From Luidia sarsii (Eukaryota > Echinodermata > Asteroidea > Paxillosida > Luidiidae), in NCBI GenBank assembly GCA_949987565.1, contig OX465107.1, positions 5,535,659-5,599,658 on the forward strand: a DNA stretch of 64,000 nt, in the 5' to 3' direction. Every line of letters starts with the position of its first letter. The first letter of the stretch is position 1. Shown here one piece after another: positions 1 through 64,000 of this stretch. The notes below the pieces were generated by a model. It was not told where the DNA came from and ran no database searches. It worked only from the letters and a program-made list of their open reading frames with translations. The position numbers and the translations under genes are program-made.

Positions 1-134
1 AGTTTGCTGTTCGTCTATGGGGCAGTTAGTGCTTGCTCAACGCGCTGTGTCCTGTTCGTCTGCTTTCTGCTTATCCAACTCGCTCAGTTCTCTGTTCGTC
101 TACATGTACATGTACCGGTATGTTGCAGTTAGTG
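1..134 (+). repeat. 47-bp satellite array, tail of an upstream array
   Basis: The window opens inside degenerate 47-bp monomers of the form CAGTTAGTGCTTGC...GCTGAGTT...TTCGTC. They lead directly into a palindromic turn-around at 119-148, where the monomer switches orientation. The same edge sequence recurs at the end of every later array, so the array itself extends to the left of the window. Confidence 0.9.
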
Positions 135-895
135 CTAACTGCAACATAGACGAACAACGAACTCGGCACATTGGGCAAGTACTAATTTCCCACGTAGAGG
201 TTCAATTAAGTTTAAACATACCATATGTTGTTAGTAATTATATAAGTATCACACAATCGGCAATCGCTGACCCAAATTCGGATGATGGCTTCTGAACCAG
301 AAAAAATGACTGTTCTTATTTCCTTCTTGCTGTCTTGCAGATCTCCTGATGGTGAACATCACCCAGCTCTCCAGACCCATGGAGACAAGCCTCCCCATAA
401 TCCTCTAACAGCTTGGCACTGACTACGATGAGCACATCCTGACGTCCATCTGCAATGAGGTCAGTGTCAAAGGTCAACTTGCTGGGGGCCAGAATTAATC
501 TCTTGGGTGATGAGTGTGGCTAAAAGCCAGGCACTTCATGCATGATGTCAAGACTGGCTTATAGCCACAATGACTTTGAACATGGGCTTCACAGAGTGTT
601 GGCACCACTGTCATGTCATGCACTCTCGTCTTCTTCTTCCCCTCCTAAACTACCATCTTCGGCCTCCTCTCCCTTCTCTTCCTCCCCATTCTCTGTCCTC
701 TTCTTCCTCCTCCATCTTCTTCCTTCTCTCCCTTCTCTTCCTCTCCCTTCTCTTTCTCCCCATTCTCTCTCTCCTCTTCCTCCCCTCCTCCTCTCCCATC
801 TTCTCCCTCCTCTCCCTTCGCTTCTTCCCCATTCTCTCTCTTCTTCCTTCTACTCTCCCACCTTCTGCCTCCTCTCACTTCTCTTCCTTCCCACT
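135..895 (+). repeat. Higher-order repeat spacer, copy 1 (type A)
   Basis: This ~0.76-kb non-monomer segment separates two 47-bp arrays. In order it contains an inverted 47-bp monomer (right arm of the 119-148 palindrome), about 130 bp of AT-rich sequence, an exon-like segment (341-459), a link with two small palindromes of the TGGCTAAAAGCCA kind, and a C/T-only tract from about 622 to 895 (CTTCTTCC, CTCTCCC words). Type A is recognised by CGCGCTGTGTCCTG before the palindrome and CACGTAGAGG after it. Copies 3, 4 and 5 are almost identical. Confidence 0.9.
341..459 (+). pseudogene. Exon-like segment in spacer, copy 1 (119 bp)
   Basis: It is preceded by a polypyrimidine/acceptor context (CTTCTTGCTGTCTTGCAG) and followed by GAG|GTCAGT, a good donor. 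Read with two leading bases it gives LLMVNITQLSRPMETSLPIIL, one TAA stop, then QLGTDYDEHILTSICNE, ending exactly on a codon. The amino-acid composition looks like a folded protein, but I do not recognise the family. The stop is shared by all seven copies, so it predates the amplification. It is most likely a captured dead exon; skipping or use as a regulatory poison exon cannot be excluded. Confidence 0.5.
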
Positions 896-3766
896 TCGTC
901 CATGGGGCAGTTAGTGCTTGCCCAATGCGCTGAGTTAGTTGTTCGTCCACGGGGCAGTTAGTGCTTGCCCAATGCGTTGAGTTAGTTGTTCGTCCATGGG
1001 GCAGTTAGTGCTTGCCCAATGCGTTGAGTTAGTTGTTCGTCCACGGGGCAGTTAGTGCTTGCACAATGCATTGAGTTCGTTGTTCGTCCATGGGGCAGTT
1101 AGTGCTTGCCCAATGCGCTGAGTTAGTTGTTCGTCCATGGGGCAGTTAGTGCTTGCACAATGCGCTGAGTTAGTTGTTCATCCACGGGGCAGTTAGTGCT
1201 TGCCCAATGCGCTGAGTTAGTTGTTCGTCCATGGGGCAGTTAGTGCTTGCCCAATGCGCTGAGTTAGTTGTTCGTCCATGGGGCAGTTAGTGCTTGCACA
1301 ATGCGTCGAGTTAGTTGTTTGTCCATGGGGCAGTTAGTGCTTGCACAATGCGCTGAGTTAGTTGTTCGTCCATGGGGCAGTTAGTGCTTGCACAATGCGC
1401 TGAGTTCGTTGTTCGTCCATGGGGCAGTTAGTGCTTGCACAATGCGCTGAGTTCGTTGTTCGTCCATGTGGCAGTTAGTGCTTGCACAATGCGCTGAGTT
1501 AGTTGTTCGTCCATGGGGCAGTTAGTGCTTGCACAATGCGCTGAGTTAGTTGTTCGTCCATGGGGCAGTTAGTGCTTGCACAATGCGCTGAGTTCGTTGT
1601 TCGTCCATGGGGCAGTTAGTGCTTGCCCAATGCTCTGAGTTAGTTGTTTGTCCACGGGGCAGTTAGTGCTTGCACAATGCGCTGAGTTAGTTGTTCATCC
1701 ACGGGGCAGTTAGTGCTTGCCCAATGCGCTGAGTTAGTTGTTCGTCCATGGGGCAGTTAGTGCTTGCCCAATGCGCTGAGTTAGTTGTTCGTCCATGGGG
1801 CAGTTAGTGCTTGCACAATGCGTCGAGTTAGTTGTTTGTCCATGGGGCAGTTAGTGCTTGCACAATGCGCTGAGTTAGTTGTTCGTCCATGGGGCAGTTA
1901 GTGCTTGCACAATGCGCTGAGTTAGTTGTTCGTCCATGTGGCAGTTAGTGCTTGCACAATGCGCTGAGTTAGTTGTTCGTCCATGGGGCAGTTAGTGCTT
2001 GCCCAATGCGCTGAGTTAGTTGTTCGTCCATGGGGCAGTTAGTGCTTGCACAATGCGTCGAGTTAGTTGTTTGTCCATGGTGCAGTTAGTGCTTGCACAA
2101 TGCGTTGAGTTAGTTGTTCGTCCATGGGGCAGTTAGTGCTTGCACAATGCGCTGAGTTAGTTGTTCGTCCATGGGGCAGTTAGTGCTTGCACAATGCTCT
2201 GAGTTAGTTGTTTGTCCACGGGGCAGTTAGTGCTTGCACAATGCGCTGAGTTAGTTGTTCGTCCATGGGGCAGTTAGTGCTTGCACAATGCGCTGAGTTC
2301 GTTGTTCGTCCATGGGGCAGTTAGTGCTTGCACAATGCGCTGAGTTCGTTGTTCGTCCATGTGGCAGTTAGTGCTTGCACAATGCGCTGAGTTAGTTGTT
2401 CGTCCATGGGGCAGTTAGTGCTTGCACAATGCGCTGAGTTAGTTGTTTGTCCATGGGGCAGTTAGTGCTTGCACAATGCGTCGAGTTAGTTGTTCGTCCA
2501 TGGGGCAGTTAGTGCTTGCACAATGCGCTGAGTTAGTTGTTTGTCCACGGGGCAGTTAGTGCTTGCACAATGCGCTGAGTTAGTTGTTCGTCCATGGGGC
2601 AGTTAGTGCTTGCACAATGCTCTGAGTTAGTTGTTCGTCCATGTGGCAGTTAGTGCTTGCACAATGCGCTGAGTTAGTTGTTTGTCCATGGGGCAGTTAG
2701 TGCTTGCACAATGCGCTGAGTTAGTTGTTCGTCCATGGGGCAGTTAGTGCTTGCCCAATGCGCTGAGTTCGTTGTTCGTCCATGGGGCAGTTAGTGCTTG
2801 CCCAATGCGCTGAGTTAGTTGTTCGTCCATGGTGCAGTTAGTGCTTGCACAATGCGCTGAGTTAGTTGTTCGTCCATGGGGCAGTTAGTGCTTGCCCAAT
2901 GCGCTAAGTTTGTTGTTCGTCCATGGGGCAGTTAGTGCTTGCACAATGCGCTGAGTTAGTTGTTTGTCCATGGTGCAGTTAGTGCTTGCACAATGTGCTG
3001 AGTTAGTTGTTTGTCCATGGGGCAGTTAGTGCTTGCACAATGTGCTGAGTTAGTTGTTTGTCCATGGGGCAGTTAGTGCTTGCACAATGCGTTGAGTTAG
3101 TTGTTCGTCCATGTGGCAGTTAGTGCTTGCACAATGCGTTGAGTTAGTTGTTCGTCCACGGGGCAGTTAGTGCTTGCACAATGCATTGAGTTAGTTGTTC
3201 GTCCATGGGGCAGTTAGTGCTTGCACAATGCGCTGAGTTCGTTTTTTGTCCATGGGGCAGTTAGTGCTTGCCCAATGCGCTGAGTTAGTTGTTCGTCCAT
3301 TGGGCAGTTAGTGCTTGCCCAATAGTTAGTGCTTGCCCAATGCGCTGAGTTAGTTGTTTGTCCATGGGGCAGTTAGTGCTTGCACAATGTGTTGAGTTCA
3401 TGGTTCATCGGTGGCAGTTAGTGCTTGCCTAGCATGCCGAGTGCGCTGTTCATCTGCGTGGTAAATTTTAGTTCTTGCCCAATGCGCTTAGTTCTCTGTT
3501 TGTGTGCATGATAGTTAGTGCTTGCCCAATGCGCTGAGTTCGCAGTTCATCTATGTGGCAGTTAGTGCTTGCCCAATGCGCTGAGTTTGCTGTTCGTCTA
3601 TGTGGCAGTTAGTGCTTGCCCAATGCGCTGAGTTTGCTGTTCGTCTATGGGGCAGTTAGTGCTTGCTCAACGCGTTGTGTGTCCTGTTCGTCTGCTTTCT
3701 GCTTATCCAACTCGCTCAGTTCTCTGTTCGTCTACATGTACATGTACCGGTATGTTGCAGTTAGTG
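896..3766 (+). repeat. 47-bp satellite array 1
   Basis: The monomer is 47 bp, measured between successive GTGCTTGC words at 961 and 1008. By length there are about 53 canonical copies to about 3400, followed by degenerate ones. Variants differ at a few sites: CCATGG/CCACGG/CCATGTGG, TTCGTCC/TTTGTCC/TTCATCC, TGCCC/TGCAC and GCGCTGA/GCTCTGA/GCGTCGA. A truncated ~18-bp monomer near 3310-3330 marks the 3' edge, as in the other arrays. 47 is not a multiple of 3, and the short frames across it are not genes. Confidence 0.95.
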
Positions 3767-4537
3767 CTAACTGCAACATAGACGAACAACGAACTCGGCA
3801 CATTGGGCAAGTACTAATTTCCCACATAGACGTTCAATTAAGTTTAAACATACCATATGTTGTTAGTAATTATATAAGTATCACACAATCGGCAATCGCT
3901 GATCCAAATTCAGATGATGGCTTCTGAACCAGAAAAAATGACTGTTCTTATTTCCTCCTTGCTGTCTTGCAGATCTCCTGATGGTGAACATCACCCAGCT
4001 CTCCAGACCCATGAAGACGAGCCTCCCCATAATCCTCTAACAGCTTGGCACTGACTACGATGGGCACATCCTGACGTCCATCTGCAATGAGGTCAGTGTC
4101 AAAGGTCAACTTGCTGGGGGCCTGAATTAATCTCTTGGGTGATGAGTGTGGCTAAAAGCCAGGCACTTCATGCATGATGTCAAGAGTACTCAAGACTGGC
4201 TTATAGCCACAATGACTTTGAACATGGGCTTCACAGAGTGTTGGCACCACTGTCATGTCATGCACTCTCGTCTTCTTCTTCCCCTCCTAAACTACCATCT
4301 TCGGCCTCCTCTCCCTTCTCTTCCTCCCCATTCTCTGTCCTCTTCTTCCTCCTCCATCTTCTTCCTACTCTCCCTTCTCTTCCTCTCCCTTCTCTTTCTC
4401 CCCATTCTCTCTCTCCTCTTCCTCCCCTCCTCCTCTCCCATCTTCTCCCTCCTCTCCCTTTGCTTCTTCCCCATTCTCTCTCTTCTTCCTTCTACTCTCC
4501 CACCTTCTGCCTCCTCTCACTTCTCTTCCTTCCCACT
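3767..4537 (+). repeat. Higher-order repeat spacer, copy 2 (type B)
   Basis: Same organisation as copy 1, with diagnostic differences: CGCGTTGTGTGTCCTG before the palindrome (3751-3780), CACATAGACG after it, and a 7-bp addition giving GAGTACTCAAGACTGG in the link. The polypyrimidine tract spans about 4270-4537. It is nearly identical to copy 6. Confidence 0.9.
3973..4091 (+). pseudogene. Exon-like segment in spacer, copy 2 (119 bp)
   Basis: AG and GT borders and the in-frame TAA are as in copy 1. It differs by two missense changes, giving MKTS instead of METS and DYDGH instead of DYDEH. The length is unchanged, so phase is kept. Confidence 0.5.
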
Positions 4538-6925
4538 TCGTCCATGGGGCAGTTAGTGCTTGCCCAATGCGCTGAGTTAGTTGTTCGTCCACGGGGCAGT
4601 TAGTGCTTGCCCAATGCGTTGAGTTAGTTGTTCGTCCACGGGGCAGTTAGTGCTTGCACAATGCATTGAGTTCGTTGTTCGTCCATGGGGCAGTTAGTGC
4701 TTGCCCAATGTGCTGAGTTAGTTGTTCGTCCATGGGGCAGTTAGTGCTTGCACAATGCGCTGAGTTAGTTGTTCATCCACGGGGCAGTTAGTGCTTGCCC
4801 AATGCGCTGAGTTAGTTGTTCGTCCATGGGGCAGTTAGTGCTTGCCCAATGCGCTGAGTTAGTTGTTCGTCCATGGGGCAGTTAGTGCTTGCCCAATGCT
4901 CTGAGTTAGTTGTTTGTCCACGGGGCAGTTAGTGCTTGCACAATGCGCTGACTTAGTTGTTCGTCCATGGGGCAGTTAGTGCTTGCACAATGCGCTGAGT
5001 TAGTTGTTCGTCCATGGGGCAGTTAGTGCTTGCCCAATGCTCTGAGTTAGTTGTTTGTCCACGGGGCAGTTAGTGCTTGCACAATGCGCTGAGTTAGTTG
5101 TTTGTCCACGGGGCAGTCAGTGCTTGCCCAATGCGCTGAGTTAGTTGTTCGTCCATGGGGCAGTTAGTGCTTGCCCAATGCGCTGAGTTAGTTGTTCGTC
5201 CATGGGGCAGTTAGTGCTTGCACAATGCGTTGAGTTAGTTGTTTGTCCACGGGGCAGTTAGTGCTTGCACAATGCGCTGAGTTAGTTGTTCATCCACGGG
5301 TCAGTTAGTGCTTGCCCAATGCGCTGAGTTAGTTGTTCGTCCATGGGGCAGTTAGTGCTTGCCCAATGCGCTGAGTTCGTTGTTTGTCCATGGGGCAGTT
5401 AGTGCTTGCCCAATGCGCTGAGTTAGTTGTTCGTCCATGGGGCAGTTAGTGCTTGCACAATGCGCTGAGTTCGTTGTTTGTCCATGGGGCAGTTAGTGCT
5501 TGCCCAATGCGCTGAGTTAGTTGTTCGTCCATGGGGCAGTTAGTGCTTGCCCAATAGTTAGTGCTTGCCCAATGCGCTGAGTTAGTTGTTTGTCCATGGG
5601 GCAGTTAGTGCTTGCACAATGCGCTGAGTTAGTTGTTCGTCCATGTGGCAGTTAGTGCTTGCACAATGCGCTGAGTTAGTTGTTCGTCCATGGGGCAGTT
5701 AGTGCTTGCACAATGCTCTGAGTTAGTTGTTTGTCCACGGGGCAGTTAGTGCTTGCACAATGCGCTGAGTTAGTTGTTCGTCCATGGGGCAGTTAGTGCT
5801 TGCACAATGCGCTGAGTTCGTTGTTCGTCCATGGGGCAGTTAGTGCTTGCACAATGCGCTGAGTTCGTTGTTCGTCCATGTGGCAGTTAGTGCTTGCACA
5901 ATGCGCTGAGTTAGTTGTTCGTCCATGGGGCAGTTAGTGCTTGCACAATGCGCTGAGTTAGTTGTTTGTCCATGGGGCAGTTAGTGCTTGCACAATGCGC
6001 TGAGTTAGTTGTTCGTCCATGTGGCAGTTAGTGCTTGCACAATGCGTTGAGTTAGTTGTTCGTCCACGGGGCAGTTAGTGCTTGCACAATGCATTGAGTT
6101 AGTTGTTCGTCCATGGGGCAGTTAGTGCTTGCACAATGCGCTGAGTTCGTTGTTTGTCCATGGGGCAGTTAGTGCTTGCCCAATGCGCTGAGTTAGTTGT
6201 TCGTCCATGGGGCAGTTAGTGCTTGCACAATGCATTGAGTTAGTTGTTCGTCCATGGGGCAGTTAGTGCTTGCACAATGCGCTGAGTTCGTTGTTTGTCC
6301 ATGGGGCAGTTAGTGCTTGCCCAATGCGCTGAGTTAGTTGTTCGTCCATGGGGCAGTTAGTGCTTGCCCAATAGTTAGTGCTTGCCCAATGCGCTGAGTT
6401 AGTTGTTTGTCCATGGGGCAGTTAGTGCTTGCCCAATAGTTAGTGTTTGCCCAATGCGCTGAGTTAGTTGTTTGTCCATGGGGCAGTTAGTGCTTGCACA
6501 ATGTGTTGAGTTCATGGTTCATCGGTGGCAGTTAGTGCTTGCCTAGCATGCCGAGTGCGCTGTTCATCTGCGTGGTAAATTTTAGTTCTTGCCCAATGCG
6601 CTGAGTTCTCTGTTTGTGTGCATGATAGTTAGTGCTTGCCCAATGCGCTGAGTTCGCTGTTCATCTATGTGGCAGTTAGTGCTTGCCCAATGCGCTGAGT
6701 TTGCTTTTCGTCTATGGGGCAGTTAGTGCTTGCCCAATGCGCTGAGTTCGCTGTTCATCTATGTGGCAGTTAGTGCTTGCCCAATGCGCTGAGTTTGCTG
6801 TTCGTCTATGGGGCAGTTAGTGCTTGCTCAACGCGCTGTGTCCTGTTCGTCTGCTTTCTGCTTATCCAACTCGCTCAGTTCTCTGTTCGTCTACATGTAC
6901 ATGTACCGGTATGTTGCAGTTAGTG
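4538..6925 (+). repeat. 47-bp satellite array 2
   Basis: By length about 42 canonical monomers, then the degenerate edge from about 6500. Truncated monomers occur near 5553, 6371 and 6438, which suggests the edge module itself has been duplicated inside the array. The opening monomer order matches array 6 (15786 onward). Confidence 0.95.
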
Positions 6926-7686
6926 CTAACTGCAACATAGACGAACAACGAACTCGGCACATTGGGCAAGTACTAATTTCCCACGTAGAGGTTCAATTAA
7001 GTTTAAACATACCATATGTTGTTAGTAATTATATAAGTATCACACAATCGGCAATCGCTGACCCAAATTCGGATGATGGCTTCTGAACCAGAAAAAATGA
7101 CTGTTCTTATTTCCTTCTTGCTGTCTTGCAGATCTCCTGATGGTGAACATCACCCAGCTCTCCAGACCCATGGAGACAAGCCTCCCCATAATCCTCTAAC
7201 AGCTTGGCACTGACTACGATGAGCACATCCTGACGTCCATCTGCAATGAGGTCAGTGTCAAAGGTCAACTTGCTGGGGGCCAGAATTAATCTCTTGGGTG
7301 ATGAGTGTGGCTAAAAGCCAGGCACTTCATGCATGATGTCAAGACTGGCTTATAGCCACAATGACTTTGAACATGGGCTTCACAGAGTGTTGGCACCACT
7401 GTCATGTCATGCACTCTCGTCTTCTTCTTCCCCTCCTAAACTACCATCTTCGGCCTCCTCTCCCTTCTCTTCCTCCCCATTCTCTGTCCTCTTCTTCCTC
7501 CTCCATCTTCTTCCTTCTCTCCCTTCTCTTCCTCTCCCTTCTCTTTCTCCCCATTCTCTCTCTCCTCTTCCTCCCCTCCTCCTCTCCCATCTTCTCCCTC
7601 CTCTCCCTTCGCTTCTTCCCCATTCTCTCTCTTCTTCCTTCTACTCTCCCACCTTCTGCCTCCTCTCACTTCTCTTCCTTCCCACT
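6926..7686 (+). repeat. Higher-order repeat spacer, copy 3 (type A)
   Basis: Virtually identical to copy 1, including the palindrome at 6910-6939 and the polypyrimidine tract from about 7413 to 7686. Confidence 0.9.
7132..7250 (+). pseudogene. Exon-like segment in spacer, copy 3 (119 bp)
   Basis: Same sequence as copy 1, with intact AG/GT borders and the same in-frame TAA. Confidence 0.5.
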
Positions 7687-9633
7687 TCGTCCATGGGGCA
7701 GTTAGTGCTTGCCCAATGCGCTGAGTTAGTTGTTCGTCCACGGGGCAGTTAGTGCTTGCCCAATGCGTTGAGTTAGTTGTTCGTCCATGGGGCAGTTAGT
7801 GCTTGCCCAATGCGTTGAGTTAGTTGTTCGTCCACGGGGCAGTTAGTGCTTGCACAATGCATTGAGTTCGTTGTTCGTCCATGGGGCAGTTAGTGCTTGC
7901 CCAATGCGCTGAGTTAGTTGTTCGTCCATGGGGCAGTTAGTGCTTGCACAATGCGCTGAGTTAGTTGTTCATCCACGGGGCAGTTAGTGCTTGCCCAATG
8001 CGCTGAGTTAGTTGTTCGTCCATGGGGCAGTTAGTGCTTGCCCAATGCGCTGAGTTAGTTGTTCGTCCATGGGGCAGTTAGTGCTTGCACAATGCGTCGA
8101 GTTAGTTGTTTGTCCATGGGGCAGTTAGTGCTTGCACAATGCGCTGAGTTAGTTGTTCGTCCATGGGGCAGTTAGTGCTTGCACAATGCGCTGAGTTCGT
8201 TGTTCGTCCATGGGGCAGTTAGTGCTTGCACAATGCGCTGTGTTCGTTGTTCGTCCATGTGGCAGTTAGTGCTTGCACAATGCGCTGAGTTAGTTGTTCG
8301 TCCATGGGGCAGTTAGTGCTTGCACAATGCGCTGAGTTAGTTGTTCGTCCATGGGGCAGTTAGTGCTTGCCCAATGCTCTGAGTTAGTTGTTTGTCCACG
8401 GGGCAGTTAGTGCTTGCACAATGCGCTGAGTAAGTTGTTCATCCACGGGGCAGTTAGTGCTTGCCCAATGCGCTGAGTTAGTTGTTCGTCCATGGGGCAG
8501 TTAGTGCTTGCCCAATGCGTTGAGTTAGTTGTTCGTCCATGGGGCAGTTAGTGCTTGCACAATGCGTCGAGTTAGTTGTTTGTCCACGGGGCAGTTAGTG
8601 CTTGCACAATGCGCTGAGTAAGTTGTTCATCCACGGGGCAGTTAGTGCTTGCCCAATGCGCTGAGTTAGTTGTTCGTCCATGGGGCAGTTAGTGCTTGCC
8701 CAATGCGCTGAGTTAGTTGTTCGTCCATGGGGCAGTTAGTGCTTGCACAATGCGTCGAGTTAGTTGTTTGTCCATGGGGCAGTTAGTGCTTGCACAATGC
8801 ATTGAGTTAGTTGTTCGTCCATGGGGCAGTTAGTGCTTGCACAATGCGCTGAGTTCGTTGTTTGTCCATGGGGCAGTTAGTGCTTGCCCAATGCGCTGAG
8901 TTAGTTGTTCGTCCATGGGGCAGTTAGTGCTTGCACAATGCATTGAGTTAGTTGTTCGTCCATGGGGCAGTTAGTGCTTGCACAATGCGCTGAGTTCGTT
9001 GTTTGTCCATGGGGCAGTTAGTGCTTGCCCAATGCGCTGAGTTAGTTGTTCGTCCATGGGGCAGTTAGTGCTTGCCCAATAGTTAGTGCTTGCCCAATGC
9101 GCTGAGTTAGTTGTTTGTCCATGGGGCAGTTAGTGCTTGCCCAATAGTTAGTGCTTGCCCAATGCGCTGAGTTAGTTGTTTGTCCATGGGGCAGTTAGTG
9201 CTTGCACAATGTGTTGAGTTCATGGTTCATCGGTGGCAGTTAGTGCTTGCCTAGCATGCCGAGTGCGCTGTTCATCTGCGTGGTAAATTTTAGTTCTTGC
9301 CCAATGCGCTGAGTTCTCTGTTTGTGTGCATGATAGTTAGTGCTTGCCCAATGCGCTGAGTTCGCTGTTCATCTATGTGGCAGTTAGTGCTTGCCCAATG
9401 CGCTGAGTTTGCTTTTCGTCTATGGGGCAGTTAGTGCTTGCCCAATGCGCTGAGTTCGCTGTTCATCTATGTGGCAGTTAGTGCTTGCCCAATGCGCTGA
9501 GTTTGCTGTTCGTCTATGGGGCAGTTAGTGCTTGCTCAACGCGCTGTGTCCTGTTCGTCTGCTTTCTGCTTATCCAACTCGCTCAGTTCTCTGTTCGTCT
9601 ACATGTACATGTACCGGTATGTTGCAGTTAGTG
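7687..9633 (+). repeat. 47-bp satellite array 3
   Basis: About 32 canonical monomers by length. It starts with the same monomer order as arrays 1 and 5, then diverges after about ten units. The edge contains two truncated monomers (near 9080 and 9147), as at the end of array 2. Confidence 0.95.
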
Positions 9634-10394
9634 CTAACTGCAACATAGACGAACAACGAACTCGGCACATTGGGCAAGTACTAATTTCCCACGTAGAGGT
9701 TCAATTAAGTTTAAACATACCATATGTTGTTAGTAATTATATAAGTATCACACAATCGGCAATCGCTGACCCAAATTCGGATGATGGCTTCTGAACCAGA
9801 AAAAATGACTGTTCTTATTTCCTTCTTGCTGTCTTGCAGATCTCCTGATGGTGAACATCACCCAGCTCTCCAGACCCATGGAGACAAGCCTCCCCATAAT
9901 CCTCTAACAGCTTGGCACTGACTACGATGAGCACATCCTGACGTCCATCTGCAATGAGGTCAGTGTCAAAGGTCAACTTGCTGGGGGCCAGAATTAATCT
10001 CTTGGGTGATGAGTGTGGCTAAAAGCCAGGCACTTCATGCATGATGTCAAGACTGGCTTATAGCCACAATGACTTTGAACATGGGCTTCACAGAGTGTTG
10101 GCACCACTGTCATGTCATGCACTCTCGTCTTCTTCTTCCCCTCCTAAACTACCATCTTCGGCCTCCTCTCCCTTCTCTTCCTCCCCATTCTCTGTCCTCT
10201 TCTTCCTCCTCCATCTTCTTCCTTCTCTCCCTTCTCTTCCTCTCCCTTCTCTTTCTCCCCATTCTCTCTCTCCTCTTCCTCCCCTCCTCCTCTCCCATCT
10301 TCTCCCTCCTCTCCCTTCGCTTCTTCCCCATTCTCTCTCTTCTTCCTTCTACTCTCCCACCTTCTGCCTCCTCTCACTTCTCTTCCTTCCCACT
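9634..10394 (+). repeat. Higher-order repeat spacer, copy 4 (type A)
   Basis: Virtually identical to copies 1, 3 and 5. Palindrome at 9618-9647 and polypyrimidine tract from about 10121 to 10394. Confidence 0.9.
9840..9958 (+). pseudogene. Exon-like segment in spacer, copy 4 (119 bp)
   Basis: Same sequence as copy 1, with intact splice-like borders and the shared TAA. Confidence 0.5.
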
Positions 10395-11054
10395 TCGTCC
10401 ATGGGGCAGTTAGTGCTTGCCCAATGCGCTGAGTTAGTTGTTCGTCCACGGGGCAGTTAGTGCTTGCCCAATGCGTTGAGTTAGTTGTTCGTCCATGGGG
10501 CAGTTAGTGCTTGCCCAATGCGTTGAGTTAGTTGTTCGTCCATGGGGCAGTTAGTGCTTGCCCAATAGTTAGTGCTTGCCCAATGCGCTGAGTTAGTTGT
10601 TTGTCCATGGGGCAGTTAGTGCTTGCACAATGTGTTGAGTTCATGGTTCATCGGTGGCAGTTAGTGCTTGCCTAGCATGCCGAGTGCGCTGTTCATCTGC
10701 GTGGTAAATTTTAGTTCTTGCCCAATGCGCTGAGTTCTCTGTTTGTGTGCATGATAGTTAGTGCTTGCCCAATGCGCTGAGTTCGCTGTTCATCTATGTG
10801 GCAGTTAGTGCTTGCCCAATGCGCTGAGTTTGCTTTTCGTCTATGGGGCAGTTAGTGCTTGCCCAATGCGCTGAGTTCGCTGTTCATCTATGTGGCAGTT
10901 AGTGCTTGCCCAATGCGCTGAGTTTGCTGTTCGTCTATGGGGCAGTTAGTGCTTGCTCAACGCGCTGTGTCCTGTTCGTCTGCTTTCTGCTTATCCAACT
11001 CGCTCAGTTCTCTGTTCGTCTACATGTACATGTACCGGTATGTTGCAGTTAGTG
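10395..11054 (+). repeat. 47-bp satellite array 4 (collapsed)
   Basis: Only about four or five canonical monomers lie between the polypyrimidine tract and the edge module, against 23-60 in the other arrays. The first three monomers match the start of array 1 and the sequence then jumps to the array end (truncated monomer near 10566). This is the product expected from an unequal crossover or replication slippage deletion. Confidence 0.9.
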
Positions 11055-11815
11055 CTAACTGCAACATAGACGAACAACGAACTCGGCACATTGGGCAAGT
11101 ACTAATTTCCCACGTAGAGGTTCAATTAAGTTTAAACATACCATATGTTGTTAGTAATTATATAAGTATCACACAATCGGCAATCGCTGACCCAAATTCG
11201 GATGATGGCTTCTGAACCAGAAAAAATGACTGTTCTTATTTCCTTCTTGCTGTCTTGCAGATCTCCTGATGGTGAACATCACCCAGCTCTCCAGACCCAT
11301 GGAGACAAGCCTCCCCATAATCCTCTAACAGCTTGGCACTGACTACGATGAGCACATCCTGACGTCCATCTGCAATGAGGTCAGTGTCAAAGGTCAACTT
11401 GCTGGGGGCCAGAATTAATCTCTTGGGTGATGAGTGTGGCTAAAAGCCAGGCACTTCATGCATGATGTCAAGACTGGCTTATAGCCACAATGACTTTGAA
11501 CATGGGCTTCACAGAGTGTTGGCACCACTGTCATGTCATGCACTCTCGTCTTCTTCTTCCCCTCCTAAACTACCATCTTCGGCCTCCTCTCCCTTCTCTT
11601 CCTCCCCATTCTCTGTCCTCTTCTTCCTCCTCCATCTTCTTCCTTCTCTCCCTTCTCTTCCTCTCCCTTCTCTTTCTCCCCATTCTCTCTCTCCTCTTCC
11701 TCCCCTCCTCCTCTCCCATCTTCTCCCTCCTCTCCCTTCGCTTCTTCCCCATTCTCTCTCTTCTTCCTTCTACTCTCCCACCTTCTGCCTCCTCTCACTT
11801 CTCTTCCTTCCCACT
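11055..11815 (+). repeat. Higher-order repeat spacer, copy 5 (type A)
   Basis: Virtually identical to copy 1. Palindrome at 11039-11068 and polypyrimidine tract from about 11542 to 11815. Confidence 0.9.
11261..11379 (+). pseudogene. Exon-like segment in spacer, copy 5 (119 bp)
   Basis: Same sequence as copy 1, with intact splice-like borders and the shared TAA. Confidence 0.5.
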
Positions 11816-14800
11816 TCGTCCATGGGGCAGTTAGTGCTTGCCCAATGCGCTGAGTTAGTTGTTCGTCCACGGGGCAGTTAGTGCTTGCCCAATGCGTTGA
11901 GTTAGTTGTTCGTCCATGGGGCAGTTAGTGCTTGCCCAATGCGTTGAGTTAGTTGTTCGTCCACGGGGCAGTTAGTGCTTGCACAATGCATTGAGTTCGT
12001 TGTTCGTCCATGGGGCAGTTAGTGCTTGCCCAATGCGCTGAGTTAGTTGTTCGTCCATGGGGCAGTTAGTGCTTGCACAATGCGCTGAGTTAGTTGTTCA
12101 TCCACGGGGCAGTTAGTGCTTGCCCAATGCGCTGAGTTAGTTGTTCGTCCATGGGGCAGTTAGTGCTTGCCCAATGCGCTGAGTTAGTTGTTCGTCCATG
12201 GGGCAGTTAGTGCTTGCACAATGCGTCGAGTTAGTTGTTTGTCCATGGGGCAGTTAGTGCTTGCACAATGCGCTGAGTTAGTTGTTCGTCCATGGGGCAG
12301 TTAGTGCTTGCACAATGCGCTGAGTTCGTTGTTCGTCCATGGGGCAGTTAGTGCTTGCACAATGCGCTGAGTTCGTTGTTCGTCCATGTGGCAGTTAGTG
12401 CTTGCACAATGCGCTGAGTTAGTTGTTCGTCCATGGGGCAGTTAGTGCTTGCACAATGCGCTGAGTTAGTTGTTCGTCCATGGGGCAGTTAGTGCTTGCA
12501 CAATGCGCTGAGTTCGTTGTTCGTCCATGGGGCAGTTAGTGCTTGCCCAATGCTCTGAGTTAGTTGTTTGTCCACGGGGCAGTTAGTGCTTGCACAATGC
12601 GCTGAGTTAGTTGTTCATCCACGGGGCAGTTAGTGCTTGCCCAATGCGCTGAGTTAGTTGTTCGTCCATGGGGCAGTTAGTGCTTGCCCAATGCGCTGAG
12701 TTAGTTGTTCGTCCATGGGGCAGTTACTGCTTGCACAATGCGTCGAGTTAGTTGTTTGTCCATGGGACAGTTAGTGCTTGCACAATGCGCTGAGTTAGTT
12801 GTTCGTCCATGGGGCAGTTAGTGCTTGCACAATGCGCTGAGTTAGTTGTTCGTCTATGGGGCAGTTAGTGCTTGCACAATGCGTTGAGTTAGTTGTTCAT
12901 CCATGTGGCAGTTAGTGCTTGCACAATGCTCTGAGTTAGTTGTTCATCCATGGGGCAGTTAGTGCTTGCACAATGCTCTGAGTTAGTTGTTCATCCATGG
13001 GGCAGTTAGTGCTTGCACAATGCGCTGAGTTAGTTGTTCGTCCATGTGGCAGTTAGTGCTTGCACAATGCGCTGAGTTAGTTGTTCGTCCATGGGGCAGT
13101 TAGTGCTTGCACAATGCTCTGAGTTAGTTGTTTGTCCACGGGGCAGTTAGTGCTTGCACAATGCGCTGAGTTAGTTGTTCGTCCATGTGGCAGTTAGTGC
13201 TTGCACAATGCGCTGAGTTAGTTGTTCATCCATGTGGCAGTTAGTGCTTGCACAATGCGCTGAGTTAGTTGTTCATCCATGTGGCAGTTAGTGCTTGCAC
13301 AATGCGCTGAGTTAGTTGTTCATCCATGTGGCAGTTAGTGCTTGCACAATGCGCTGAGTTAGTTGTTCGTCCATGTGGCAGTTAGTGCTTGCACAATGCG
13401 CTGAGTTAGTTGTTCATCCATGTGGCAGTTAGTGCTTGCACAATGCTCTGAGTTAGTTGTTCATCCATGTGGCAGTTAGTGCTTGCACAATGCTCTGAGT
13501 TAGTTGTTCATCCATGGGGCAGTTAGTGCTTGCACAATGCGCTGAGTTAGTTGTTCGTCCATGTGGCAGTTAGTGCTTGCACAATGCGCTGAGTTAGTTG
13601 TTCGTCCATGGGGCAGTTAGTGCTTGCACAATGCTCTGAGTTAGTTGTTTGTCCACGGGGCAGTTAGTGCTTGCACAATGCGCTGAGTTAGTTGTTCGTC
13701 CATGGGGCAGTTAGTGCTTGCACAATGCGCTGAGTTCGTTGTTCGTCCATGGGGCAGTTACTGCTTGCACAATGCGCTGAGTTCGTTGTTCGTCCATGTG
13801 GCAGTTAGTGCTTGCACAATGCGCTGAGTTAGTTGTTTGTCCATGGGGCAGTTAGTGCTTGCACAATGCGCTGAGTTAGTTGTTCGTCCATGGGGCAGTT
13901 AGTGCTTGCCCAATGCTCTGAGTTAGTTGTTCGTCCATGGGGCAGTTAGTGCTTGCACAATGCGCTGAGTTAGTTGTTCGTCCATGGGGCAGTTAGTGCT
14001 TGCACAATGCTCTGAGTTAGTTGTTTGTCCACGGGGCAGTTAGTGCTTGCACAATGCGCTGAGTTAGTTGTTCGTCCATGGGGCAGTTAGTGCTTGCACA
14101 ATGCGCTGAGTTAGTTGTTTGTCCATGGGGCAGTTAGTGCTTGCACAATGCGCTGAGTTAGTTGTTCGTCCATGGGGCAGTTAGTGCTTGCACAATGCGC
14201 TGAGTTAGTTGTTTGTCCATGTGGCAGTTAGTGCTTGCACAATGCGCTGAGTTAGTTGTTTGTCCATGGGGCAGTTAGTGCTTGCACAATGCGCTGAGTT
14301 AGTTGTTCGTCCATGGGGCAGTTAGTGCTTGCACAATGCGCTGTGTTAGTTGTTCGTCCATGGGGCAGTTAGTGCTTGCACAATGCGTTGAGTTAGTTGT
14401 TCGTCCACGGGGCAGTTAGTGCTTGCACAATGCATTGAGTTAGTTGTTCGTCCATGGGGCAGTTAGTGCTTGCACAATGCGCTGAGTTCGTTTTTTGTCC
14501 ATGGGGCAGTTAGTGCTTGCACAATGCGCTGAGTTAGTTGTTCGTCCATTGGGCAGTTAGTGCTTGCCCAATAGTTAGTGCTTGCCCAATGCGCTGAGTT
14601 AGTTGTTTGTCCATGGGGCAGTTAGTGCTTGCACAATGTGTTGAGTTCATGGTTCATCGGTGGCAGTTAGTGCTTGCCTAGCATGCCGAGTGCGCTGTTC
14701 ATCTGCGTGGTAAATTTTAGTTCTTGCCCAATGCGCTGAGTTCTCTGTTTGTGTGCATGATAGTTAGTGCTTGCCCAATGCGCTGAGTTCGCAGTTCATC

Positions 14801-15015
14801 TATGTGGCAGTTAGTGCTTGCCCAATGCGCTGAGTTTGCTGTTCGTCTATGTGGCAGTTAGTGCTTGCCCAATGCGCTGAGTTTGCTGTTCGTCTATGGG
14901 GCAGTTAGTGCTTGCTCAACGCGTTGTGTGTCCTGTTCGTCTGCTTTCTGCTTATCCAACTCGCTCAGTTCTCTGTTCGTCTACATGTACATGTACCGGT
15001 ATGTTGCAGTTAGTG
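11816..15015 (+). repeat. 47-bp satellite array 5, with a local expansion
   Basis: This is the longest array, about 60 canonical monomers. Up to about 12,800 the monomer order follows array 1 with only scattered changes. From about 12,840 to 13,550 a run of monomers carrying TTCATCCATGTGGCAG appears that is absent from array 1. The array then returns to an order like the end of array 1. This shows a local burst of monomer duplication after the larger block had been duplicated. Confidence 0.95.
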
Positions 15016-15785
15016 CTAACTGCAACATAGACGAACAACGAACTCGGCACATTGGGCAAGTACTAATTTCCCACATAGACGTTCAATTAAGTTTAAACAT
15101 ACCATATGTTGTTAGTAATTATATAAGTATCACACAATCGGCAATCGCTGATCCAAATTCAGATGATGGCTTCTGAACCAGAAAAAATGACTGTTCTTAT
15201 TTCCTCCTTGCTGTCTTGCAGATCTCCTGATGGTGAACATCACCCAGCTCTCCAGACCCATGAAGACGAGCCTCCCCATAATCCTCTAACAGCTTGGCAC
15301 TGACTACGATGAGCACATCCTGACGTCCATCTGCAATGAGGTCAGTGTCAAAGGTCAACTTGCTGGGGGCCTGAATTAATCTCTTGGGTGATGAGTGTGG
15401 CTAAAAGCCAGGCACTTCATGCATGATGTCAAGAGTACTCAAGACTGGCTTATAGCCACAATGACTTTGAACATGGGCTTCACAGAGTGTTGGCACCACT
15501 GTCATGTCATGCACTCTCGTCTTCTTCTTCCCCTCCTAAACTACCATCTTCGGCCTCCTCTCCCTTCTCTTCCTCCCCATTCTCTGTCCTCTTCTTCCTC
15601 CTCCATCTTCTTCCTACTCTCCCTTCTCTTCCTCTCCCTTCTCTTTCTCCCCATTCTCTCTCTCCTCTTCCTCCCCTCCTCCTCTCCCATCTTCTCCCTC
15701 CTCTCCCTTTGCTTCTTCCCCATTCTCTCTCTTCTTCCTTCTACTCTCCCACCTTCTGCCTCCTCTCACTTCTCTTCCTTCCCAC
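15016..15785 (+). repeat. Higher-order repeat spacer, copy 6 (type B)
   Basis: Nearly identical to copy 2, including the GAGTACTCAAGACTGG variant. Palindrome at 15000-15029 and polypyrimidine tract from about 15513 to 15785. Confidence 0.9.
15222..15340 (+). pseudogene. Exon-like segment in spacer, copy 6 (119 bp)
   Basis: Type B with MKTS, but DYDEH as in type A. Borders and the TAA are conserved. Confidence 0.5.
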
Positions 15786-17392
15786 TTCGTCCATGGGGCA
15801 GTTAGTGCTTGCCCAATGCGCTGAGTTAGTTGTTCGTCCACGGGGCAGTTAGTGCTTGCCCAATGCGTTGAGTTAGTTGTTCGTCCACGGGGCAGTTAGT
15901 GCTTGCACAATGCATTGAGTTCGTTGTTCGTCCATGGGGCAGTTAGTGCTTGCCCAATGTGCTGAGTTAGTTGTTCGTCCATGGGGCAGTTAGTGCTTGC
16001 ACAATGCGCTGAGTTAGTTGTTCATCCACGGGGCAGTTAGTGCTTGCCCAATGCGCTGAGTTAGTTGTTCGTCCATGGGGCAGTTAGTGCTTGCCCAATG
16101 CGCTGAGTTAGTTGTTCGTCCATGGGGCAGTTAGTGCTTGCCCAATGCTCTGAGTTAGTTGTTTGTCCACGGGGCAGTTAGTGCTTGCACAATGCGCTGA
16201 CTTAGTTGTTCGTCCATGGGGCAGTTAGTGCTTGCACAATGCGCTGAGTTAGTTGTTCGTCCATGGGGCAGTTAGTGCTTGCCCAATGCTCTGAGTTAGT
16301 TGTTTGTCCACGGGGCAGTTAGTGCTTGCACAATGCGCTGAGTTAGTTGTTTGTCCACGGGGCAGTCAGTGCTTGCCCAATGCGCTGAGTTAGTTGTTCG
16401 TCCATGGGGCAGTTAGTGCTTGCCCAATGCGCTGAGTTAGTTGTTCGTCCATGGGGCAGTTAGTGCTTGCACAATGCGTTGAGTTAGTTGTTTGTCCACG
16501 GGGCAGTTAGTGCTTGCACAATGCGCTGAGTTAGTTGTTCATCCACGGGTCAGTTAGTGCTTGCCCAATGCGCTGAGTTAGTTGTTCGTCCATGGGGCAG
16601 TTAGTGCTTGCCCAATGCGCTGAGTTCGTTGTTTGTCCATGGGGCAGTTAGTGCTTGCCCAATGCGCTGAGTTAGTTGTTCGTCCATGGGGCAGTTAGTG
16701 CTTGCACAATGCGCTGAGTTCGTTGTTTGTCCATGGGGCAGTTAGTGCTTGCCCAATGCGCTGAGTTAGTTGTTCGTCCATGGGGCAGTTAGTGCTTGCC
16801 CAATAGTTAGTGCTTGCCCAATGCGCTGAGTTAGTTGTTCGTCCATGGGGCAGTTAGTGCTTGCACAATGTGTTGAGTTCATGGTTCATCTGGGGCAGTT
16901 AGTGCTTGCCTAGCATGCCGAGTGCGCTGTTCATTTATTTGCGTGGTAAATTTTAGTTCTTGCCCAATGCGCTGAGTTCTCTGTTCATCTATGTGGCAGT
17001 TAGTGCTTGCCCAATGCGCTGAGTTCGCTGTTCATCTATGTGGCAGTTAGTGCTTGCCCAATGCGCTGAGTTTGCTGTTCGTCTATGGGGCAGTTAGTGC
17101 TTGCCCAATGCGCTGAGTTCGCAGTTCATCTATGTGGCAGTTAGTGCTTGCCCAATGCGCTGAGTTTGCTGTTCGTCTATGGGGCAGTTAGTGCTTGCCC
17201 AATGCGCTGAGTTTGCTGTTCGTCTATGTGGCAGTTAGTGCTTGCCCAATGCGCTGAGTTTGCTGTTCGTCTATGGGGCAGTTAGTGCTTGCTCAACGCG
17301 TTGTGTGTCCTGTTCGTCTGCATTCTGCTTATCCAACTCGCTCAGTTCTCTGTTCGTCTACATGTACATGTACCGGTATGTTGCAGTTAGTG
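15786..17392 (+). repeat. 47-bp satellite array 6
   Basis: About 23 canonical monomers in the same order as the first half of array 2, then an edge module with extra copies of the TTCATCTATGTGGCAG and TTTGCTGTTCGTCTATG variants (16,980-17,270). Confidence 0.95.
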
Positions 17393-18230
17393 CTAACTGC
17401 AACATAGACGAACAACGAACTCGGCACATTGGGCAAGTACTAATTTCCCACATAGACGTTCAATTAAGTTTAAACATACCATATGTTGTTAGTAATTATT
17501 AGTATCACACAATCGCCAATCGCTGACCCAAATTCGGATGATGGCTTCTGAACCAGAAAAATTACTGTTCTTATTTCCTCCTTGCTGTCTTGCAGATCTC
17601 CAGATGGTGAACATCACCCAGCTCTCCAGACCCATGGAGACGAGCCTCCCCATAATCCTCTAACAGCTTGGCACTGACTACGATGAGCACATCCTGACGT
17701 CCATCTGCAATGAGGTCAGTGTCAAAGGTCAACTTGCTGGGGGCCAGAATTAACCTCTTGGGTGATGAGTGTGGCTAAAAGCCAGGCACTTCATGCATGA
17801 TGTCAAGACTGGCTTATAGCCACAATGACTTTGAACATGGGCTTCACAGAGTGTTGGCACCACTGTCATGTCATGCACTCTCGTCTTCTTCTTCCCCTCC
17901 TAAACTACCATCTTCGGCCTCCTCTCCCTTCTCTTCCTCCCCATTCTCTGTCCTCTTCTTCCTCCTCCATCTTCTCCCTACTCTCCCTTCTCTTCCTCTC
18001 CCTTCTCTTTCTCCCCATTTTCTCTCTCCTCTTCTTTCCCCTCCTCTCCCATCTTCTCCCTCCTCTCCCTTCTCTTCCTCCCCATTCTCTCTCTCCTCTT
18101 TCTCCCCTCCTCCTCTCCCATCTTCTCCCTCCTCTCCCTTCGCTTCTTCCCCATTCTCTCTCTTCTTCCTTCTACTCTCCCACCTTCTGCCTCCTCTCAC
18201 TTCTCTTCCTTCCCACTCTCTCTCTCTGTC
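17393..18230 (+). repeat. Higher-order repeat spacer, copy 7 (type B, diverged)
   Basis: The last and most diverged spacer. Small indels lie near 17,500, and the polypyrimidine tract is longer (about 17,883-18,230) because a CTCCCATCTTCTCCCTCCTC block is duplicated. It passes directly into degenerate monomers, marking the right end of the higher-order repeat. Palindrome at 17377-17406. Confidence 0.9.
17596..17714 (+). pseudogene. Exon-like segment in spacer, copy 7 (119 bp)
   Basis: It starts CTCCAGATGG instead of CTCCTGATGG, giving LQMVN in place of LLMVN. The rest matches type A (METS, DYDEH), with the shared TAA and the GAG|GTCAGT border. A synonymous-looking phase is kept even in this diverged copy. 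Confidence 0.5.
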
Positions 18231-19330
18231 TCTTAGTTGCTTTAAGTTTGCTGTTTGTCTACATGTCAGTTAGTGCATGCCCCAATGTGCTAAGTTTGCT
18301 GTTTGTTTACGTGGTATTATTGATTGCCCAATGCATTCGCTGTTCACCTGTGTGGCAGGTAGTGCTTGCACAATGCACTGAGTTCTCTGTTTGTCTGTGT
18401 TTCAGTTAGTGCTTGGCCAATGCGCTTTTTGCTGTTTTACTGTGTGGCAGTTAGTTCCTACCCAACACGCTGGGTTCGCTGTTCGTCTACGTAGCAGTTA
18501 GTGCTTGCCCAACTCGCTGAGTTCAATGTTCGTCTGTATGGCAGTTAGTTTTTACCCAACATGCTGAGTTATCTGCTCATATGTATTACAGTTGGTGCTT
18601 GGCCAGTGCGCTGAGTTTGCTGTTCATCTGTGTGGCAGTTAGTGCTTGCCCAATGCGCTGAGTTCGCTGTTCATCTATGTGACAGTTAGTGCTTGCCCAA
18701 TGCGCTGAGTTCGCTGTTCATCTATGTGGCAGTTAATGCTTGCCCAATGCGCTGAGTTCGCTGTTCATCTATTTGGCAGTTAGTGCTTGCCCAATGCGCT
18801 GAGTTCGCTCTTCATCTGCGTGGCAGTTAATGCTTACCCATTGCACTGAGTTCACTGTTCATCTGTGTGGCAGTTAGTGCTTGCCCAATGCGCTGAGGTT
18901 GCTGTTCATCTGCGTGGCAGTTAATGCTTACCCATTGCACTGAGTTCACTGTTCATCTATGTGGCAGTTAGTGCTTGCCCAATGCGTTGAGTTTGCATGT
19001 TCATCTGCGAGGCAGTTAGTACTTCCCTATTGCACTGAGTTCGCTGTTCATCTGCGTGGCAGTTAGTGCTTGCCCATTGCACTGAGTTCGCTGTTCGTCT
19101 GTGTGGCAGTTGGTGCTTGGCCATCTCGCTTGAGTTCACTGTTCGTCTGTGTGGCAGTTAGTGCTTTGCCATCTCGCTGAGTTCACTGTTCGTCTGTGTG
19201 GCAGTTAGTGCTTGCCCAACTTGCTGAGTTTACTGTTCGTCTGCGTGGCAGTTAGTGCTTGGCAGTTAGTGCTTGGCCAATGCATTGAGATCGCTGTTTG
19301 TCTGCACGGCAGTTAGCACTTGCCCAGGAT
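18231..19330 (+). repeat. Degenerate 47-bp monomers at the right array boundary
   Basis: About twenty diverged monomers, recognised by CAGTTAGTGCTTGCCCAA and TTCGCTGTTCATCTGTGTGG words, decay progressively towards 19,330. Divergence rising towards the array edge is normal for satellites. Confidence 0.85.
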
Positions 19331-20056
19331 GATTTGGTAATATATTTTCACATTTAGAATTATATTTATGCATGTCAAACAAAAGGCTGCGTACAATTTG
19401 TATGATCCCATGCTTGTGTAATCAGGTTTATAACAATTGTTTGCATCTGAAAGGGCATGATCCCTGAAGATATACAAAAACTAATGATTAAATGCTTCTT
19501 ACTGGTGCCCTTGTAGTGTAGTTGACTATTTTGGATGGCAAGACCACTGGTACGCTCTAGTCAGTTTCGGAAACTGAGTAGTTGTTATATTCCTTACTTA
19601 TTTAGTTATCCTGTTCTTGTCCATTCCAAATTGCAGGATCTCAAAACCTTGCGTTCCTGAATGCCGGCAGCCTGACTGATGGTGAACCTGGGAGATGCTT
19701 CATTCTATGAAGACTCGTAGAGACTCAGCAAGGCATCAAAGATGAAGTAGACAGTCCTCCCTGTCGTATGCTGAACCAATTCGTTAGTAGTCTTCTGTAT
19801 TCATGATACCTTGTGTGATGCAGCATTGGTGGCTACCCTGTCATGATTGCACTTGATGCATCTCTTGGTTGTTTTCAATTCGGCTGATCTGTTGCAAAAG
19901 TGTTGTCATTATCGTGCAGAGGTCCCTGCACTTTTAGGATAAAGTTATATGTATGATAAAGCTCTGAGAATGTAGTGCTTGTTAAGTGGGTCAAATCCTC
20001 ATTAGATTATATTCTGCCTGGTGTAGAATTGTGTCTATGATGCAACACAGAAACCA
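19331..20056. other. Non-repeat flank with an old SINE-body fragment
   Basis: About 19,410-19,560 is a diverged copy of the SINE body seen at 26,840-26,975 (shared words GCATCTGAA, GATATAC, GTTGACTATTT, ACTGGTACG). At 19,637 a TTGCAG acceptor-like site precedes a stretch with several stops in every frame, so I do not call an exon. No other gene is visible. Confidence 0.5.
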
Positions 20057-20057
20057 C

Positions 20058-20190
20058 CGCTGTACAGATTCAAATGTGCCACGTGACCTCGACCAGCTCG
20101 GTGTTCAAGTGGTTGAGATGTCTGCAATAGAAAGCAGGAGTCATGGGCTTGAATCCTTCCCGAGCTGCCTGTATTTTGTCAGCAAGCAAT
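20058..20190 (+). repeat. tRNA-derived SINE, family 2
   Basis: tRNA-like promoter elements: an A-box-like run around CAGCTCGGTGTTCAAGTGG and a B-box-like GGGCTTGAATCC. A second copy with the same flanks lies at 49,250-49,390. Both end in TTTGTCAGCA/TTTCAGCA and a GGCAAAGCACTGA motif that also occurs at 62,860-62,890. It is not a functional tRNA, since no complete cloverleaf or CCA-compatible acceptor is visible. Confidence 0.6.
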
Positions 20191-20308
20191 AAGGCAAAGC
20201 ACTGAGCTTGAATACGCGCAAGTTTTCTGACTTCTAATTTGTTAATACTCGCCTGCAGGTTGTTCCTAACACATTAAACGGTTTTACTCAACAGTTTTTA
20301 CTTTGATG

Positions 20309-20743
20309 CCTATCTAGAATAGTATCATACGATTATTTAAGAAGTGTTCATTAGTTTTGTATAAAACCTAATGATATGTTTCTTAACCAAAAAGTAAATC
20401 AAAAAATTTAGTGGGCCTGACGTTTCGATCCTAGCAGGACCTTTCTCAGAGGCAGAGTGACAAGGACAAAGCTTTTTTGTCCTTGTCACTCTGCCTTTGA
20501 GAAAGGTCCTGCTAGGATCGAAACGTCAGGCCCACTAAATTTTAGATTAGACCTTAAACACTTGTAGTCATTTTGAACATTATAAATTACTGTGAATAAT
20601 TATGTGCACAGGCATCAAAAAGCAGTAATTTATACTGTTGAAAATAAGTACAAGTGTTTAAGGTGTTAAGAAACATGTAATTAGGTTTTATACAAAACTA
20701 ATGAACACTTCTTAAATAATAATATGATACTATTCTAAATAGG
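20309..20743. repeat. Nested inverted repeats with Penelope-like end motif
   Basis: Inner hairpin: arms 20403-20470 and 20475-20542, nearly perfect, each carrying the AAATTTAGTGGGCC...GACGTTTCGATCC...AGGACC motif that recurs across the window. Outer arms: about 20309-20387 and 20665-20743, with a third direct partial copy at 20763-20811. Two element ends therefore sit head to head. This is a fold-back structure, not a gene. Confidence 0.85.
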
Positions 20744-20811
20744 TGCGCATAATTACTTAAAGAGTATTCATTAGTGTTGTATAAAACCTGATGACATGTT
20801 TCGTAACACCT

Positions 20812-21042
20812 TCAACTTTTACTTAATTATTATGTGTAACATCACAGTAGTTTTCTTATTAAAAGTCTTAAAACAGAAGGATTAAAGAACTTTGCAATTA
20901 GTACTGAGTATTATTAATCGTGTTCATTTTGTTTGGGGGAATATGAAGACAATAATAGTACATTATATAGTAAAACACTTAAAAAGTAAAACACTTAAAT
21001 AGTCTGAAATATAGAATCAAATGTAAACAGTTATAATAGTAG
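20812..21042. other. AT-rich flank of the heptamer satellite
   Basis: AT-rich sequence with no ORF or recognisable element; the heptamer block starts abruptly after TATAATAGTAG. Confidence 0.5.
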
Positions 21043-23644
21043 TCTACCCTCTACCCTCTACCCTCTACCCTCTACCCTCTACCCTCTACCCTCTACCCTC
21101 TACCCTCTACCCTCTACCCTCTACCCTCTACCCTCTACCCTCTACCCTCTACCCTCTACCCTCTACCCTCTACCCTCTACCCTCTACCCTCTACCCTCTA
21201 CCCTCTACCCTCTACCCTCTACCCTCTACCCTCTACCCTCTACCCTCTACCCTCTACCCTCTACCCTCTACCCTCTACCCTCTACCCTCTACCCTCTACC
21301 CTCTACCCTCTACCCTCTACCCTCTACCCTCTACCCTCTACCCTCTACCCTCTACCCTCTACCCTCTACCCTCTACCCTCTACCCTCTACCCTCTACCCT
21401 CTACCCTCTACCCTCTACCCTCTACCCTCTACCCTCTACCCTCTACCCTCTACCCTCTACCCTCTACCCTCTACCCTCTACCCTCTACCCTCTACCCTCT
21501 ACCCTCTACCCTCTACCCTCTACCCTCTACCCTCTACCCTCTACCCTCTACCCTCTACCCTCTACCCTCTACCCTCTACCCTCTACCCTCTACCCTCTAC
21601 CCTCTACCCTCTACCCTCTACCCTCTACCCTCTACCCTCTACCCTCTACCCTCTACCCTCTACCCTCTACCCTCTACCCTCTACCCTCTACCCTCTACCC
21701 TCTACCCTCTACCCTCTACCCTCTACCCTCTACCCTCTACCCTCTACCCTCTACCCTCTACCCTCTACCCTCTACCCTCTACCCTCTACCCTCTACCCTC
21801 TACCCTCTACCCTCTACCCTCTACCCTCTACCCTCTACCCTCTACCCTCTACCCTCTACCCTCTACCCTCTACCCTCTACCCTCTACCCTCTACCCTCTA
21901 CCCTCTACCCTCTACCCTCTACCCTCTACCCTCTACCCTCTACCCTCTACCCTCTACCCTCTACCCTCTACCCTCTACCCTCTACCCTCTACCCTCTACC
22001 CTCTACCCTCTACCCTCTACCCTCTACCCTCTACCCTCTACCCTCTACCCTCTACCCTCTACCCTCTACCCTCTACCCTCTACCCTCTACCCTCTACCCT
22101 CTACCCTCTACCCTCTACCCTCTACCCTCTACCCTCTACCCTCTACCCTCTACCCTCTACCCTCTACCCTCTACCCTCTACCCTCTACCCTCTACCCTCT
22201 ACCCTCTACCCTCTACCCTCTACCCTCTACCCTCTACCCTCTACCCTCTACCCTCTACCCTCTACCCTCTACCCTCTACCCTCTACCCTCTACCCTCTAC
22301 CCTCTACCCTCTACCCTCTACCCTCTACCCTCTACCCTCTACCCTCTACCCTCTACCCTCTACCCTCTACCCTCTACCCTCTACCCTCTACCCTCTACCC
22401 TCTACCCTCTACCCTCTACCCTCTACCCTCTACCCTCTACCCTCTACCCTCTACCCTCTACCCTCTACCCTCTACCCTCTACCCTCTACCCTCTACCCTC
22501 TACCCTCTACCCTCTACCCTCTACCCTCTACCCTCTACCCTCTACCCTCTACCCTCTACCCTCTACCCTCTACCCTCTACCCTCTACCCTCTACCCTCTA
22601 CCCTCTACCCTCTACCCTCTACCCTCTACCCTCTACCCTCTACCCTCTACCCTCTACCCTCTACCCTCTACCCTCTACCCTCTACCCTCTACCCTCTACC
22701 CTCTACCCTCTACCCTCTACCCTCTACCCTCTACCCTCTACCCTCTACCCTCTACCCTCTACCCTCTACCCTCTACCCTCTACCCTCTACCCTCTACCCT
22801 CTACCCTCTACCCTCTACCCTCTACCCTCTACCCTCTACCCTCTACCCTCTACCCTCTACCCTCTACCCTCTACCCTCTACCCTCTACCCTCTACCCTCT
22901 ACCCTCTACCCTCTACCCTCTACCCTCTACCCTCTACCCTCTACCCTCTACCCTCTACCCTCTACCCTCTACCCTCTACCCTCTACCCTCTACCCTCTAC
23001 CCTCTACCCTCTACCCTCTACCCTCTACCCTCTACCCTCTACCCTCTACCCTCTACCCTCTACCCTCTACCCTCTACCCTCTACCCTCTACCCTCTACCC
23101 TCTACCCTCTACCCTCTACCCTCTACCCTCTACCCTCTACCCTCTACCCTCTACCCTCTACCCTCTACCCTCTACCCTCTACCCTCTACCCTCTACCCTC
23201 TACCCTCTACCCTCTACCCTCTACCCTCTACCCTCTACCCTCTACCCTCTACCCTCTACCCTCTACCCTCTACCCTCTACCCTCTACCCTCTACCCTCTA
23301 CCCTCTACCCTCTACCCTCTACCCTCTACCCTCTACCCTCTACCCTCTACCCTCTACCCTCTACCCTCTACCCTCTACCCTCTACCCTCTACCCTCTACC
23401 CTCTACCCTCTACCCTCTACCCTCTACCCTCTACCCTCTACCCTCTACCCTCTACCCTCTACCCTCTACCCTCTACCCTCTACCCTCTACCCTCTACCCT
23501 CTACCCTCTACCCTCTACCCTCTACCCTCTACCCTCTACCCTCTACCCTCTACCCTCTACCCTCTACCCTCTACCCTCTACCCTCTACCCTCTACCCTCT
23601 ACCCTCTACCCTCTACCCTCTACCCTCTACCCTCTACCCTCTCT
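21043..23644. repeat. Telomere-like heptamer satellite (CCCTCTA)n / (TAGAGGG)n
   Basis: About 2.6 kb of a single 7-bp unit, roughly 371 copies. The phase of the repeat relative to each 420-base interval never changes from start to end, so no indel is visible. The minus strand reads (TAGAGGG)n, with GGG runs separated by four bases, which fits the pattern for intramolecular G-quadruplexes. It differs from the common animal telomere TTAGGG by one added base and rearranged spacing. It is flanked on both sides by non-telomeric DNA, so it is internal to this assembly. Confidence 0.97.
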
Positions 23645-24140
23645 GTTATCGATTTTTCTCGTATTTTCGTTTCGTCGGGGGTCTTGGCGCTTTTTCTGTG
23701 GCTACCCATAATCCTTTTCGGTTGAATTATTTCTCAACCGGAAGGTGGGTCACAGCCACTTCCTGTGACCTCCTGCCCCATGACAGCTGAGAACTCAGCC
23801 CGGAATGGCAGGGAGGCCACGTGCAACTTTCCCCGCCCCCCTCCGCCGAGCGCTCAACTCGGGGGGACAAGTAGGTCACACCACGGTTACCGTCACGCAT
23901 TTGTTCGGCTGAGTCCGTACAGCTAACTATGCCTTTTCTCAACTGAGCGCTCAGCTTCGATCAAGCAAAGAAAGCCACGACACTTCCCCAACCAGAAACT
24001 GTCGACAGCTTTCCCGGTTTGACTTGCTGAGCGCTCAACAAGCTAGACCAGTAGGCTACCGCTGCTTCTGCCAACTCTACTGCAAATGACACTGTTATAC
24101 ATTAAATGCCTTTAAATACAAAGAAATTAGGTTAAAAAGA
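23645..24140. other. GC-richer flank with three TGAGCGCTCA-type palindromes
   Basis: GAGCGCTCAAC-like words recur near 23,850, 23,945 and 24,028-24,040, roughly 85-95 bp apart, each with variable flanks (AACTGAGCGCTCAGC, TTGCTGAGCGCTCAAC). No coding signal is convincing. Confidence 0.5.
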
Positions 24141-24145
24141 ATCGT

Positions 24146-24224
24146 TGCAGGCACCGGGGCTCGAACTCGGTTTGCCAGCTTGACTGGGCTGACTGCTCAC
24201 CTCGCCTATCCCTCCACGCCACGG
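24146..24224 (-). repeat. tRNA-like sequence / SINE head
   Basis: The minus strand has a B box (GAGTTCGAGCCCCGG, plus-strand 24154-24168) and an A-box-like ATAGGCGAGGTGAGCAG (plus-strand 24193-24209) at tRNA-like spacing. Ends do not form a convincing acceptor stem, so a SINE or tRNA pseudogene is more likely than a live tRNA. Confidence 0.45.
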
Positions 24225-24915
24225 GTCCCTCTGTCAACTGCTTTGTGAATGACGGACTTGTACCTTAGAGCCTAAAATACAACAAAAAAGGGCAGGAGAG
24301 AAGGGGAACAAAGCTCCCTTTGAGATTAAAATGGAACAATAGGGCAGCAACCGCAACTCGAAATTGTACAGATTTCGGACAACATACATGTTAACCGTTG
24401 GACTGAATTTAGTGCCAATTACATGTACGCCATACAGGGGATTGTACAAGTTCTTATGTTTCATTTTGTGTAGCATTAAATTTAGTATAGCAATTTCCAT
24501 TCTAACAAAAAGTGCATGTCTAAAGTCCATGACTGTGACGTTTTTCCAGATAATGATTATTTAAAATCAAGTTCATATTTAATGGCGTTTTCATTCAAAA
24601 TGACACGTCAAAAGTATGCGAAACTAAAGCGTTGTCATAGCAGCACGGATGCCTTGCGGGGTTCCTCATTGAAAAAAGACGGACATGGGACCGCTCGCAT
24701 TTTTCTTGCATTTGTGTTAAAGTCAATGCTCTTTCAATCAGCCAAAATGGACAGTTATGAAACATCGTAGGATCAGTGACGTCAAACAAATACAGACGGA
24801 TTAAGTTCCATTTCGGACGAAAATTGAACATAACGGCACTGATGAGCGAACATTGGATTTCTATGATATCGGGCAACAAATACCTGCTCTTGTAACTCGG
24901 TGCAAATGCAGGCAT
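24225..24915. other. Unassigned sequence
   Basis: Short overlapping frames on both strands, none with a recognisable motif. No repeat was noticed here. Confidence 0.4.
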
Positions 24916-24917
24916 TT

Positions 24918-25075
24918 AGGCCCTACTTACACACGCGTGCGGTAACGGAATTCCGCGCGATCAAAAATGTAGAATGCACAGTTCTTTATGGGAACGTTTA
25001 CATCTAGAGTGGACAAATCCGCGCGGCATCGTCACATTCCGTTACCGCTCGTCAGTGTAAGTGGACTTTTTCTCT
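24918..25075. mobile_element. Short fold-back (MITE-like) element
   Basis: The left arm ACTTACAC...GCGGTAACGGAATTCC and right arm GGAATGTGACG-type ATTCCGTTACCGC...GTGTAAGT are inverted relative to each other, about 150 bp overall, with CGCGCGATC/ATCCGCGCGG in the stem. No coding capacity. The target-site duplication is not clear. Confidence 0.6.
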
Positions 25076-25165
25076 TTAGGGGCCGTTCTCATTTATGAAT
25101 ATTTTCATAAATGTACAAAGAGTACACTTTTTCTAGACCCCACCCCCTAAAAGTGTACCTATACA

Positions 25166-26016
25166 CACTTGCGTGCGATTTAAAGAGTTGTATCTTTTGT
25201 AGATCAAGTGCGTGTATGCTACAGTACAGGTAGCTAGGGAACGGAAGATACATTTCGGCTTAGAAACAATGCATTCTTAAAAGAGGTATTTACCGTTTCC
25301 AATGGTAATCACTCTTTTGAAAATAGAAACAGAAAATAAATGTTTTGTGTATATCGTATTAAATTATTAATTTACTTAAACCTTTTACAATGCAAACGAA
25401 CATTTACAAACGTTGACGTTCTCTTTGAAACCGATTACTTTGTTGTTTATATTTTGATAATTTTTACCGACACCGTATGCATAAATGAACTTGTCCAGGC
25501 AGTCTTGTTTGTGCATGTGGGACGTGCGTATGTTAGTGTGTGCATGGACGTGGCTGGCCGTTCAAACACGCAGTGAATATGGAATAAATATCGTATGCAT
25601 GTGCATGCACGTACATGCACACACGTACATGGGCATGTACATGTACTGTACATACATGTACATAGAGTAAACAATAATTGTGAACTGCCCCTTACTTTAC
25701 ACACTTGCGTGAGATTTAAAGAGTTGTATCTTTTGTAGATCAAGTGCGTGTATGCTACAGTACAGGTAGCTAGGGAACGGAATACATTGCGCAATTACTC
25801 GCGCGCAAAGCAGCTTGGAAACAATGCATAGGTATATGAACCTGTCCAGGCAGTCTTGTCTGTGGGACGTGCGCATGTTAGTGTGCGCATGTTAGTGTGC
25901 GCATGGCCGTGGCTGGCCGTTAAAACACGCAGTGAATATGAAATAAATATTGGATACATGTGCATGCACGTACACACTGTACATGTGCATAGAGTACTGC
26001 CCCTTACTTTACAATT
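25166..26016. repeat. Local tandem duplication (two units)
   Basis: Unit 1 (25,166-25,700) and unit 2 (25,701-26,016) share an ~80-bp block (CACACTTGCGTG...GCTAGGGAACGG), then GTCCAGGCAGTCTTGT, GGCTGGCCGTT..AACACGCAGTGAATATG, and CTGCCCCTTACTTTAC. Unit 1 has additional ACATGTACATGC-rich sequence. Unit 2 has a duplicated GCGCATGTTAGTGT word. Confidence 0.85.
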
Positions 26017-26630
26017 AGCGGGTCATATAATTACATTAGTCTCCAACTGATGACAGTGAATTTTTGCATTGTATTTGAACCTATAACACAAAATTAAGGG
26101 TATTTCGTAACACGCAAATGATGCAACAATACAAATATGCCAAATAGGCAACAATGTGGATTGCACAATTTTTCAGTTTCCTCATTCCTTTAAAGTGCTT
26201 GATGAGTGAGATAAAGGACTTTGTACCTACTGGAAAAAGAACATCTTTCACATTGGTAATGATTTGATATCAATGCCATTCTAACTCGTGATAACAAAAA
26301 GTGAGCGTCACTAGCTTTGCCTTCTAGGGAGGGTAGTGAAGCCATTTTACCTCTACTCCAGCCACTCCAGCGCTCCGATGAGAACACCACATGCACGTTC
26401 TGGTAGAGAAGGCCTCCCAAGACGACAAGCATACCATACAAAAGAAGACCTCTACTCCGACTCCAACAAAGACACTTTGCAAAGATATTGTATAAACGCA
26501 ATTTAATAGTGGACAATAACAAAATTATTGGTTTATTTGGAATTTGACAGATATACAAAACATGAAAATCATCTTAACATTATTGTAGGATTGGTACAGA
26601 TAACTTTCAAACCACTGCTTGCATTCCTTT
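26017..26630. other. Unassigned sequence with a possible membrane-like minus-strand frame
   Basis: The minus strand around 26,350-26,470 reads LLLYGMLVVLGGLLYQN then VHVVFSSERWSGWSR, followed by a GTAAAA donor-like site. The hydrophobic run is compatible with a membrane segment. No acceptor or homologous family is evident, so no exon is called. Confidence 0.25.
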
Positions 26631-26633
26631 CAT

Positions 26634-27052
26634 CTGGATAGCTCAGGCGGTAAGAGCGCAGGTACACAAAACCAGATATCTTGGGTTCAAATCCCGGTCC
26701 AGTTAAATTTGTCTTTGTCGTCGTTTTTTTATTTGTTCAAATGGTTCCCAGTCTGTTTTTCATTGGTTTGTTTGACTGGAATTGAAAAAGCTGCATCCAC
26801 CTTTTTGTGATCCCCGAGCTGCTGTAGCCGGGTTTACAACCATTGGTTGTTTGCATCTGAATGAAAGCGGGGGTGTGACCCCTGGAGATATACGGCAGCT
26901 AATGGTTTATACTTCTGATGGGTACCCCTAACCTGGAAAAGACTAGTTGACTATTTGGGAGGCCACCACCTAAGAATTGGATGGATAGCTCAGATGGGAA
27001 GAGTACTGGTACGTAAAACCAGAGGTCTCGGATTAAAATCACGGTCCATTAA
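26634..27052 (+). repeat. tRNA-derived SINE, family 1 (head-body-head)
   Basis: The first tRNA-like head (about 26,636-26,706) has A box TAGCTCAGGCGGTAAGAGC and B box GGGTTCAAATCCCGG. The body continues through TTCCCAGTCTGTTTTTCATTGG, AAAAAGCTGCATCCAC and GTTGACTATTTGGGAGGCCACC. A second, more decayed head follows at about 26,981-27,050. The same family occurs at 47,700-48,530 (both strands), 53,073-53,135 (minus) and 54,774-54,822 (minus). Confidence 0.8.
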
Positions 27053-27764
27053 AAGTTTCATTTGCCATTTCTTTTCAATTTGTTTTCAAATCTGAATGAG
27101 TTGAGTATTACTACTCAATGTCTTTTAGCCCGACAAATACATGTCCATAAAAGTAAATCCTTTTCATATAATATTTAATCTATTAATTCTGTCAGTCACT
27201 GTGTATCCTATAAAGAATAACAGAACTTCCTGAAATTAAAACAATTAACACTATGAACATCTAAACCGTGACAAAGGGGTGAAAATGTCATTTTGCAGTG
27301 AAACTAAAAATCACTTTGATTTCATGGCGCATTTTACAGTGAATTCACTGTGAAAAAATTGCATCTCTGACCTGATAAGGACATCTTAAGGTCACTAAAT
27401 AGACAGTGAAAAAAAAAGTGAATATCTGGGCTGGCAAGCTCCAGTCTTGAGAGATGGCTAATTCAGTTACAAGTAGGGCCCCTGATGATAAGCCTCCATA
27501 GAGGTAATGTATGGTGTCCTTGTAACTGTCATACCCAGATACTTGGAACCAGGAATGTGGCCTAGGAAACCACTGGTAAAAACACTTCGAATGCCGTGGA
27601 AAATATCTGCTAACTGTGTGCCGTGAAATAGGGATGAAAACACTGAATTTTCTTAATGACATTTTCAGCCTGTTTTTGCGGTTTAGATGTTCATAATGTA
27701 CATGACCTCTTATCACATTATGTTTTGTGTGCTTTTTCAAACAAAATGCACTGTTATGTTGAAG
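27053..27764. other. Unassigned sequence with a long minus-strand frame
   Basis: A 204-codon minus-strand frame ends at 27,345. Its last ~100 codons lie in non-repeat DNA and are ordinary in composition, but no domain, splice pattern or family is recognised. I list the region rather than a gene. Confidence 0.3.
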
Positions 27765-28115
27765 GCAGAGGTAAAAGCAGAGTGTCAGAGCCACAGGTAG
27801 AGGCCTTTGCCCCTGCCTCAATCTCTGCCTCTGTGCTTTTACCTCAGCCTTCATAATGAACGTGTATTGTGTAAACGTTCCCATTTTCCAGACCCCAGAA
27901 GGCAACATTTGGTCCAACAAATGTGAAGTGAAGGTAGTGAAACTACCAAACATTGGCACTTGCCTAATTTCTGGTAATCTCTGGTAGTTTTGCCACCTTC
28001 ACATTGCATTTGGTGGACCAAACTTTGTCGCCTGGGGACAGGAAAATCAAATACAATATACTGTTCTATTGAAAGCCAGAAGAAAAAGCAAAGATGAAAA
28101 GACAGAGGCAAAAAG
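27765..28115. repeat. Inverted pair of degenerate exon-repeat units
   Basis: 27,765-27,945 holds the exon/hexamer junction sequence in reverse orientation (CTCTGCCTCTGTGCTTTTACC, then CCAGAAGGCAACATTTGGTCC). 27,960-28,110 holds it in the forward orientation (CTGGTAGTTTTGCCACCTTC, GGTGGACCAAACTTTGTCGCC). This is the left margin of the 28-39.5-kb tandem array, where two units meet head to head. Confidence 0.7.
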
Positions 28116-28617
28116 TATATGATGTTGGGAGTGGTGCAATATGTCTTATGGGTTGTGCCCATTCTTGGTTGTGCCCAAGAATTTCCATCATAGGTGTATG
28201 TTTCCTGTACACGGGTCTTGCAAACGATGCTTCTTATGGTACACTTAAATGTACCATGTCTGATGAGAGTTGAAGGGGAACCCCTGCTCGGACAATTAAG
28301 TCACGCAGGTTACAGGGGCGCCTGAAAGCCAACACTAGCATGTCTGCAATAGCACTAGCCAGACGAGCTGATGTATCTCCTTAGTAATTTCCCGGAGGGG
28401 AGGCAGACATGGATGGTATGAGGTGACCAAGGTAACCTTAAGATTGTCCTTAGGGCTGGAGAAGTGCCAAACTTTGGCTTTGGCAATAGACTTCTTCACT
28501 TGGCGAGAGTTTCTAGCCAATAAATGTTGTGCATAGGATCAAATGCACCTCAACCGGAGGGCCTGACTATATGCTATACCACCCTTACAGTGTCTGGGGT
28601 GGCAACTTGAGCAATGG
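28116..28617. other. Unassigned spacer
   Basis: No ORF or repeat that I can support, apart from weak similarity to array spacers at its right end. Confidence 0.35.
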
Positions 28618-28733
28618 AGATTTCTGTCAGCTCTTTGCTTCTCAAGTTCTTGTTGGGAAATCAGGCCGGATCAATGTCTGGTAGTTTTGCCACCTTCCTT
28701 CTTGCATTTGTTGCACCAAAGTTTGCCTCCTGG
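28618..28733 (-). pseudogene. Degenerate copy of the 171-bp exon-like segment
   Basis: It retains the central part (minus strand GAACTTGAGAAGCAAAGAGC, and GGCAAAACTACCAGACATTG) but lost the 3' part encoding the EWIRQS region. It has the TGA seen in most copies. Confidence 0.5.
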
Positions 28734-28764
28734 GGGCAGAAAAATCAAACACAACACACTGTTA

Positions 28765-29020
28765 TGATGAAGGCAGAGGTAAAAGCAGAGAGGCAGAGAC
28801 AGAGGCTAAGGCAGCGAGAAACAGAGACAGAGATGAAGGTTGTAGCAGATGCAAATGAAAAGGGAGCTGCAGAGGGACAAGCAGAGGCAAAGGAAGAGGA
28901 AAAGGCAGAGGAAGAGGCAAAGACAGATCTAGAGTCAGAGTTAGAAGCAGAGACGAAGGCAAAGGCAGCAGCAGAGACAGAGACATATATTGAGGAAGGG
29001 GCAGAGGTAGAGGCAGGGTA
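28765..29020. repeat. GGCAGA/GACAGA polypurine repeat
   Basis: Degenerate hexamer repeat (GGCAGA, GACAGA, GGCAAA, GTAGAG). The plus strand is almost free of pyrimidines except C at the hexamer position. The Ala/Glu/Lys and Ser/Leu/Pro frames it produces are not genes. Confidence 0.9.
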
Positions 29021-29175
29021 AGCATCGTCGATATTGGGATTTCAAATATCGATATATCGGCGGGAAAAAAATCGATATTATCGATATATCGATTTTTTTT
29101 CACGCGTACAAATTGGATTATGAAATAATAACTCGTACTGTCTAGTGTTACTTTCAAAGGGGGGGGGGGTGCGGG
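29021..29175. repeat. ATCGATAT-rich interruption of the purine repeat
   Basis: A short block of ATATCGATATAT-type self-complementary words followed by a T run, ordinary sequence, then a run of G (about 29,159-29,170). It interrupts the hexamer repeat and is probably a decayed insertion. Confidence 0.6.
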
Positions 29176-29735
29176 GACAGAGTCAGCTACAGAGACAGAG
29201 GTAGAGGCATAGGGAGAGGCGGAGGCAGAGACAGATCTAGAGACAGAGACAATGATTGAGGAAGGGTAGAGACAGAGGCAGAGGAAGATGATGAGGCAGG
29301 GGCAGAGGCAGCATCAGAGAGAGAGACAGAAACAGATCTAGAGTCAGAGGAAGAGGCAGAGACTGATCTAGAAGTAGAAGTAGAGGCAGGGGCAGAGACA
29401 GAGGTAGCATCAGAGACAGGGACAGGGGAAGATGCAGGGGCAGAGGGAGAGGCTGAGGGAGGTAGAGGGAGAGGCAGGGGCAGAGACATAGAGGTAGAGG
29501 CAGAGGCAGCAGCAGAGACATAGAGGTAGAGGCAGAGGCAGAGACAGATCTAGAGTCAGAGTTAGAAGCAGAGACGAAGGCAAAGGCATAGAGACTGAGA
29601 CAGAGGTAGGGGAAGAGGCAAAGGAAGCAGCAGAGACAGAGGCAGATATTGAGGAAGGGGCAGAGGCAAAGGCAGCAGCAGAGACAGAGACATATATTGA
29701 GGAAGAGGCAGGGGCAGAGTCAGTTGCAGAGGCCT
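29176..29735. repeat. GGCAGA/GACAGA polypurine repeat
   Basis: Same hexamer family, with longer internal repeats such as ATTGAGGAAGGGGCAGAGG and GCAGCAGCAGAGACAGAGAC. Confidence 0.9.
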
Positions 29736-30006
29736 CATTGCTTTTAAAGAAGTATCCCATTGATCTTAGAAAGATTCTAATGGCATTACAAGTACCCTGA
29801 GCTCATTCCAATTCCAATGAACCGTACTGCCATGATATGTACAAGAAGGGCAAACACTCATTGAAACACATTCTAACTGACTCAAAATTCTATTCCAAAC
29901 CAGTCCTTACCTAAAGACATCTTCACAGTATTTCCTATAATAGCCTCATGTCATTACTTTGGAGTGTGTCTTCACTTCAACTGAATCAATATAGGCAAGT
30001 AATTAC
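29736..30006. repeat. Array spacer module
   Basis: Begins GCCTCATTGCTTTTAAAGAAG and includes AACCGTACTGCCATGATATG, AAGGGCAAACACTCATTGAA and ACTTCAACTGAATCAATATAGGC. The same module recurs near 33,660-33,860, 37,270-37,560, 37,600-37,860 and 39,010-39,300, always between a hexamer block and an exon-like copy. Confidence 0.8.
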
Positions 30007-30177
30007 CTGATGGCCCCCACTCTGTCTGATCCACTCCATGAAGCCCATGGGTCTCAAGTCTTCTGCTAGGTTTGTCAGCTTCTCACTGCTTAACGTCTTC
30101 TTGGGAAGTCAGGCAGGACCAATGTCTGGTAGTTCAGCCACCTTCATCTTCAATTTGTTGGTTCGAACATCGTCTCC
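30007..30177 (-). pseudogene. 171-bp exon-like segment, copy a
   Basis: The donor-side GTAATT is intact, but the acceptor reads CCCTGG instead of CCTCAG. The frame reads ...LSSEKLTNLAED..GFMEWIRQS and contains the TGA shared with most copies. It is the most diverged of the full-length copies. Confidence 0.5.
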
Positions 30178-30224
30178 CAGGGCATGAAAATCAAACACAA
30201 TACACTGTTATGATCAAGGCAGAA

Positions 30225-32880
30225 GTAAAATAAGAGGCAGGGGCAGAGGCAGAGGCAAATGGAAAGGTGGAGGTAGGGACAGAGGCAGAAGCAGGAGCCG
30301 GCACAGAGGAAAGGAGCAGGGACAGGGGCAGAGGCATAGGAAGCAGCAGAGACAGAGGTAGAGGCATGGGCGGAGTCAGTGGCAAAAGTAGGGGCGAAGG
30401 CAAAGGCAGGGAAAGAGGGAGAGGCAGAGGCAGAGAAAGAGGCAGAGACAGATCTATAGAGGCAAAGACAGAGGGAAAGGGCAAATATTAAGGAAGAGCA
30501 GGGGCAGGGAAGAGGCAGAGGGAAGAGGCAGAGGGAAGAGGCAGAGGGAAGAGGCAGAGGGAAGAGGCAGAGGGAAGAGGCAGAGGCAGCATCAGAGACA
30601 GATACAGAGGTAGAGGTAGAGGTAGAGGTAGAGGCAGAAGCAGAAGGAGAGGCCGAGGCAGAGATAGAAGCAGATGCAAAGGCAAAGGTGGAGAGACAGA
30701 GACAATGATTGAGGAAGGGCAGTGGCAGGGGCAGGGGCAGAGACAGAGGTAGATGCAGAGGTAGATGCAGAGGCAGAGGTAGAGGAAGAGGTAGAGATAG
30801 AGGCAGGGACAGGGACAGAGTCAGCAGCAGATACAGAGACATAGGTAGAGGCAGAGGAAGAGGCAGAGACAGATCTAGAGACAGATACAATGATTGAGGA
30901 AGGGCAGGGACAGAGGCAGAGGAAGATGATGAGGCAGGGGCAGAGGCAGCATCAGAGAGAGAGAGACAGAGGGAGAGGCTGAGGCAGAGAAAGATCTAGA
31001 GTCAGAGGAAGAGGCAGGGGCAGAGACAGGTAGCATCAGAGACAGAGACAGGGGAAGATGCAGGGGCAGAGGGAGAGGCTGAGGCAGACACATCTAGAGT
31101 CAGAGTAAGAGGCAGAGACAGACCTAGAAGTAGAAGGATAGGCAGGGGCAGAGACAGCAGCAGAGACATAGAGGCAGAGGCAGAGGCAGATCTAGAGACA
31201 GAGGAAGAGGCAGAGACAGATCTAGAGGCAGAGGCGGAGATAGAAGCAGAGGCAGAAAGACAATGATTGAGGCAGAAAGACAATGATTGAGGCAGAGGTA
31301 AAGACAGAGACAGAGGAAGAGGCAGAGACAGTTCTAGAGGCAGAGGCGGAGATAGAAGCAGAGGCAGAAAGACAGAGACAGACAATGATTGAGGCAGGGG
31401 TAGAGACAGGTCAGAGGAAGAGGAAGAGGCAGATACAGATCTAGAGGCAGAGGTAGAGATAGAAGCAGAGGCAGAAAGACAGAGACAGACAATGATTGAG
31501 GCAGGGGTAGAGACAGAGGCAGAGACAGGGCAGAGGAAGAGGAAGAGGTAGATACAGATCTAGAGGCACAGACAGAGACAGGGGTAGAGGTATAGGCAGA
31601 TGCAAAGGTAGGGGCGAAGGCAGAAGCAGGGGAAGAGGCAGGGCAGAGGCAGAGGCAGAGAGACAGAGACAATGATTGAGGAATGGCAGAGACAGAGGCA
31701 GAAGCAGGGGCAGAAGCAGAGGAAGAGGAAGAGGCAGAGACAGATCTAGAGGCAGCAGTAGAGACAGAGGCAGAGGGGCGAAGGCAGAAGCAGAAGAAGC
31801 AGAGCCAAAGACAGAGGGAGGGGCAGGGGCAGCAGCAGAGACAAAGACAGAGGTAGAGGCAGAAGCAGAAGCAGGGGAAGAGGCAGGGGCAAAGGGAGAG
31901 GCCGAGGCAGAAGCAAAGGCATATCTAGAGGCAGAGGAAAAGGCAGATATAGAAGCAAAGGCAATGGCAAAGGTAGAGAGACTGAGACAATGATTGAGGA
32001 AGGGCAGTAACAGAGGCAGAGACACGGGTAGAGGGAGAGGTAGAGCAAGAGGCAGGGCGGAGGCAGAGGCAGAGGCAGAAGTAGAGGCAGATGCTGAGGC
32101 AGAGGCTGAGGCAGAGGCAGGGGAAAAGGCAGGGGCAGAGGGAGAGTCTGAGGCAGAGGCAGAGGCTAAGGCTGAGGCAGACGCAGAGATAGAAGCAGAG
32201 ACAAAGGCAAAGAGACAGAGACAATGATTGAGGGAGGGCAGAGACAGGGGCAGAGGCAGATCTAGAGACAGAGGAAGAGGCAGAGGCAGATCTAGAGGCA
32301 GAGGCAGAGATAGAAGCAGCAGCAGAAAGACAATGATTGAGGCAGAGGTAAAGACAGAGACAGAGGAAGAGGCAGAGACAGATCTAGAGGCAGAGGCGGA
32401 GACAGATCTAGAGGCAGAGGCAGCAGCAGAGACAGAGGTAGAGGCAGAAGCAAAGGTAGGGCAGAGGCAGACGCAGAAGCAGGGAAAGAGGCAGGGCAGA
32501 GGCAGAGATTAGAAGCAGAGGCAAAGGCAAAGGCAGAGAGACAGAGACAATGATTGAGGAATGGCAGAGAGACAGACAATGATGGAATAATGGCAGAGAC
32601 AGAGGCAACAGAGACAGCAGAGAGGCAGGTAGGGACAGGGGCAGAGGCAGCAGCAGAGACAGAGGCAGGGGAAGAAGAAGGGGCAGAGGGAGAGGCGGAG
32701 GCAGAGGCAGGGGCAGGCCACAGGCCACAGGTTGAGGTAGAGGCAGAAGAAAGGCACATGCAGTGGAAGAGGCAGGGGCAGAGGGAGAGGCAGAGGAAGA
32801 GGCAGAGGCAGATATACAAGCAGAGGCAAATGCAAAGATATATAGACTGAGTAAACGATACACGATACACTGGCAGAGGT
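30225..32880. repeat. Long GGCAGA/GACAGA polypurine repeat
   Basis: About 2.65 kb of continuous degenerate hexamer repeat, the longest in the window. Higher-order repeats include AGAGACAATGATTGAGG(AA)GGGCAG, which recurs about every 150-600 bp, and five tandem GGCAGAGGGAAGA units near 30,515-30,580. All frames here are low-complexity and unsupported. Confidence 0.92.
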
Positions 32881-33465
32881 AAAAGTGTAGCGTTTCATTA
32901 CAGACATTGATTATATTTCCTTATATGCATTTTCCTCTGTTATTTTTTCAATTTGCTGATCAATACCATATATCCTTATTTCCACATAAGACACCATGTA
33001 ATTGTTTTGCCACATGTCCACCATTTCATAGAATTGTTGTTACTCACTACTTCCTGGACCTACACTTACACTATACAGCCTCAAGCAATTACTTGCACAC
33101 ATTGTTTGACACCAGTGAGGCTGACCAATGACCCTGAGTGGTCAGTGCTCTGTCCAGTGTTGCACTCCTGACTATGAGTCATCATTTTTTCTTAGAAAGC
33201 TACTCTGACTTGTTTGTTTCTCAATCTACCAATTCTTTCTCCTAAGACTATTTCTCACTTCTCCTAGTACTACTTTCATTCGAGCCTTTTCTTAGCGCTC
33301 CACGCACACTTTTCTTAGCGCTCCACCTTTCAACTTGGGCATTCAAGTCAGGGTAGCATAGCTCTGTACATATACACGGTTTTGTACATCAATAAAATAC
33401 TGTACCACCATCTCAGCCCAAGAGTAAATTAGTGTGTTCATTCCCCTTAACACTAAAAAAGAAGG
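32881..33465. other. Non-repeat island inside the array
   Basis: AT-richer ordinary sequence, with two TTTTCTTAGCGCTCCAC words near 33,288 and 33,310 and AATAAAATAC near 33,390. No gene is recognised. Confidence 0.4.
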
Positions 33466-33625
33466 GGGGCAGAGGCAGAGTCAAAGGCAGAGAGACAGAC
33501 AACGATTGAGTAAGGCAGATACATGGGCAGGGGCTGAGGCAGATGCAGAGGCAGGGGTAGAGGTAGAGGCAGAGACAAACAGAAAGGTCAAGGTGGAGGT
33601 GGAGGTAGAGGCACAGGCAGTGCAT
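33466..33625. repeat. GGCAGA/GACAGA polypurine repeat
   Basis: Short hexamer block followed by the spacer module (33,630-33,860). Confidence 0.85.
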
Positions 33626-33860
33626 ATCATATCAATGGTCTCAGACCATCCAGACAGTCATCGAAACCATTCCAAAGAACCCTACTGCCTTGATATGTGC
33701 AAGAAGGGCAAACCCTCATTGAAACACATTCTCACTGGCTTATTTCCTCAAGCAGTCGTTATAACTAAAGGCATATTCACAGTATTTCCTATTATAAAAT
33801 CATTTCATGACCTAAATGCGTGTCTACACTTCAACTGATTCATTCTAGGTAAGTAATTAC

Positions 33861-34031
33861 CAGATGCTTTATAGCTCTGCCTGATCCACTCCATGAAGCT
33901 CATGGCTGTCATGTCTTCTGCCAGGTTTGTCAGCTCCATGCTCCTCAAGTTCTTGTTAGGAAGTCAGGCAGGGCCTGTGTCTTGTAGTTTTGCCAGTTTA
34001 ATCATGCATTTGCTGGTTTCAACATCAGCTC
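33861..34031 (-). pseudogene. 171-bp exon-like segment, copy b
   Basis: Acceptor CTGCCCTCAG|GA and donor TCTG|GTAATT are both intact. The frame is open except for one TGA after DTGPA, then LPNKNLRSMELTNLAEDM and AMSFMEWIRQS. It has 2 + 168 + 1 bases, so both borders are phase-symmetric. Confidence 0.55.
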
Positions 34032-34063
34032 CTGAGGGCAGTTAAAACAAACACAATACAGTG

Positions 34064-34260
34064 TCATGATGAAGGTAGAGGCAAAAAAAGGGAGGGCAGA
34101 CACCGAGACAGTGGCAAAGGCAGGGACCGAGGCAGAGACAGTGACAAAGGCAGGGACCGAGGCAGAGGCAGAGGCAAAGGCAGGGACCGAGGCAGAGGCA
34201 GAGGCAAAGGCAGGGAGAAGGGAGTTGCATGTGCAAATGCAGAGAAACAAATAGAGAGGC
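34064..34260. repeat. GGCAGA polypurine repeat
   Basis: Contains a tandem ~30-36-bp unit (AAAGGCAGGGACCGAGGCAG) repeated about four times. Confidence 0.85.
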
Positions 34261-34277
34261 ACAGGCAGAGATATTAA

Positions 34278-34853
34278 CCACTTCATGCCGGGACCTCCAA
34301 AGTCGGGTACCACTATTGTCCATATTTTAAACAAAGACTTTTCAGCTTATAACAAATCAAAACGAATCATGACAAAGACCCATTTTGAGGCAAGTTGCCA
34401 CATAAATTGCAAGATTAGCGGCAACAATTGCACTATTGTGGGACCTTTACTGTGGACAATGGAAAGATAGCGCGCTGCCACGAGAGACATTGTGTTGGCA
34501 TGCCACATAGCCCAATGGTTGTCGGTCAGGCAGTGGAATTCCACCCACATTCTTCACCGCAATCTACCGACCAACTCAAAGATTTGACTGCCTGGAGAGG
34601 GGGCTATACTGCGGTCAGGGACGCACATTGGGCCATTTTTTGAATGGATAAGCTCTTGACAAAAGCACACCGATGTCCGAATTGTGCCAGGTTTTTTATC
34701 TCTTGTACCCATAGTATACACCTATTGATTTATTTTACAGAAGTATATATTTATTGTATATTATTACAATTGTTTTAGCAAGAAAATGGCGGATTGTTCA
34801 AAAACCCACGTATGGCGGTCATGGGCACTGGAAAAACACCCAGCGCAAAGTGG
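34278..34853 (-). mobile_element. piggyBac-like MITE (TTAA-flanked), copy 1
   Basis: Flanked by TTAA at 34274-34277 and 34854-34857. Terminal inverted repeats begin CCACTTCATGCCGGG on the left and, on the other strand, CCACTTTGCGCTGGG on the right. About 576 bp, with no transposase frame. Internal sequence (ACTATTGTCCATATT, AACAAAGACTTTTCAGCTTA, CACATAAATTGCAAGATTAG) matches the element at 49,478-50,173 in the opposite orientation. The TTAA target is characteristic of the piggyBac superfamily; the assignment rests on that alone. It split an array unit. Confidence 0.75.
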
Positions 34854-34859
34854 TTAAGA

Positions 34860-35060
34860 AAGGGACAAAGGCAGATACAGAGGTTGAGGCAAAGAAGAGG
34901 GCAAAGGCTAAGATATTAAGAAAGATATTGAGACAGGGGCAGAGGAAGGTGCAGAGGCAGATTGAGGCAGACGGAGGCAGGGAAAGGGGAAGGGGCATGG
35001 GAAGGGAAGGGAAAGGGGAAAGGGGAAAGCGAAAGGGAAAGGGAAAGGGGTAAGTGATCT
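34860..35060. repeat. Purine repeat grading into GGGAAA
   Basis: Hexamer-type repeat on the right flank of the MITE, ending in (GGGAAAGG)n from about 34,980 to 35,050. Confidence 0.85.
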
Positions 35061-35074
35061 AGGCAAGTAATTAC

Positions 35075-35245
35075 CAGATGCTTGATAGCTCTGCTTGATC
35101 CACTCCATGAAGCTCATGGCTGTCATGTCTTCTGCCAGGTTCATCAGCTCCATGCTCCTCAAGTTCTTGTTAGGAAGTCAGGCTGGGCCCATGTCTGGTA
35201 GTTTTGCCAGCTTCATCATGCATCTGCTAGTTCCAACATCGCATC
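35075..35245 (-). pseudogene. 171-bp exon-like segment, copy c
   Basis: Acceptor CCCTAAG|GA (AG kept) and donor TCTG|GTAATT. Open except for the shared TGA after DMGPA, then LPNKNLRSMELMNLAEDM and AMSFMEWIKQSYQAS. Confidence 0.55.
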
Positions 35246-35282
35246 CTTAGGGCAGTTAAATCAAATGCAATAGTGTCATGAT

Positions 35283-36780
35283 AAAGGTAGAAGCAAAAGC
35301 AGAGAGGCAGAGGCAGAGGCAGTGAAAGAGGTAAGGATAAAAAGGGAGGCATATAGGCAGAGGCAGAGGCAGGGATAAAAAGGGAGGCATATAGGCAGAG
35401 GCAGAGGCAGTGACAGAGGTAAGGATAAAAAGGGAGGCATATAGGCAGAGGCAGAGGCAGAGGTAGGGATAAAAAGGGAGGCATATAGGCAGAGGCAGAG
35501 GCAGTGACAGAGGTAGGGATAAAAAGGGAGGCATATAGGCAGAGGCAGAGGCAGAGGTAGGGATAAAAAGGGAGGCATAGACAGAGACAGTGGCAGAGAC
35601 AGAGACCAAAGCAGAAGGAGAGGCAAAGGCAGTGACAGAGGCAGTGACAGAGGTAAGGATAAAAAGGGAGGCATATAGGCAGAGGCAGAGGCAGAGGTAG
35701 GGATAAAAAGGGAGGCATATAGGCAGAGGCAGAGGCAGTGACAGAGGTAGGGATAAAAAGGGAGGCATATAGGCAGAGGCAGAGGCAGAGGTAGGGATAA
35801 AAAGGGAGGCATAGACAGAGACAGTGGCAGAGACAGAGACCAAAGCAGAAGGAGAGGCAAAGGCAGTGACAGAGGCAGTGACAGAGGTAAGGATAAAAAG
35901 GGAGGCATATAGGCAGAGGCAGAGGCAGAGGTAGGGATAAAAAGGGAGGCATATAGGCAGAGGCAGAGGCAGTGACAGAGGTAGGGATAAAAAGGGAGGC
36001 ATATAGGCAGAGGCAGAGGCAGAAGCAGAAGGAGAGGCAAATGCAGGGACAGAGGCAGATGGAGAGGCAAATGCAGGGACAGAGGCAGAAGGAGAGGCAA
36101 AGGCAGGGACAGAGGCAGTGGCGCGGGCAAATTCAGAGAAACAAAAAAGAGGCAGAGGCAGAGGCAGAGATAGAGGTAGAGGCAATAACAGAGAGAGACA
36201 GGGACAGGGGCAGAGAGACACAGAAGAGGGCATAGGCAGAGGGAGGTACAGAAGGAGACAAGGGGGGCAGGGGCAGGGACAGGGACAGAGGCATGTCATA
36301 TATTGGAAGGAGGCAGAGAGAGACAGTGGCGAAGACAGGGTCTGAGACAGAGGGAGAGGCAAAGACAGGGGCATAAGCAGAGGCAGGGCCATGATAAAGG
36401 TAGAAGCGAAAGCAGAGAGGCAGAGGCAGAGATAGAGGCAGAGGCAGAGGTAAGGATAAAAAGGGAGGCATAGACAGAGACCAACGCAGAAGGAGAGGCA
36501 AAGGCAGGGACAGAGGTAGTGGCATGGGCAAATTCAGAGAAAGAAAAAAAGAGGCAGAGGTAGAGGCAATAGCAGAGACAGAGATATTAAGACAGGGACA
36601 GAGGCAGAGAGACACAGAAGAGGGCATAGGCAGACACAGAGTCAGATATTGAGACAGGGGCAGAGGGAGGTGCAGAGGGAGACAAAGGGGAGGCAGGGGC
36701 AGGGACAGGTGCAGGGGCATATCATGGGAGGGAGGCAAAGAGAGACAGTGACAAAGGTAGGGACTGAGACAGAGGGCGAA
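35283..36780. repeat. Purine repeat with ~54-bp and 234-bp higher-order units
   Basis: A subunit GGTAGGGATAAAAAGGGAGG + CATATAGGCAGAGGCAGAGG + CAGTGACAGA recurs many times. A larger unit repeats exactly once with a 234-bp period (ACAGTGGCAGAGACAGAGAC at 35,587 and 35,821). A 378-codon minus-strand frame across it is low-complexity Ser/Leu/Pro/Ala and is not a gene. Confidence 0.9.
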
Positions 36781-36930
36781 GGGCAAACCGTCATTGAAAC
36801 ACCTCCTCACTGACTTGTATACTCAAGAAGTCATTATCTAAAGACATTCACAGGATTTCCTATCATAATTTTAATTCATGACTAAAAGTGTGTCTACACT
36901 TCAACTTATTCATTTTAGGCAAGTAATTAC

Positions 36931-37101
36931 CAGATGCTTGATAGCTCTGCCTGATCCACTCCATGAAGCTCATGGCTGTCATGCCTTCTGCCAGGTTCTT
37001 CAGCTCCTCACTGCTCAAGTTCTTGTCAGGAAGTAAGCCAGGGCCATTGTCTTGTAGTTTTGCCAGCTTCATCATGCATTTGCTGGTTATAACCTCGCCT
37101 C
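36931..37101 (-). CDS. 171-bp exon-like segment, copy d (fully open)
   Basis: This copy has a CTACCCTCAG|GA acceptor, a TCTG|GTAATT donor and no stop. It encodes GEVITSKCMMKLAKLQDNGP, GLLPDKNLSSEELKNLAEG and MTAMSFMEWIRQSYQAS. Where other copies have TGA it has TTA (Leu). Two bases before and one after the codons make it a symmetric phase-1 exon that can be duplicated or skipped without shifting frame. The family is unknown to me; helix-forming Leu/Glu/Lys content suggests an alpha-helical domain. It could be a real exon or the least-decayed pseudo-exon. Confidence 0.4.
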
Positions 37102-37139
37102 CTGAGGGTAGTTAAATTAAAAACAACAATAATGTCATA

Positions 37140-37265
37140 ATCAAGGTAGACAGGGAGGCAGAGACAGTGGCAAAGGTATGGACAGAGGCAGAGGGAGAGG
37201 TAAAGGCAGTGGCAGGGGCTAGGCATTGGCAAATGCAGAGAAACAAAAAAAAGAGGCAGAGTCAG
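37140..37265. repeat. Short purine repeat block
   Basis: GGCAGAGACAGTGGCAAAGG-type hexamer repeat, followed by GAGGCCTCGTTGGTTTTAAGG, the start of the spacer module. Confidence 0.8.
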
Positions 37266-37858
37266 TGCATGAGGCCTCGTTGGTTTTAAGGAAGTAGCTC
37301 AATGATCATAGAAAGAATCTAATGTTATCACAAGCACCCTGAGCTTAGAAATGCATATCAATGGTCGCACAAGCCATCCGGACAGTCCTCAAAAACCACT
37401 CCAATGAACCCTACTGCCGTGATATTTGCAAGAAGGGCAAACCCTCATTAAAACATCTCCTCACTGACTTGTATACTCAATAAGTCATTATCTTAAAGCA
37501 TATTCTCAGTATTTCCTATTATAGTCTTATTACATGACTACAAGTGTGTCATACATTTCAACTGATTCAATCTAGGCAAGTAATTACCAGCTGCTCATAA
37601 ACCACTCCAATGAAAACCCACTGCCGTGATATGTGGGCAAACCCTCATTGAAACACCTTCTCACTGACATGTATTCTCAAGCAGTCATTACCTAAAGGGA
37701 TATTCGCAGTATTTCCTATTAAAATCTTATTACATGACTAAAAATATGTCTACACTTCAACTGATTCAATATAGGCAAGTAATTTCCTATCATAACCTCA
37801 TTTCATGACCTAAATGAGTGTCTACAATTCAACTGATTCAATCTAGTCAAGTAATTAC
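37266..37858. repeat. Two array spacer modules in tandem
   Basis: Spacer module sequence (AACCACTCCAATGAACCCTA, GGGCAAACCCTCATT) appears twice, at 37,270-37,560 and 37,600-37,858. A truncated exon donor fragment (GGCAAGTAATTACCAG) lies between them at about 37,576, so an exon copy was deleted here. Confidence 0.75.
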
Positions 37859-38029
37859 CAGATGCTTTATAGCTCTGCTTGATCCACTCCATGAAGCTCA
37901 TGGCTGTCATGTCTTCTGCCAGGTTCATCAGCTTCGTGCTCCTCAAGTTTTTGTTAGAAAATCAGGCCAGGCCCATGTCTGGTAGTTTCACTTGCTTCAT
38001 CATGCATCTGCTAGTTCCAACATCGCATC
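37859..38029 (-). pseudogene. 171-bp exon-like segment, copy e
   Basis: The full length of 171 bp is kept. TGA is present after GLA, and further changes include MKQVKL in place of MKLAKL. The donor GTAATT is intact. Confidence 0.5.
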
Positions 38030-38064
38030 CTAAGGGCAGTTAAATCAAATGCAATACAGTGTCA

Positions 38065-38485
38065 TGATGAAGGTAGAAGCAAAAGCAGAGAGGCAGAGGC
38101 AGATATAGAGACAGTGACAGAGGCAGAGGGAGGGATAAAAAGGGAGGCATAGACAGAGACATTGGCAGAGGCAGAGACCAAAGCAGAAGGAGAGGCAAAG
38201 GCAGGGACAGAGGTAGTGGCATGGGCAAATTCAGAGAAAGAAAAAAGAGGCAGAGGTAGAGGCAATAGCAGAGACAGAGATATTAAGACAGGGACAGAGG
38301 CAGAAGTAGAGACACAGAAGAGGGCATAGGCAGACACAGAGTCAGATATTGAGAAAGGGGCAGAGGGAGGTGCAGAGGGAGACGCAGGGGGGGGGGGCAG
38401 GGGCAGGGACAGGTGCAGGGGCAGATCATGGGAGGGAGGCAGAGAGAGACAGTGACAAAGGCAGGGACTAAGACAGAGGGAGAAG
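38065..38485. repeat. GGCAGA/GACAGA polypurine repeat
   Basis: Hexamer repeat nearly identical in order to 36,400-36,780, including GAGACCAAAGCAGAAGGAGA and a G run at about 38,390-38,398. This shows duplication of the whole array unit. Confidence 0.88.
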
Positions 38486-38630
38486 GGCAAACCCTCATTG
38501 AATCACCTCCTCACTGACTTCATTAATAAGTCATAATCTTAAGACATTCACAGGATTTCCTATCATAATCTTAATTCATGACTAAAAGTGTGTCTACACT
38601 TCAACTGATTCATTCTAGGCAAGTAATTAC

Positions 38631-38801
38631 CAGATGATTTATAGGCCTGCCTGATCCACTCCATAAAGCTCATGGCTGTCATGTCTTCTGCCAGGTTCAT
38701 CAGCTCCTTGCTACTCAAGTTCTTGTTAGGAAGTCAGGCCGGGCCCATGTCTGGTAGTTTCGCCAGCTTCATCATGCATTTGCTGGTCTAAACATCGCCT
38801 C
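38631..38801 (-). pseudogene. 171-bp exon-like segment, copy f
   Basis: Length 171 bp. Acceptor TTTAG|GA. It carries an additional TAG near the start (GGCGATGTTTAG) besides the shared TGA. Confidence 0.5.
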
Positions 38802-38839
38802 CTAAAGGCAATTAAATAAAACACAATACAGAGTCATGA

Positions 38840-39005
38840 TAAAGGTAGAGCCAAATGCAGAAAGGCGGAGGCAGAGGCGGAGGCAAGGGCAGAGGCAGAG
38901 ACAGTGGCAATGGCAGGGACCAAACTAGAGGTAGAGGCAAAGGGAAGGGCAGAGACAGTTGCATGGGCAAAACAGAGAAACAAAAACGAGGCAGAGTCAG
39001 TGCCT
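38840..39005. repeat. Purine repeat block
   Basis: Short hexamer block followed by the GAGGCCTCGTTGGTTTTTGG spacer start. Confidence 0.8.
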
Positions 39006-39343
39006 GAGGCCTCGTTGGTTTTTGGGAAGTAGCTCATTGATCTTAGAAAGATTTTAATGTTATCACAAGCACCCTGAGCTTAAAAGTACATATCAACGAT
39101 CTCAGAAGCCATCCAGACAGTCTTCGAAAACCACTCCAGTGAACCCTACTGCCGTGATATGTGGGCAAACCCTCATTGAAACACCTTCTCACTGACTTGT
39201 ATCCTCAACCGTTCATTATCTAAAGGCATATTACATGTATGGTATCATTTCATGACTAAAAGTGTGTCTACAATTGAACTGATTCAATCTAGGTATGGAG
39301 GTAGAGGGAGGCTCCTACCTCCATGATCTAGGCAAGTAATTAC

Positions 39344-39451
39344 CAGATGCTTGATAGCCCCGCCTGATCCAATCAATGAAGCTCATGGCTGTCATGTCTT
39401 CTGCCAGGTTCATCAGCTTCATCATGCATTTGGTGGTTTCAACATCGCCTC
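39344..39451 (-). CDS. Exon-like segment, copy g (63-bp in-frame deletion, open)
   Basis: 108 bp, exactly 63 bp (21 codons) shorter than the others. The deleted part is the one that contains the TGA in most copies. The result reads through from GGDVETTKCMMKL straight into MNLAEDMTAMSFIDWIRRGY and QAS, with acceptor CCTCAG and donor GTAATT intact. Short CATCAGCTTC/CAGCTTCATC words at the join suggest a microhomology deletion. Status as a real exon is unproven. Confidence 0.4.
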
Positions 39452-39836
39452 CTGAGGGCAGGAAAATAAAACGCAATACAGTGTCATGATAAAGGTAAAA
39501 GCAAACACAGAGAGGCAGAGGCAGTAACCGAGGCAGAGGCAAAGAATGAGATGACATTCCTCCCCAACAGACTCCACCTCCTCCATCTCTTCAACTCTGC
39601 CTCCTCACTCACCACCTCTACCTCAACCTCATCCCCCTTTGCCATCTCCACCTCCTCCACTAGATAGTATCTGAAATGATTGAAGAAATAATTAAGTGTC
39701 TATCTTTAAACACAATAAATGAGAGTTGGAAAGTGGCTGAAATATCCAAATACAGTGCTTCCTCAGTCATTGAGAGAAAACGAGGATTCAAACTTGGAGT
39801 GAAGTAAGAGCAGTCTAGCAGAAGGAATTCTGGGTA
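39452..39836. other. Right margin of the exon array
   Basis: A last short purine block (39,490-39,550) is followed by a C/T-rich stretch (CTCCACCTCCTCCATCTC, 39,565-39,665) and then ordinary sequence. No gene is seen. Confidence 0.5.
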
Positions 39837-39839
39837 AGG

Positions 39840-40070
39840 GATTATCTCAACTCAGGGGGAACATAATGCACCAGATGCATGTAGGTTGGGAAATTGCAGC
39901 ACTGCCAGATAGGGTAGCATTGGGTTGTTCACCCAGGTGTGCCACTGGTGAGTGCACTGTGAGAGAGCCAGCAGCCAGGCTAGTGCCAAGAGTACAGATC
40001 CCATAGGGGAGCTGAGTGAGGGAAATCAAGGATGGGAGAGGGTGAGCAGTCCATGCTATGTGTGACCACT
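39840..40070 (-). repeat. Diverged inverted copy of a low-copy element
   Basis: The minus strand is homologous to 47,440-47,640 and 50,400-50,600 on the plus strand. All three keep the same reading frame: here GICTLGTSLAAGSLTVH and HLGEQPNATLSGSAA. Identity is modest, so this is the oldest copy. Confidence 0.6.
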
Positions 40071-41420
40071 TAGGACTGGATCTGAAAGTCTGTGTGCCAG
40101 GTTATCACTCTTGAAGACAGCTTGAGTCTTGGGAACTGCACTGTGTTGGTAAATCTGTATGAGCTCATAGACAACTCATGCAAACCACTGATCCATGCTG
40201 GATGGTGACATCTGCTCCCTGCCAATTGACAGTATAAATCCTCAGGGAATGTGTGCTCCACAATGGAATAGTACAAGATCTGACTCCAGGAAAGAGATAC
40301 TGATGACAGAGGAAAAATATAGGGAAGACTGGCAAGAACCTTTGCTTGACCCTGAAACAAAGATATTAGATATAAAAAAGATAATCTGTCTCCACAGGAA
40401 TGAGTTGAAGAGAAGATGAAGAGGGAAACAGTCAGGTAGGTCCGACTCAAGAAAGGCGATGACAAATTAAGAGAAAAACAGAGGGAAGACTGGCAAGAAC
40501 CTTCATGAGACCAGTGGTAATGGCAGAGTCACAAGATCAAGTGTGAGAAAAAAAAGACTCCCTAGGTAAGGGAGATACAATAGATATAAGTTTGAGTTGA
40601 GGGGAATGTACTTCAAGAAGAGTTTGCCCAACTCAACATGTAAATTACACACTGAATCAGATTGGAATCAACCACAAAACCCTGATCAGCATGGTGGTGA
40701 AGATGTCTGCCGTAGAAAGCTGTAGAAAGCTCTTCCAAATAAAAGAATTGGAGTTGAAGAAAAAATAAAAAAATGATGAAGAGTTAAATAGTTCTGATGG
40801 CATGTCTGATTCAAGATGAGAGATGAGGAACAGAGAAGAATAATTGGAAAAAACTTGGCAAGAACCTTTGCTTGATCCTGAAAGAAAAAGGATAAGAAAC
40901 CTTTTCACAGGACCACTGGTGAAGGTGGGGGTCTCATGAGGACAGGCGGAAAAACTCTTTCCTTCCCCCAGAAGATGCCAGGCAAGGCTGACAAAATGGT
41001 CTTCCTTGAGACAAGAATAAGGAATTGAGAGCAGTAAGAAGGGAGGAAGCAGAAGCATCATAGTTGGCACAGACTCTTTCCCATCCCTCTTGCTGTGAGA
41101 TTTTATCACTTTTTGATAGGAAGGTGAGTAGTATGCATTGTGTCAGACAGTGTACCGGTACCGGTATTCAAGATTGCTTTTTGAACAGGTGTAAGATATT
41201 AGAAGAGTTTAAGAGTTTAAGCAAAACCAGATGGTGGAAACGATTGAACAGACAGACTTGACTGCAAATGAAAATCAGTCACTCCTTGGACTTTTTCCTT
41301 GCAGGAAGACGAACAAAACCTCAGGCCTAGAAAAGACACTGCCCAGGCCCTTTGGAGTGATTTATAGGAGAGGTTTGCTCTGACTTTCAGAGACCAAATA
41401 CAGGCAGACTGCTTTAGACC
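40071..41420. repeat. Old imperfect internal repeats
   Basis: Blocks around AGGGAAGACTGGCAAGAACC recur near 40,320, 40,490 and 40,850, with partial CCTTTGCTTGACCCTGAAA and GACCACTGGTGAAGG/GACCAGTGGTAATGG neighbours, spaced about 170-360 bp. No gene is recognised. Confidence 0.5.
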
Positions 41421-41974
41421 TTTGCATCTTTGGAAAGAGGGAAAAAAGAAGCTCTTATATCAGCCTAGCTATATCTCTTCATTGTGGTATTCATCCTCAA
41501 AAGCATCATTATGTCTCTAGTTTGCTTTAAAAGCAAAGAGATAATTTAAAAAAATGCAAACAGTTATTGCAAAGATTGAAATATTGGGTGGTAGTACTTA
41601 AGAAGACAATGGTTATCACAAAGATATTCAAAGCAGCACATCATGCCAGGAATGTCAATTCTAACAAACATGGAATACTGTAAGTGCCTATCATCCAACT
41701 ACATGTAGTATAAAAGTATAAACATTGAGGCATGAACTTTCACAATTACAACTACTTCATTAGAACCAGCTGTACCTATGAAAGCCCATGCTTTATTCTG
41801 GATTGTTTTAAAGTGCTGCCACCCAGTATTTCTATGCTTCTTGTAGATCATCACTGCAAACATTGAATAAATATATTGCCTTGTTTTCAATATGTAGCAT
41901 CTTAAATAAAGTAGAAAATAATTGGACAATTTTTTTTAAAAACATTTTAAAAAGATCACATTTTTAGTTGCATT
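41421..41974. other. Unassigned AT-rich sequence
   Basis: No supported ORF, RNA or repeat. Confidence 0.35.
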
Positions 41975-41980
41975 GCTCCA

Positions 41981-42124
41981 TATGGCCTGCAAAGTTGACA
42001 AATTTAATCAAATAGAGATATGTATATCTCTAGACAAGTTAACATTTAATCAAGTGATATAGAAACCTCCATTAGAAATGGAGATATCTCTGTTTTGGAT
42101 TAAATGTCAACTTTGCACGCCATA
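41981..42124. mobile_element. Short MITE-like fold-back
   Basis: Inverted arms TATGGCCTGCAAAGTTGACA...TTTAATC (41,981-42,009) and GATTAAATGTCAACTTTGCA...CGCCATA (42,098-42,124), with internal GAGATATC-type words. Non-coding; the target duplication is unclear. Confidence 0.65.
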
Positions 42125-42500
42125 GCTCCAACCTGTACAAATAAGGGTTTATGGAGATGGAAGCAACAGAATGAATAGAAACCCAAATCAATCAAGAAAT
42201 TTGACATGAATTTTCAACAACAGTGATGATGAGCAAAAAGCAGTTACATCAAGGGACAAAACCAGCCTAGTAACACACTGATTTTTTCAACTTCAAATAA
42301 TTTTAAATTTTAGGGATATTTTCCCTGGAGCAAAAAGAAGAGGAAACCACCAAAACTAACCAACTTGATCTATGAAAATTTGTTCTTCTTAACATGAGGC
42401 AAGAATATTGTATAAGGGGCCAATCTTTGGTGTAGAAGGGTCAGCAGAATGAGCTCATCTGTAAACATAGAAAAATTGCCCTTTGTGGGTTTTTTTGGTT
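42125..42500. other. Unassigned sequence
   Basis: No ORF or element recognised. Confidence 0.3.
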
Positions 42501-42665
42501 TTCAATCATATCATTTGACGTCTCAGTTTGTGGAGCGTCCTTTGCAATACAGCCTGACCAGTGATTACACCTTCAGAAAATCATGAAGTATGAAGTTGTT
42601 TCATTTGCATGCTGTCCAGACAGTGTACATGCTCCAAAATCAAGATGGGCCCCTTGATCTGACTT
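42500..42665 (+). repeat. Flanking duplication, copy 1
   Basis: Shared with 44,720-44,875: ATACAGCC...CAG..GTG.TTACA.CTTCAG followed by GCTGTCCAGACAG and GGGCCCCTTGA. The pair brackets the Penelope-like fragment. Confidence 0.65.
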
Positions 42666-42799
42666 ACAAGTCTCGGATTGTCAGCGCCGGTTCCTCAAAT
42701 GCAAGGCCTCAGCTCAAAGATTTGTTTTACTGTGAGCTGTATGTGCAGAGAGTGACTGACATAGTTTTGAAAACCTTTGATTTACTATAAGTTTAAATA

Positions 42800-42960
42800 T
42801 CATCCACTTATCTAAGGTCTGGAGAGGAAGGTTTGCAGTGACACCATGTAACATCTCTTTTGAGAAGGAGTGTGTGGCTCTGAAAAGAGCCGGTAACTCA
42901 ACACTTCGAGCAGTGTGTACTCTGCCCGCCGTCAGGAGACTGCTAGATTCCAACTATCAT
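42800..42960 (-). mobile_element. Penelope-like terminal repeat, family B (left, inverted)
   Basis: On the minus strand, CTGACGG...GCTCGAAGTGTTGAG is followed by the stem-loop GGCTCTTTTCAGAGCC (plus 42,876-42,891), then CTTCTCAAAAGAGATG and CACTGCAAACCTTCCTC. The same order occurs on the plus strand at 44,185-44,315 and on the minus strand at 60,294-60,430. Diverged relatives lie at about 52,040-52,170 and 61,850-61,980. Confidence 0.65.
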
Positions 42961-42989
42961 CAGTGCTTATAAGTGTTGCTGAGAGTGCT

Positions 42990-43110
42990 GGAGCGTGGAA
43001 AATCTTTCCTGTCCAGCGTGATCACTAGAACGTGGAGAATCTTTGCGCCCAGTGTGATCACTAGACCGTGGAGAATCTTTCCCACCAAGCACAACCAGTG
43101 GGGCATGAAG
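42990..43110. repeat. Three ~37-bp tandem repeats
   Basis: CGTGGA(G/A)AATCTTT...GTGATCACTAGA units start at 42,994, 43,031 and 43,067. Confidence 0.8.
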
Positions 43111-43149
43111 AAGTGGAAGTTCACTGGAGTGTCAGTGCGTGAGTAAATG

Positions 43150-44190
43150 CCAAAGGTAGAGGAGACCCAGGAGGCAGACTACATGTAGGTGATGGGTGAG
43201 GTGGAGATGTCCGTGGGTGTAGAAGACTCATTGGACTGAAGTGGTTGCCATATGTTGCTGAACACCGATATCCTGAGGGGCAGCATTGTGCTTGAAGATC
43301 TCGATGGTCTCCCTCACCCGATGGAGGTGCCATCGCTCAATGCTGGTGATGAGTTTGGCACCACTCCACTGGATGACATGGTCCTTCTCATTTGAGAGCT
43401 TGATGATCCCTGACTTGTCGTAATCACCCTTATGGCCATGGGCTTTGTGTGGGTTAAGTTTAGTGGGGAGGTCGCCACATGTCGCTGATGTTAACAACAA
43501 TATCCTGAGGGACAGTGTTGTGCTTGAAGATCTCGATGGCCTCCTTCAGAAGATGGGAGTGCCATCTCTCAATGCCAGGGATGAGTTTGGCACTGCTCCA
43601 CTGGATGACATGGTCCTCATGCGAGTACTCGATGATCCAAGACTTGTCGTAATCACCCTTATACGGCCATGGGCTTTGTGTTTGTTGGGTCTAGTGGGGA
43701 GGTCCCTACCAGTCTCTCCAACGTACTCTTTGCCGCATGTGCAAGGGATCTTGTAAACTACAGGTCTGGTATCTGCCTCATGTCTATCCTTGCGGGTCTG
43801 GGTGAGGTTCCGGATCTTGTTGGGTGCCATTTGGAAAACCCTGACGTTGTGTTTGTTCAGGGTAAGTTGGATCTTGTTGAGAGGTACTGCCCAAGTACAG
43901 GAAGGTGACAGCACGTGATCTTGTAAACTGCAATCTGGAATCCGGATCGTGCCTATAGATCCTTGTAGGGTGAAGTTCCAGATCTTGTTGGGTGCCATGT
44001 GGAAAACCCTGATGCTGTGTCTGTTCAGGGCTGGTTGGATCTTGTGAGAGGTACTGCCCAAGTACGGGAGGCTGACAGCATGAGTGTCCCTCCAAGGTTG
44101 ACCTTGGGTAGAGGAGACCCTTTGGTGATGGCGGGCTCTGGGGTCTTGGGTCTTGAGTTGGCGTCCAGAGTAGCCATTCATTGAAACGTT
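43150..44190 (-). pseudogene. Penelope-like retroelement, GIY-YIG endonuclease remnant (family B)
   Basis: Two partial, tandem copies of the C-terminal endonuclease lie here. The upstream piece (about 43,550-43,790) reads VVYKIPCTCGKEYVGETG (GIY and YIG motifs) and then TRPNKHKAHG. The second (about 43,228-43,480) reads PHKAHGHKGDYDKSG, DHVIQWSGAKLI and ERWHLHRVRETIEIF. Cys-rich CTCGK before YVGETG and a terminal W..R.RE.I motif are typical of the nuclease domain attached to Penelope-like reverse transcriptases. No reverse transcriptase is present. It is a 5'-truncated, rearranged copy enclosed by inverted family-B ends. Confidence 0.75.
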
Positions 44191-44315
44191 GAGTTACCGG
44201 CTCTTTTCAGAGCAACACACTGCTTCTCAAAAGAGATGCGTTACATGTTGTCACTGCAAACCTTCCTCTTGGTACTTCCACCGTGCAAACCTTTAAGTCT
44301 CATCTAAAGGTCTGG
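44185..44315 (+). mobile_element. Penelope-like terminal repeat, family B (right)
   Basis: Reads GAAACGTTGAGTTACC, then the stem-loop GGCTCTTTTCAGAGC (44,199-44,213; last base pair altered), CTTCTCAAAAGAGATG and GTCACTGCAAACCTTCCTC. Inverted with respect to the copy at 42,800-42,960. Confidence 0.65.
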
Positions 44316-44366
44316 AATTTCCCAAACCAACACTGCCAATCAATATGGGCCTGCTTTTTTAAACTT

Positions 44367-44494
44367 GTGATATACAAAAATGTTGCAAACCTTTTTACTG
44401 ACTAAAATTACCAAAATGCAAATCTCAAAATTTAGTGGGCTTGACGTTTCGAACCTAGCAGGACCTTTCTTAAAGGTCCTGCTAGGATTGAAAC
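44367..44494. mobile_element. Penelope-like end, family A, with fold-back tip
   Basis: Reads GTGATATACAAAAATGTTGC ... AAATTTAGTGGGC, then ACGTTTCGAACCTAGCAGGA followed at once by its reverse complement (TCCTGCTAGGATTGAAAC). Two element ends are joined head to head with the sequence beyond the tip lost. Confidence 0.75.
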
Positions 44495-44719
44495 TTTGAC
44501 ATTTCTTTTATTTGAATAGATTTATAGATATTTTTCTTAACATGCAGCAGGCCAATCAGTGATGAAATCATAAACAATTTACATTGCATTATGCTAACAC
44601 TGACCAGATAGGAGACCTTATAAGGTACACATACTATGGGAAGGCCAGCCCTAGTCTCGTGACTGCATAACCTCAGATAAACAGCACCAATCTTCCCGCA
44701 ATAAGGGCAGAGCGATACT

Positions 44720-44875
44720 GATTTTGTTTTGAGGGCAACAGTTTTGGGGACATCCTTGTCATACAGCCATAGCAGTGTTTACATCTTCAGATAATCCTGA
44801 AGTTGTTTTCTATGCACGCTGTCCAGACAGACTCAAGCCTTGTGTTACAATTCCAAGTAGGGCCCCTTGACGTAT
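44720..44875 (+). repeat. Flanking duplication, copy 2
   Basis: Counterpart of 42,500-42,665, on the other side of the family-B element. Confidence 0.65.
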
Positions 44876-44962
44876 AAGTTAGGCTAGGCCAGCTTCCATC
44901 ACTCGACCACAACATGTTCCAGAAAAAAATTTTCTCTGAGCTAATTCAAGCAGTGGTACAAT

Positions 44963-45389
44963 AGGGCCGTTTCTACTACACCAAATAAATGCAATTATTT
45001 GGATCGTGATTCAAACTCCACCTTTTTTGCATGCGTGGACACAATAAACACAATTATTAGTGGGATTTGAATCGCGATTTGGACTCCACTACGAGTGAGA
45101 CATTTTCAAATAATCGCATTTATTTGGGATATGGTGTGTGTGGGAACACTCCACTGAATCGCATCGGTTTTTGTTAAAACAATGCATTGCTCATGCTCGG
45201 AAGTGCTGTGTTGTTTATAGGCCTATGTCTTCCTGCATGGGCCACCCTCAAGGACACACTCACCATTTGATCATAACTGCAAACCATAATCGGCTCACGA
45301 TTTTTAAAACGTGATTTTGGGGCCTGTGTGGACACCCAAAAAAAATAAAAAATTTGATTCACAATTATGTTCGTAGTGGGAACGGCCCT
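44963..45389. mobile_element. MITE with 17-bp terminal inverted repeats
   Basis: Termini AGGGCCGTTTCTACTAC (44,963-44,979) and, inverted, AGGGCCGTTCCCACTAC (45,373-45,389) differ at two positions. The interior is rich in AATCGCGATT/AATAATCGC words and has no ORF. The superfamily is not assigned because I see no clear target-site duplication. The related short motif GGGGCCGTTCTCATTTATGA at 25,080 may be another end. Confidence 0.7.
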
Positions 45390-46180
45390 CATGTAACACT
45401 GTCTAGAACCACTTTCTTTTGCACAATTACCCATATACATTATTTTAAACAAACAAATTTTGCCAATCTGAAGCTTACAACAAGCTGACAATTAGTCAAT
45501 ATACCGCTAAATGCCACCACACAAAATATTGTGAGCAAGCCCAAGAGACTGAAATGAATTGCTGACACTTGCCTTGACTACTCCTCACCAAATAGGCGCA
45601 TTAAGGCCAACTTACCACTAGGTGGGGCTGGTCCGCACTTCCTATTCAGATCAAGTACTCTGAAGTGTCAGGTTCACAATACTTAATTTTACATTCACCA
45701 GTTACAATATGGTCTCCAGTCAGCAGCGTGACACATTTGGACGAAACAATGCAATATGCACATCATCTCTGTACATGACACAGTCATCAGGATTTTAACA
45801 AGAGAGTTTTTTTAACTGCTTCAGAAAGGCAAATGAACAGGTCAAATATGAATAAATAAAAACATTACAACAAGCAGCAGAAAAATAGTACATCCTTAAC
45901 TGAGAAGGAATACCACAATGAAGAAGTGTTTGTTTGACCACAATTTCTATGAGTACTCTCTGTTCAAGATGGCCAGCCATCTAGAATAGAGAAATACAAG
46001 CAATGCTAATTGAGTTTGAATGTACAGTTTTTTGATCAGCAACTATGGGTAAGAAGGAAGTTACAACATACTGAAATCTGATGAAGAAGCCAATGCATGT
46101 CTGCACAGACCTAAATATTTCAACCTGAAAACAAAGCAAAAACCTCTCCACAGAACCACACCAGGGCTGGGGTATTCTAG
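45390..46180. other. Unassigned sequence
   Basis: No supported gene or repeat. Confidence 0.3.
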
Positions 46181-46860
46181 ACCAAGGAGAAAAAGGGGAT
46201 TCTTGCCCCAAAAAAGCCATGCACATAGCAAGGAGGCCTTTTTGAAAGAAGAATCCAGAGAAGAATAAGACAGAGAGAGGATTAAGAGTCAGACATTGAA
46301 GAAAACAAATTGAATGTATGAAAGAAAAGAATGAAGTAAATTATTGAAATCCATTGTCCTCAGGGTGATTGGACACCCAAGTTTTCATTGACATAAGATG
46401 ACCGGTCCCCATGGTGCTGTGTACATTTCCATTGGTTTCAAATATTATGGTATTGTGTATACAATTTGGGGTGTTCATCTAGAAAGTTATCACTGGCAAA
46501 TGTAGCACAGTGGAGGATGGGGTTATCAAGAGATGAGTTATACTAGGCCAGGAAGAAGAGAAAGAAAACCCAGGACTTTCTTGCCCTAAAGAAGCTGGGG
46601 AAAGAATATCAAGGGTTATATTCTGAAAGAAGCACTATATGATCCCAAAGGAATGATGACGTGAATACCTTGACAGAAATGAAGTATTGTGAGAAGAATA
46701 TTACTGAAATCCTTTATCCTCACCGTGATTGGAAAGTGTCATTGGCATAAGTTCACTAGTTCCAATGTTTCTTTATATATTGTTTGGGTTTCTTTAGCTA
46801 TTGTTTTGGTATCCTGCATGATGTCTTTTGGATTGAACTAGAAAGTAATCACAGAAAAAT
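46181..46860. repeat. Diverged tandem duplication (~365-bp unit)
   Basis: 46,181-46,500 and 46,545-46,860 share AAGAGAAAG.AAACCC..GA.TTCTTGCC, ACTGAAATCC.TT.TCCTCA, GTGATTGGA and TTGGCATAAG/TTGACATAAG in the same order. Confidence 0.6.
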
Positions 46861-47352
46861 ATAGCTTAGAAGAGATGAAGGTGGAGTCAAACTTAAGGGA
46901 ACTTCAGAGCATTTTCATGTTTAAAAAGATATTTACATTTTTAAAAGCGTAGAAGAAAAACTGATTACTGTATTACCATATGTCCATGTATGTCTATAAT
47001 GTATGAACCCCTATTAGAGTGAACCAAAGAGCTGAAGGGATTGGCATGGTAGTTCTGAGTGGATGAAGAACTATGTTCCAAAAGTGGCCAAGAAATGCAG
47101 CCCTTTCAGAGATATATAAGCAGTTTTGCTAAAAAGGAGTCAGATCTGACTTGAAGAAAAATAGAAAAGGAATGATGTTAGGTTTCCATATGAGATGAAG
47201 ACAGATGACCCTCGAAACCCCCTTCATTATGCACACCATAAGGTGACAGGCAAGTAGATCTCACAGATCTCACCACCATGATGGCTTCATGAAGTCATGG
47301 AGGGACACGCCTGCGAGGCTGGTGAGATCCACCAGACACATCACAGTTCCAC

Positions 47353-47765
47353 CAAGACACAAAGCTCTTCCACAAGTGATTCCCTGGCAAAGTAAGTCTT
47401 CCAGAGCCAGTCCTTTGGTCACCTATAGCCATGGACCATCCACCCTGCACACCACCCTCAATCACCCCCAATCAGCCCGCCTATGGGTACACTCTGTACC
47501 CATGGCACGATCCTGGCTGCAAGCCTTCACACAGTGCACGTACCAGTGACATACTTGAGTGAGCATCCCAACACCACCCTCTCCAACAGTGCCACAGTCC
47601 CCCTACCTACATGCTCTAATGCACCAGGCCCCTCCCAAGATCAGAGAGTCACCTCCTCCAGAATCCTCCCCCACAGGACCACTACAACCCCACTCCAAGT
47701 CAAAACCCAGCATCTTCTCCTTGAGACTGAGATTGCAATATATGGATAAGTTCAACCAAACCTGG
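47353..47765 (+). repeat. Low-copy element with preserved frame, copy 1
   Basis: About 410 bp, repeated at 50,321-50,755 at high identity and more distantly at 39,840-40,070 (minus). One frame reads MGTLCTHGTILAASLHTVHV, then PVTYLSEHPNTTLSNSATV; the other copies keep this frame through missense differences. It ends next to a SINE. I do not recognise the protein, if it is one. Confidence 0.55.
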
Positions 47766-47769
47766 CCTT

Positions 47770-48530
47770 TGGAAACTGATACAAATAAAATAAAGTCAAA
47801 CAAATCAATGAAAAAAGACTGGGAACTAATTACATGTAGGAACTTTTGAACAAATTGAACAAATGGCAAAGTAAATGTTTGACTGGACCGGGATTTGAAC
47901 CCAAGACCTCTCATTTTGAGTACCAACATTCTTCCCATCTGAGCTATCCAGCTCTTAGATGGTGGCCTCCCAAAATAGTCAACTAGTCTTTGCCGGGGTG
48001 GGGGCGCCAGTCAGAGGCAATCATCAACCATTATCTGCTGTATATCTTCAGGGATCACACCCCCGCTTTCATTCAGATGCAAACAACCAATTGTTGCAAA
48101 CCTGGCTTCAGCAGCTCGTGGATCACACAAAGTTAAATAGCGGATGCAGCTTTTTTAATCAAACAAATCAATGTAAAACTGACTGGGAAGAAAGTTTTCT
48201 TTGCCATTTTTATTTTAAATTTGTTTAAAAGTTCCCAGTCAGTTTTTCATTGATTTGTTCGACTTGAATTGAAAAAAGCTGCATTCACTTTTTGTGATCC
48301 CTGAGCTGCATCTGAATGTAAGCGGGGGTGTGATCCCAGGAGATATATGGCAGTTAATGAATGGTTGAATTGCTTCTGACTGGCACCCCAACCCAGGCAA
48401 AGACCAGTTGACCATTTAGGGAGGCCACCATCTAAGGCCTGCATACCTCAGATGGGAAGAGCACTGGTACGCAAAATCCGAGGTCTTGGGTTCAAATCCC
48501 GGTCTAGTCAAAGTTTTCTTTGCCATTTTT
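47770..48530. repeat. SINE family 1, inverted pair
   Basis: A minus-strand copy (tRNA-like head 47,881-47,956: B box GGGTTCAAATCCCGG, A box TAGCTCAGATGGGAAGAA) and a plus-strand copy (head 48,438-48,512) face each other. Their bodies meet around 48,160-48,260. Together they form a long inverted repeat. Confidence 0.8.
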
Positions 48531-48551
48531 TCAAACATAAAGTAAGAGTAC

Positions 48552-48657
48552 CAATATGCAAAAATGTTGCAAACTGCTTAGTGACAAAAATGACAAAAAA
48601 GCAATAAAAAAATTGGAGGGCCTGACATTTCGATTCTAGCAGGACTTTTCTCAAAGA
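48552..48657 (+). mobile_element. Penelope-like end, family A (diverged solo)
   Basis: AAAAATGTTGCAAACTGCTTA...GGGCCTGACATTTCG...TTCTCAAAG. It is part of the block duplicated at 50,780-51,300. Confidence 0.65.
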
Positions 48658-49160
48658 ATGAAAAGTTCACTCATCTGTTTAACAGCTTTAACAGTTTCTG
48701 CATGTTCTGCATGTTCTGCATGAGGTGTTGCTACATCAAACCTGAAAAACATCAAACAAACCAAAACTAAACAAATCTTGGGTGGAAAACATTTTCTCAA
48801 GCTTTTTGGGGATGCATAATAAGAAAGAATACTTCCATTGGATGATTTGAATGAAAGAAATAAAGTTGATTGACAGCTGAAAAATGAAAAAGGCTAGTGT
48901 TTTCTTCTTCCAACTTTCTCCGAACTTGAGCCACTGTCTGTTCCACTCAACAATATGCTTCTTTCGCAAAAAGTGCAGGTTTCCTTAAATCAATTCGTCA
49001 GTAAACTAATATATCATGCGAGCTGCAGTTGTTTGGAAAGCCCAGCCCTGCCCTTGTATCGTCATCCTGCATTGCAAGACATTGCTCGCCATTAGATGGA
49101 AGATGGTGAATGTATGCCTCAACAATGTAGTGCTCTGTTGTAATGTGCTCACTGTATTAA
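48658..49160 (+). repeat. Tandem block, copy 1
   Basis: Shares with 50,874-51,300 the words GAAAAGTTCACT/AGAAGTTCACTTATCT, TTTCTCAAGCTTTTTGGG, GAAGTTGATTGA, CAACAATATGCTTCTTTC and TTGCTCGCCATTAGATGGAA. Together with the 47.35/50.32-kb pair this shows a ~2.1-3.0-kb tandem duplication, separated by a MITE and SINE inserted later. Confidence 0.75.
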
Positions 49161-49249
49161 TTTATTACAACAACCATTCCTCAAATTTGTGCACGGTTTG
49201 TGGCACCTACCTGAACACGGATGGTCAGTGTTGTGCAACCTTTGGCCGC

Positions 49250-49390
49250 CGCTATACAGATTTGAATCCACAGCACGACTTCAGCCAGCTCAGTGGACCA
49301 GTGGCTAAGACGTCAGCACTAAAAAGCAGGAGTCACGGAGTTGAATCCCGCCCAAACTGCCTATATTTTTTTTCAGCAGGAAATTGGGCA
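49250..49390 (+). repeat. tRNA-derived SINE, family 2
   Basis: A-box-like CAGCTCAGTGGACCAGTGGC and B-box GAGTTGAATCCCGC, ending in a T run and TTTCAGCAGG. Same family as 20,058-20,190. Confidence 0.65.
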
Positions 49391-49477
49391 AAGGACTGAA
49401 CAATTTATTACATTGAGTAGGGCAAACACTCATTGAATTACATTCAAATTATATCCATAGAACACAATTGTCCTTAA

Positions 49478-50173
49478 CCACTTCGCGCTGGGGGGTTTTT
49501 CAGCGCCGATGACCGCCATACGGGGGTTTTTGAACAATGCATCATTTTAAAATCTTGCTAAAACAATCGGAACAATATATTTCTGTGAAATAAATCGATA
49601 AGGGTATACTATGGGTACAAGAGAGTAAAACCTGGCACAATTCGGACGTCGTTGTGGCCTTTGTCAAGAGATTATCCGTTCGAAAAAGGGCCCTTTGTGC
49701 GTCGTCAATGGACCGTAACGGACGTGTGTGTGTGGGTGCGTGTACGCTGCTGACAATCCCTGACCGCAGACTCCAGCCTCCACTCCAGGCAGTCTAATCT
49801 TCGAGTTGGTCGGCCACAAACGAGCGTACAGATTACGGTAAAGAATGTGGGGGGAATTCCAATGCCAGACCGACGACCGTTGGGCTGTGTGGCATGCAAA
49901 GACAATGTCCCCCGCGTGCTTTCAGCTGCAGCGCGGTATCCCTCGATCCTCCACAGTAAAAGTCCCACAATTGCACAATTACTGCTGCTAATCTTGCAAT
50001 TCATGTGGCAACTTGCGTCAAAAAGGGTCTTTGTACTGATTCATATTGCTTTGTTCTAAGCTGAAAAGAGTCTTTGTTTAGAATGTGGACAATAGTGGTG
50101 CCCGGATTCGGAGGGCCCCGTTGCAAAGGCAATCCAATTGACCTCCGGATTCGGAGGTCCCGGCGCGAAGTGG
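49478..50173 (+). mobile_element. piggyBac-like MITE (TTAA-flanked), copy 2
   Basis: TTAA at 49474-49477 and 50174-50177. Terminal inverted repeats start CCACTTCGCGCTGGG and, on the other strand, CCACTTCGCGCCGGG. About 696 bp. Inside is a GTGTGTGTGTGGGTGCGTGT tract and CpG-rich sequence. It is longer and less decayed than the copy at 34,278-34,853 and lies in the opposite orientation. No transposase is encoded. Confidence 0.8.
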
Positions 50174-50320
50174 TTAACATGCTGTTGACTGATGATGAAG
50201 GTTTCTTAGTCTTGAAGATTCTGTAACTGAGGATGTTTCTCATGTAATGTGCAAGCCATCCCGTGTCTCAGCATGTGCTGGGAAGCTATTGTAGCCATGT
50301 GATACATCATAAGACACAAA

Positions 50321-50755
50321 GACACAAAGCCCTTCCACAAGTGATTCCCTGGCATAAGTAAGTCTTCCAGGAATCCAGGGCCAGTTCTATGGTCAACTAT
50401 AGCCAAGGACCATCCACCCTGCACACCATCCTCAATCACCCCCAATCAGCCCACCTATGGGTACAGTATGTACCCATGGCACCGTCCTGGCTGCAAGCCT
50501 TCACACAGTGCACGTACCGGTGACACACCTGAGTGAGCATCCCAATACCACCCTCTCCAACAGTGCCACAGTCCCCCTGCCTACATGCCCCAGTGCACCA
50601 GGCCCCCTCCCAAGATGAGTCACCTCCTCCAGAATCCTCCCATCGGGACCACTCCAACCCCACTCCAAGTCAAAACCCAACATCTTTTCCCTAAGACTGA
50701 GATTGCAATACCGGTATACGGATAAGTTCAACCAAACCTGGCCTATGCAAACCTG
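50321..50755 (+). repeat. Low-copy element with preserved frame, copy 2
   Basis: One frame reads MGTVCTHGTVLAASLHTVHV, PVTHLSEHPNTTLSNSATV. Compared with copy 1 the differences are conservative (L/V, I/V, Y/H) and the frame is intact. Confidence 0.55.
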
Positions 50756-50779
50756 ACCTGATAAAAATAAAATAAAAGT

Positions 50780-51300
50780 AATATGCAAACATTTTGCAAA
50801 CTGCTTAATTACTCACTAAAATTACGGAAATGAAAAAACAACAACAGGAGGGTCAGCAGGACCTTTCTCAATGGCCGAATGAAAAGTAAGAAGTTCACTT
50901 ATCTATTTAACAGCTTTCACAGTTCCTGCATGTTCTGTGTGAGGCGTTGAGGCATCAAACTTGAAAATAAAATTTTAAAAATAACAAATGTTGGGAGCAT
51001 AACATTTTCTCAAGCTTTTTGGGAATATATAAAGGAAATCATACTTGCCATTGGATTTGAATACAAGAAATGAAGTTGATTGAAGGATGAACAAAATTTA
51101 TAAGATATGTCTGTTCTGCTCAACAGTATGCTTCTTTCACAATAAGTGCAGGATTCCTGAGATTAATTTGTCTATAAACTAAGATATCATCCAATCTGGA
51201 GTTGTGTCACAAGACTTTGCTCGCCATTAGATGGAAGATGGTGAACGTATGCCTTGACATAGTAGTGCTCTATTGCAATGTATTCTCTGTAATCATTCCT
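50780..51300 (+). repeat. Tandem block, copy 2
   Basis: Counterpart of 48,552-49,160, including a decayed family-A end at 50,783-50,873 whose central CGTTTCG motif has been deleted. Confidence 0.7.
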
Positions 51301-51675
51301 CAAATTTCTGTTGAGAGGTTGATCAGTTTGTACATGGTTTGTGGTACTTATCTGAACATGGATTCTGAACATTTTAACAACTTCCAAGTCGAAGATGACA
51401 CAAATAATGCAATCTGCTCAATGACAAATAAATAACCCAAGAAGATTAAGAGCCCTGATGTTTTGATCTTCTCAGAACATTTCTAAAATTCAAAAGGGTT
51501 TGAGAAAGGAATAGTGGTCTTTTGCATTTACCATATGTAAATCGGTCCCTGATTTACACAATTGTGACCCGATCTGTAAAGAGGAGTCAGATGTTGCGCG
51601 GCATGATAATGCATCACAGGCGATTCAATGTTGATTTCTGAATTCTTTAGGTTCTTAACTTTCGTAATCCTTAAG

Positions 51676-51785
51676 GTGATATACAAAAATGTTGCAAACT
51701 GCTTACTGACTAAAATTACCAAAATGCAAATCTCAAAATTTAGTGGGCCTGACGTTTCAATCCTAGCAGGACCTTTCTCTTTGAG
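51676..51785 (+). mobile_element. Penelope-like end, family A (solo)
   Basis: GGTGATATACAAAAATGTTG...GGGCCTGACGTTTCAATCC...AGGACCTTTCTC. It ends at nearly the same internal position as the solo copy at 62,475-62,580. Confidence 0.75.
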
Positions 51786-52240
51786 GCTTGTTTACTCTGT
51801 TAACAGTTTTGGTGAAAATGAAAAACAGGGATTTTGGAAACTGCCATATCTCCGGCGTGCAACATACTATGCATACCTAACAAACACCTGAATGAAGCTG
51901 TCCATCCAGCTATGTAGATATCTCAATTTTATATTTTTTAAACATCCGACTCATTTTCATCAAGCGGGTCACAATTCATATTATTCTATTCCAATAAATG
52001 AAGAAAAAATACTTACACTCAATGTGGAAAGTCAGTTTTCTGATGACGGACAGAGCACACACTGCCCAAAACATAGAGTTACTGGCCTCAGAGCCTTACA
52101 CCCTCTTGAAAGAGAGGACTTACGTGATGTCACAACAAGCATTCTACATTGTGATTCCACCATGCAAACCTTCACGTTTTATCAAATACTCATTATCAAG
52201 AGCACAAATACGCACTCATACTCTGCTCATTGTAGGATAT
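51786..52240. other. Decayed family-B end and unassigned flank
   Basis: 52,040-52,170 keeps the family-B order: CAGAGCACACACTGCCC, GAGTTACTGGCCTCAGAGCC, CTCTTGAAAGAGAGGAC, ATGTCACAACAAG and CATGCAAACCTTCA. The stem-loop is destroyed. Nothing else is recognised. Confidence 0.5.
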
Positions 52241-52241
52241 A

Positions 52242-52700
52242 ACCTGAATCCTGCAAAATCCTGCTATCCTACCTTGTTCAAAGCTCCATATGACCTGAAT
52301 CCTGCCAAATCCTGCAGTACTGGCTACTGTGGACCATTGCCTGAATCCTGCCAAATCCTGCACTGAGTTTATGGTGTTTTAGTCCACATTCTAAACAAAG
52401 ACTTTTTTCAGCTTAAAACAATGGGCCCTTTTTCAAACGGATAATCTCTTGACAAAAGCCACAACGACGTCCGAATTGTTACCAGCATCCTGCATTTTCC
52501 TACTGACAAAATCGCCTTATGCCCTCAATCCTGCACATTCCTAGTGTGTCAACTCTCATGTGCCCTCAATCCTGCAAAATCCTTCTCCAGCACTTTGATA
52601 GTAGTAGCCTGTATCCTGCGCAATCCTGCAATGTGTCAACTCTCATGTGCCCTGAATCCTGCAGAATCCTGCAGAAGGCAAATAGGATTCTACAGGATTT
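52242..52700 (+). repeat. CCTGAATCCTGCAAAATCCTG minisatellite
   Basis: Around a dozen degenerate ~20-50-bp units built on CCTGAATCCTGC(A)AAATCCTG (52,242-52,365 and 52,480-52,690). They are interrupted at about 52,375-52,485 by an internal fragment of the TTAA-type MITE (GTCCACATTCTAAACAAAGA, CAACGACGTCCGAATTGT). Confidence 0.8.
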
Positions 52701-53072
52701 GGGAAGGTTAGGGTTAAAAAAATGAAAAATAGATTTTGAATAAAACATCTCTAGACTCAGAATATCTAGGACAGGAAACTGTATTACGTAATTTCATTAA
52801 TTTCTTTTTACTATTTAAACCAATGCTCACCAATCACATTCATTGAATGTAGGTCAGGTTCTGAGCTTGAAGAAATAAGCAAGTGCTCCTGTTAAACTTG
52901 CTCAAGAATCTACAAAAATAACCAAGAATGTAAAATTGAAACAAATTAGAACATAATAATAAAGAAAAGATGACAGTCAAAACAAATTTATATCAATACA
53001 CGTACTACAAACAATTCTGGTCAAAGCAAATAAAATGAAGTAAATGAACAAAAAATGGCAAAGAAAACAATA
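52701..53072. other. Unassigned AT-rich sequence
   Basis: No supported gene or repeat. Confidence 0.3.
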
Positions 53073-53135
53073 AATGGACTCACTGGGATTTGAACACAAG
53101 ACTTCTGGTTTTACGTATCATCTGAGCTACCCTGC
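53073..53135 (-). repeat. SINE family 1 head (tRNA-like)
   Basis: The minus strand carries B-box TGTTCAAATCCCAG and A-box TAGCTCAGATGATACG, preceded on the plus strand by the AAATGGCAAAGAAAAC tail typical of this family. Confidence 0.65.
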
Positions 53136-53324
53136 ACCCTACACACAAACTGACTCGGCACTCAAGTACAACTGCTTCAGAGGTTCCGCGGACTTCCGCC
53201 TTTGAAAATTGTTCAACTAGGATCAAAATTTTGTATTGCATCAGTCACCATCAACATTTCCTAATCCTATGATTTTTGTTTTTCAAAGTTAAATCATTCA
53301 TAATCACAAACAAATGATATTTAC

Positions 53325-53575
53325 CATTGCTCTTTCCTGTTCCAGGTGCTCTCCAAAAGTAATTTGTGAGAATTGATCTATAACGGTAATGGCGCGCCAG
53401 CAGAGTTCGCAAGTTGTCACAATGTCACATCCCATTTCATCCGCAGACTCAAAGAGGGGACAACACCAGAAAAATCCATTATTCTGACACTGTGTTATCA
53501 TTGCATTAGAATTGCAAGGCTCTCAACAAAAGCCTTCATTGAAGTCACAAGGTCATCCAAATCTGGCTTCTTTGG
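53325..53575 (-). pseudogene. Coding-like remnant of unknown family, one frameshift
   Basis: The minus strand first reads PDLDDLVTSMKAFVESLAILMQ (split here as PDLDDLVTSMK / AFVESLAILMQ; about 53,499-53,573). It shifts frame and continues CQNNGFFWCCPLFESADEMG, CDIVTTCELCWRAITVIDQ and ITFGEHLEQERAM, ending at a GTAAAT donor-like site (53,321-53,324). Its composition is far more protein-like than its surroundings. It could be one frame-shifted exon, or two exons. No family recognised. Confidence 0.4.
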
Positions 53576-53639
53576 GGGTGTTGTGAGGCTTCACAGTATT
53601 GGTACAGGCACAACATTCTTGTAGTTGCATTATTTGGAA

Positions 53640-54773
53640 GGACGTGACACTGACACTGATACACTACAGACAGTTCATAGTTTTTCTGCGGTTTTTTTTT
53701 CGAACTGGCCAACTGGGCCCCTATATTTTTTTTTTTACTGGCCCGTCAAATTTGTCAACTGGCCTAGTTGCGGTAACCGTACGGTTACCACAAGTCACAA
53801 CTACAACTGGCCTTACAATAATGAGATACATTGGTTAGGCAGTATTAGAGTAACTAACCATGTGGTCTCCTTAGACAGTAGTCATTGGTAAAATTGTCAC
53901 CTAGGCTAATCTAGCAAAAGGCTTACCTGCTTGAGAGCAAGATGAAGGACACTAGTAAATTGTTGGATTATCTTGGTCAATTACAAACTCAGTATTTGTC
54001 AAATTTTTCCCACCAATCTTACTAATAAAACATGGAGTGAGTGGAGTGAGTGTTTGGGCAGACAATCTGATTTTGCCCCAACGCTTCTTATCACGGGTCC
54101 ATGCAATTACAATTCTTTAACTAGTGCTGCAAGAGTAAAGTCATGTCACAGGCCTCGTGGTAACTTACCACAACATTCTGGAAAGAAATCCTGTCTTAAA
54201 TGTGTTGACGCGTTTTAGTTGAACACTGTGAATTACTGAATGACGGGTAAAATGTATGTGTATGTGTACGAGCGTGTACGCAGCCGTCTTGGCCGCCTTC
54301 GAGTGCGCATGCAAACTACGGGCGCGGTAATGGTGCGCACGACGTGCGGAAGGTATGATCGGAGACTGGACTGCGTGTCGGAACAGTAATTGTGCAAAGC
54401 ATGCAACATGCAGTATTTTTTGCAGTGTAAATTGTCGCCCAACGACTTGATCAAGGCTAACGACTCAGCGGAAAGATTCCGCTACCCCTTTCCGTTTGCT
54501 AGATTTACACCAAGGTCCCTTAACAGCGACCTCAGTTTTCCCATTGAATTTGGTTAGCTCATTCTTCAGTTTGAGCTAAAAAAAATAAAAAAATGGGAAC
54601 TTCATTTCGGCCAAAGAAAAGGGTTTGGTATTAGTGTAGAACATGGTGTAGAGTCGCTGGTATCAGGTACCGGTAATCATACGTTAAGGAAGTGCAACGT
54701 GTCAAACAAATAAAGGAATAACTTAGGCCTACTGGGAAACAAAATTGAAAAACAAAAATGGCAAGGAAAACTT
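53640..54773. other. Unassigned sequence with a perfect palindrome and a CpG-rich patch
   Basis: GGTAACCGTACGGTTACC (53,772-53,789) is a perfect 18-bp palindrome inside a run of ACTGGCC words. 54,260-54,370 is CpG-rich (GTGTACGAGCGTGTACGCAG, GCGCACGACGTGCGG). No gene is recognised. Confidence 0.5.
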
Positions 54774-54822
54774 TGACTGGACCGAGATCTAAACCCAAGA
54801 CCTCTGGTTTAGCGTACCATCT
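54774..54822 (-). repeat. SINE family 1 head (tRNA-like, decayed)
   Basis: Minus strand GGGTTTAGATCTCGGTCCAG, with the AAATGGCAAGGAAAACTTTG tail of the family on the plus strand. The A box is lost. Confidence 0.6.
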
Positions 54823-55295
54823 GCATATTCATTATTCCTTTTACCCTCTTATATACGTCTACGGGGTAAAATACATTATACTCAGTCGGTAGTTTTGAGC
54901 ATGTGGTATTGCCCAATAACTGGGTTGGGTCAAGTGTGCCCATCACTGACATTTTCTGAAAACCGGTATGCCCAAATCTGGGATACGAATAAATAAAACC
55001 TTGAGGCTGTGGCACGAATCTCAATTATTGAGTCAATAACTTGCGTCTGCATGATTGCTTTGTAAAACAGACACGGTTGTGGTAATCTGGCGTTTCAGGC
55101 GGGGTTCATAAAACGGCCCAAAAATAGTTCTGCTTCTGATTACATGGCATTTAAAACTAGGGTAGGTAGGTTTAGGGATTTTTGTGTAGGCTAGCCAATT
55201 TGTTTTGTACAATCACGTAATTATGGAGTAATGGAATTACATATAGATTTTTTTTATCATCATTGATTCCCGATAAAAAAAAATAGGGTCGAAGG

Positions 55296-55406
55296 TAGTC
55301 CCACTTATTTGGCCGCTAGGAGCTCCTCTGAAACGATTTGTGTGTTGATCTGTCGCAACACACAAATTGTTTCAGAGGAGTTCCTAGCGGCCCATGAGTG
55401 GGACTA
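55296..55406. mobile_element. 111-bp hairpin (fold-back element)
   Basis: Arms 55,296-55,347 and 55,356-55,406 are reverse complements with only a few mismatches (TAGTCCCACT...GGCCGCTAGGAG...CTCTGAAACGATTTGTGTG), separated by 8 bases. A minimal MITE is the simplest explanation; a hairpin RNA gene is an alternative. Confidence 0.75.
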
Positions 55407-55717
55407 GGTCGCAGGCTAGAAACAGGGTCGGTCGAGTAACCGGATGCAGAACTTATTTTTGGCCTAAAGTCTGTTTATAACTGTCCTAGGCTATAGGCCT
55501 ATCTCCAAGATCACTTGTTATGATTTTGGGAATATTGCAAATAAAACTTTTGGGTTTTTTAGTGGTTGTGCCAGATATTGTTAATGTTCTACAAAATACT
55601 AAATAGTAGATGGTCTATTTTGGATTTAGGGGGTTTTTTTCCTCACCCTTTTACGATGTATAGGCATAAAACAAACAAAAAATACTGCAGCTTTTCAATT
55701 CAATTCAAACAAATAAA

Positions 55718-56902
55718 GTGATATACAAAAATGTTGCAAACTGCTTACTGACTAAAATATCCAAAATGCAAATCTTAAAATTTAGTGGGCTTGACGTTTT
55801 GATCCTAGCAGGACCTTTCTCAAAGGCAGAGTGACGAGGACAACACAGATACATGTACACGAAGGAAGGGGGAAGAGAGTGAATAGGACACGGATGAGAA
55901 ACAAAGGACAAAGAGTAAAGCTGGTAGGGTGAGATCAAAGGGAAGGGCAAGGAGTAGGGTGGGGATTAGTGAGAAGAGGGGGAAAAAAGATCAAAGAGAA
56001 AAGTGTGAAGGAGTGAACACAAAAGAAGGAATATCAGAAAGCTGCATGGTGTTAATCACCCTCCTGGATGTTGAGACCATGTGGTTGAATAGTCCGAAGA
56101 CGCTTCATCCACATTTTCTCACGGCTTAGACGGACAGCATTACTACGGTGACCAAGGGATTCTATGCCCAGTACACTCATCTCTGATATCGAATGAACAG
56201 GGAGATTGAAGTGATACCTATGGCCATAGATACGTTCTTTGCGGGTGTTTTTGGTCTCGCCAACTCTTTCAATGGACATTCTTCTGGAACTACCCACACG
56301 ACCTATGGCTCTATCACGTGAACTACCTCAAACATCATATACCTCATCTCATGTAGAGTTTGTAATGTTCAGTATGTTGGCGAGACTTAAAAACACCCTC
56401 AAAAAACGTATCTATGGCCAAAGGTCTACAATCAAAACCGGTAAAATGTACACCCCTGTTGGGTATCACTTCAATCTTCCTGATCATTCGATATCAGATA
56501 TGAGTGTACTGGGCATAGAATCCCTTGGTCACCGTAGTAATGCTGTCCGTCTAAGCCGTGAGAAAATGTGGATGAAGCGTCTTCGTACTATTCAACCACA
56601 TGGTCTCAACATCCAGGAAGGTGACTAACACCATGCAGCTTTCTGATAATCCTTCTTTTGTGTTCACTCCTTCACACGCCTCTCTTTGATCTTTCCCCCT
56701 CTTCTCACTAATCCCTACCCTACCCCTTGCCCTTCCCTTTGATCTCACCCTACCAGCTTTACTCTTTGTCCTTTGTTTCTCATCCGTGTCCTATTCACTC
56801 TCTCCCCCCTCCTTCGTGTACATGTATCTGTGTTGTCCTTGTCACCCTGCCTTTGAGAAAGGTCCTGCTAGTATCGAAACGTCAGGCCCGCTACATTTTA
56901 AG
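55718..56902. mobile_element. Penelope-like retroelement, inverted head-to-head pair (family A)
   Basis: Two 3' halves of one element face outward. The left arm (about 55,718-56,268) codes on the minus strand, and the right arm (about 56,369-56,902) on the plus strand. Each reads ...YHFNLP.HSIS.MSVLGIES, LGHRSNAVRLSREKMWMKRL and RTIQPHGLNIQEGD before a stop. The right arm also carries a CRVCNVQYVGET motif (GIY-YIG nuclease) with a stop/frameshift soon after. Outer ends are the family-A motif (GATATAC...CGTTTCGATCC...AGGACC). Both copies lack the reverse transcriptase. Confidence 0.75.
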
Positions 56903-58400
56903 TCAAACAAATAAAGTCAAACAAACAAAGGAACAAAGGAAGAACAAACAAACAAAGGAAGAATAAAGGGAAAAAATGTAGGCCCTACAGCGTGCGTTAG
57001 CCAGCGACTGAGTGCGTGCGCGCTGGCAGGTCGCAACTCGCAAGCGACGCAGACGAAAATAATGGGATTGAATTTTTTTTTTTTCATCCGAACGTTTTGA
57101 AAAAAGGAGGATGCGAGCACCTTTTTTTCCCTTTTTCTTTCCAAAACAATTGTTTTCCCTAAAGACGGGTAATCTAATTTTCAGTCGTGTTTAAGTACAG
57201 TAGATAGGCTTTGTAGGCAGTGCATGTGCGAGGTTCAACGGTTGGAAACAGCGAAAATCAATCGAAATTTCGTGTTTTTGTAACCGTTTTATTAACAAAT
57301 AATTGATGCGGCGCGGCAACAAAACGATGAGGGCGGGAATGAGGAATTAAATGTTTTTAGCTGGCCTAACTGCGAGTGGGCAAATACCATAAAAATGAAA
57401 CTCTCTTTTGTTTTAGCTGGCCTACTTGCACCGTTTGATATGGGCCACAAGAACTTGCCGGTATCGTAAAGGCTTAAACCATAAACGTAACATAGGTGAT
57501 TTGAAGGGGATTTGAACAGTTACATGTATATGTTTGTTTCGTGCTTGGGCAGTAACATTAGGGTAAACTGGGGTAAGTGGGACACTGGGGTAACTGGAGA
57601 ATTCTCGTGAGCCTCGCAATCGGTACAGGCGGCAAATGGAGAATTTAAAAGGGATCTCCTACAGGCCAGGAGCCCATGCACCAATTACGTCATAATTTGT
57701 CTGCAAGTGCATTATCCAGCCAATCCAGGTCGTAAAAACGTAAACTACTATTCACGTGACCGCTACTATAAGGAAATATTTTTGTATACACAATTTCAAA
57801 TTCGAAAATAGCACGAAAAGTTTGCTCACCAGAGTCTCTTCCATCACGGCCAAGGGTTGTCTTGCTGGAGCCTCAAGGTCTCACCGTTGCAGTCAATGGC
57901 AGTTTCGTCAAACATTATCAAAAGTAACGGTGCTAATTCGCAGAATATAACCGTAACACTTTGCGAATCAGATTCCACGGCGGTGCATGCAGGAATGGCG
58001 CTTCACAGGGCCACGCTTTCCCACGCTTGACTGGATACGAGCAATGCGCGTTTTCGCAGTCACTTCTATACAAACCGCAAACTCCCTATTCTCTAGTACT
58101 AGGACTAGGAGTAGGAGTTCCAGCAAAGTTTAGAGTCTTTAGACATTTAAATAAGGCTTGCGACCAAGCCCGATAGTCTTAGAATGTTATTGTAAGAAGC
58201 AACGCAGTAACAATGGGTAACTAATTCAGTTGGTTGCATTGCTTTCGCCGACCATAATGCCTATAGGCCCCTAATGGAGACGATTCCAACAATTCTGGAT
58301 TCACACAACACTAATAACCTCCGTTATAGGTTCCTACCTCCATAGTACAGTCCCCTGGTAAAAGAGATCAGATTTTTGGGGCGAAAGTTACAAAATAAAT
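56903..58400. other. Unassigned sequence
   Basis: Repeated AACAAACAAAGGAA words lie at 56,905-56,965 and a CpG-rich stretch at 56,990-57,055. Around 57,545-57,600 there are GGGGTAAGTGGGAC-type words. No coding region is supported. Confidence 0.4.
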
Positions 58401-58404
58401 GAGG

Positions 58405-58497
58405 ATCTTAAAATTTAGTGGGCCTACTAAATTTTAAGATTTACATTTTGGTGATTTTAGTCAGTAAGCAGTTTGCAACATTTTTGTATATCACCTT
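58405..58497 (-). mobile_element. Penelope-like end, family A, inverted with fold-back tip
   Basis: The minus strand starts GGTGATATACAAAAATGTTG. At the other end ATCTTAAAATTTAGTGGGCC is followed by TACTAAATTTTAAGAT, a near-perfect palindrome, so two copies were joined and most of one lost. Confidence 0.75.
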
Positions 58498-58635
58498 AAA
58501 ATAAATGAGGGACAGAAGATTACAAAGCAGTAAAATCAGTGTGGAAATAGGCCTAATGAATTATAAAAACTGCAAAGTCTTAATAGATTTTACATTCATG
58601 GGATTAGTTTGAAAATTGGCGAAGAAAATGTTATT

Positions 58636-58696
58636 GGAACAGGACTTGATACCTCTGGCTTGACATACTATAGTGCTATTACCACGTCAGCCATCT
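58636..58696 (-). repeat. tRNA-like sequence
   Basis: Minus strand: A-box-like TGGCTGACGTGGTAATAGC and B-box-like GAGGTATCAAGTCC. A SINE head or tRNA pseudogene; the family is not clear. Confidence 0.4.
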
Positions 58697-58699
58697 TTC

Positions 58700-60293
58700 C
58701 CAAATAGTAAGTTACAAGAACAAGGACTACCGTATTGACCCAGGGAAAATGTGCTTGACAATTAAATGAGAAACACAAGAATTTGGAAAGATTTGTTCTT
58801 TCATAGTAATTTCTCCAACAAACATGACAGGAATATGAGAGGAAATTTGATACTGTGATATCTACTTGAAGTTGAGGAGACTACAGTCTGCCCTAGCCAC
58901 AGCGTACAAAACCACACGATTTTAGAGCATCATTTAAAAGTAAATCCAGTCTCATGCCAAAACTGAATCCTTTGAAAAAAGAAGATATGCTCCAGACGCC
59001 AAGATTAAGAAGCTGGCTAAAAACAGATTAGGAATGGTGATGATATGATAACGTTCATTGAGGACAATGCTGAATAGAAGACCTTTTGGCTTTGGAATAC
59101 AAAAACATGTCTGGATAAGTTACACAATATTTTATTTTGTTGACCCTCTGGAGAATTTCCAGAAACTACCGTACATGGCAATAGAACTAGATGCATTTGA
59201 TATGCAGTCCCTTTTAGATCCAAACGGACAATTCTCGTATATTCCATCGCATTAATTTTTAGCAGTCTAAAATCTTAGTCATGTATTCTATCTTAGCCCT
59301 AAAACGGCACAAGTAGGCCTATCTGTCATCAACGCTTGCTTCCAAAATTGTTGCTACATTATATTTACATGTTTTTATGTCTGCAAAATTTATTGTTTTT
59401 AAATGTTTTTGATCCATTACACTTTTTGCTATGTGAAAACTTATCAAAATCCATGTAGGCTACACTTTTATCCTTCAAAAAATTACCAAAACCTTGCGCC
59501 ATGTTTTATACTTGCTAATGCTGTTCCGAGTCATTTGACGTGGCAGATTGTAAGTGGTTTTCAGGGATATTGTTTCATGTACTGTGCTATGATCTTTCCA
59601 AAAAGACTGTAAAAGATTCAATTTCTATCCAAGAAAGACTCACATCAAGACCTCATTCAGTTTACTTTGCCAATACCTATTTTTATTTCATCATTTCCGG
59701 TTACATAGCGTACAAGCAATTTGATATAGGTCTTTTGAATGATGTTATAGAAACAATTTCTAAGGTACAGGCAGCATGTAGGTACATACTGTTCAACTAC
59801 AGTACTGATTTAATGACAGTGTTGATTTAAAGAAGTCTCCGGCTTAGTGCCGAATCTGATAAGGAATTGTACACCATAATAACGCAAAAGCTGCATACAG
59901 GAGAAGATTAGAAATATAGGCCTATATATCATGTTACACCCACCACCAATTCATTTATCACACAATCTATGAACAGAAACTGAATAGAACTTATTAAGTC
60001 ATTTATGTTATAATTGTATCAGTCCCACTATTATAGTCCACTAGTAAGGGGCTACAAGATTCGGAGATGTATCTGAGTTTGTATGCATAGATAATGTCAA
60101 CGGTCAATAAACAATAATCGTCCTTCCTCTCTTCATTGATTTTAATTTTCAGGGAACCACTTTTACAGTAAAGCCTTTTATGTTTGGAAATTACCTTCAA
60201 CGAGTGAATTTTCTTGAAATCTACCATAGTTTTGGGCCTGAATTTCAACATTTTGTAACACACAAATATCAAGAGATCTTATTATTAATTGGT
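58700..60293. other. Unassigned AT-rich sequence
   Basis: Several short frames (for example at 59,540-59,830 plus), none with recognisable motifs. No repeats noted. Confidence 0.35.
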
Positions 60294-60430
60294 TTGCGGT
60301 GACACCATGTTTATCATCTCTTTTGAGTCTGAGTGTGGCTCTGAAAAGAGCCGGTGACTCAACGTTTCGAGCAGTGCGTACTCTGCTCGTCGTCAGGAGA
60401 CTGCTGGATTCCAACTATCATATAAAGGTG
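60294..60430 (-). mobile_element. Penelope-like terminal repeat, family B, with hammerhead-like core and histone-type stem-loop
   Basis: The minus strand reads CTGACGA (plus 60,390-60,396), a 7-bp stem CGAGCAG/CTGCTCG with loop AGTACGCA, then AAACG, close to the hammerhead core CUGANGA-stem II-GAAA. It is followed by GGCTCTTTTCAGAGCC (plus 60,337-60,352), identical to the consensus animal histone mRNA 3' stem-loop. Hammerhead motifs are known in the terminal repeats of Penelope-like elements. I cannot build stems I and III with confidence. Confidence 0.6.
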
Positions 60431-61473
60431 TTTTTTTTTTACGGCTTGGAGGAGCGGTGAAGCATGGAGGATCCTTCCCAAGAGATCTGTCAATTTACGT
60501 GATGTCTTTTTTGTTTGTATGTAGGGGCTTTTTTCCCTGAAAGGTCGGGCTGGCACTGCAGACACAGTCTTTGCATTTTTGTAGCCCATTTAGTAGTGGA
60601 CACTTCAAGATAAATTCTTCTAGCATAATTATAGATATTAAGTCTGGAATGGTATTCGTCATTCGTTTGTACACCAGTCGCAAAGCATCAGCGTCAACAG
60701 CAGGACAGTGGCAAATAAATCTAGGACCAATTGCATGGGAGCTGCATGAGCAAAACCATGTTCAACGAATCGCGAAGGAAGTCTTTCAGTGTTAGTAAAG
60801 ATCTTCGTGTTGCATCCAAATTTGGCCCCCTCAACACAATTGTCAATCTTTATTCAACCACCAAGCTATTTCGACAAAGACCTCTTTGGCAACTGCGCAT
60901 ACACCAATCCATTTATCACACACTTTGGCGATTTGGTTTAAAAAATGACACTCGTAGCTACATTGTGTACATAAAATAACACAAACTACAGGCTAGTAAG
61001 TTTAATACAACTATTTGTTTCTCAATCTATGTTTCCACACTTAAAAGTTTTCTTTTCCTCCAAAAATACATTAAGAAAATAGATTATGTCAACAAGTTCG
61101 GATATATAAAATACGAGGCATATTTAAGAAAAAGTTCATTAAAATAGATGCTGAATATTAATTATTCATTGAGTTGTACTGCCTAGTCTCCCTTCAATCA
61201 TCTGGATCTCCAAAATACAGACTTAATCCTGTTTGTAATAATGACTTGTTTTAATATTAAAGCTCTACGATATACAATTAACGCACTAGAACACTTTCTG
61301 AATACATTTCTTACGTTTCATGGGAAAGGAAAAGGCTTGATATAATCTACGTGTATTGTGACAAATCTTGTGCAGATGTTTACACGAGGATTGAAGTCAT
61401 TCACGAAGTGTTAACTGCAGGTTAGAATACATCATGAAGATGCTGCAATGGAGATGTGAGGGTGCCTTGGAGT
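60431..61473. other. Unassigned sequence; probable 3' untranslated side of the phosphatase gene
   Basis: The part nearest 61,473 would be 3' UTR of the minus-strand gene. The first plausible poly(A) signal on the minus strand is ATTAAA at 61,250-61,255. This is a candidate only. The rest holds no recognisable element. Confidence 0.35.
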
Positions 61474-61538
61474 TTAATAGTCAAAGAACTCGTGGTCGAT
61501 GCCGTCTATTTCATCACGAGAAGGTTTCTTCTTGATAG
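61474..61538 (-). CDS. Receptor-type protein tyrosine phosphatase, last coding exon
   Basis: The acceptor is CACTTTCCTCCTAATAG|CT. Two bases complete a Ser codon begun in the previous exon, then the frame reads IKKKPSRDEIDGIDHEFFDY and stops at TAA (61,474-61,476). The basic stretch followed by an acidic/aromatic end is a short cytoplasmic tail after the phosphatase fold. The phase join with the exon at 62,178-62,250 (1 + 2 bases) is exact, which is the main reason for linking them. Tail sequences are poorly conserved in this family, so the subtype is not settled. Confidence 0.7.
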
Positions 61539-62177
61539 CTATTAGGAGGAAAGTGAAAAGAAAGGGGTGGGGGGGGGGCGGTGATAAGCAAGGTACCAGG
61601 AAGAAAACCAAACATCAACGTGTACAAAGAACGCAACTTTAGCACTGAATGGGGTCGTAGAGGAAGGACCTTCGAAAAAGAGTTCCCCTTTTGTTTCAAT
61701 CAAAGTGCGAAGCCGAATAGATTAGGAGCAGGGGAAAAGATGACATGTTGGTGTCAGAAAGATGGCTTCAATCTACTGGGGACTACACATAAATGTATAC
61801 CAATGAAAAGTGTCTTGAAGCCTCCTGAAGACGAACAGAGTATAGACCTACTGTTTCAAATGTTGAGATTCTCCGATTCTTTTCAGAACTACACATACTG
61901 GTAGGGTCTACTCGCAAAAGAGAACTTTGTATGGTGTCACCGCAATTCTGCTATCCTCCCCATGAAAACCTTCAAATATCATTTGAAAAGTGTCTTTCTA
62001 AACAACTTTGGACCAATCTTTTTAGTGGCCGATGGCTCTCACTCTTCCCTCGTGTCTCGACGGTCCGGGTTTTACGTATATCGTAGATAATTCAAATCCT
62101 AATGGCAAGAACTTTGAGAATCCTTCCTGCACTGGGCAGGAAGCGTCCGGTGACCCTGGGTCAGTTTGAGTACTTAC
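61539..62177. other. Intron of the phosphatase gene (minus strand)
   Basis: It contains a G-rich run on the plus strand (61,563-61,581), and a decayed family-B retroelement end at about 61,850-61,980 (TGTTGAGATTCTCCGATTCT, TTTTCAGAACTACACA, GCAAAAGAGAAC, GGTGTCACCGCAA). No additional exon is needed by phase. Confidence 0.5.
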
Positions 62178-62250
62178 AGGACAGTCCGGCCACAGGATTG
62201 GGGTTCTCAATGGCCTTCAGAAGTACCCTGTGAATGAAGATGTACTGGTC
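62178..62250 (-). CDS. Receptor-type protein tyrosine phosphatase, penultimate coding exon
   Basis: 73 bp between CCCCCCACAG| and TCCT|GTAAGT. It reads DQYIFIHRVLLKAIENPNP then VAGLS plus one base. Joined to the preceding exon it gives VQTE-DQYIFIH, the Q-loop (Q...Q) and final helix of the classical PTP catalytic domain, where the glutamines position the water that hydrolyses the phosphocysteine intermediate. With so little after the helix, the protein appears to end with a single PTP domain and a short tail, as in the R3-like receptors, rather than a tandem D1-D2 protein. This is an inference. Confidence 0.85.
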
Positions 62251-62474
62251 CTGTGGGGGGAATCAGCAAAGGGAAAAACAAACCCAGGATTTTAAGAGTG
62301 GCCCCTGACTGGTTTCCTTATTGGGGGATAAATTGGTGCTTTTGTATACTTTCAGTGGCAAGAGAGAAAGGGACAAACGAGCTAGAGATCAGCTGGTCTG
62401 GGGAAAAGTGGCAAGACTGCATGTAATGTGTTATCCCAATGTACCACTGTGGCACCAAACCCACATAACATTTG
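62251..62474. other. Intron of the phosphatase gene, left part
   Basis: No exon or element is recognised up to the solo retroelement end at 62,475. Confidence 0.4.
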
Positions 62475-62580
62475 ATATACAAAAATGTTGCAAACTGCTT
62501 ACTGACTAAAATTACCAAAATGCAAATCTTAAAATTTAGTGGGCCTGACGTTTCGATCCTAGCAGGACCTTTCTCAAAGG
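62475..62580 (-). mobile_element. 106-bp solo family-A element with 13-bp target-site duplication
   Basis: CACATAACATTTG occurs at 62,462-62,474 and again at 62,581-62,593, exactly bracketing the element. The sense strand, as judged from the 56-kb copies, is minus: CCTTTGAGAAAGGTCCTGCT ... GAAACGTCAGGCCCAC ... GTATAT. Within it TTTGAGAA, a GGTCC/GGATC stem with 5-base loop, and GAAAC are laid out like a decayed hammerhead core. It lies in a phosphatase intron. Confidence 0.85.
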
Positions 62581-63147
<567 letters not shown>

Positions 63148-63235
63148 TCAGGGTCTCCTACTCCGTCACGTCCTCACAATCCTTTCTCCTCCTGCTTCCC
63201 ATTTTGTCCACTTTCCACGCCCCTCTTAGACTGAA

Positions 63236-63578
63236 GAGTGTGGCTCTAAGGAGAGCCAAATGCACCGGCCAATCAGCAGTCATTAACCATACATATTCAT
63301 GAGCCCATGCACTGATGTATTGTCAATGTAGACAGCAAACAATAATACAAGTATTAGTGTGGCTCTAAGGAGAGCCGAATGCACCGGCCAATCAGCAGTC
63401 ATTAACCATACATATTCATGAGCCCATGCACTGATGAATTGTCAATGTAGACAGCAAACAATAATACAAGTATGAGTGTGGCTCTAAGGAGAGCCTAATG
63501 CACCGGCCAATCAGCAGTCATTAACCATACATATTAATGAGCCCATGCACTGATGTATTGTCAAACTAGCAGTGATTC
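63236..63578. repeat. Three 119-bp tandem repeats with hairpin and CCAAT words
   Basis: TGGCTCTAAGGAGAGCC starts at 63,241, 63,360 and 63,479, i.e. a 119-bp period. Each unit contains a GGCTCT/AGAGCC hairpin, GGCCAATCAGC (CCAAT), and TACATATTCATGAGCCCATG. Copies differ at only a few bases. The third unit is cut short near 63,565. It sits in an intron of the phosphatase if the gene continues upstream. Confidence 0.9.
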
Positions 63579-63669
63579 GGTTTAGTTTTGACGGTCATAC
63601 ACCAATCCAGTAGGCCACGCCCACAATAGCAACAGCCAAGCAACTGCGCACATGCGCACAACGTGTCAG

Positions 63670-63833
63670 GATCGCCCACGCGCCGTGCGCGTCCACTGCA
63701 CGCCCGCAACCACTGAAAGCACTTCTCTCCATTGGACTTTGGTTTTGGAAAAGGCCAAAAATGTACAATTCCTCTCTTTGCCAAGGTATCGAGAGTCAGA
63801 ATTACAATGAAAATATAAACACCGCTTGACCAT
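63670..63833 (-). pseudogene. THAP-like zinc-finger N-terminus with a frameshift
   Basis: From the ATG at 63,831-63,833 the minus strand reads MVKRCLYFHCNSDSRYLGKE. After a one-base shift near 63,771-63,782 it continues HFWPFPKPKSNGEKCFQWLR and ACSGRAR. CxxxxC at the start, FPKPK and CxxWxxAC are the pattern of the C2CH THAP DNA-binding module in invertebrate THAP proteins. The distal C..H pair is not seen here and would need another exon. It could be a pseudogene, or a real first exon with one sequence error. Confidence 0.5.
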
Positions 63834-64000
63834 GGTTAAGGATAAAACTCGGGTTTGCAAAGGAATTGCCTGGTACATACGAAACAAAAGTAAACACAAC
63901 GAAAAGTTTGTTGTAATTAAGAAGACAATATTTAAAACGTTATGTTGGACAAAATGGCGGCCTTTTGTCGGACCTTAAATCACGCGTTGTGATTGGTCAA
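63834..64000 (-). promoter_or_regulatory. Promoter-like region upstream of the THAP-like start
   Basis: TATA-less. It has an AAAATGGCGGCC word (63,951-63,962; YY1-like), an inverted CCAAT (ATTGG, 63,992-63,996) and CACGCGTTGTG. An NRF1-like TGCGCACATGCGCA lies at 63,645-63,658, downstream of the ATG. These are motif matches only. Confidence 0.35.

Follow-up and report, generated by a model that had tools for sequence, protein, structure and literature searches.

The closest described relatives of the locus considered here are Penelope-like elements (PLEs) with a GIY-YIG endonuclease (Penelope/Poseidon type). As presented in the available part of the report on the anole element PAc (PMC11167929), they combine a reverse transcriptase (RT) and GIY-YIG frame with a minimal hammerhead in the repeat, and PAc has an in-repeat tail with two RT start sites and both-strand priming traces. 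According to the same part of that report, cleavage and extension by the anole PLE protein involve both strands, and reverse transcription begins at two internal sites. PLE hammerheads have been characterised as minimal, without helix III, in the accessible portion of another study (PMC6155905). Replication-dependent histone mRNAs end in a hairpin (Rfam RF00032) that is served by SLBP and the U7 snRNP; mouse U7 base-pairs with an AAAGAG core, alteration of which reduces processing to less than 5% in the part of the source available (PMC7026596). Retrozymes, which are non-autonomous hammerhead retroelements, are present as short dispersed hammerhead copies (PMC7229834, available part).

The element described here resembles PAc in frame and hammerhead, but carries a histone stem-loop and a histone downstream element (HDE) between the hammerhead and the tail; the main text of the PAc report, as far as available, does not contain the word histone (PMC11167929). 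It shares with histone mRNAs the hairpin GGCTCTTTTCAGAGCC followed by AAAAGAGAT at near-host spacing, whereas both signals here belong to a retrotransposon, in which a hammerhead-like core precedes the hairpin by 8 nt and the 5' flank is another. Short dispersed hammerhead copies are shared with the retrozymes, although the core here belongs to the minimal PLE type and is associated with PLE frames, and the histone hairpin goes unmentioned in the available part of the retrozyme study (PMC7229834). Among the matches listed in a literature search, the scope of which left subscription journals mostly outside, there was no title pointing to a histone stem-loop in a PLE.

The features of the window, that is, the whole 64,000-nt stretch of Luidia sarsii DNA that was analysed, are collected in Table 1. 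The hairpins reported by the initial annotation are correct in both position and lettering, two of them being exact and the third having one mismatch. Its reading of the surroundings as a retroelement end of the Penelope-like kind was borne out by the remnant of a GIY-YIG frame, with core, hairpin and downstream element lying behind it on its strand at 42.94-42.85 kb.

Table 1. Positions of the PLE-derived and histone-type features in the window.
Feature	Position	Strand	Remarks
Decayed, frame-shifted 3' part of PLE ORF (end of RT, GIY-YIG endonuclease)	43261..44178	-	
TATA-like TATAAG	42966..42971	-	30 nt ahead of the A (42941) of CAGTCTCC
Hammerhead-like core	42897..42938	-	CTGACGG; one core base departs
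Stem-loop GGCTCTTTTCAGAGCC	42876..42891	-	Exact; Rfam RF00032 Histone3 37.8 bits (match 42851-42896; cut-off 34)
HDE-like AAAAGAGAT	42853..42861	-	14 nt behind stem-loop
GAAACGTTGAGTTACC	44183-44198	+	Precedes the next stem-loop copy
Stem-loop copy GGCTCTTTTCAGAGCA	44199..44214	+	One mismatch; inverted relative to the 42876 copy; RF00032 24.5 bits (44194-44238), under the cut-off of 34
HDE-like AAAAGAGAT	44229-44237	+	Behind the 44199..44214 copy
Minimal hammerhead-like core	60358..60399	-	By sequence; expected cut between 60361 and 60360
Parts of this core	60396-60390; 60388-60383 / 60374-60369; 60368-60365	-	CTGACGA; stem II GAGCAG / CTGCTC; GAAA
Stem-loop GGCTCTTTTCAGAGCC	60337..60352	-	Exact; Rfam RF00032 Histone3 37.9 bits (match 60313-60357; cut-off 34)
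HDE-like AAAAGAGAT	60316..60324	-	12 nt behind stem-loop; host H3 and H2B genes share these letters
Older stem-loop copy GATTCTTTTCAGAACT	61875..61890	+	With core and tail; absent from the initial annotation

The PLE remnant of the window could be aligned piecewise with P0001 at 42-60% and matched P0002, which carries PF01541, at 43%; no Pfam match was found in the decayed window frame itself. At least 127 scored P0001 matches are present genome-wide and several of them have open frames, the scoring having covered the best 116 of 2486 candidates. The aligned copies share one block composed of CAGTCTCC, the hammerhead-like core, GAGTTACC, the stem-loop, ACACTCCTTCTC, AAAAGAGAT and a tail containing ACATGGTGTCACCGCAAACC. 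Core, stem-loop and HDE-like motif occur in the same order in another two PLE lineages, which stand at 78% and 65% to P0001, and these lineages and the window copy all retain core, stem-loop and AAGAGA. The fixed place that had been claimed for the SLBP-type hairpin, as recognised by sequence, is supported. The 41% lineage (L098) has a TATA box, a hammerhead-like core CTGATGA..GAAACGTCG and many open frames, with no histone hairpin in 401 nt of 3' flank. These lineage statements are based on one 3' flank per lineage together with the dispersed short copies that share those repeats. Neither AATAAA nor ATTAAA was found in 801 nt around the 3' end in the window, and AGTAAA occurs there twice, beyond the tail. 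The carrier is best explained as the terminal repeat of a PLE clade equipped with a host-type histone 3'-end cassette.

Many copies are arranged as head-to-head pairs with their tails facing outward. Target-site duplications of 10-12 bp were recognised at L034 (CAAGTAAATG) and L037 (GTATTATAAT) and, by eye and outside the 15 automatic pairs, at L031 (TATATCATAGTG) and L032 (AATTCTCATGA). A flank word of at least 9 nt was common to both sides in 6 of the 15 automatic inverted pairs, compared with 6 of 210 mismatched controls. Head-to-head PLE insertions with one long-tailed and one short-tailed arm were seen at L031 (6560-6860) and L034 (3820-4090). Such two-tailed insertions, by analogy, fit priming on both strands of the target, as the two tail lengths would agree with the both-strand priming and two RT starts in the available account of the anole PLE (PMC11167929). 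Sixty-eight of 92 exact-hairpin copies align for 45-92 nt beyond the hairpin (92 nt being the length of the template, and hence the upper bound of measured extension), which indicates that the RT templates of these copies had not undergone cleavage at the histone site; the remaining copies stop earlier by truncation or decay. Fossils of histone-cut RNA were sought at 2-8 nt behind the hairpin, where three of the 92 copies end, one of them through an internal deletion, and no pile-up was present. Four of 76 copies (three from one tandem array and one non-element) had been excluded, and the same four were left out before the 92 were counted.

A tandem histone cluster lies on contig C18 of the same genome, and three 3' flanks from it were assigned to H3, H2B and H2A by their C-terminal codons. 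The H3 and H2B genes (L093 and L094) end in AAACGGCTCTTTTCAGAGCCATCAAACTTTCCCAAAAGAGATTG and AAACGGCTCTCTTCAGAGCCACCACATTTTCAAAAAAGAGATC, with AAAAGAGAT 13 nt behind the hairpin; the histone downstream element that the initial annotation had proposed to look for is thus present in the element with the same letters at 12-14 nt. The H2A gene ends in AAACGGCTCTGACGGAGCCACCACATATTCACTAAGAGACG, with a variant hairpin GGCTCTGACGGAGCC and the HDE TAAGAGAC, which recurs in the HDE-like TTAAGAGAC of the 65% lineage. Histone3 scores were 38.5 and 38.7 bits for host H3 and H2B compared with 35.1 for the 78% lineage (cut-off 34), and the stem-loop of the 65% lineage reached only 26.7 bits, under that cut-off. 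Where the 3' side is long (68 copies), AAGAGA was found within 26 nt in 48 and was missing from 20; AAAGAG was within 40 nt in 41, and in 29 of those it stands exactly 13 nt from the stem-loop, compared with 14 nt in H3/H2B. The 5' flank of the stem-loop is TTACC, TCCTCC or CCTCA in the elements compared with AAAC in the histone genes.

The best U7 candidate scored a sub-threshold 26.3 bits (cut-off 34) and carries AUCUCUUUU, the complement of AAAAGAGAT; the energy of its duplex with the HDE was matched by 3 to 21 of 300 shuffles, a suggestive result at most, and the U7 model itself holds CUCUUU. With the 5' end of mouse U7 as proxy, a weak test, median duplex energies over 55 copies were -11.4 compared with -7.6 in shuffles, while the control windows gave -10.1 upstream and -4.2 in the tail.

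The hammerhead-like core claimed by the initial annotation is supported. It reads CTGACGA-C-GAGCAG..CTGCTC-GAAACGTT/GAG (slash, expected cut), and the minus strand from 60396 to 60337 runs CTGACGA-C-GAGCAG-..-CTGCTC-GAAACGTTGAGTCACC-GGCTCTTTTCAGAGCC, so that CUGANGA, stem II and GAAA are in place, with a single extra unpaired base ahead of stem II and with stem III missing. The window, nine loci and six further pieces were compared with the Rfam hammerhead models at E limits of 5 or 10, and none of the models matched. Across 33 aligned copies, stem II is 84% paired, with three of its six pairs changed on both sides; the three pairs of stem I are 82-89% paired with no paired change, and core bases deviate in some copies.

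Sixty-four of the 92 copies have 5' ends 4-70 nt ahead of the stem-loop. Twenty-one lie at 6-11 nt, compared with 5.7 on the crude assumption of an even spread (p 9e-8), and 19 at 45-53 nt, where 8.6 were expected on the same assumption (p 6e-4); nine are at 12-37 nt. The first group coincides with the expected hammerhead cut, GUU/GAG, although it includes several inverted pairs, the joint of which may arise otherwise. The second coincides with CAGTCTCC, which in the window copy lies 30 nt behind the TATA-like box at 42971, and from this cluster the A at 42941 is presumed to be the transcription start. Both groups are taken as RNA 5' ends.

Judged from sequence, SLBP and U7 probably, if with much reserve, act on the transcripts of the PLE, and read-through RNA would serve as template. 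The coding-strand order is TATA-like box, presumed start in CAGTCTCC, minimal hammerhead core, 8 nt, stem-loop, 12-14 nt, HDE and tail, the block coming after the RT-endonuclease frame and reverse transcription presumably beginning in the tail. Transcripts would traverse the frame and then, past the stem-loop in the downstream repeat, be cut by SLBP and the U7 snRNP, yielding a PLE messenger without a poly(A) tail, while transcripts that escape the cut would keep the tail and become the template for reverse transcription. The hammerhead may strip the capped leader, so that the stem-loop would come to lie at a new 5' end. The use of SLBP and U7 is proposed as the best explanation given that hairpin and HDE have near-host spacing, are kept across lineages and are missing from the distant PLE. 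The borrowing of histone 3' processing put forward by the initial annotation therefore keeps its host-type hairpin and HDE, but not its bearing on the reverse-transcribed RNA of those 68 of 92 copies; it is the messenger, and not the template end, that the histone-type signal would serve. Weighing against this reading are the long 3' sides of most copies, the differing 5' flank and the low score of the 65% lineage, and an identical block ahead of the frame would have to evade cutting.

The long 3' sides would be accommodated if SLBP on the stem-loop aided export, stability or translation of a hammerhead-decapped RNA that has the stem-loop at its new 5' end and undergoes no histone-type cut, as the tail is retained in most copies. 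The start of the stem-loop 8 nt past the expected hammerhead cut and the excess of 5' ends 6-11 nt ahead of it also speak for such a role, which nevertheless seems unlikely, since a host-lettered HDE at near-host spacing, a signal that serves U7 cutting, is left unexplained.

A role for the hairpin as a recognition or initiation structure of the PLE's own RT-endonuclease, with its histone likeness convergent, is more doubtful still. The hairpin lies between the ribozyme core and the RT start, an RNA region needed by the anole PLE protein in the available part of that report (PMC11167929), and tailed copies derive from RNA holding it. Convergence is nonetheless hard to reconcile with an HDE agreeing with the host in letters and spacing, with the 41% PLE copy that has no such hairpin, and with the two lineage versions of the stem (GGCTCT/AGAGCC to GGTTCT/AGAACC, a paired change), both of which match the histone consensus. 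The stem pair that varies here also varies among histone hairpins, which counts further against convergence.

Stem pairing was followed in 33 of 36 copies with core and tail, drawn from 131 relaxed copies (L011, L027 and L048 were excluded as truncated or odd). The helix is 98% paired, and the third pair has changed from C-G to U-A in five copies. Covariation score and percentage paired were above those of all 500 shuffles, which keep no account of relatedness; pairs changed on both sides were equalled in 50 and further pair types in 118 of the 500, so that two of the five measures of the whole structure fell within the ordinary range. In 100 listed GGYTCTTTTCAGARCC places, the third pair was C-G or U-A in 98 and mixed in two (one U-G, one C-A), a split that can be one paired change inherited by many copies. 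The 83 tail-anchored copies, which are not a fair sample (loci were chosen by exact hairpin, and palindrome readings in reverse complement are included), comprise 38 with the exact C-G form, nine with the exact U-A form, 25 within four mismatches and 11 with none.

Passive carriage of a histone 3' end captured long ago, and now without function, would be compatible with the loss of stem pairs in single dead copies. It is nevertheless very improbable, given that protein-distant lineages keep hairpin and AAGAGA though their flanks have changed and that the stem shows paired change; the uncompensated loss named beforehand as a refutation of the hairpin was confined to those single dead copies. 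The other refutation then named, a single captured histone gene, was ruled out by the 6,169 exact places (3083+3086) of GGCTCTTTTCAGAGCC in the 471-Mb genome, histone genes themselves included. Short as the motif is, chance resemblance has a negligible probability and was ruled out, with six window matches to GGCTCTTTTCAGAGCC at up to three mismatches compared with 0.90 expected (none of 100 shuffles reached six), a Histone3 E value of 1.7e-7 in 64 kb and 0+0 places genome-wide for the reversed 16-mer.

The more general GGYTCTTTTCAGARCC was found at 15,628 places (7912+7716; control 0+0), of which the C-G form accounts for 6,169. A PLE with thousands of copies that bear, next to a ribozyme-like core, the hairpin and downstream signal of the host histone genes is suggested to borrow the host histone 3'-end machinery. 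It is tentatively proposed, with more doubt than confidence, that the clade produces a second class of animal messenger with the histone stem-loop in place of a poly(A) tail, has its expression tied to S phase via SLBP/U7, and spreads about 15,000 matching hairpins, which may be decoys for these factors. If true, the histone 3'-end system would have a second user in a retroelement that carries the complete signal, retrotransposition would be linked to DNA replication, and 3'-end formation in PLEs would gain a testable mechanism.

Several neighbouring repeats were also observed. Three of the six window matches are a different-loop version, GGCTCTCCTTAGAGCC, inside a 119-bp tandem array (63236-63564, 2.8 copies) with sub-threshold Histone3 scores of 22.6-26.8 bits. 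A 115-bp tandem array at L035 (6176-6766), whose units contain PLE core remains and the stem-loop, is apparently a satellite grown from the PLE terminal repeat. Elsewhere in the window the 7-mer TCTACCC occurs 371 times in perfect form (21043-23642), and C/T-rich blocks interrupt a large tandem repeat with a 47-bp unit (895-19261). A dispersed repeat around GCAGGACCTTTCTCAAAGGTCCTGC (44440-44500), with similar letters in L002, L005, L018 and L021, forms in the window an inverted repeat flanked by the pair CGTTTCGAACC / GGATTGAAAC and may be a further ribozyme-like element.
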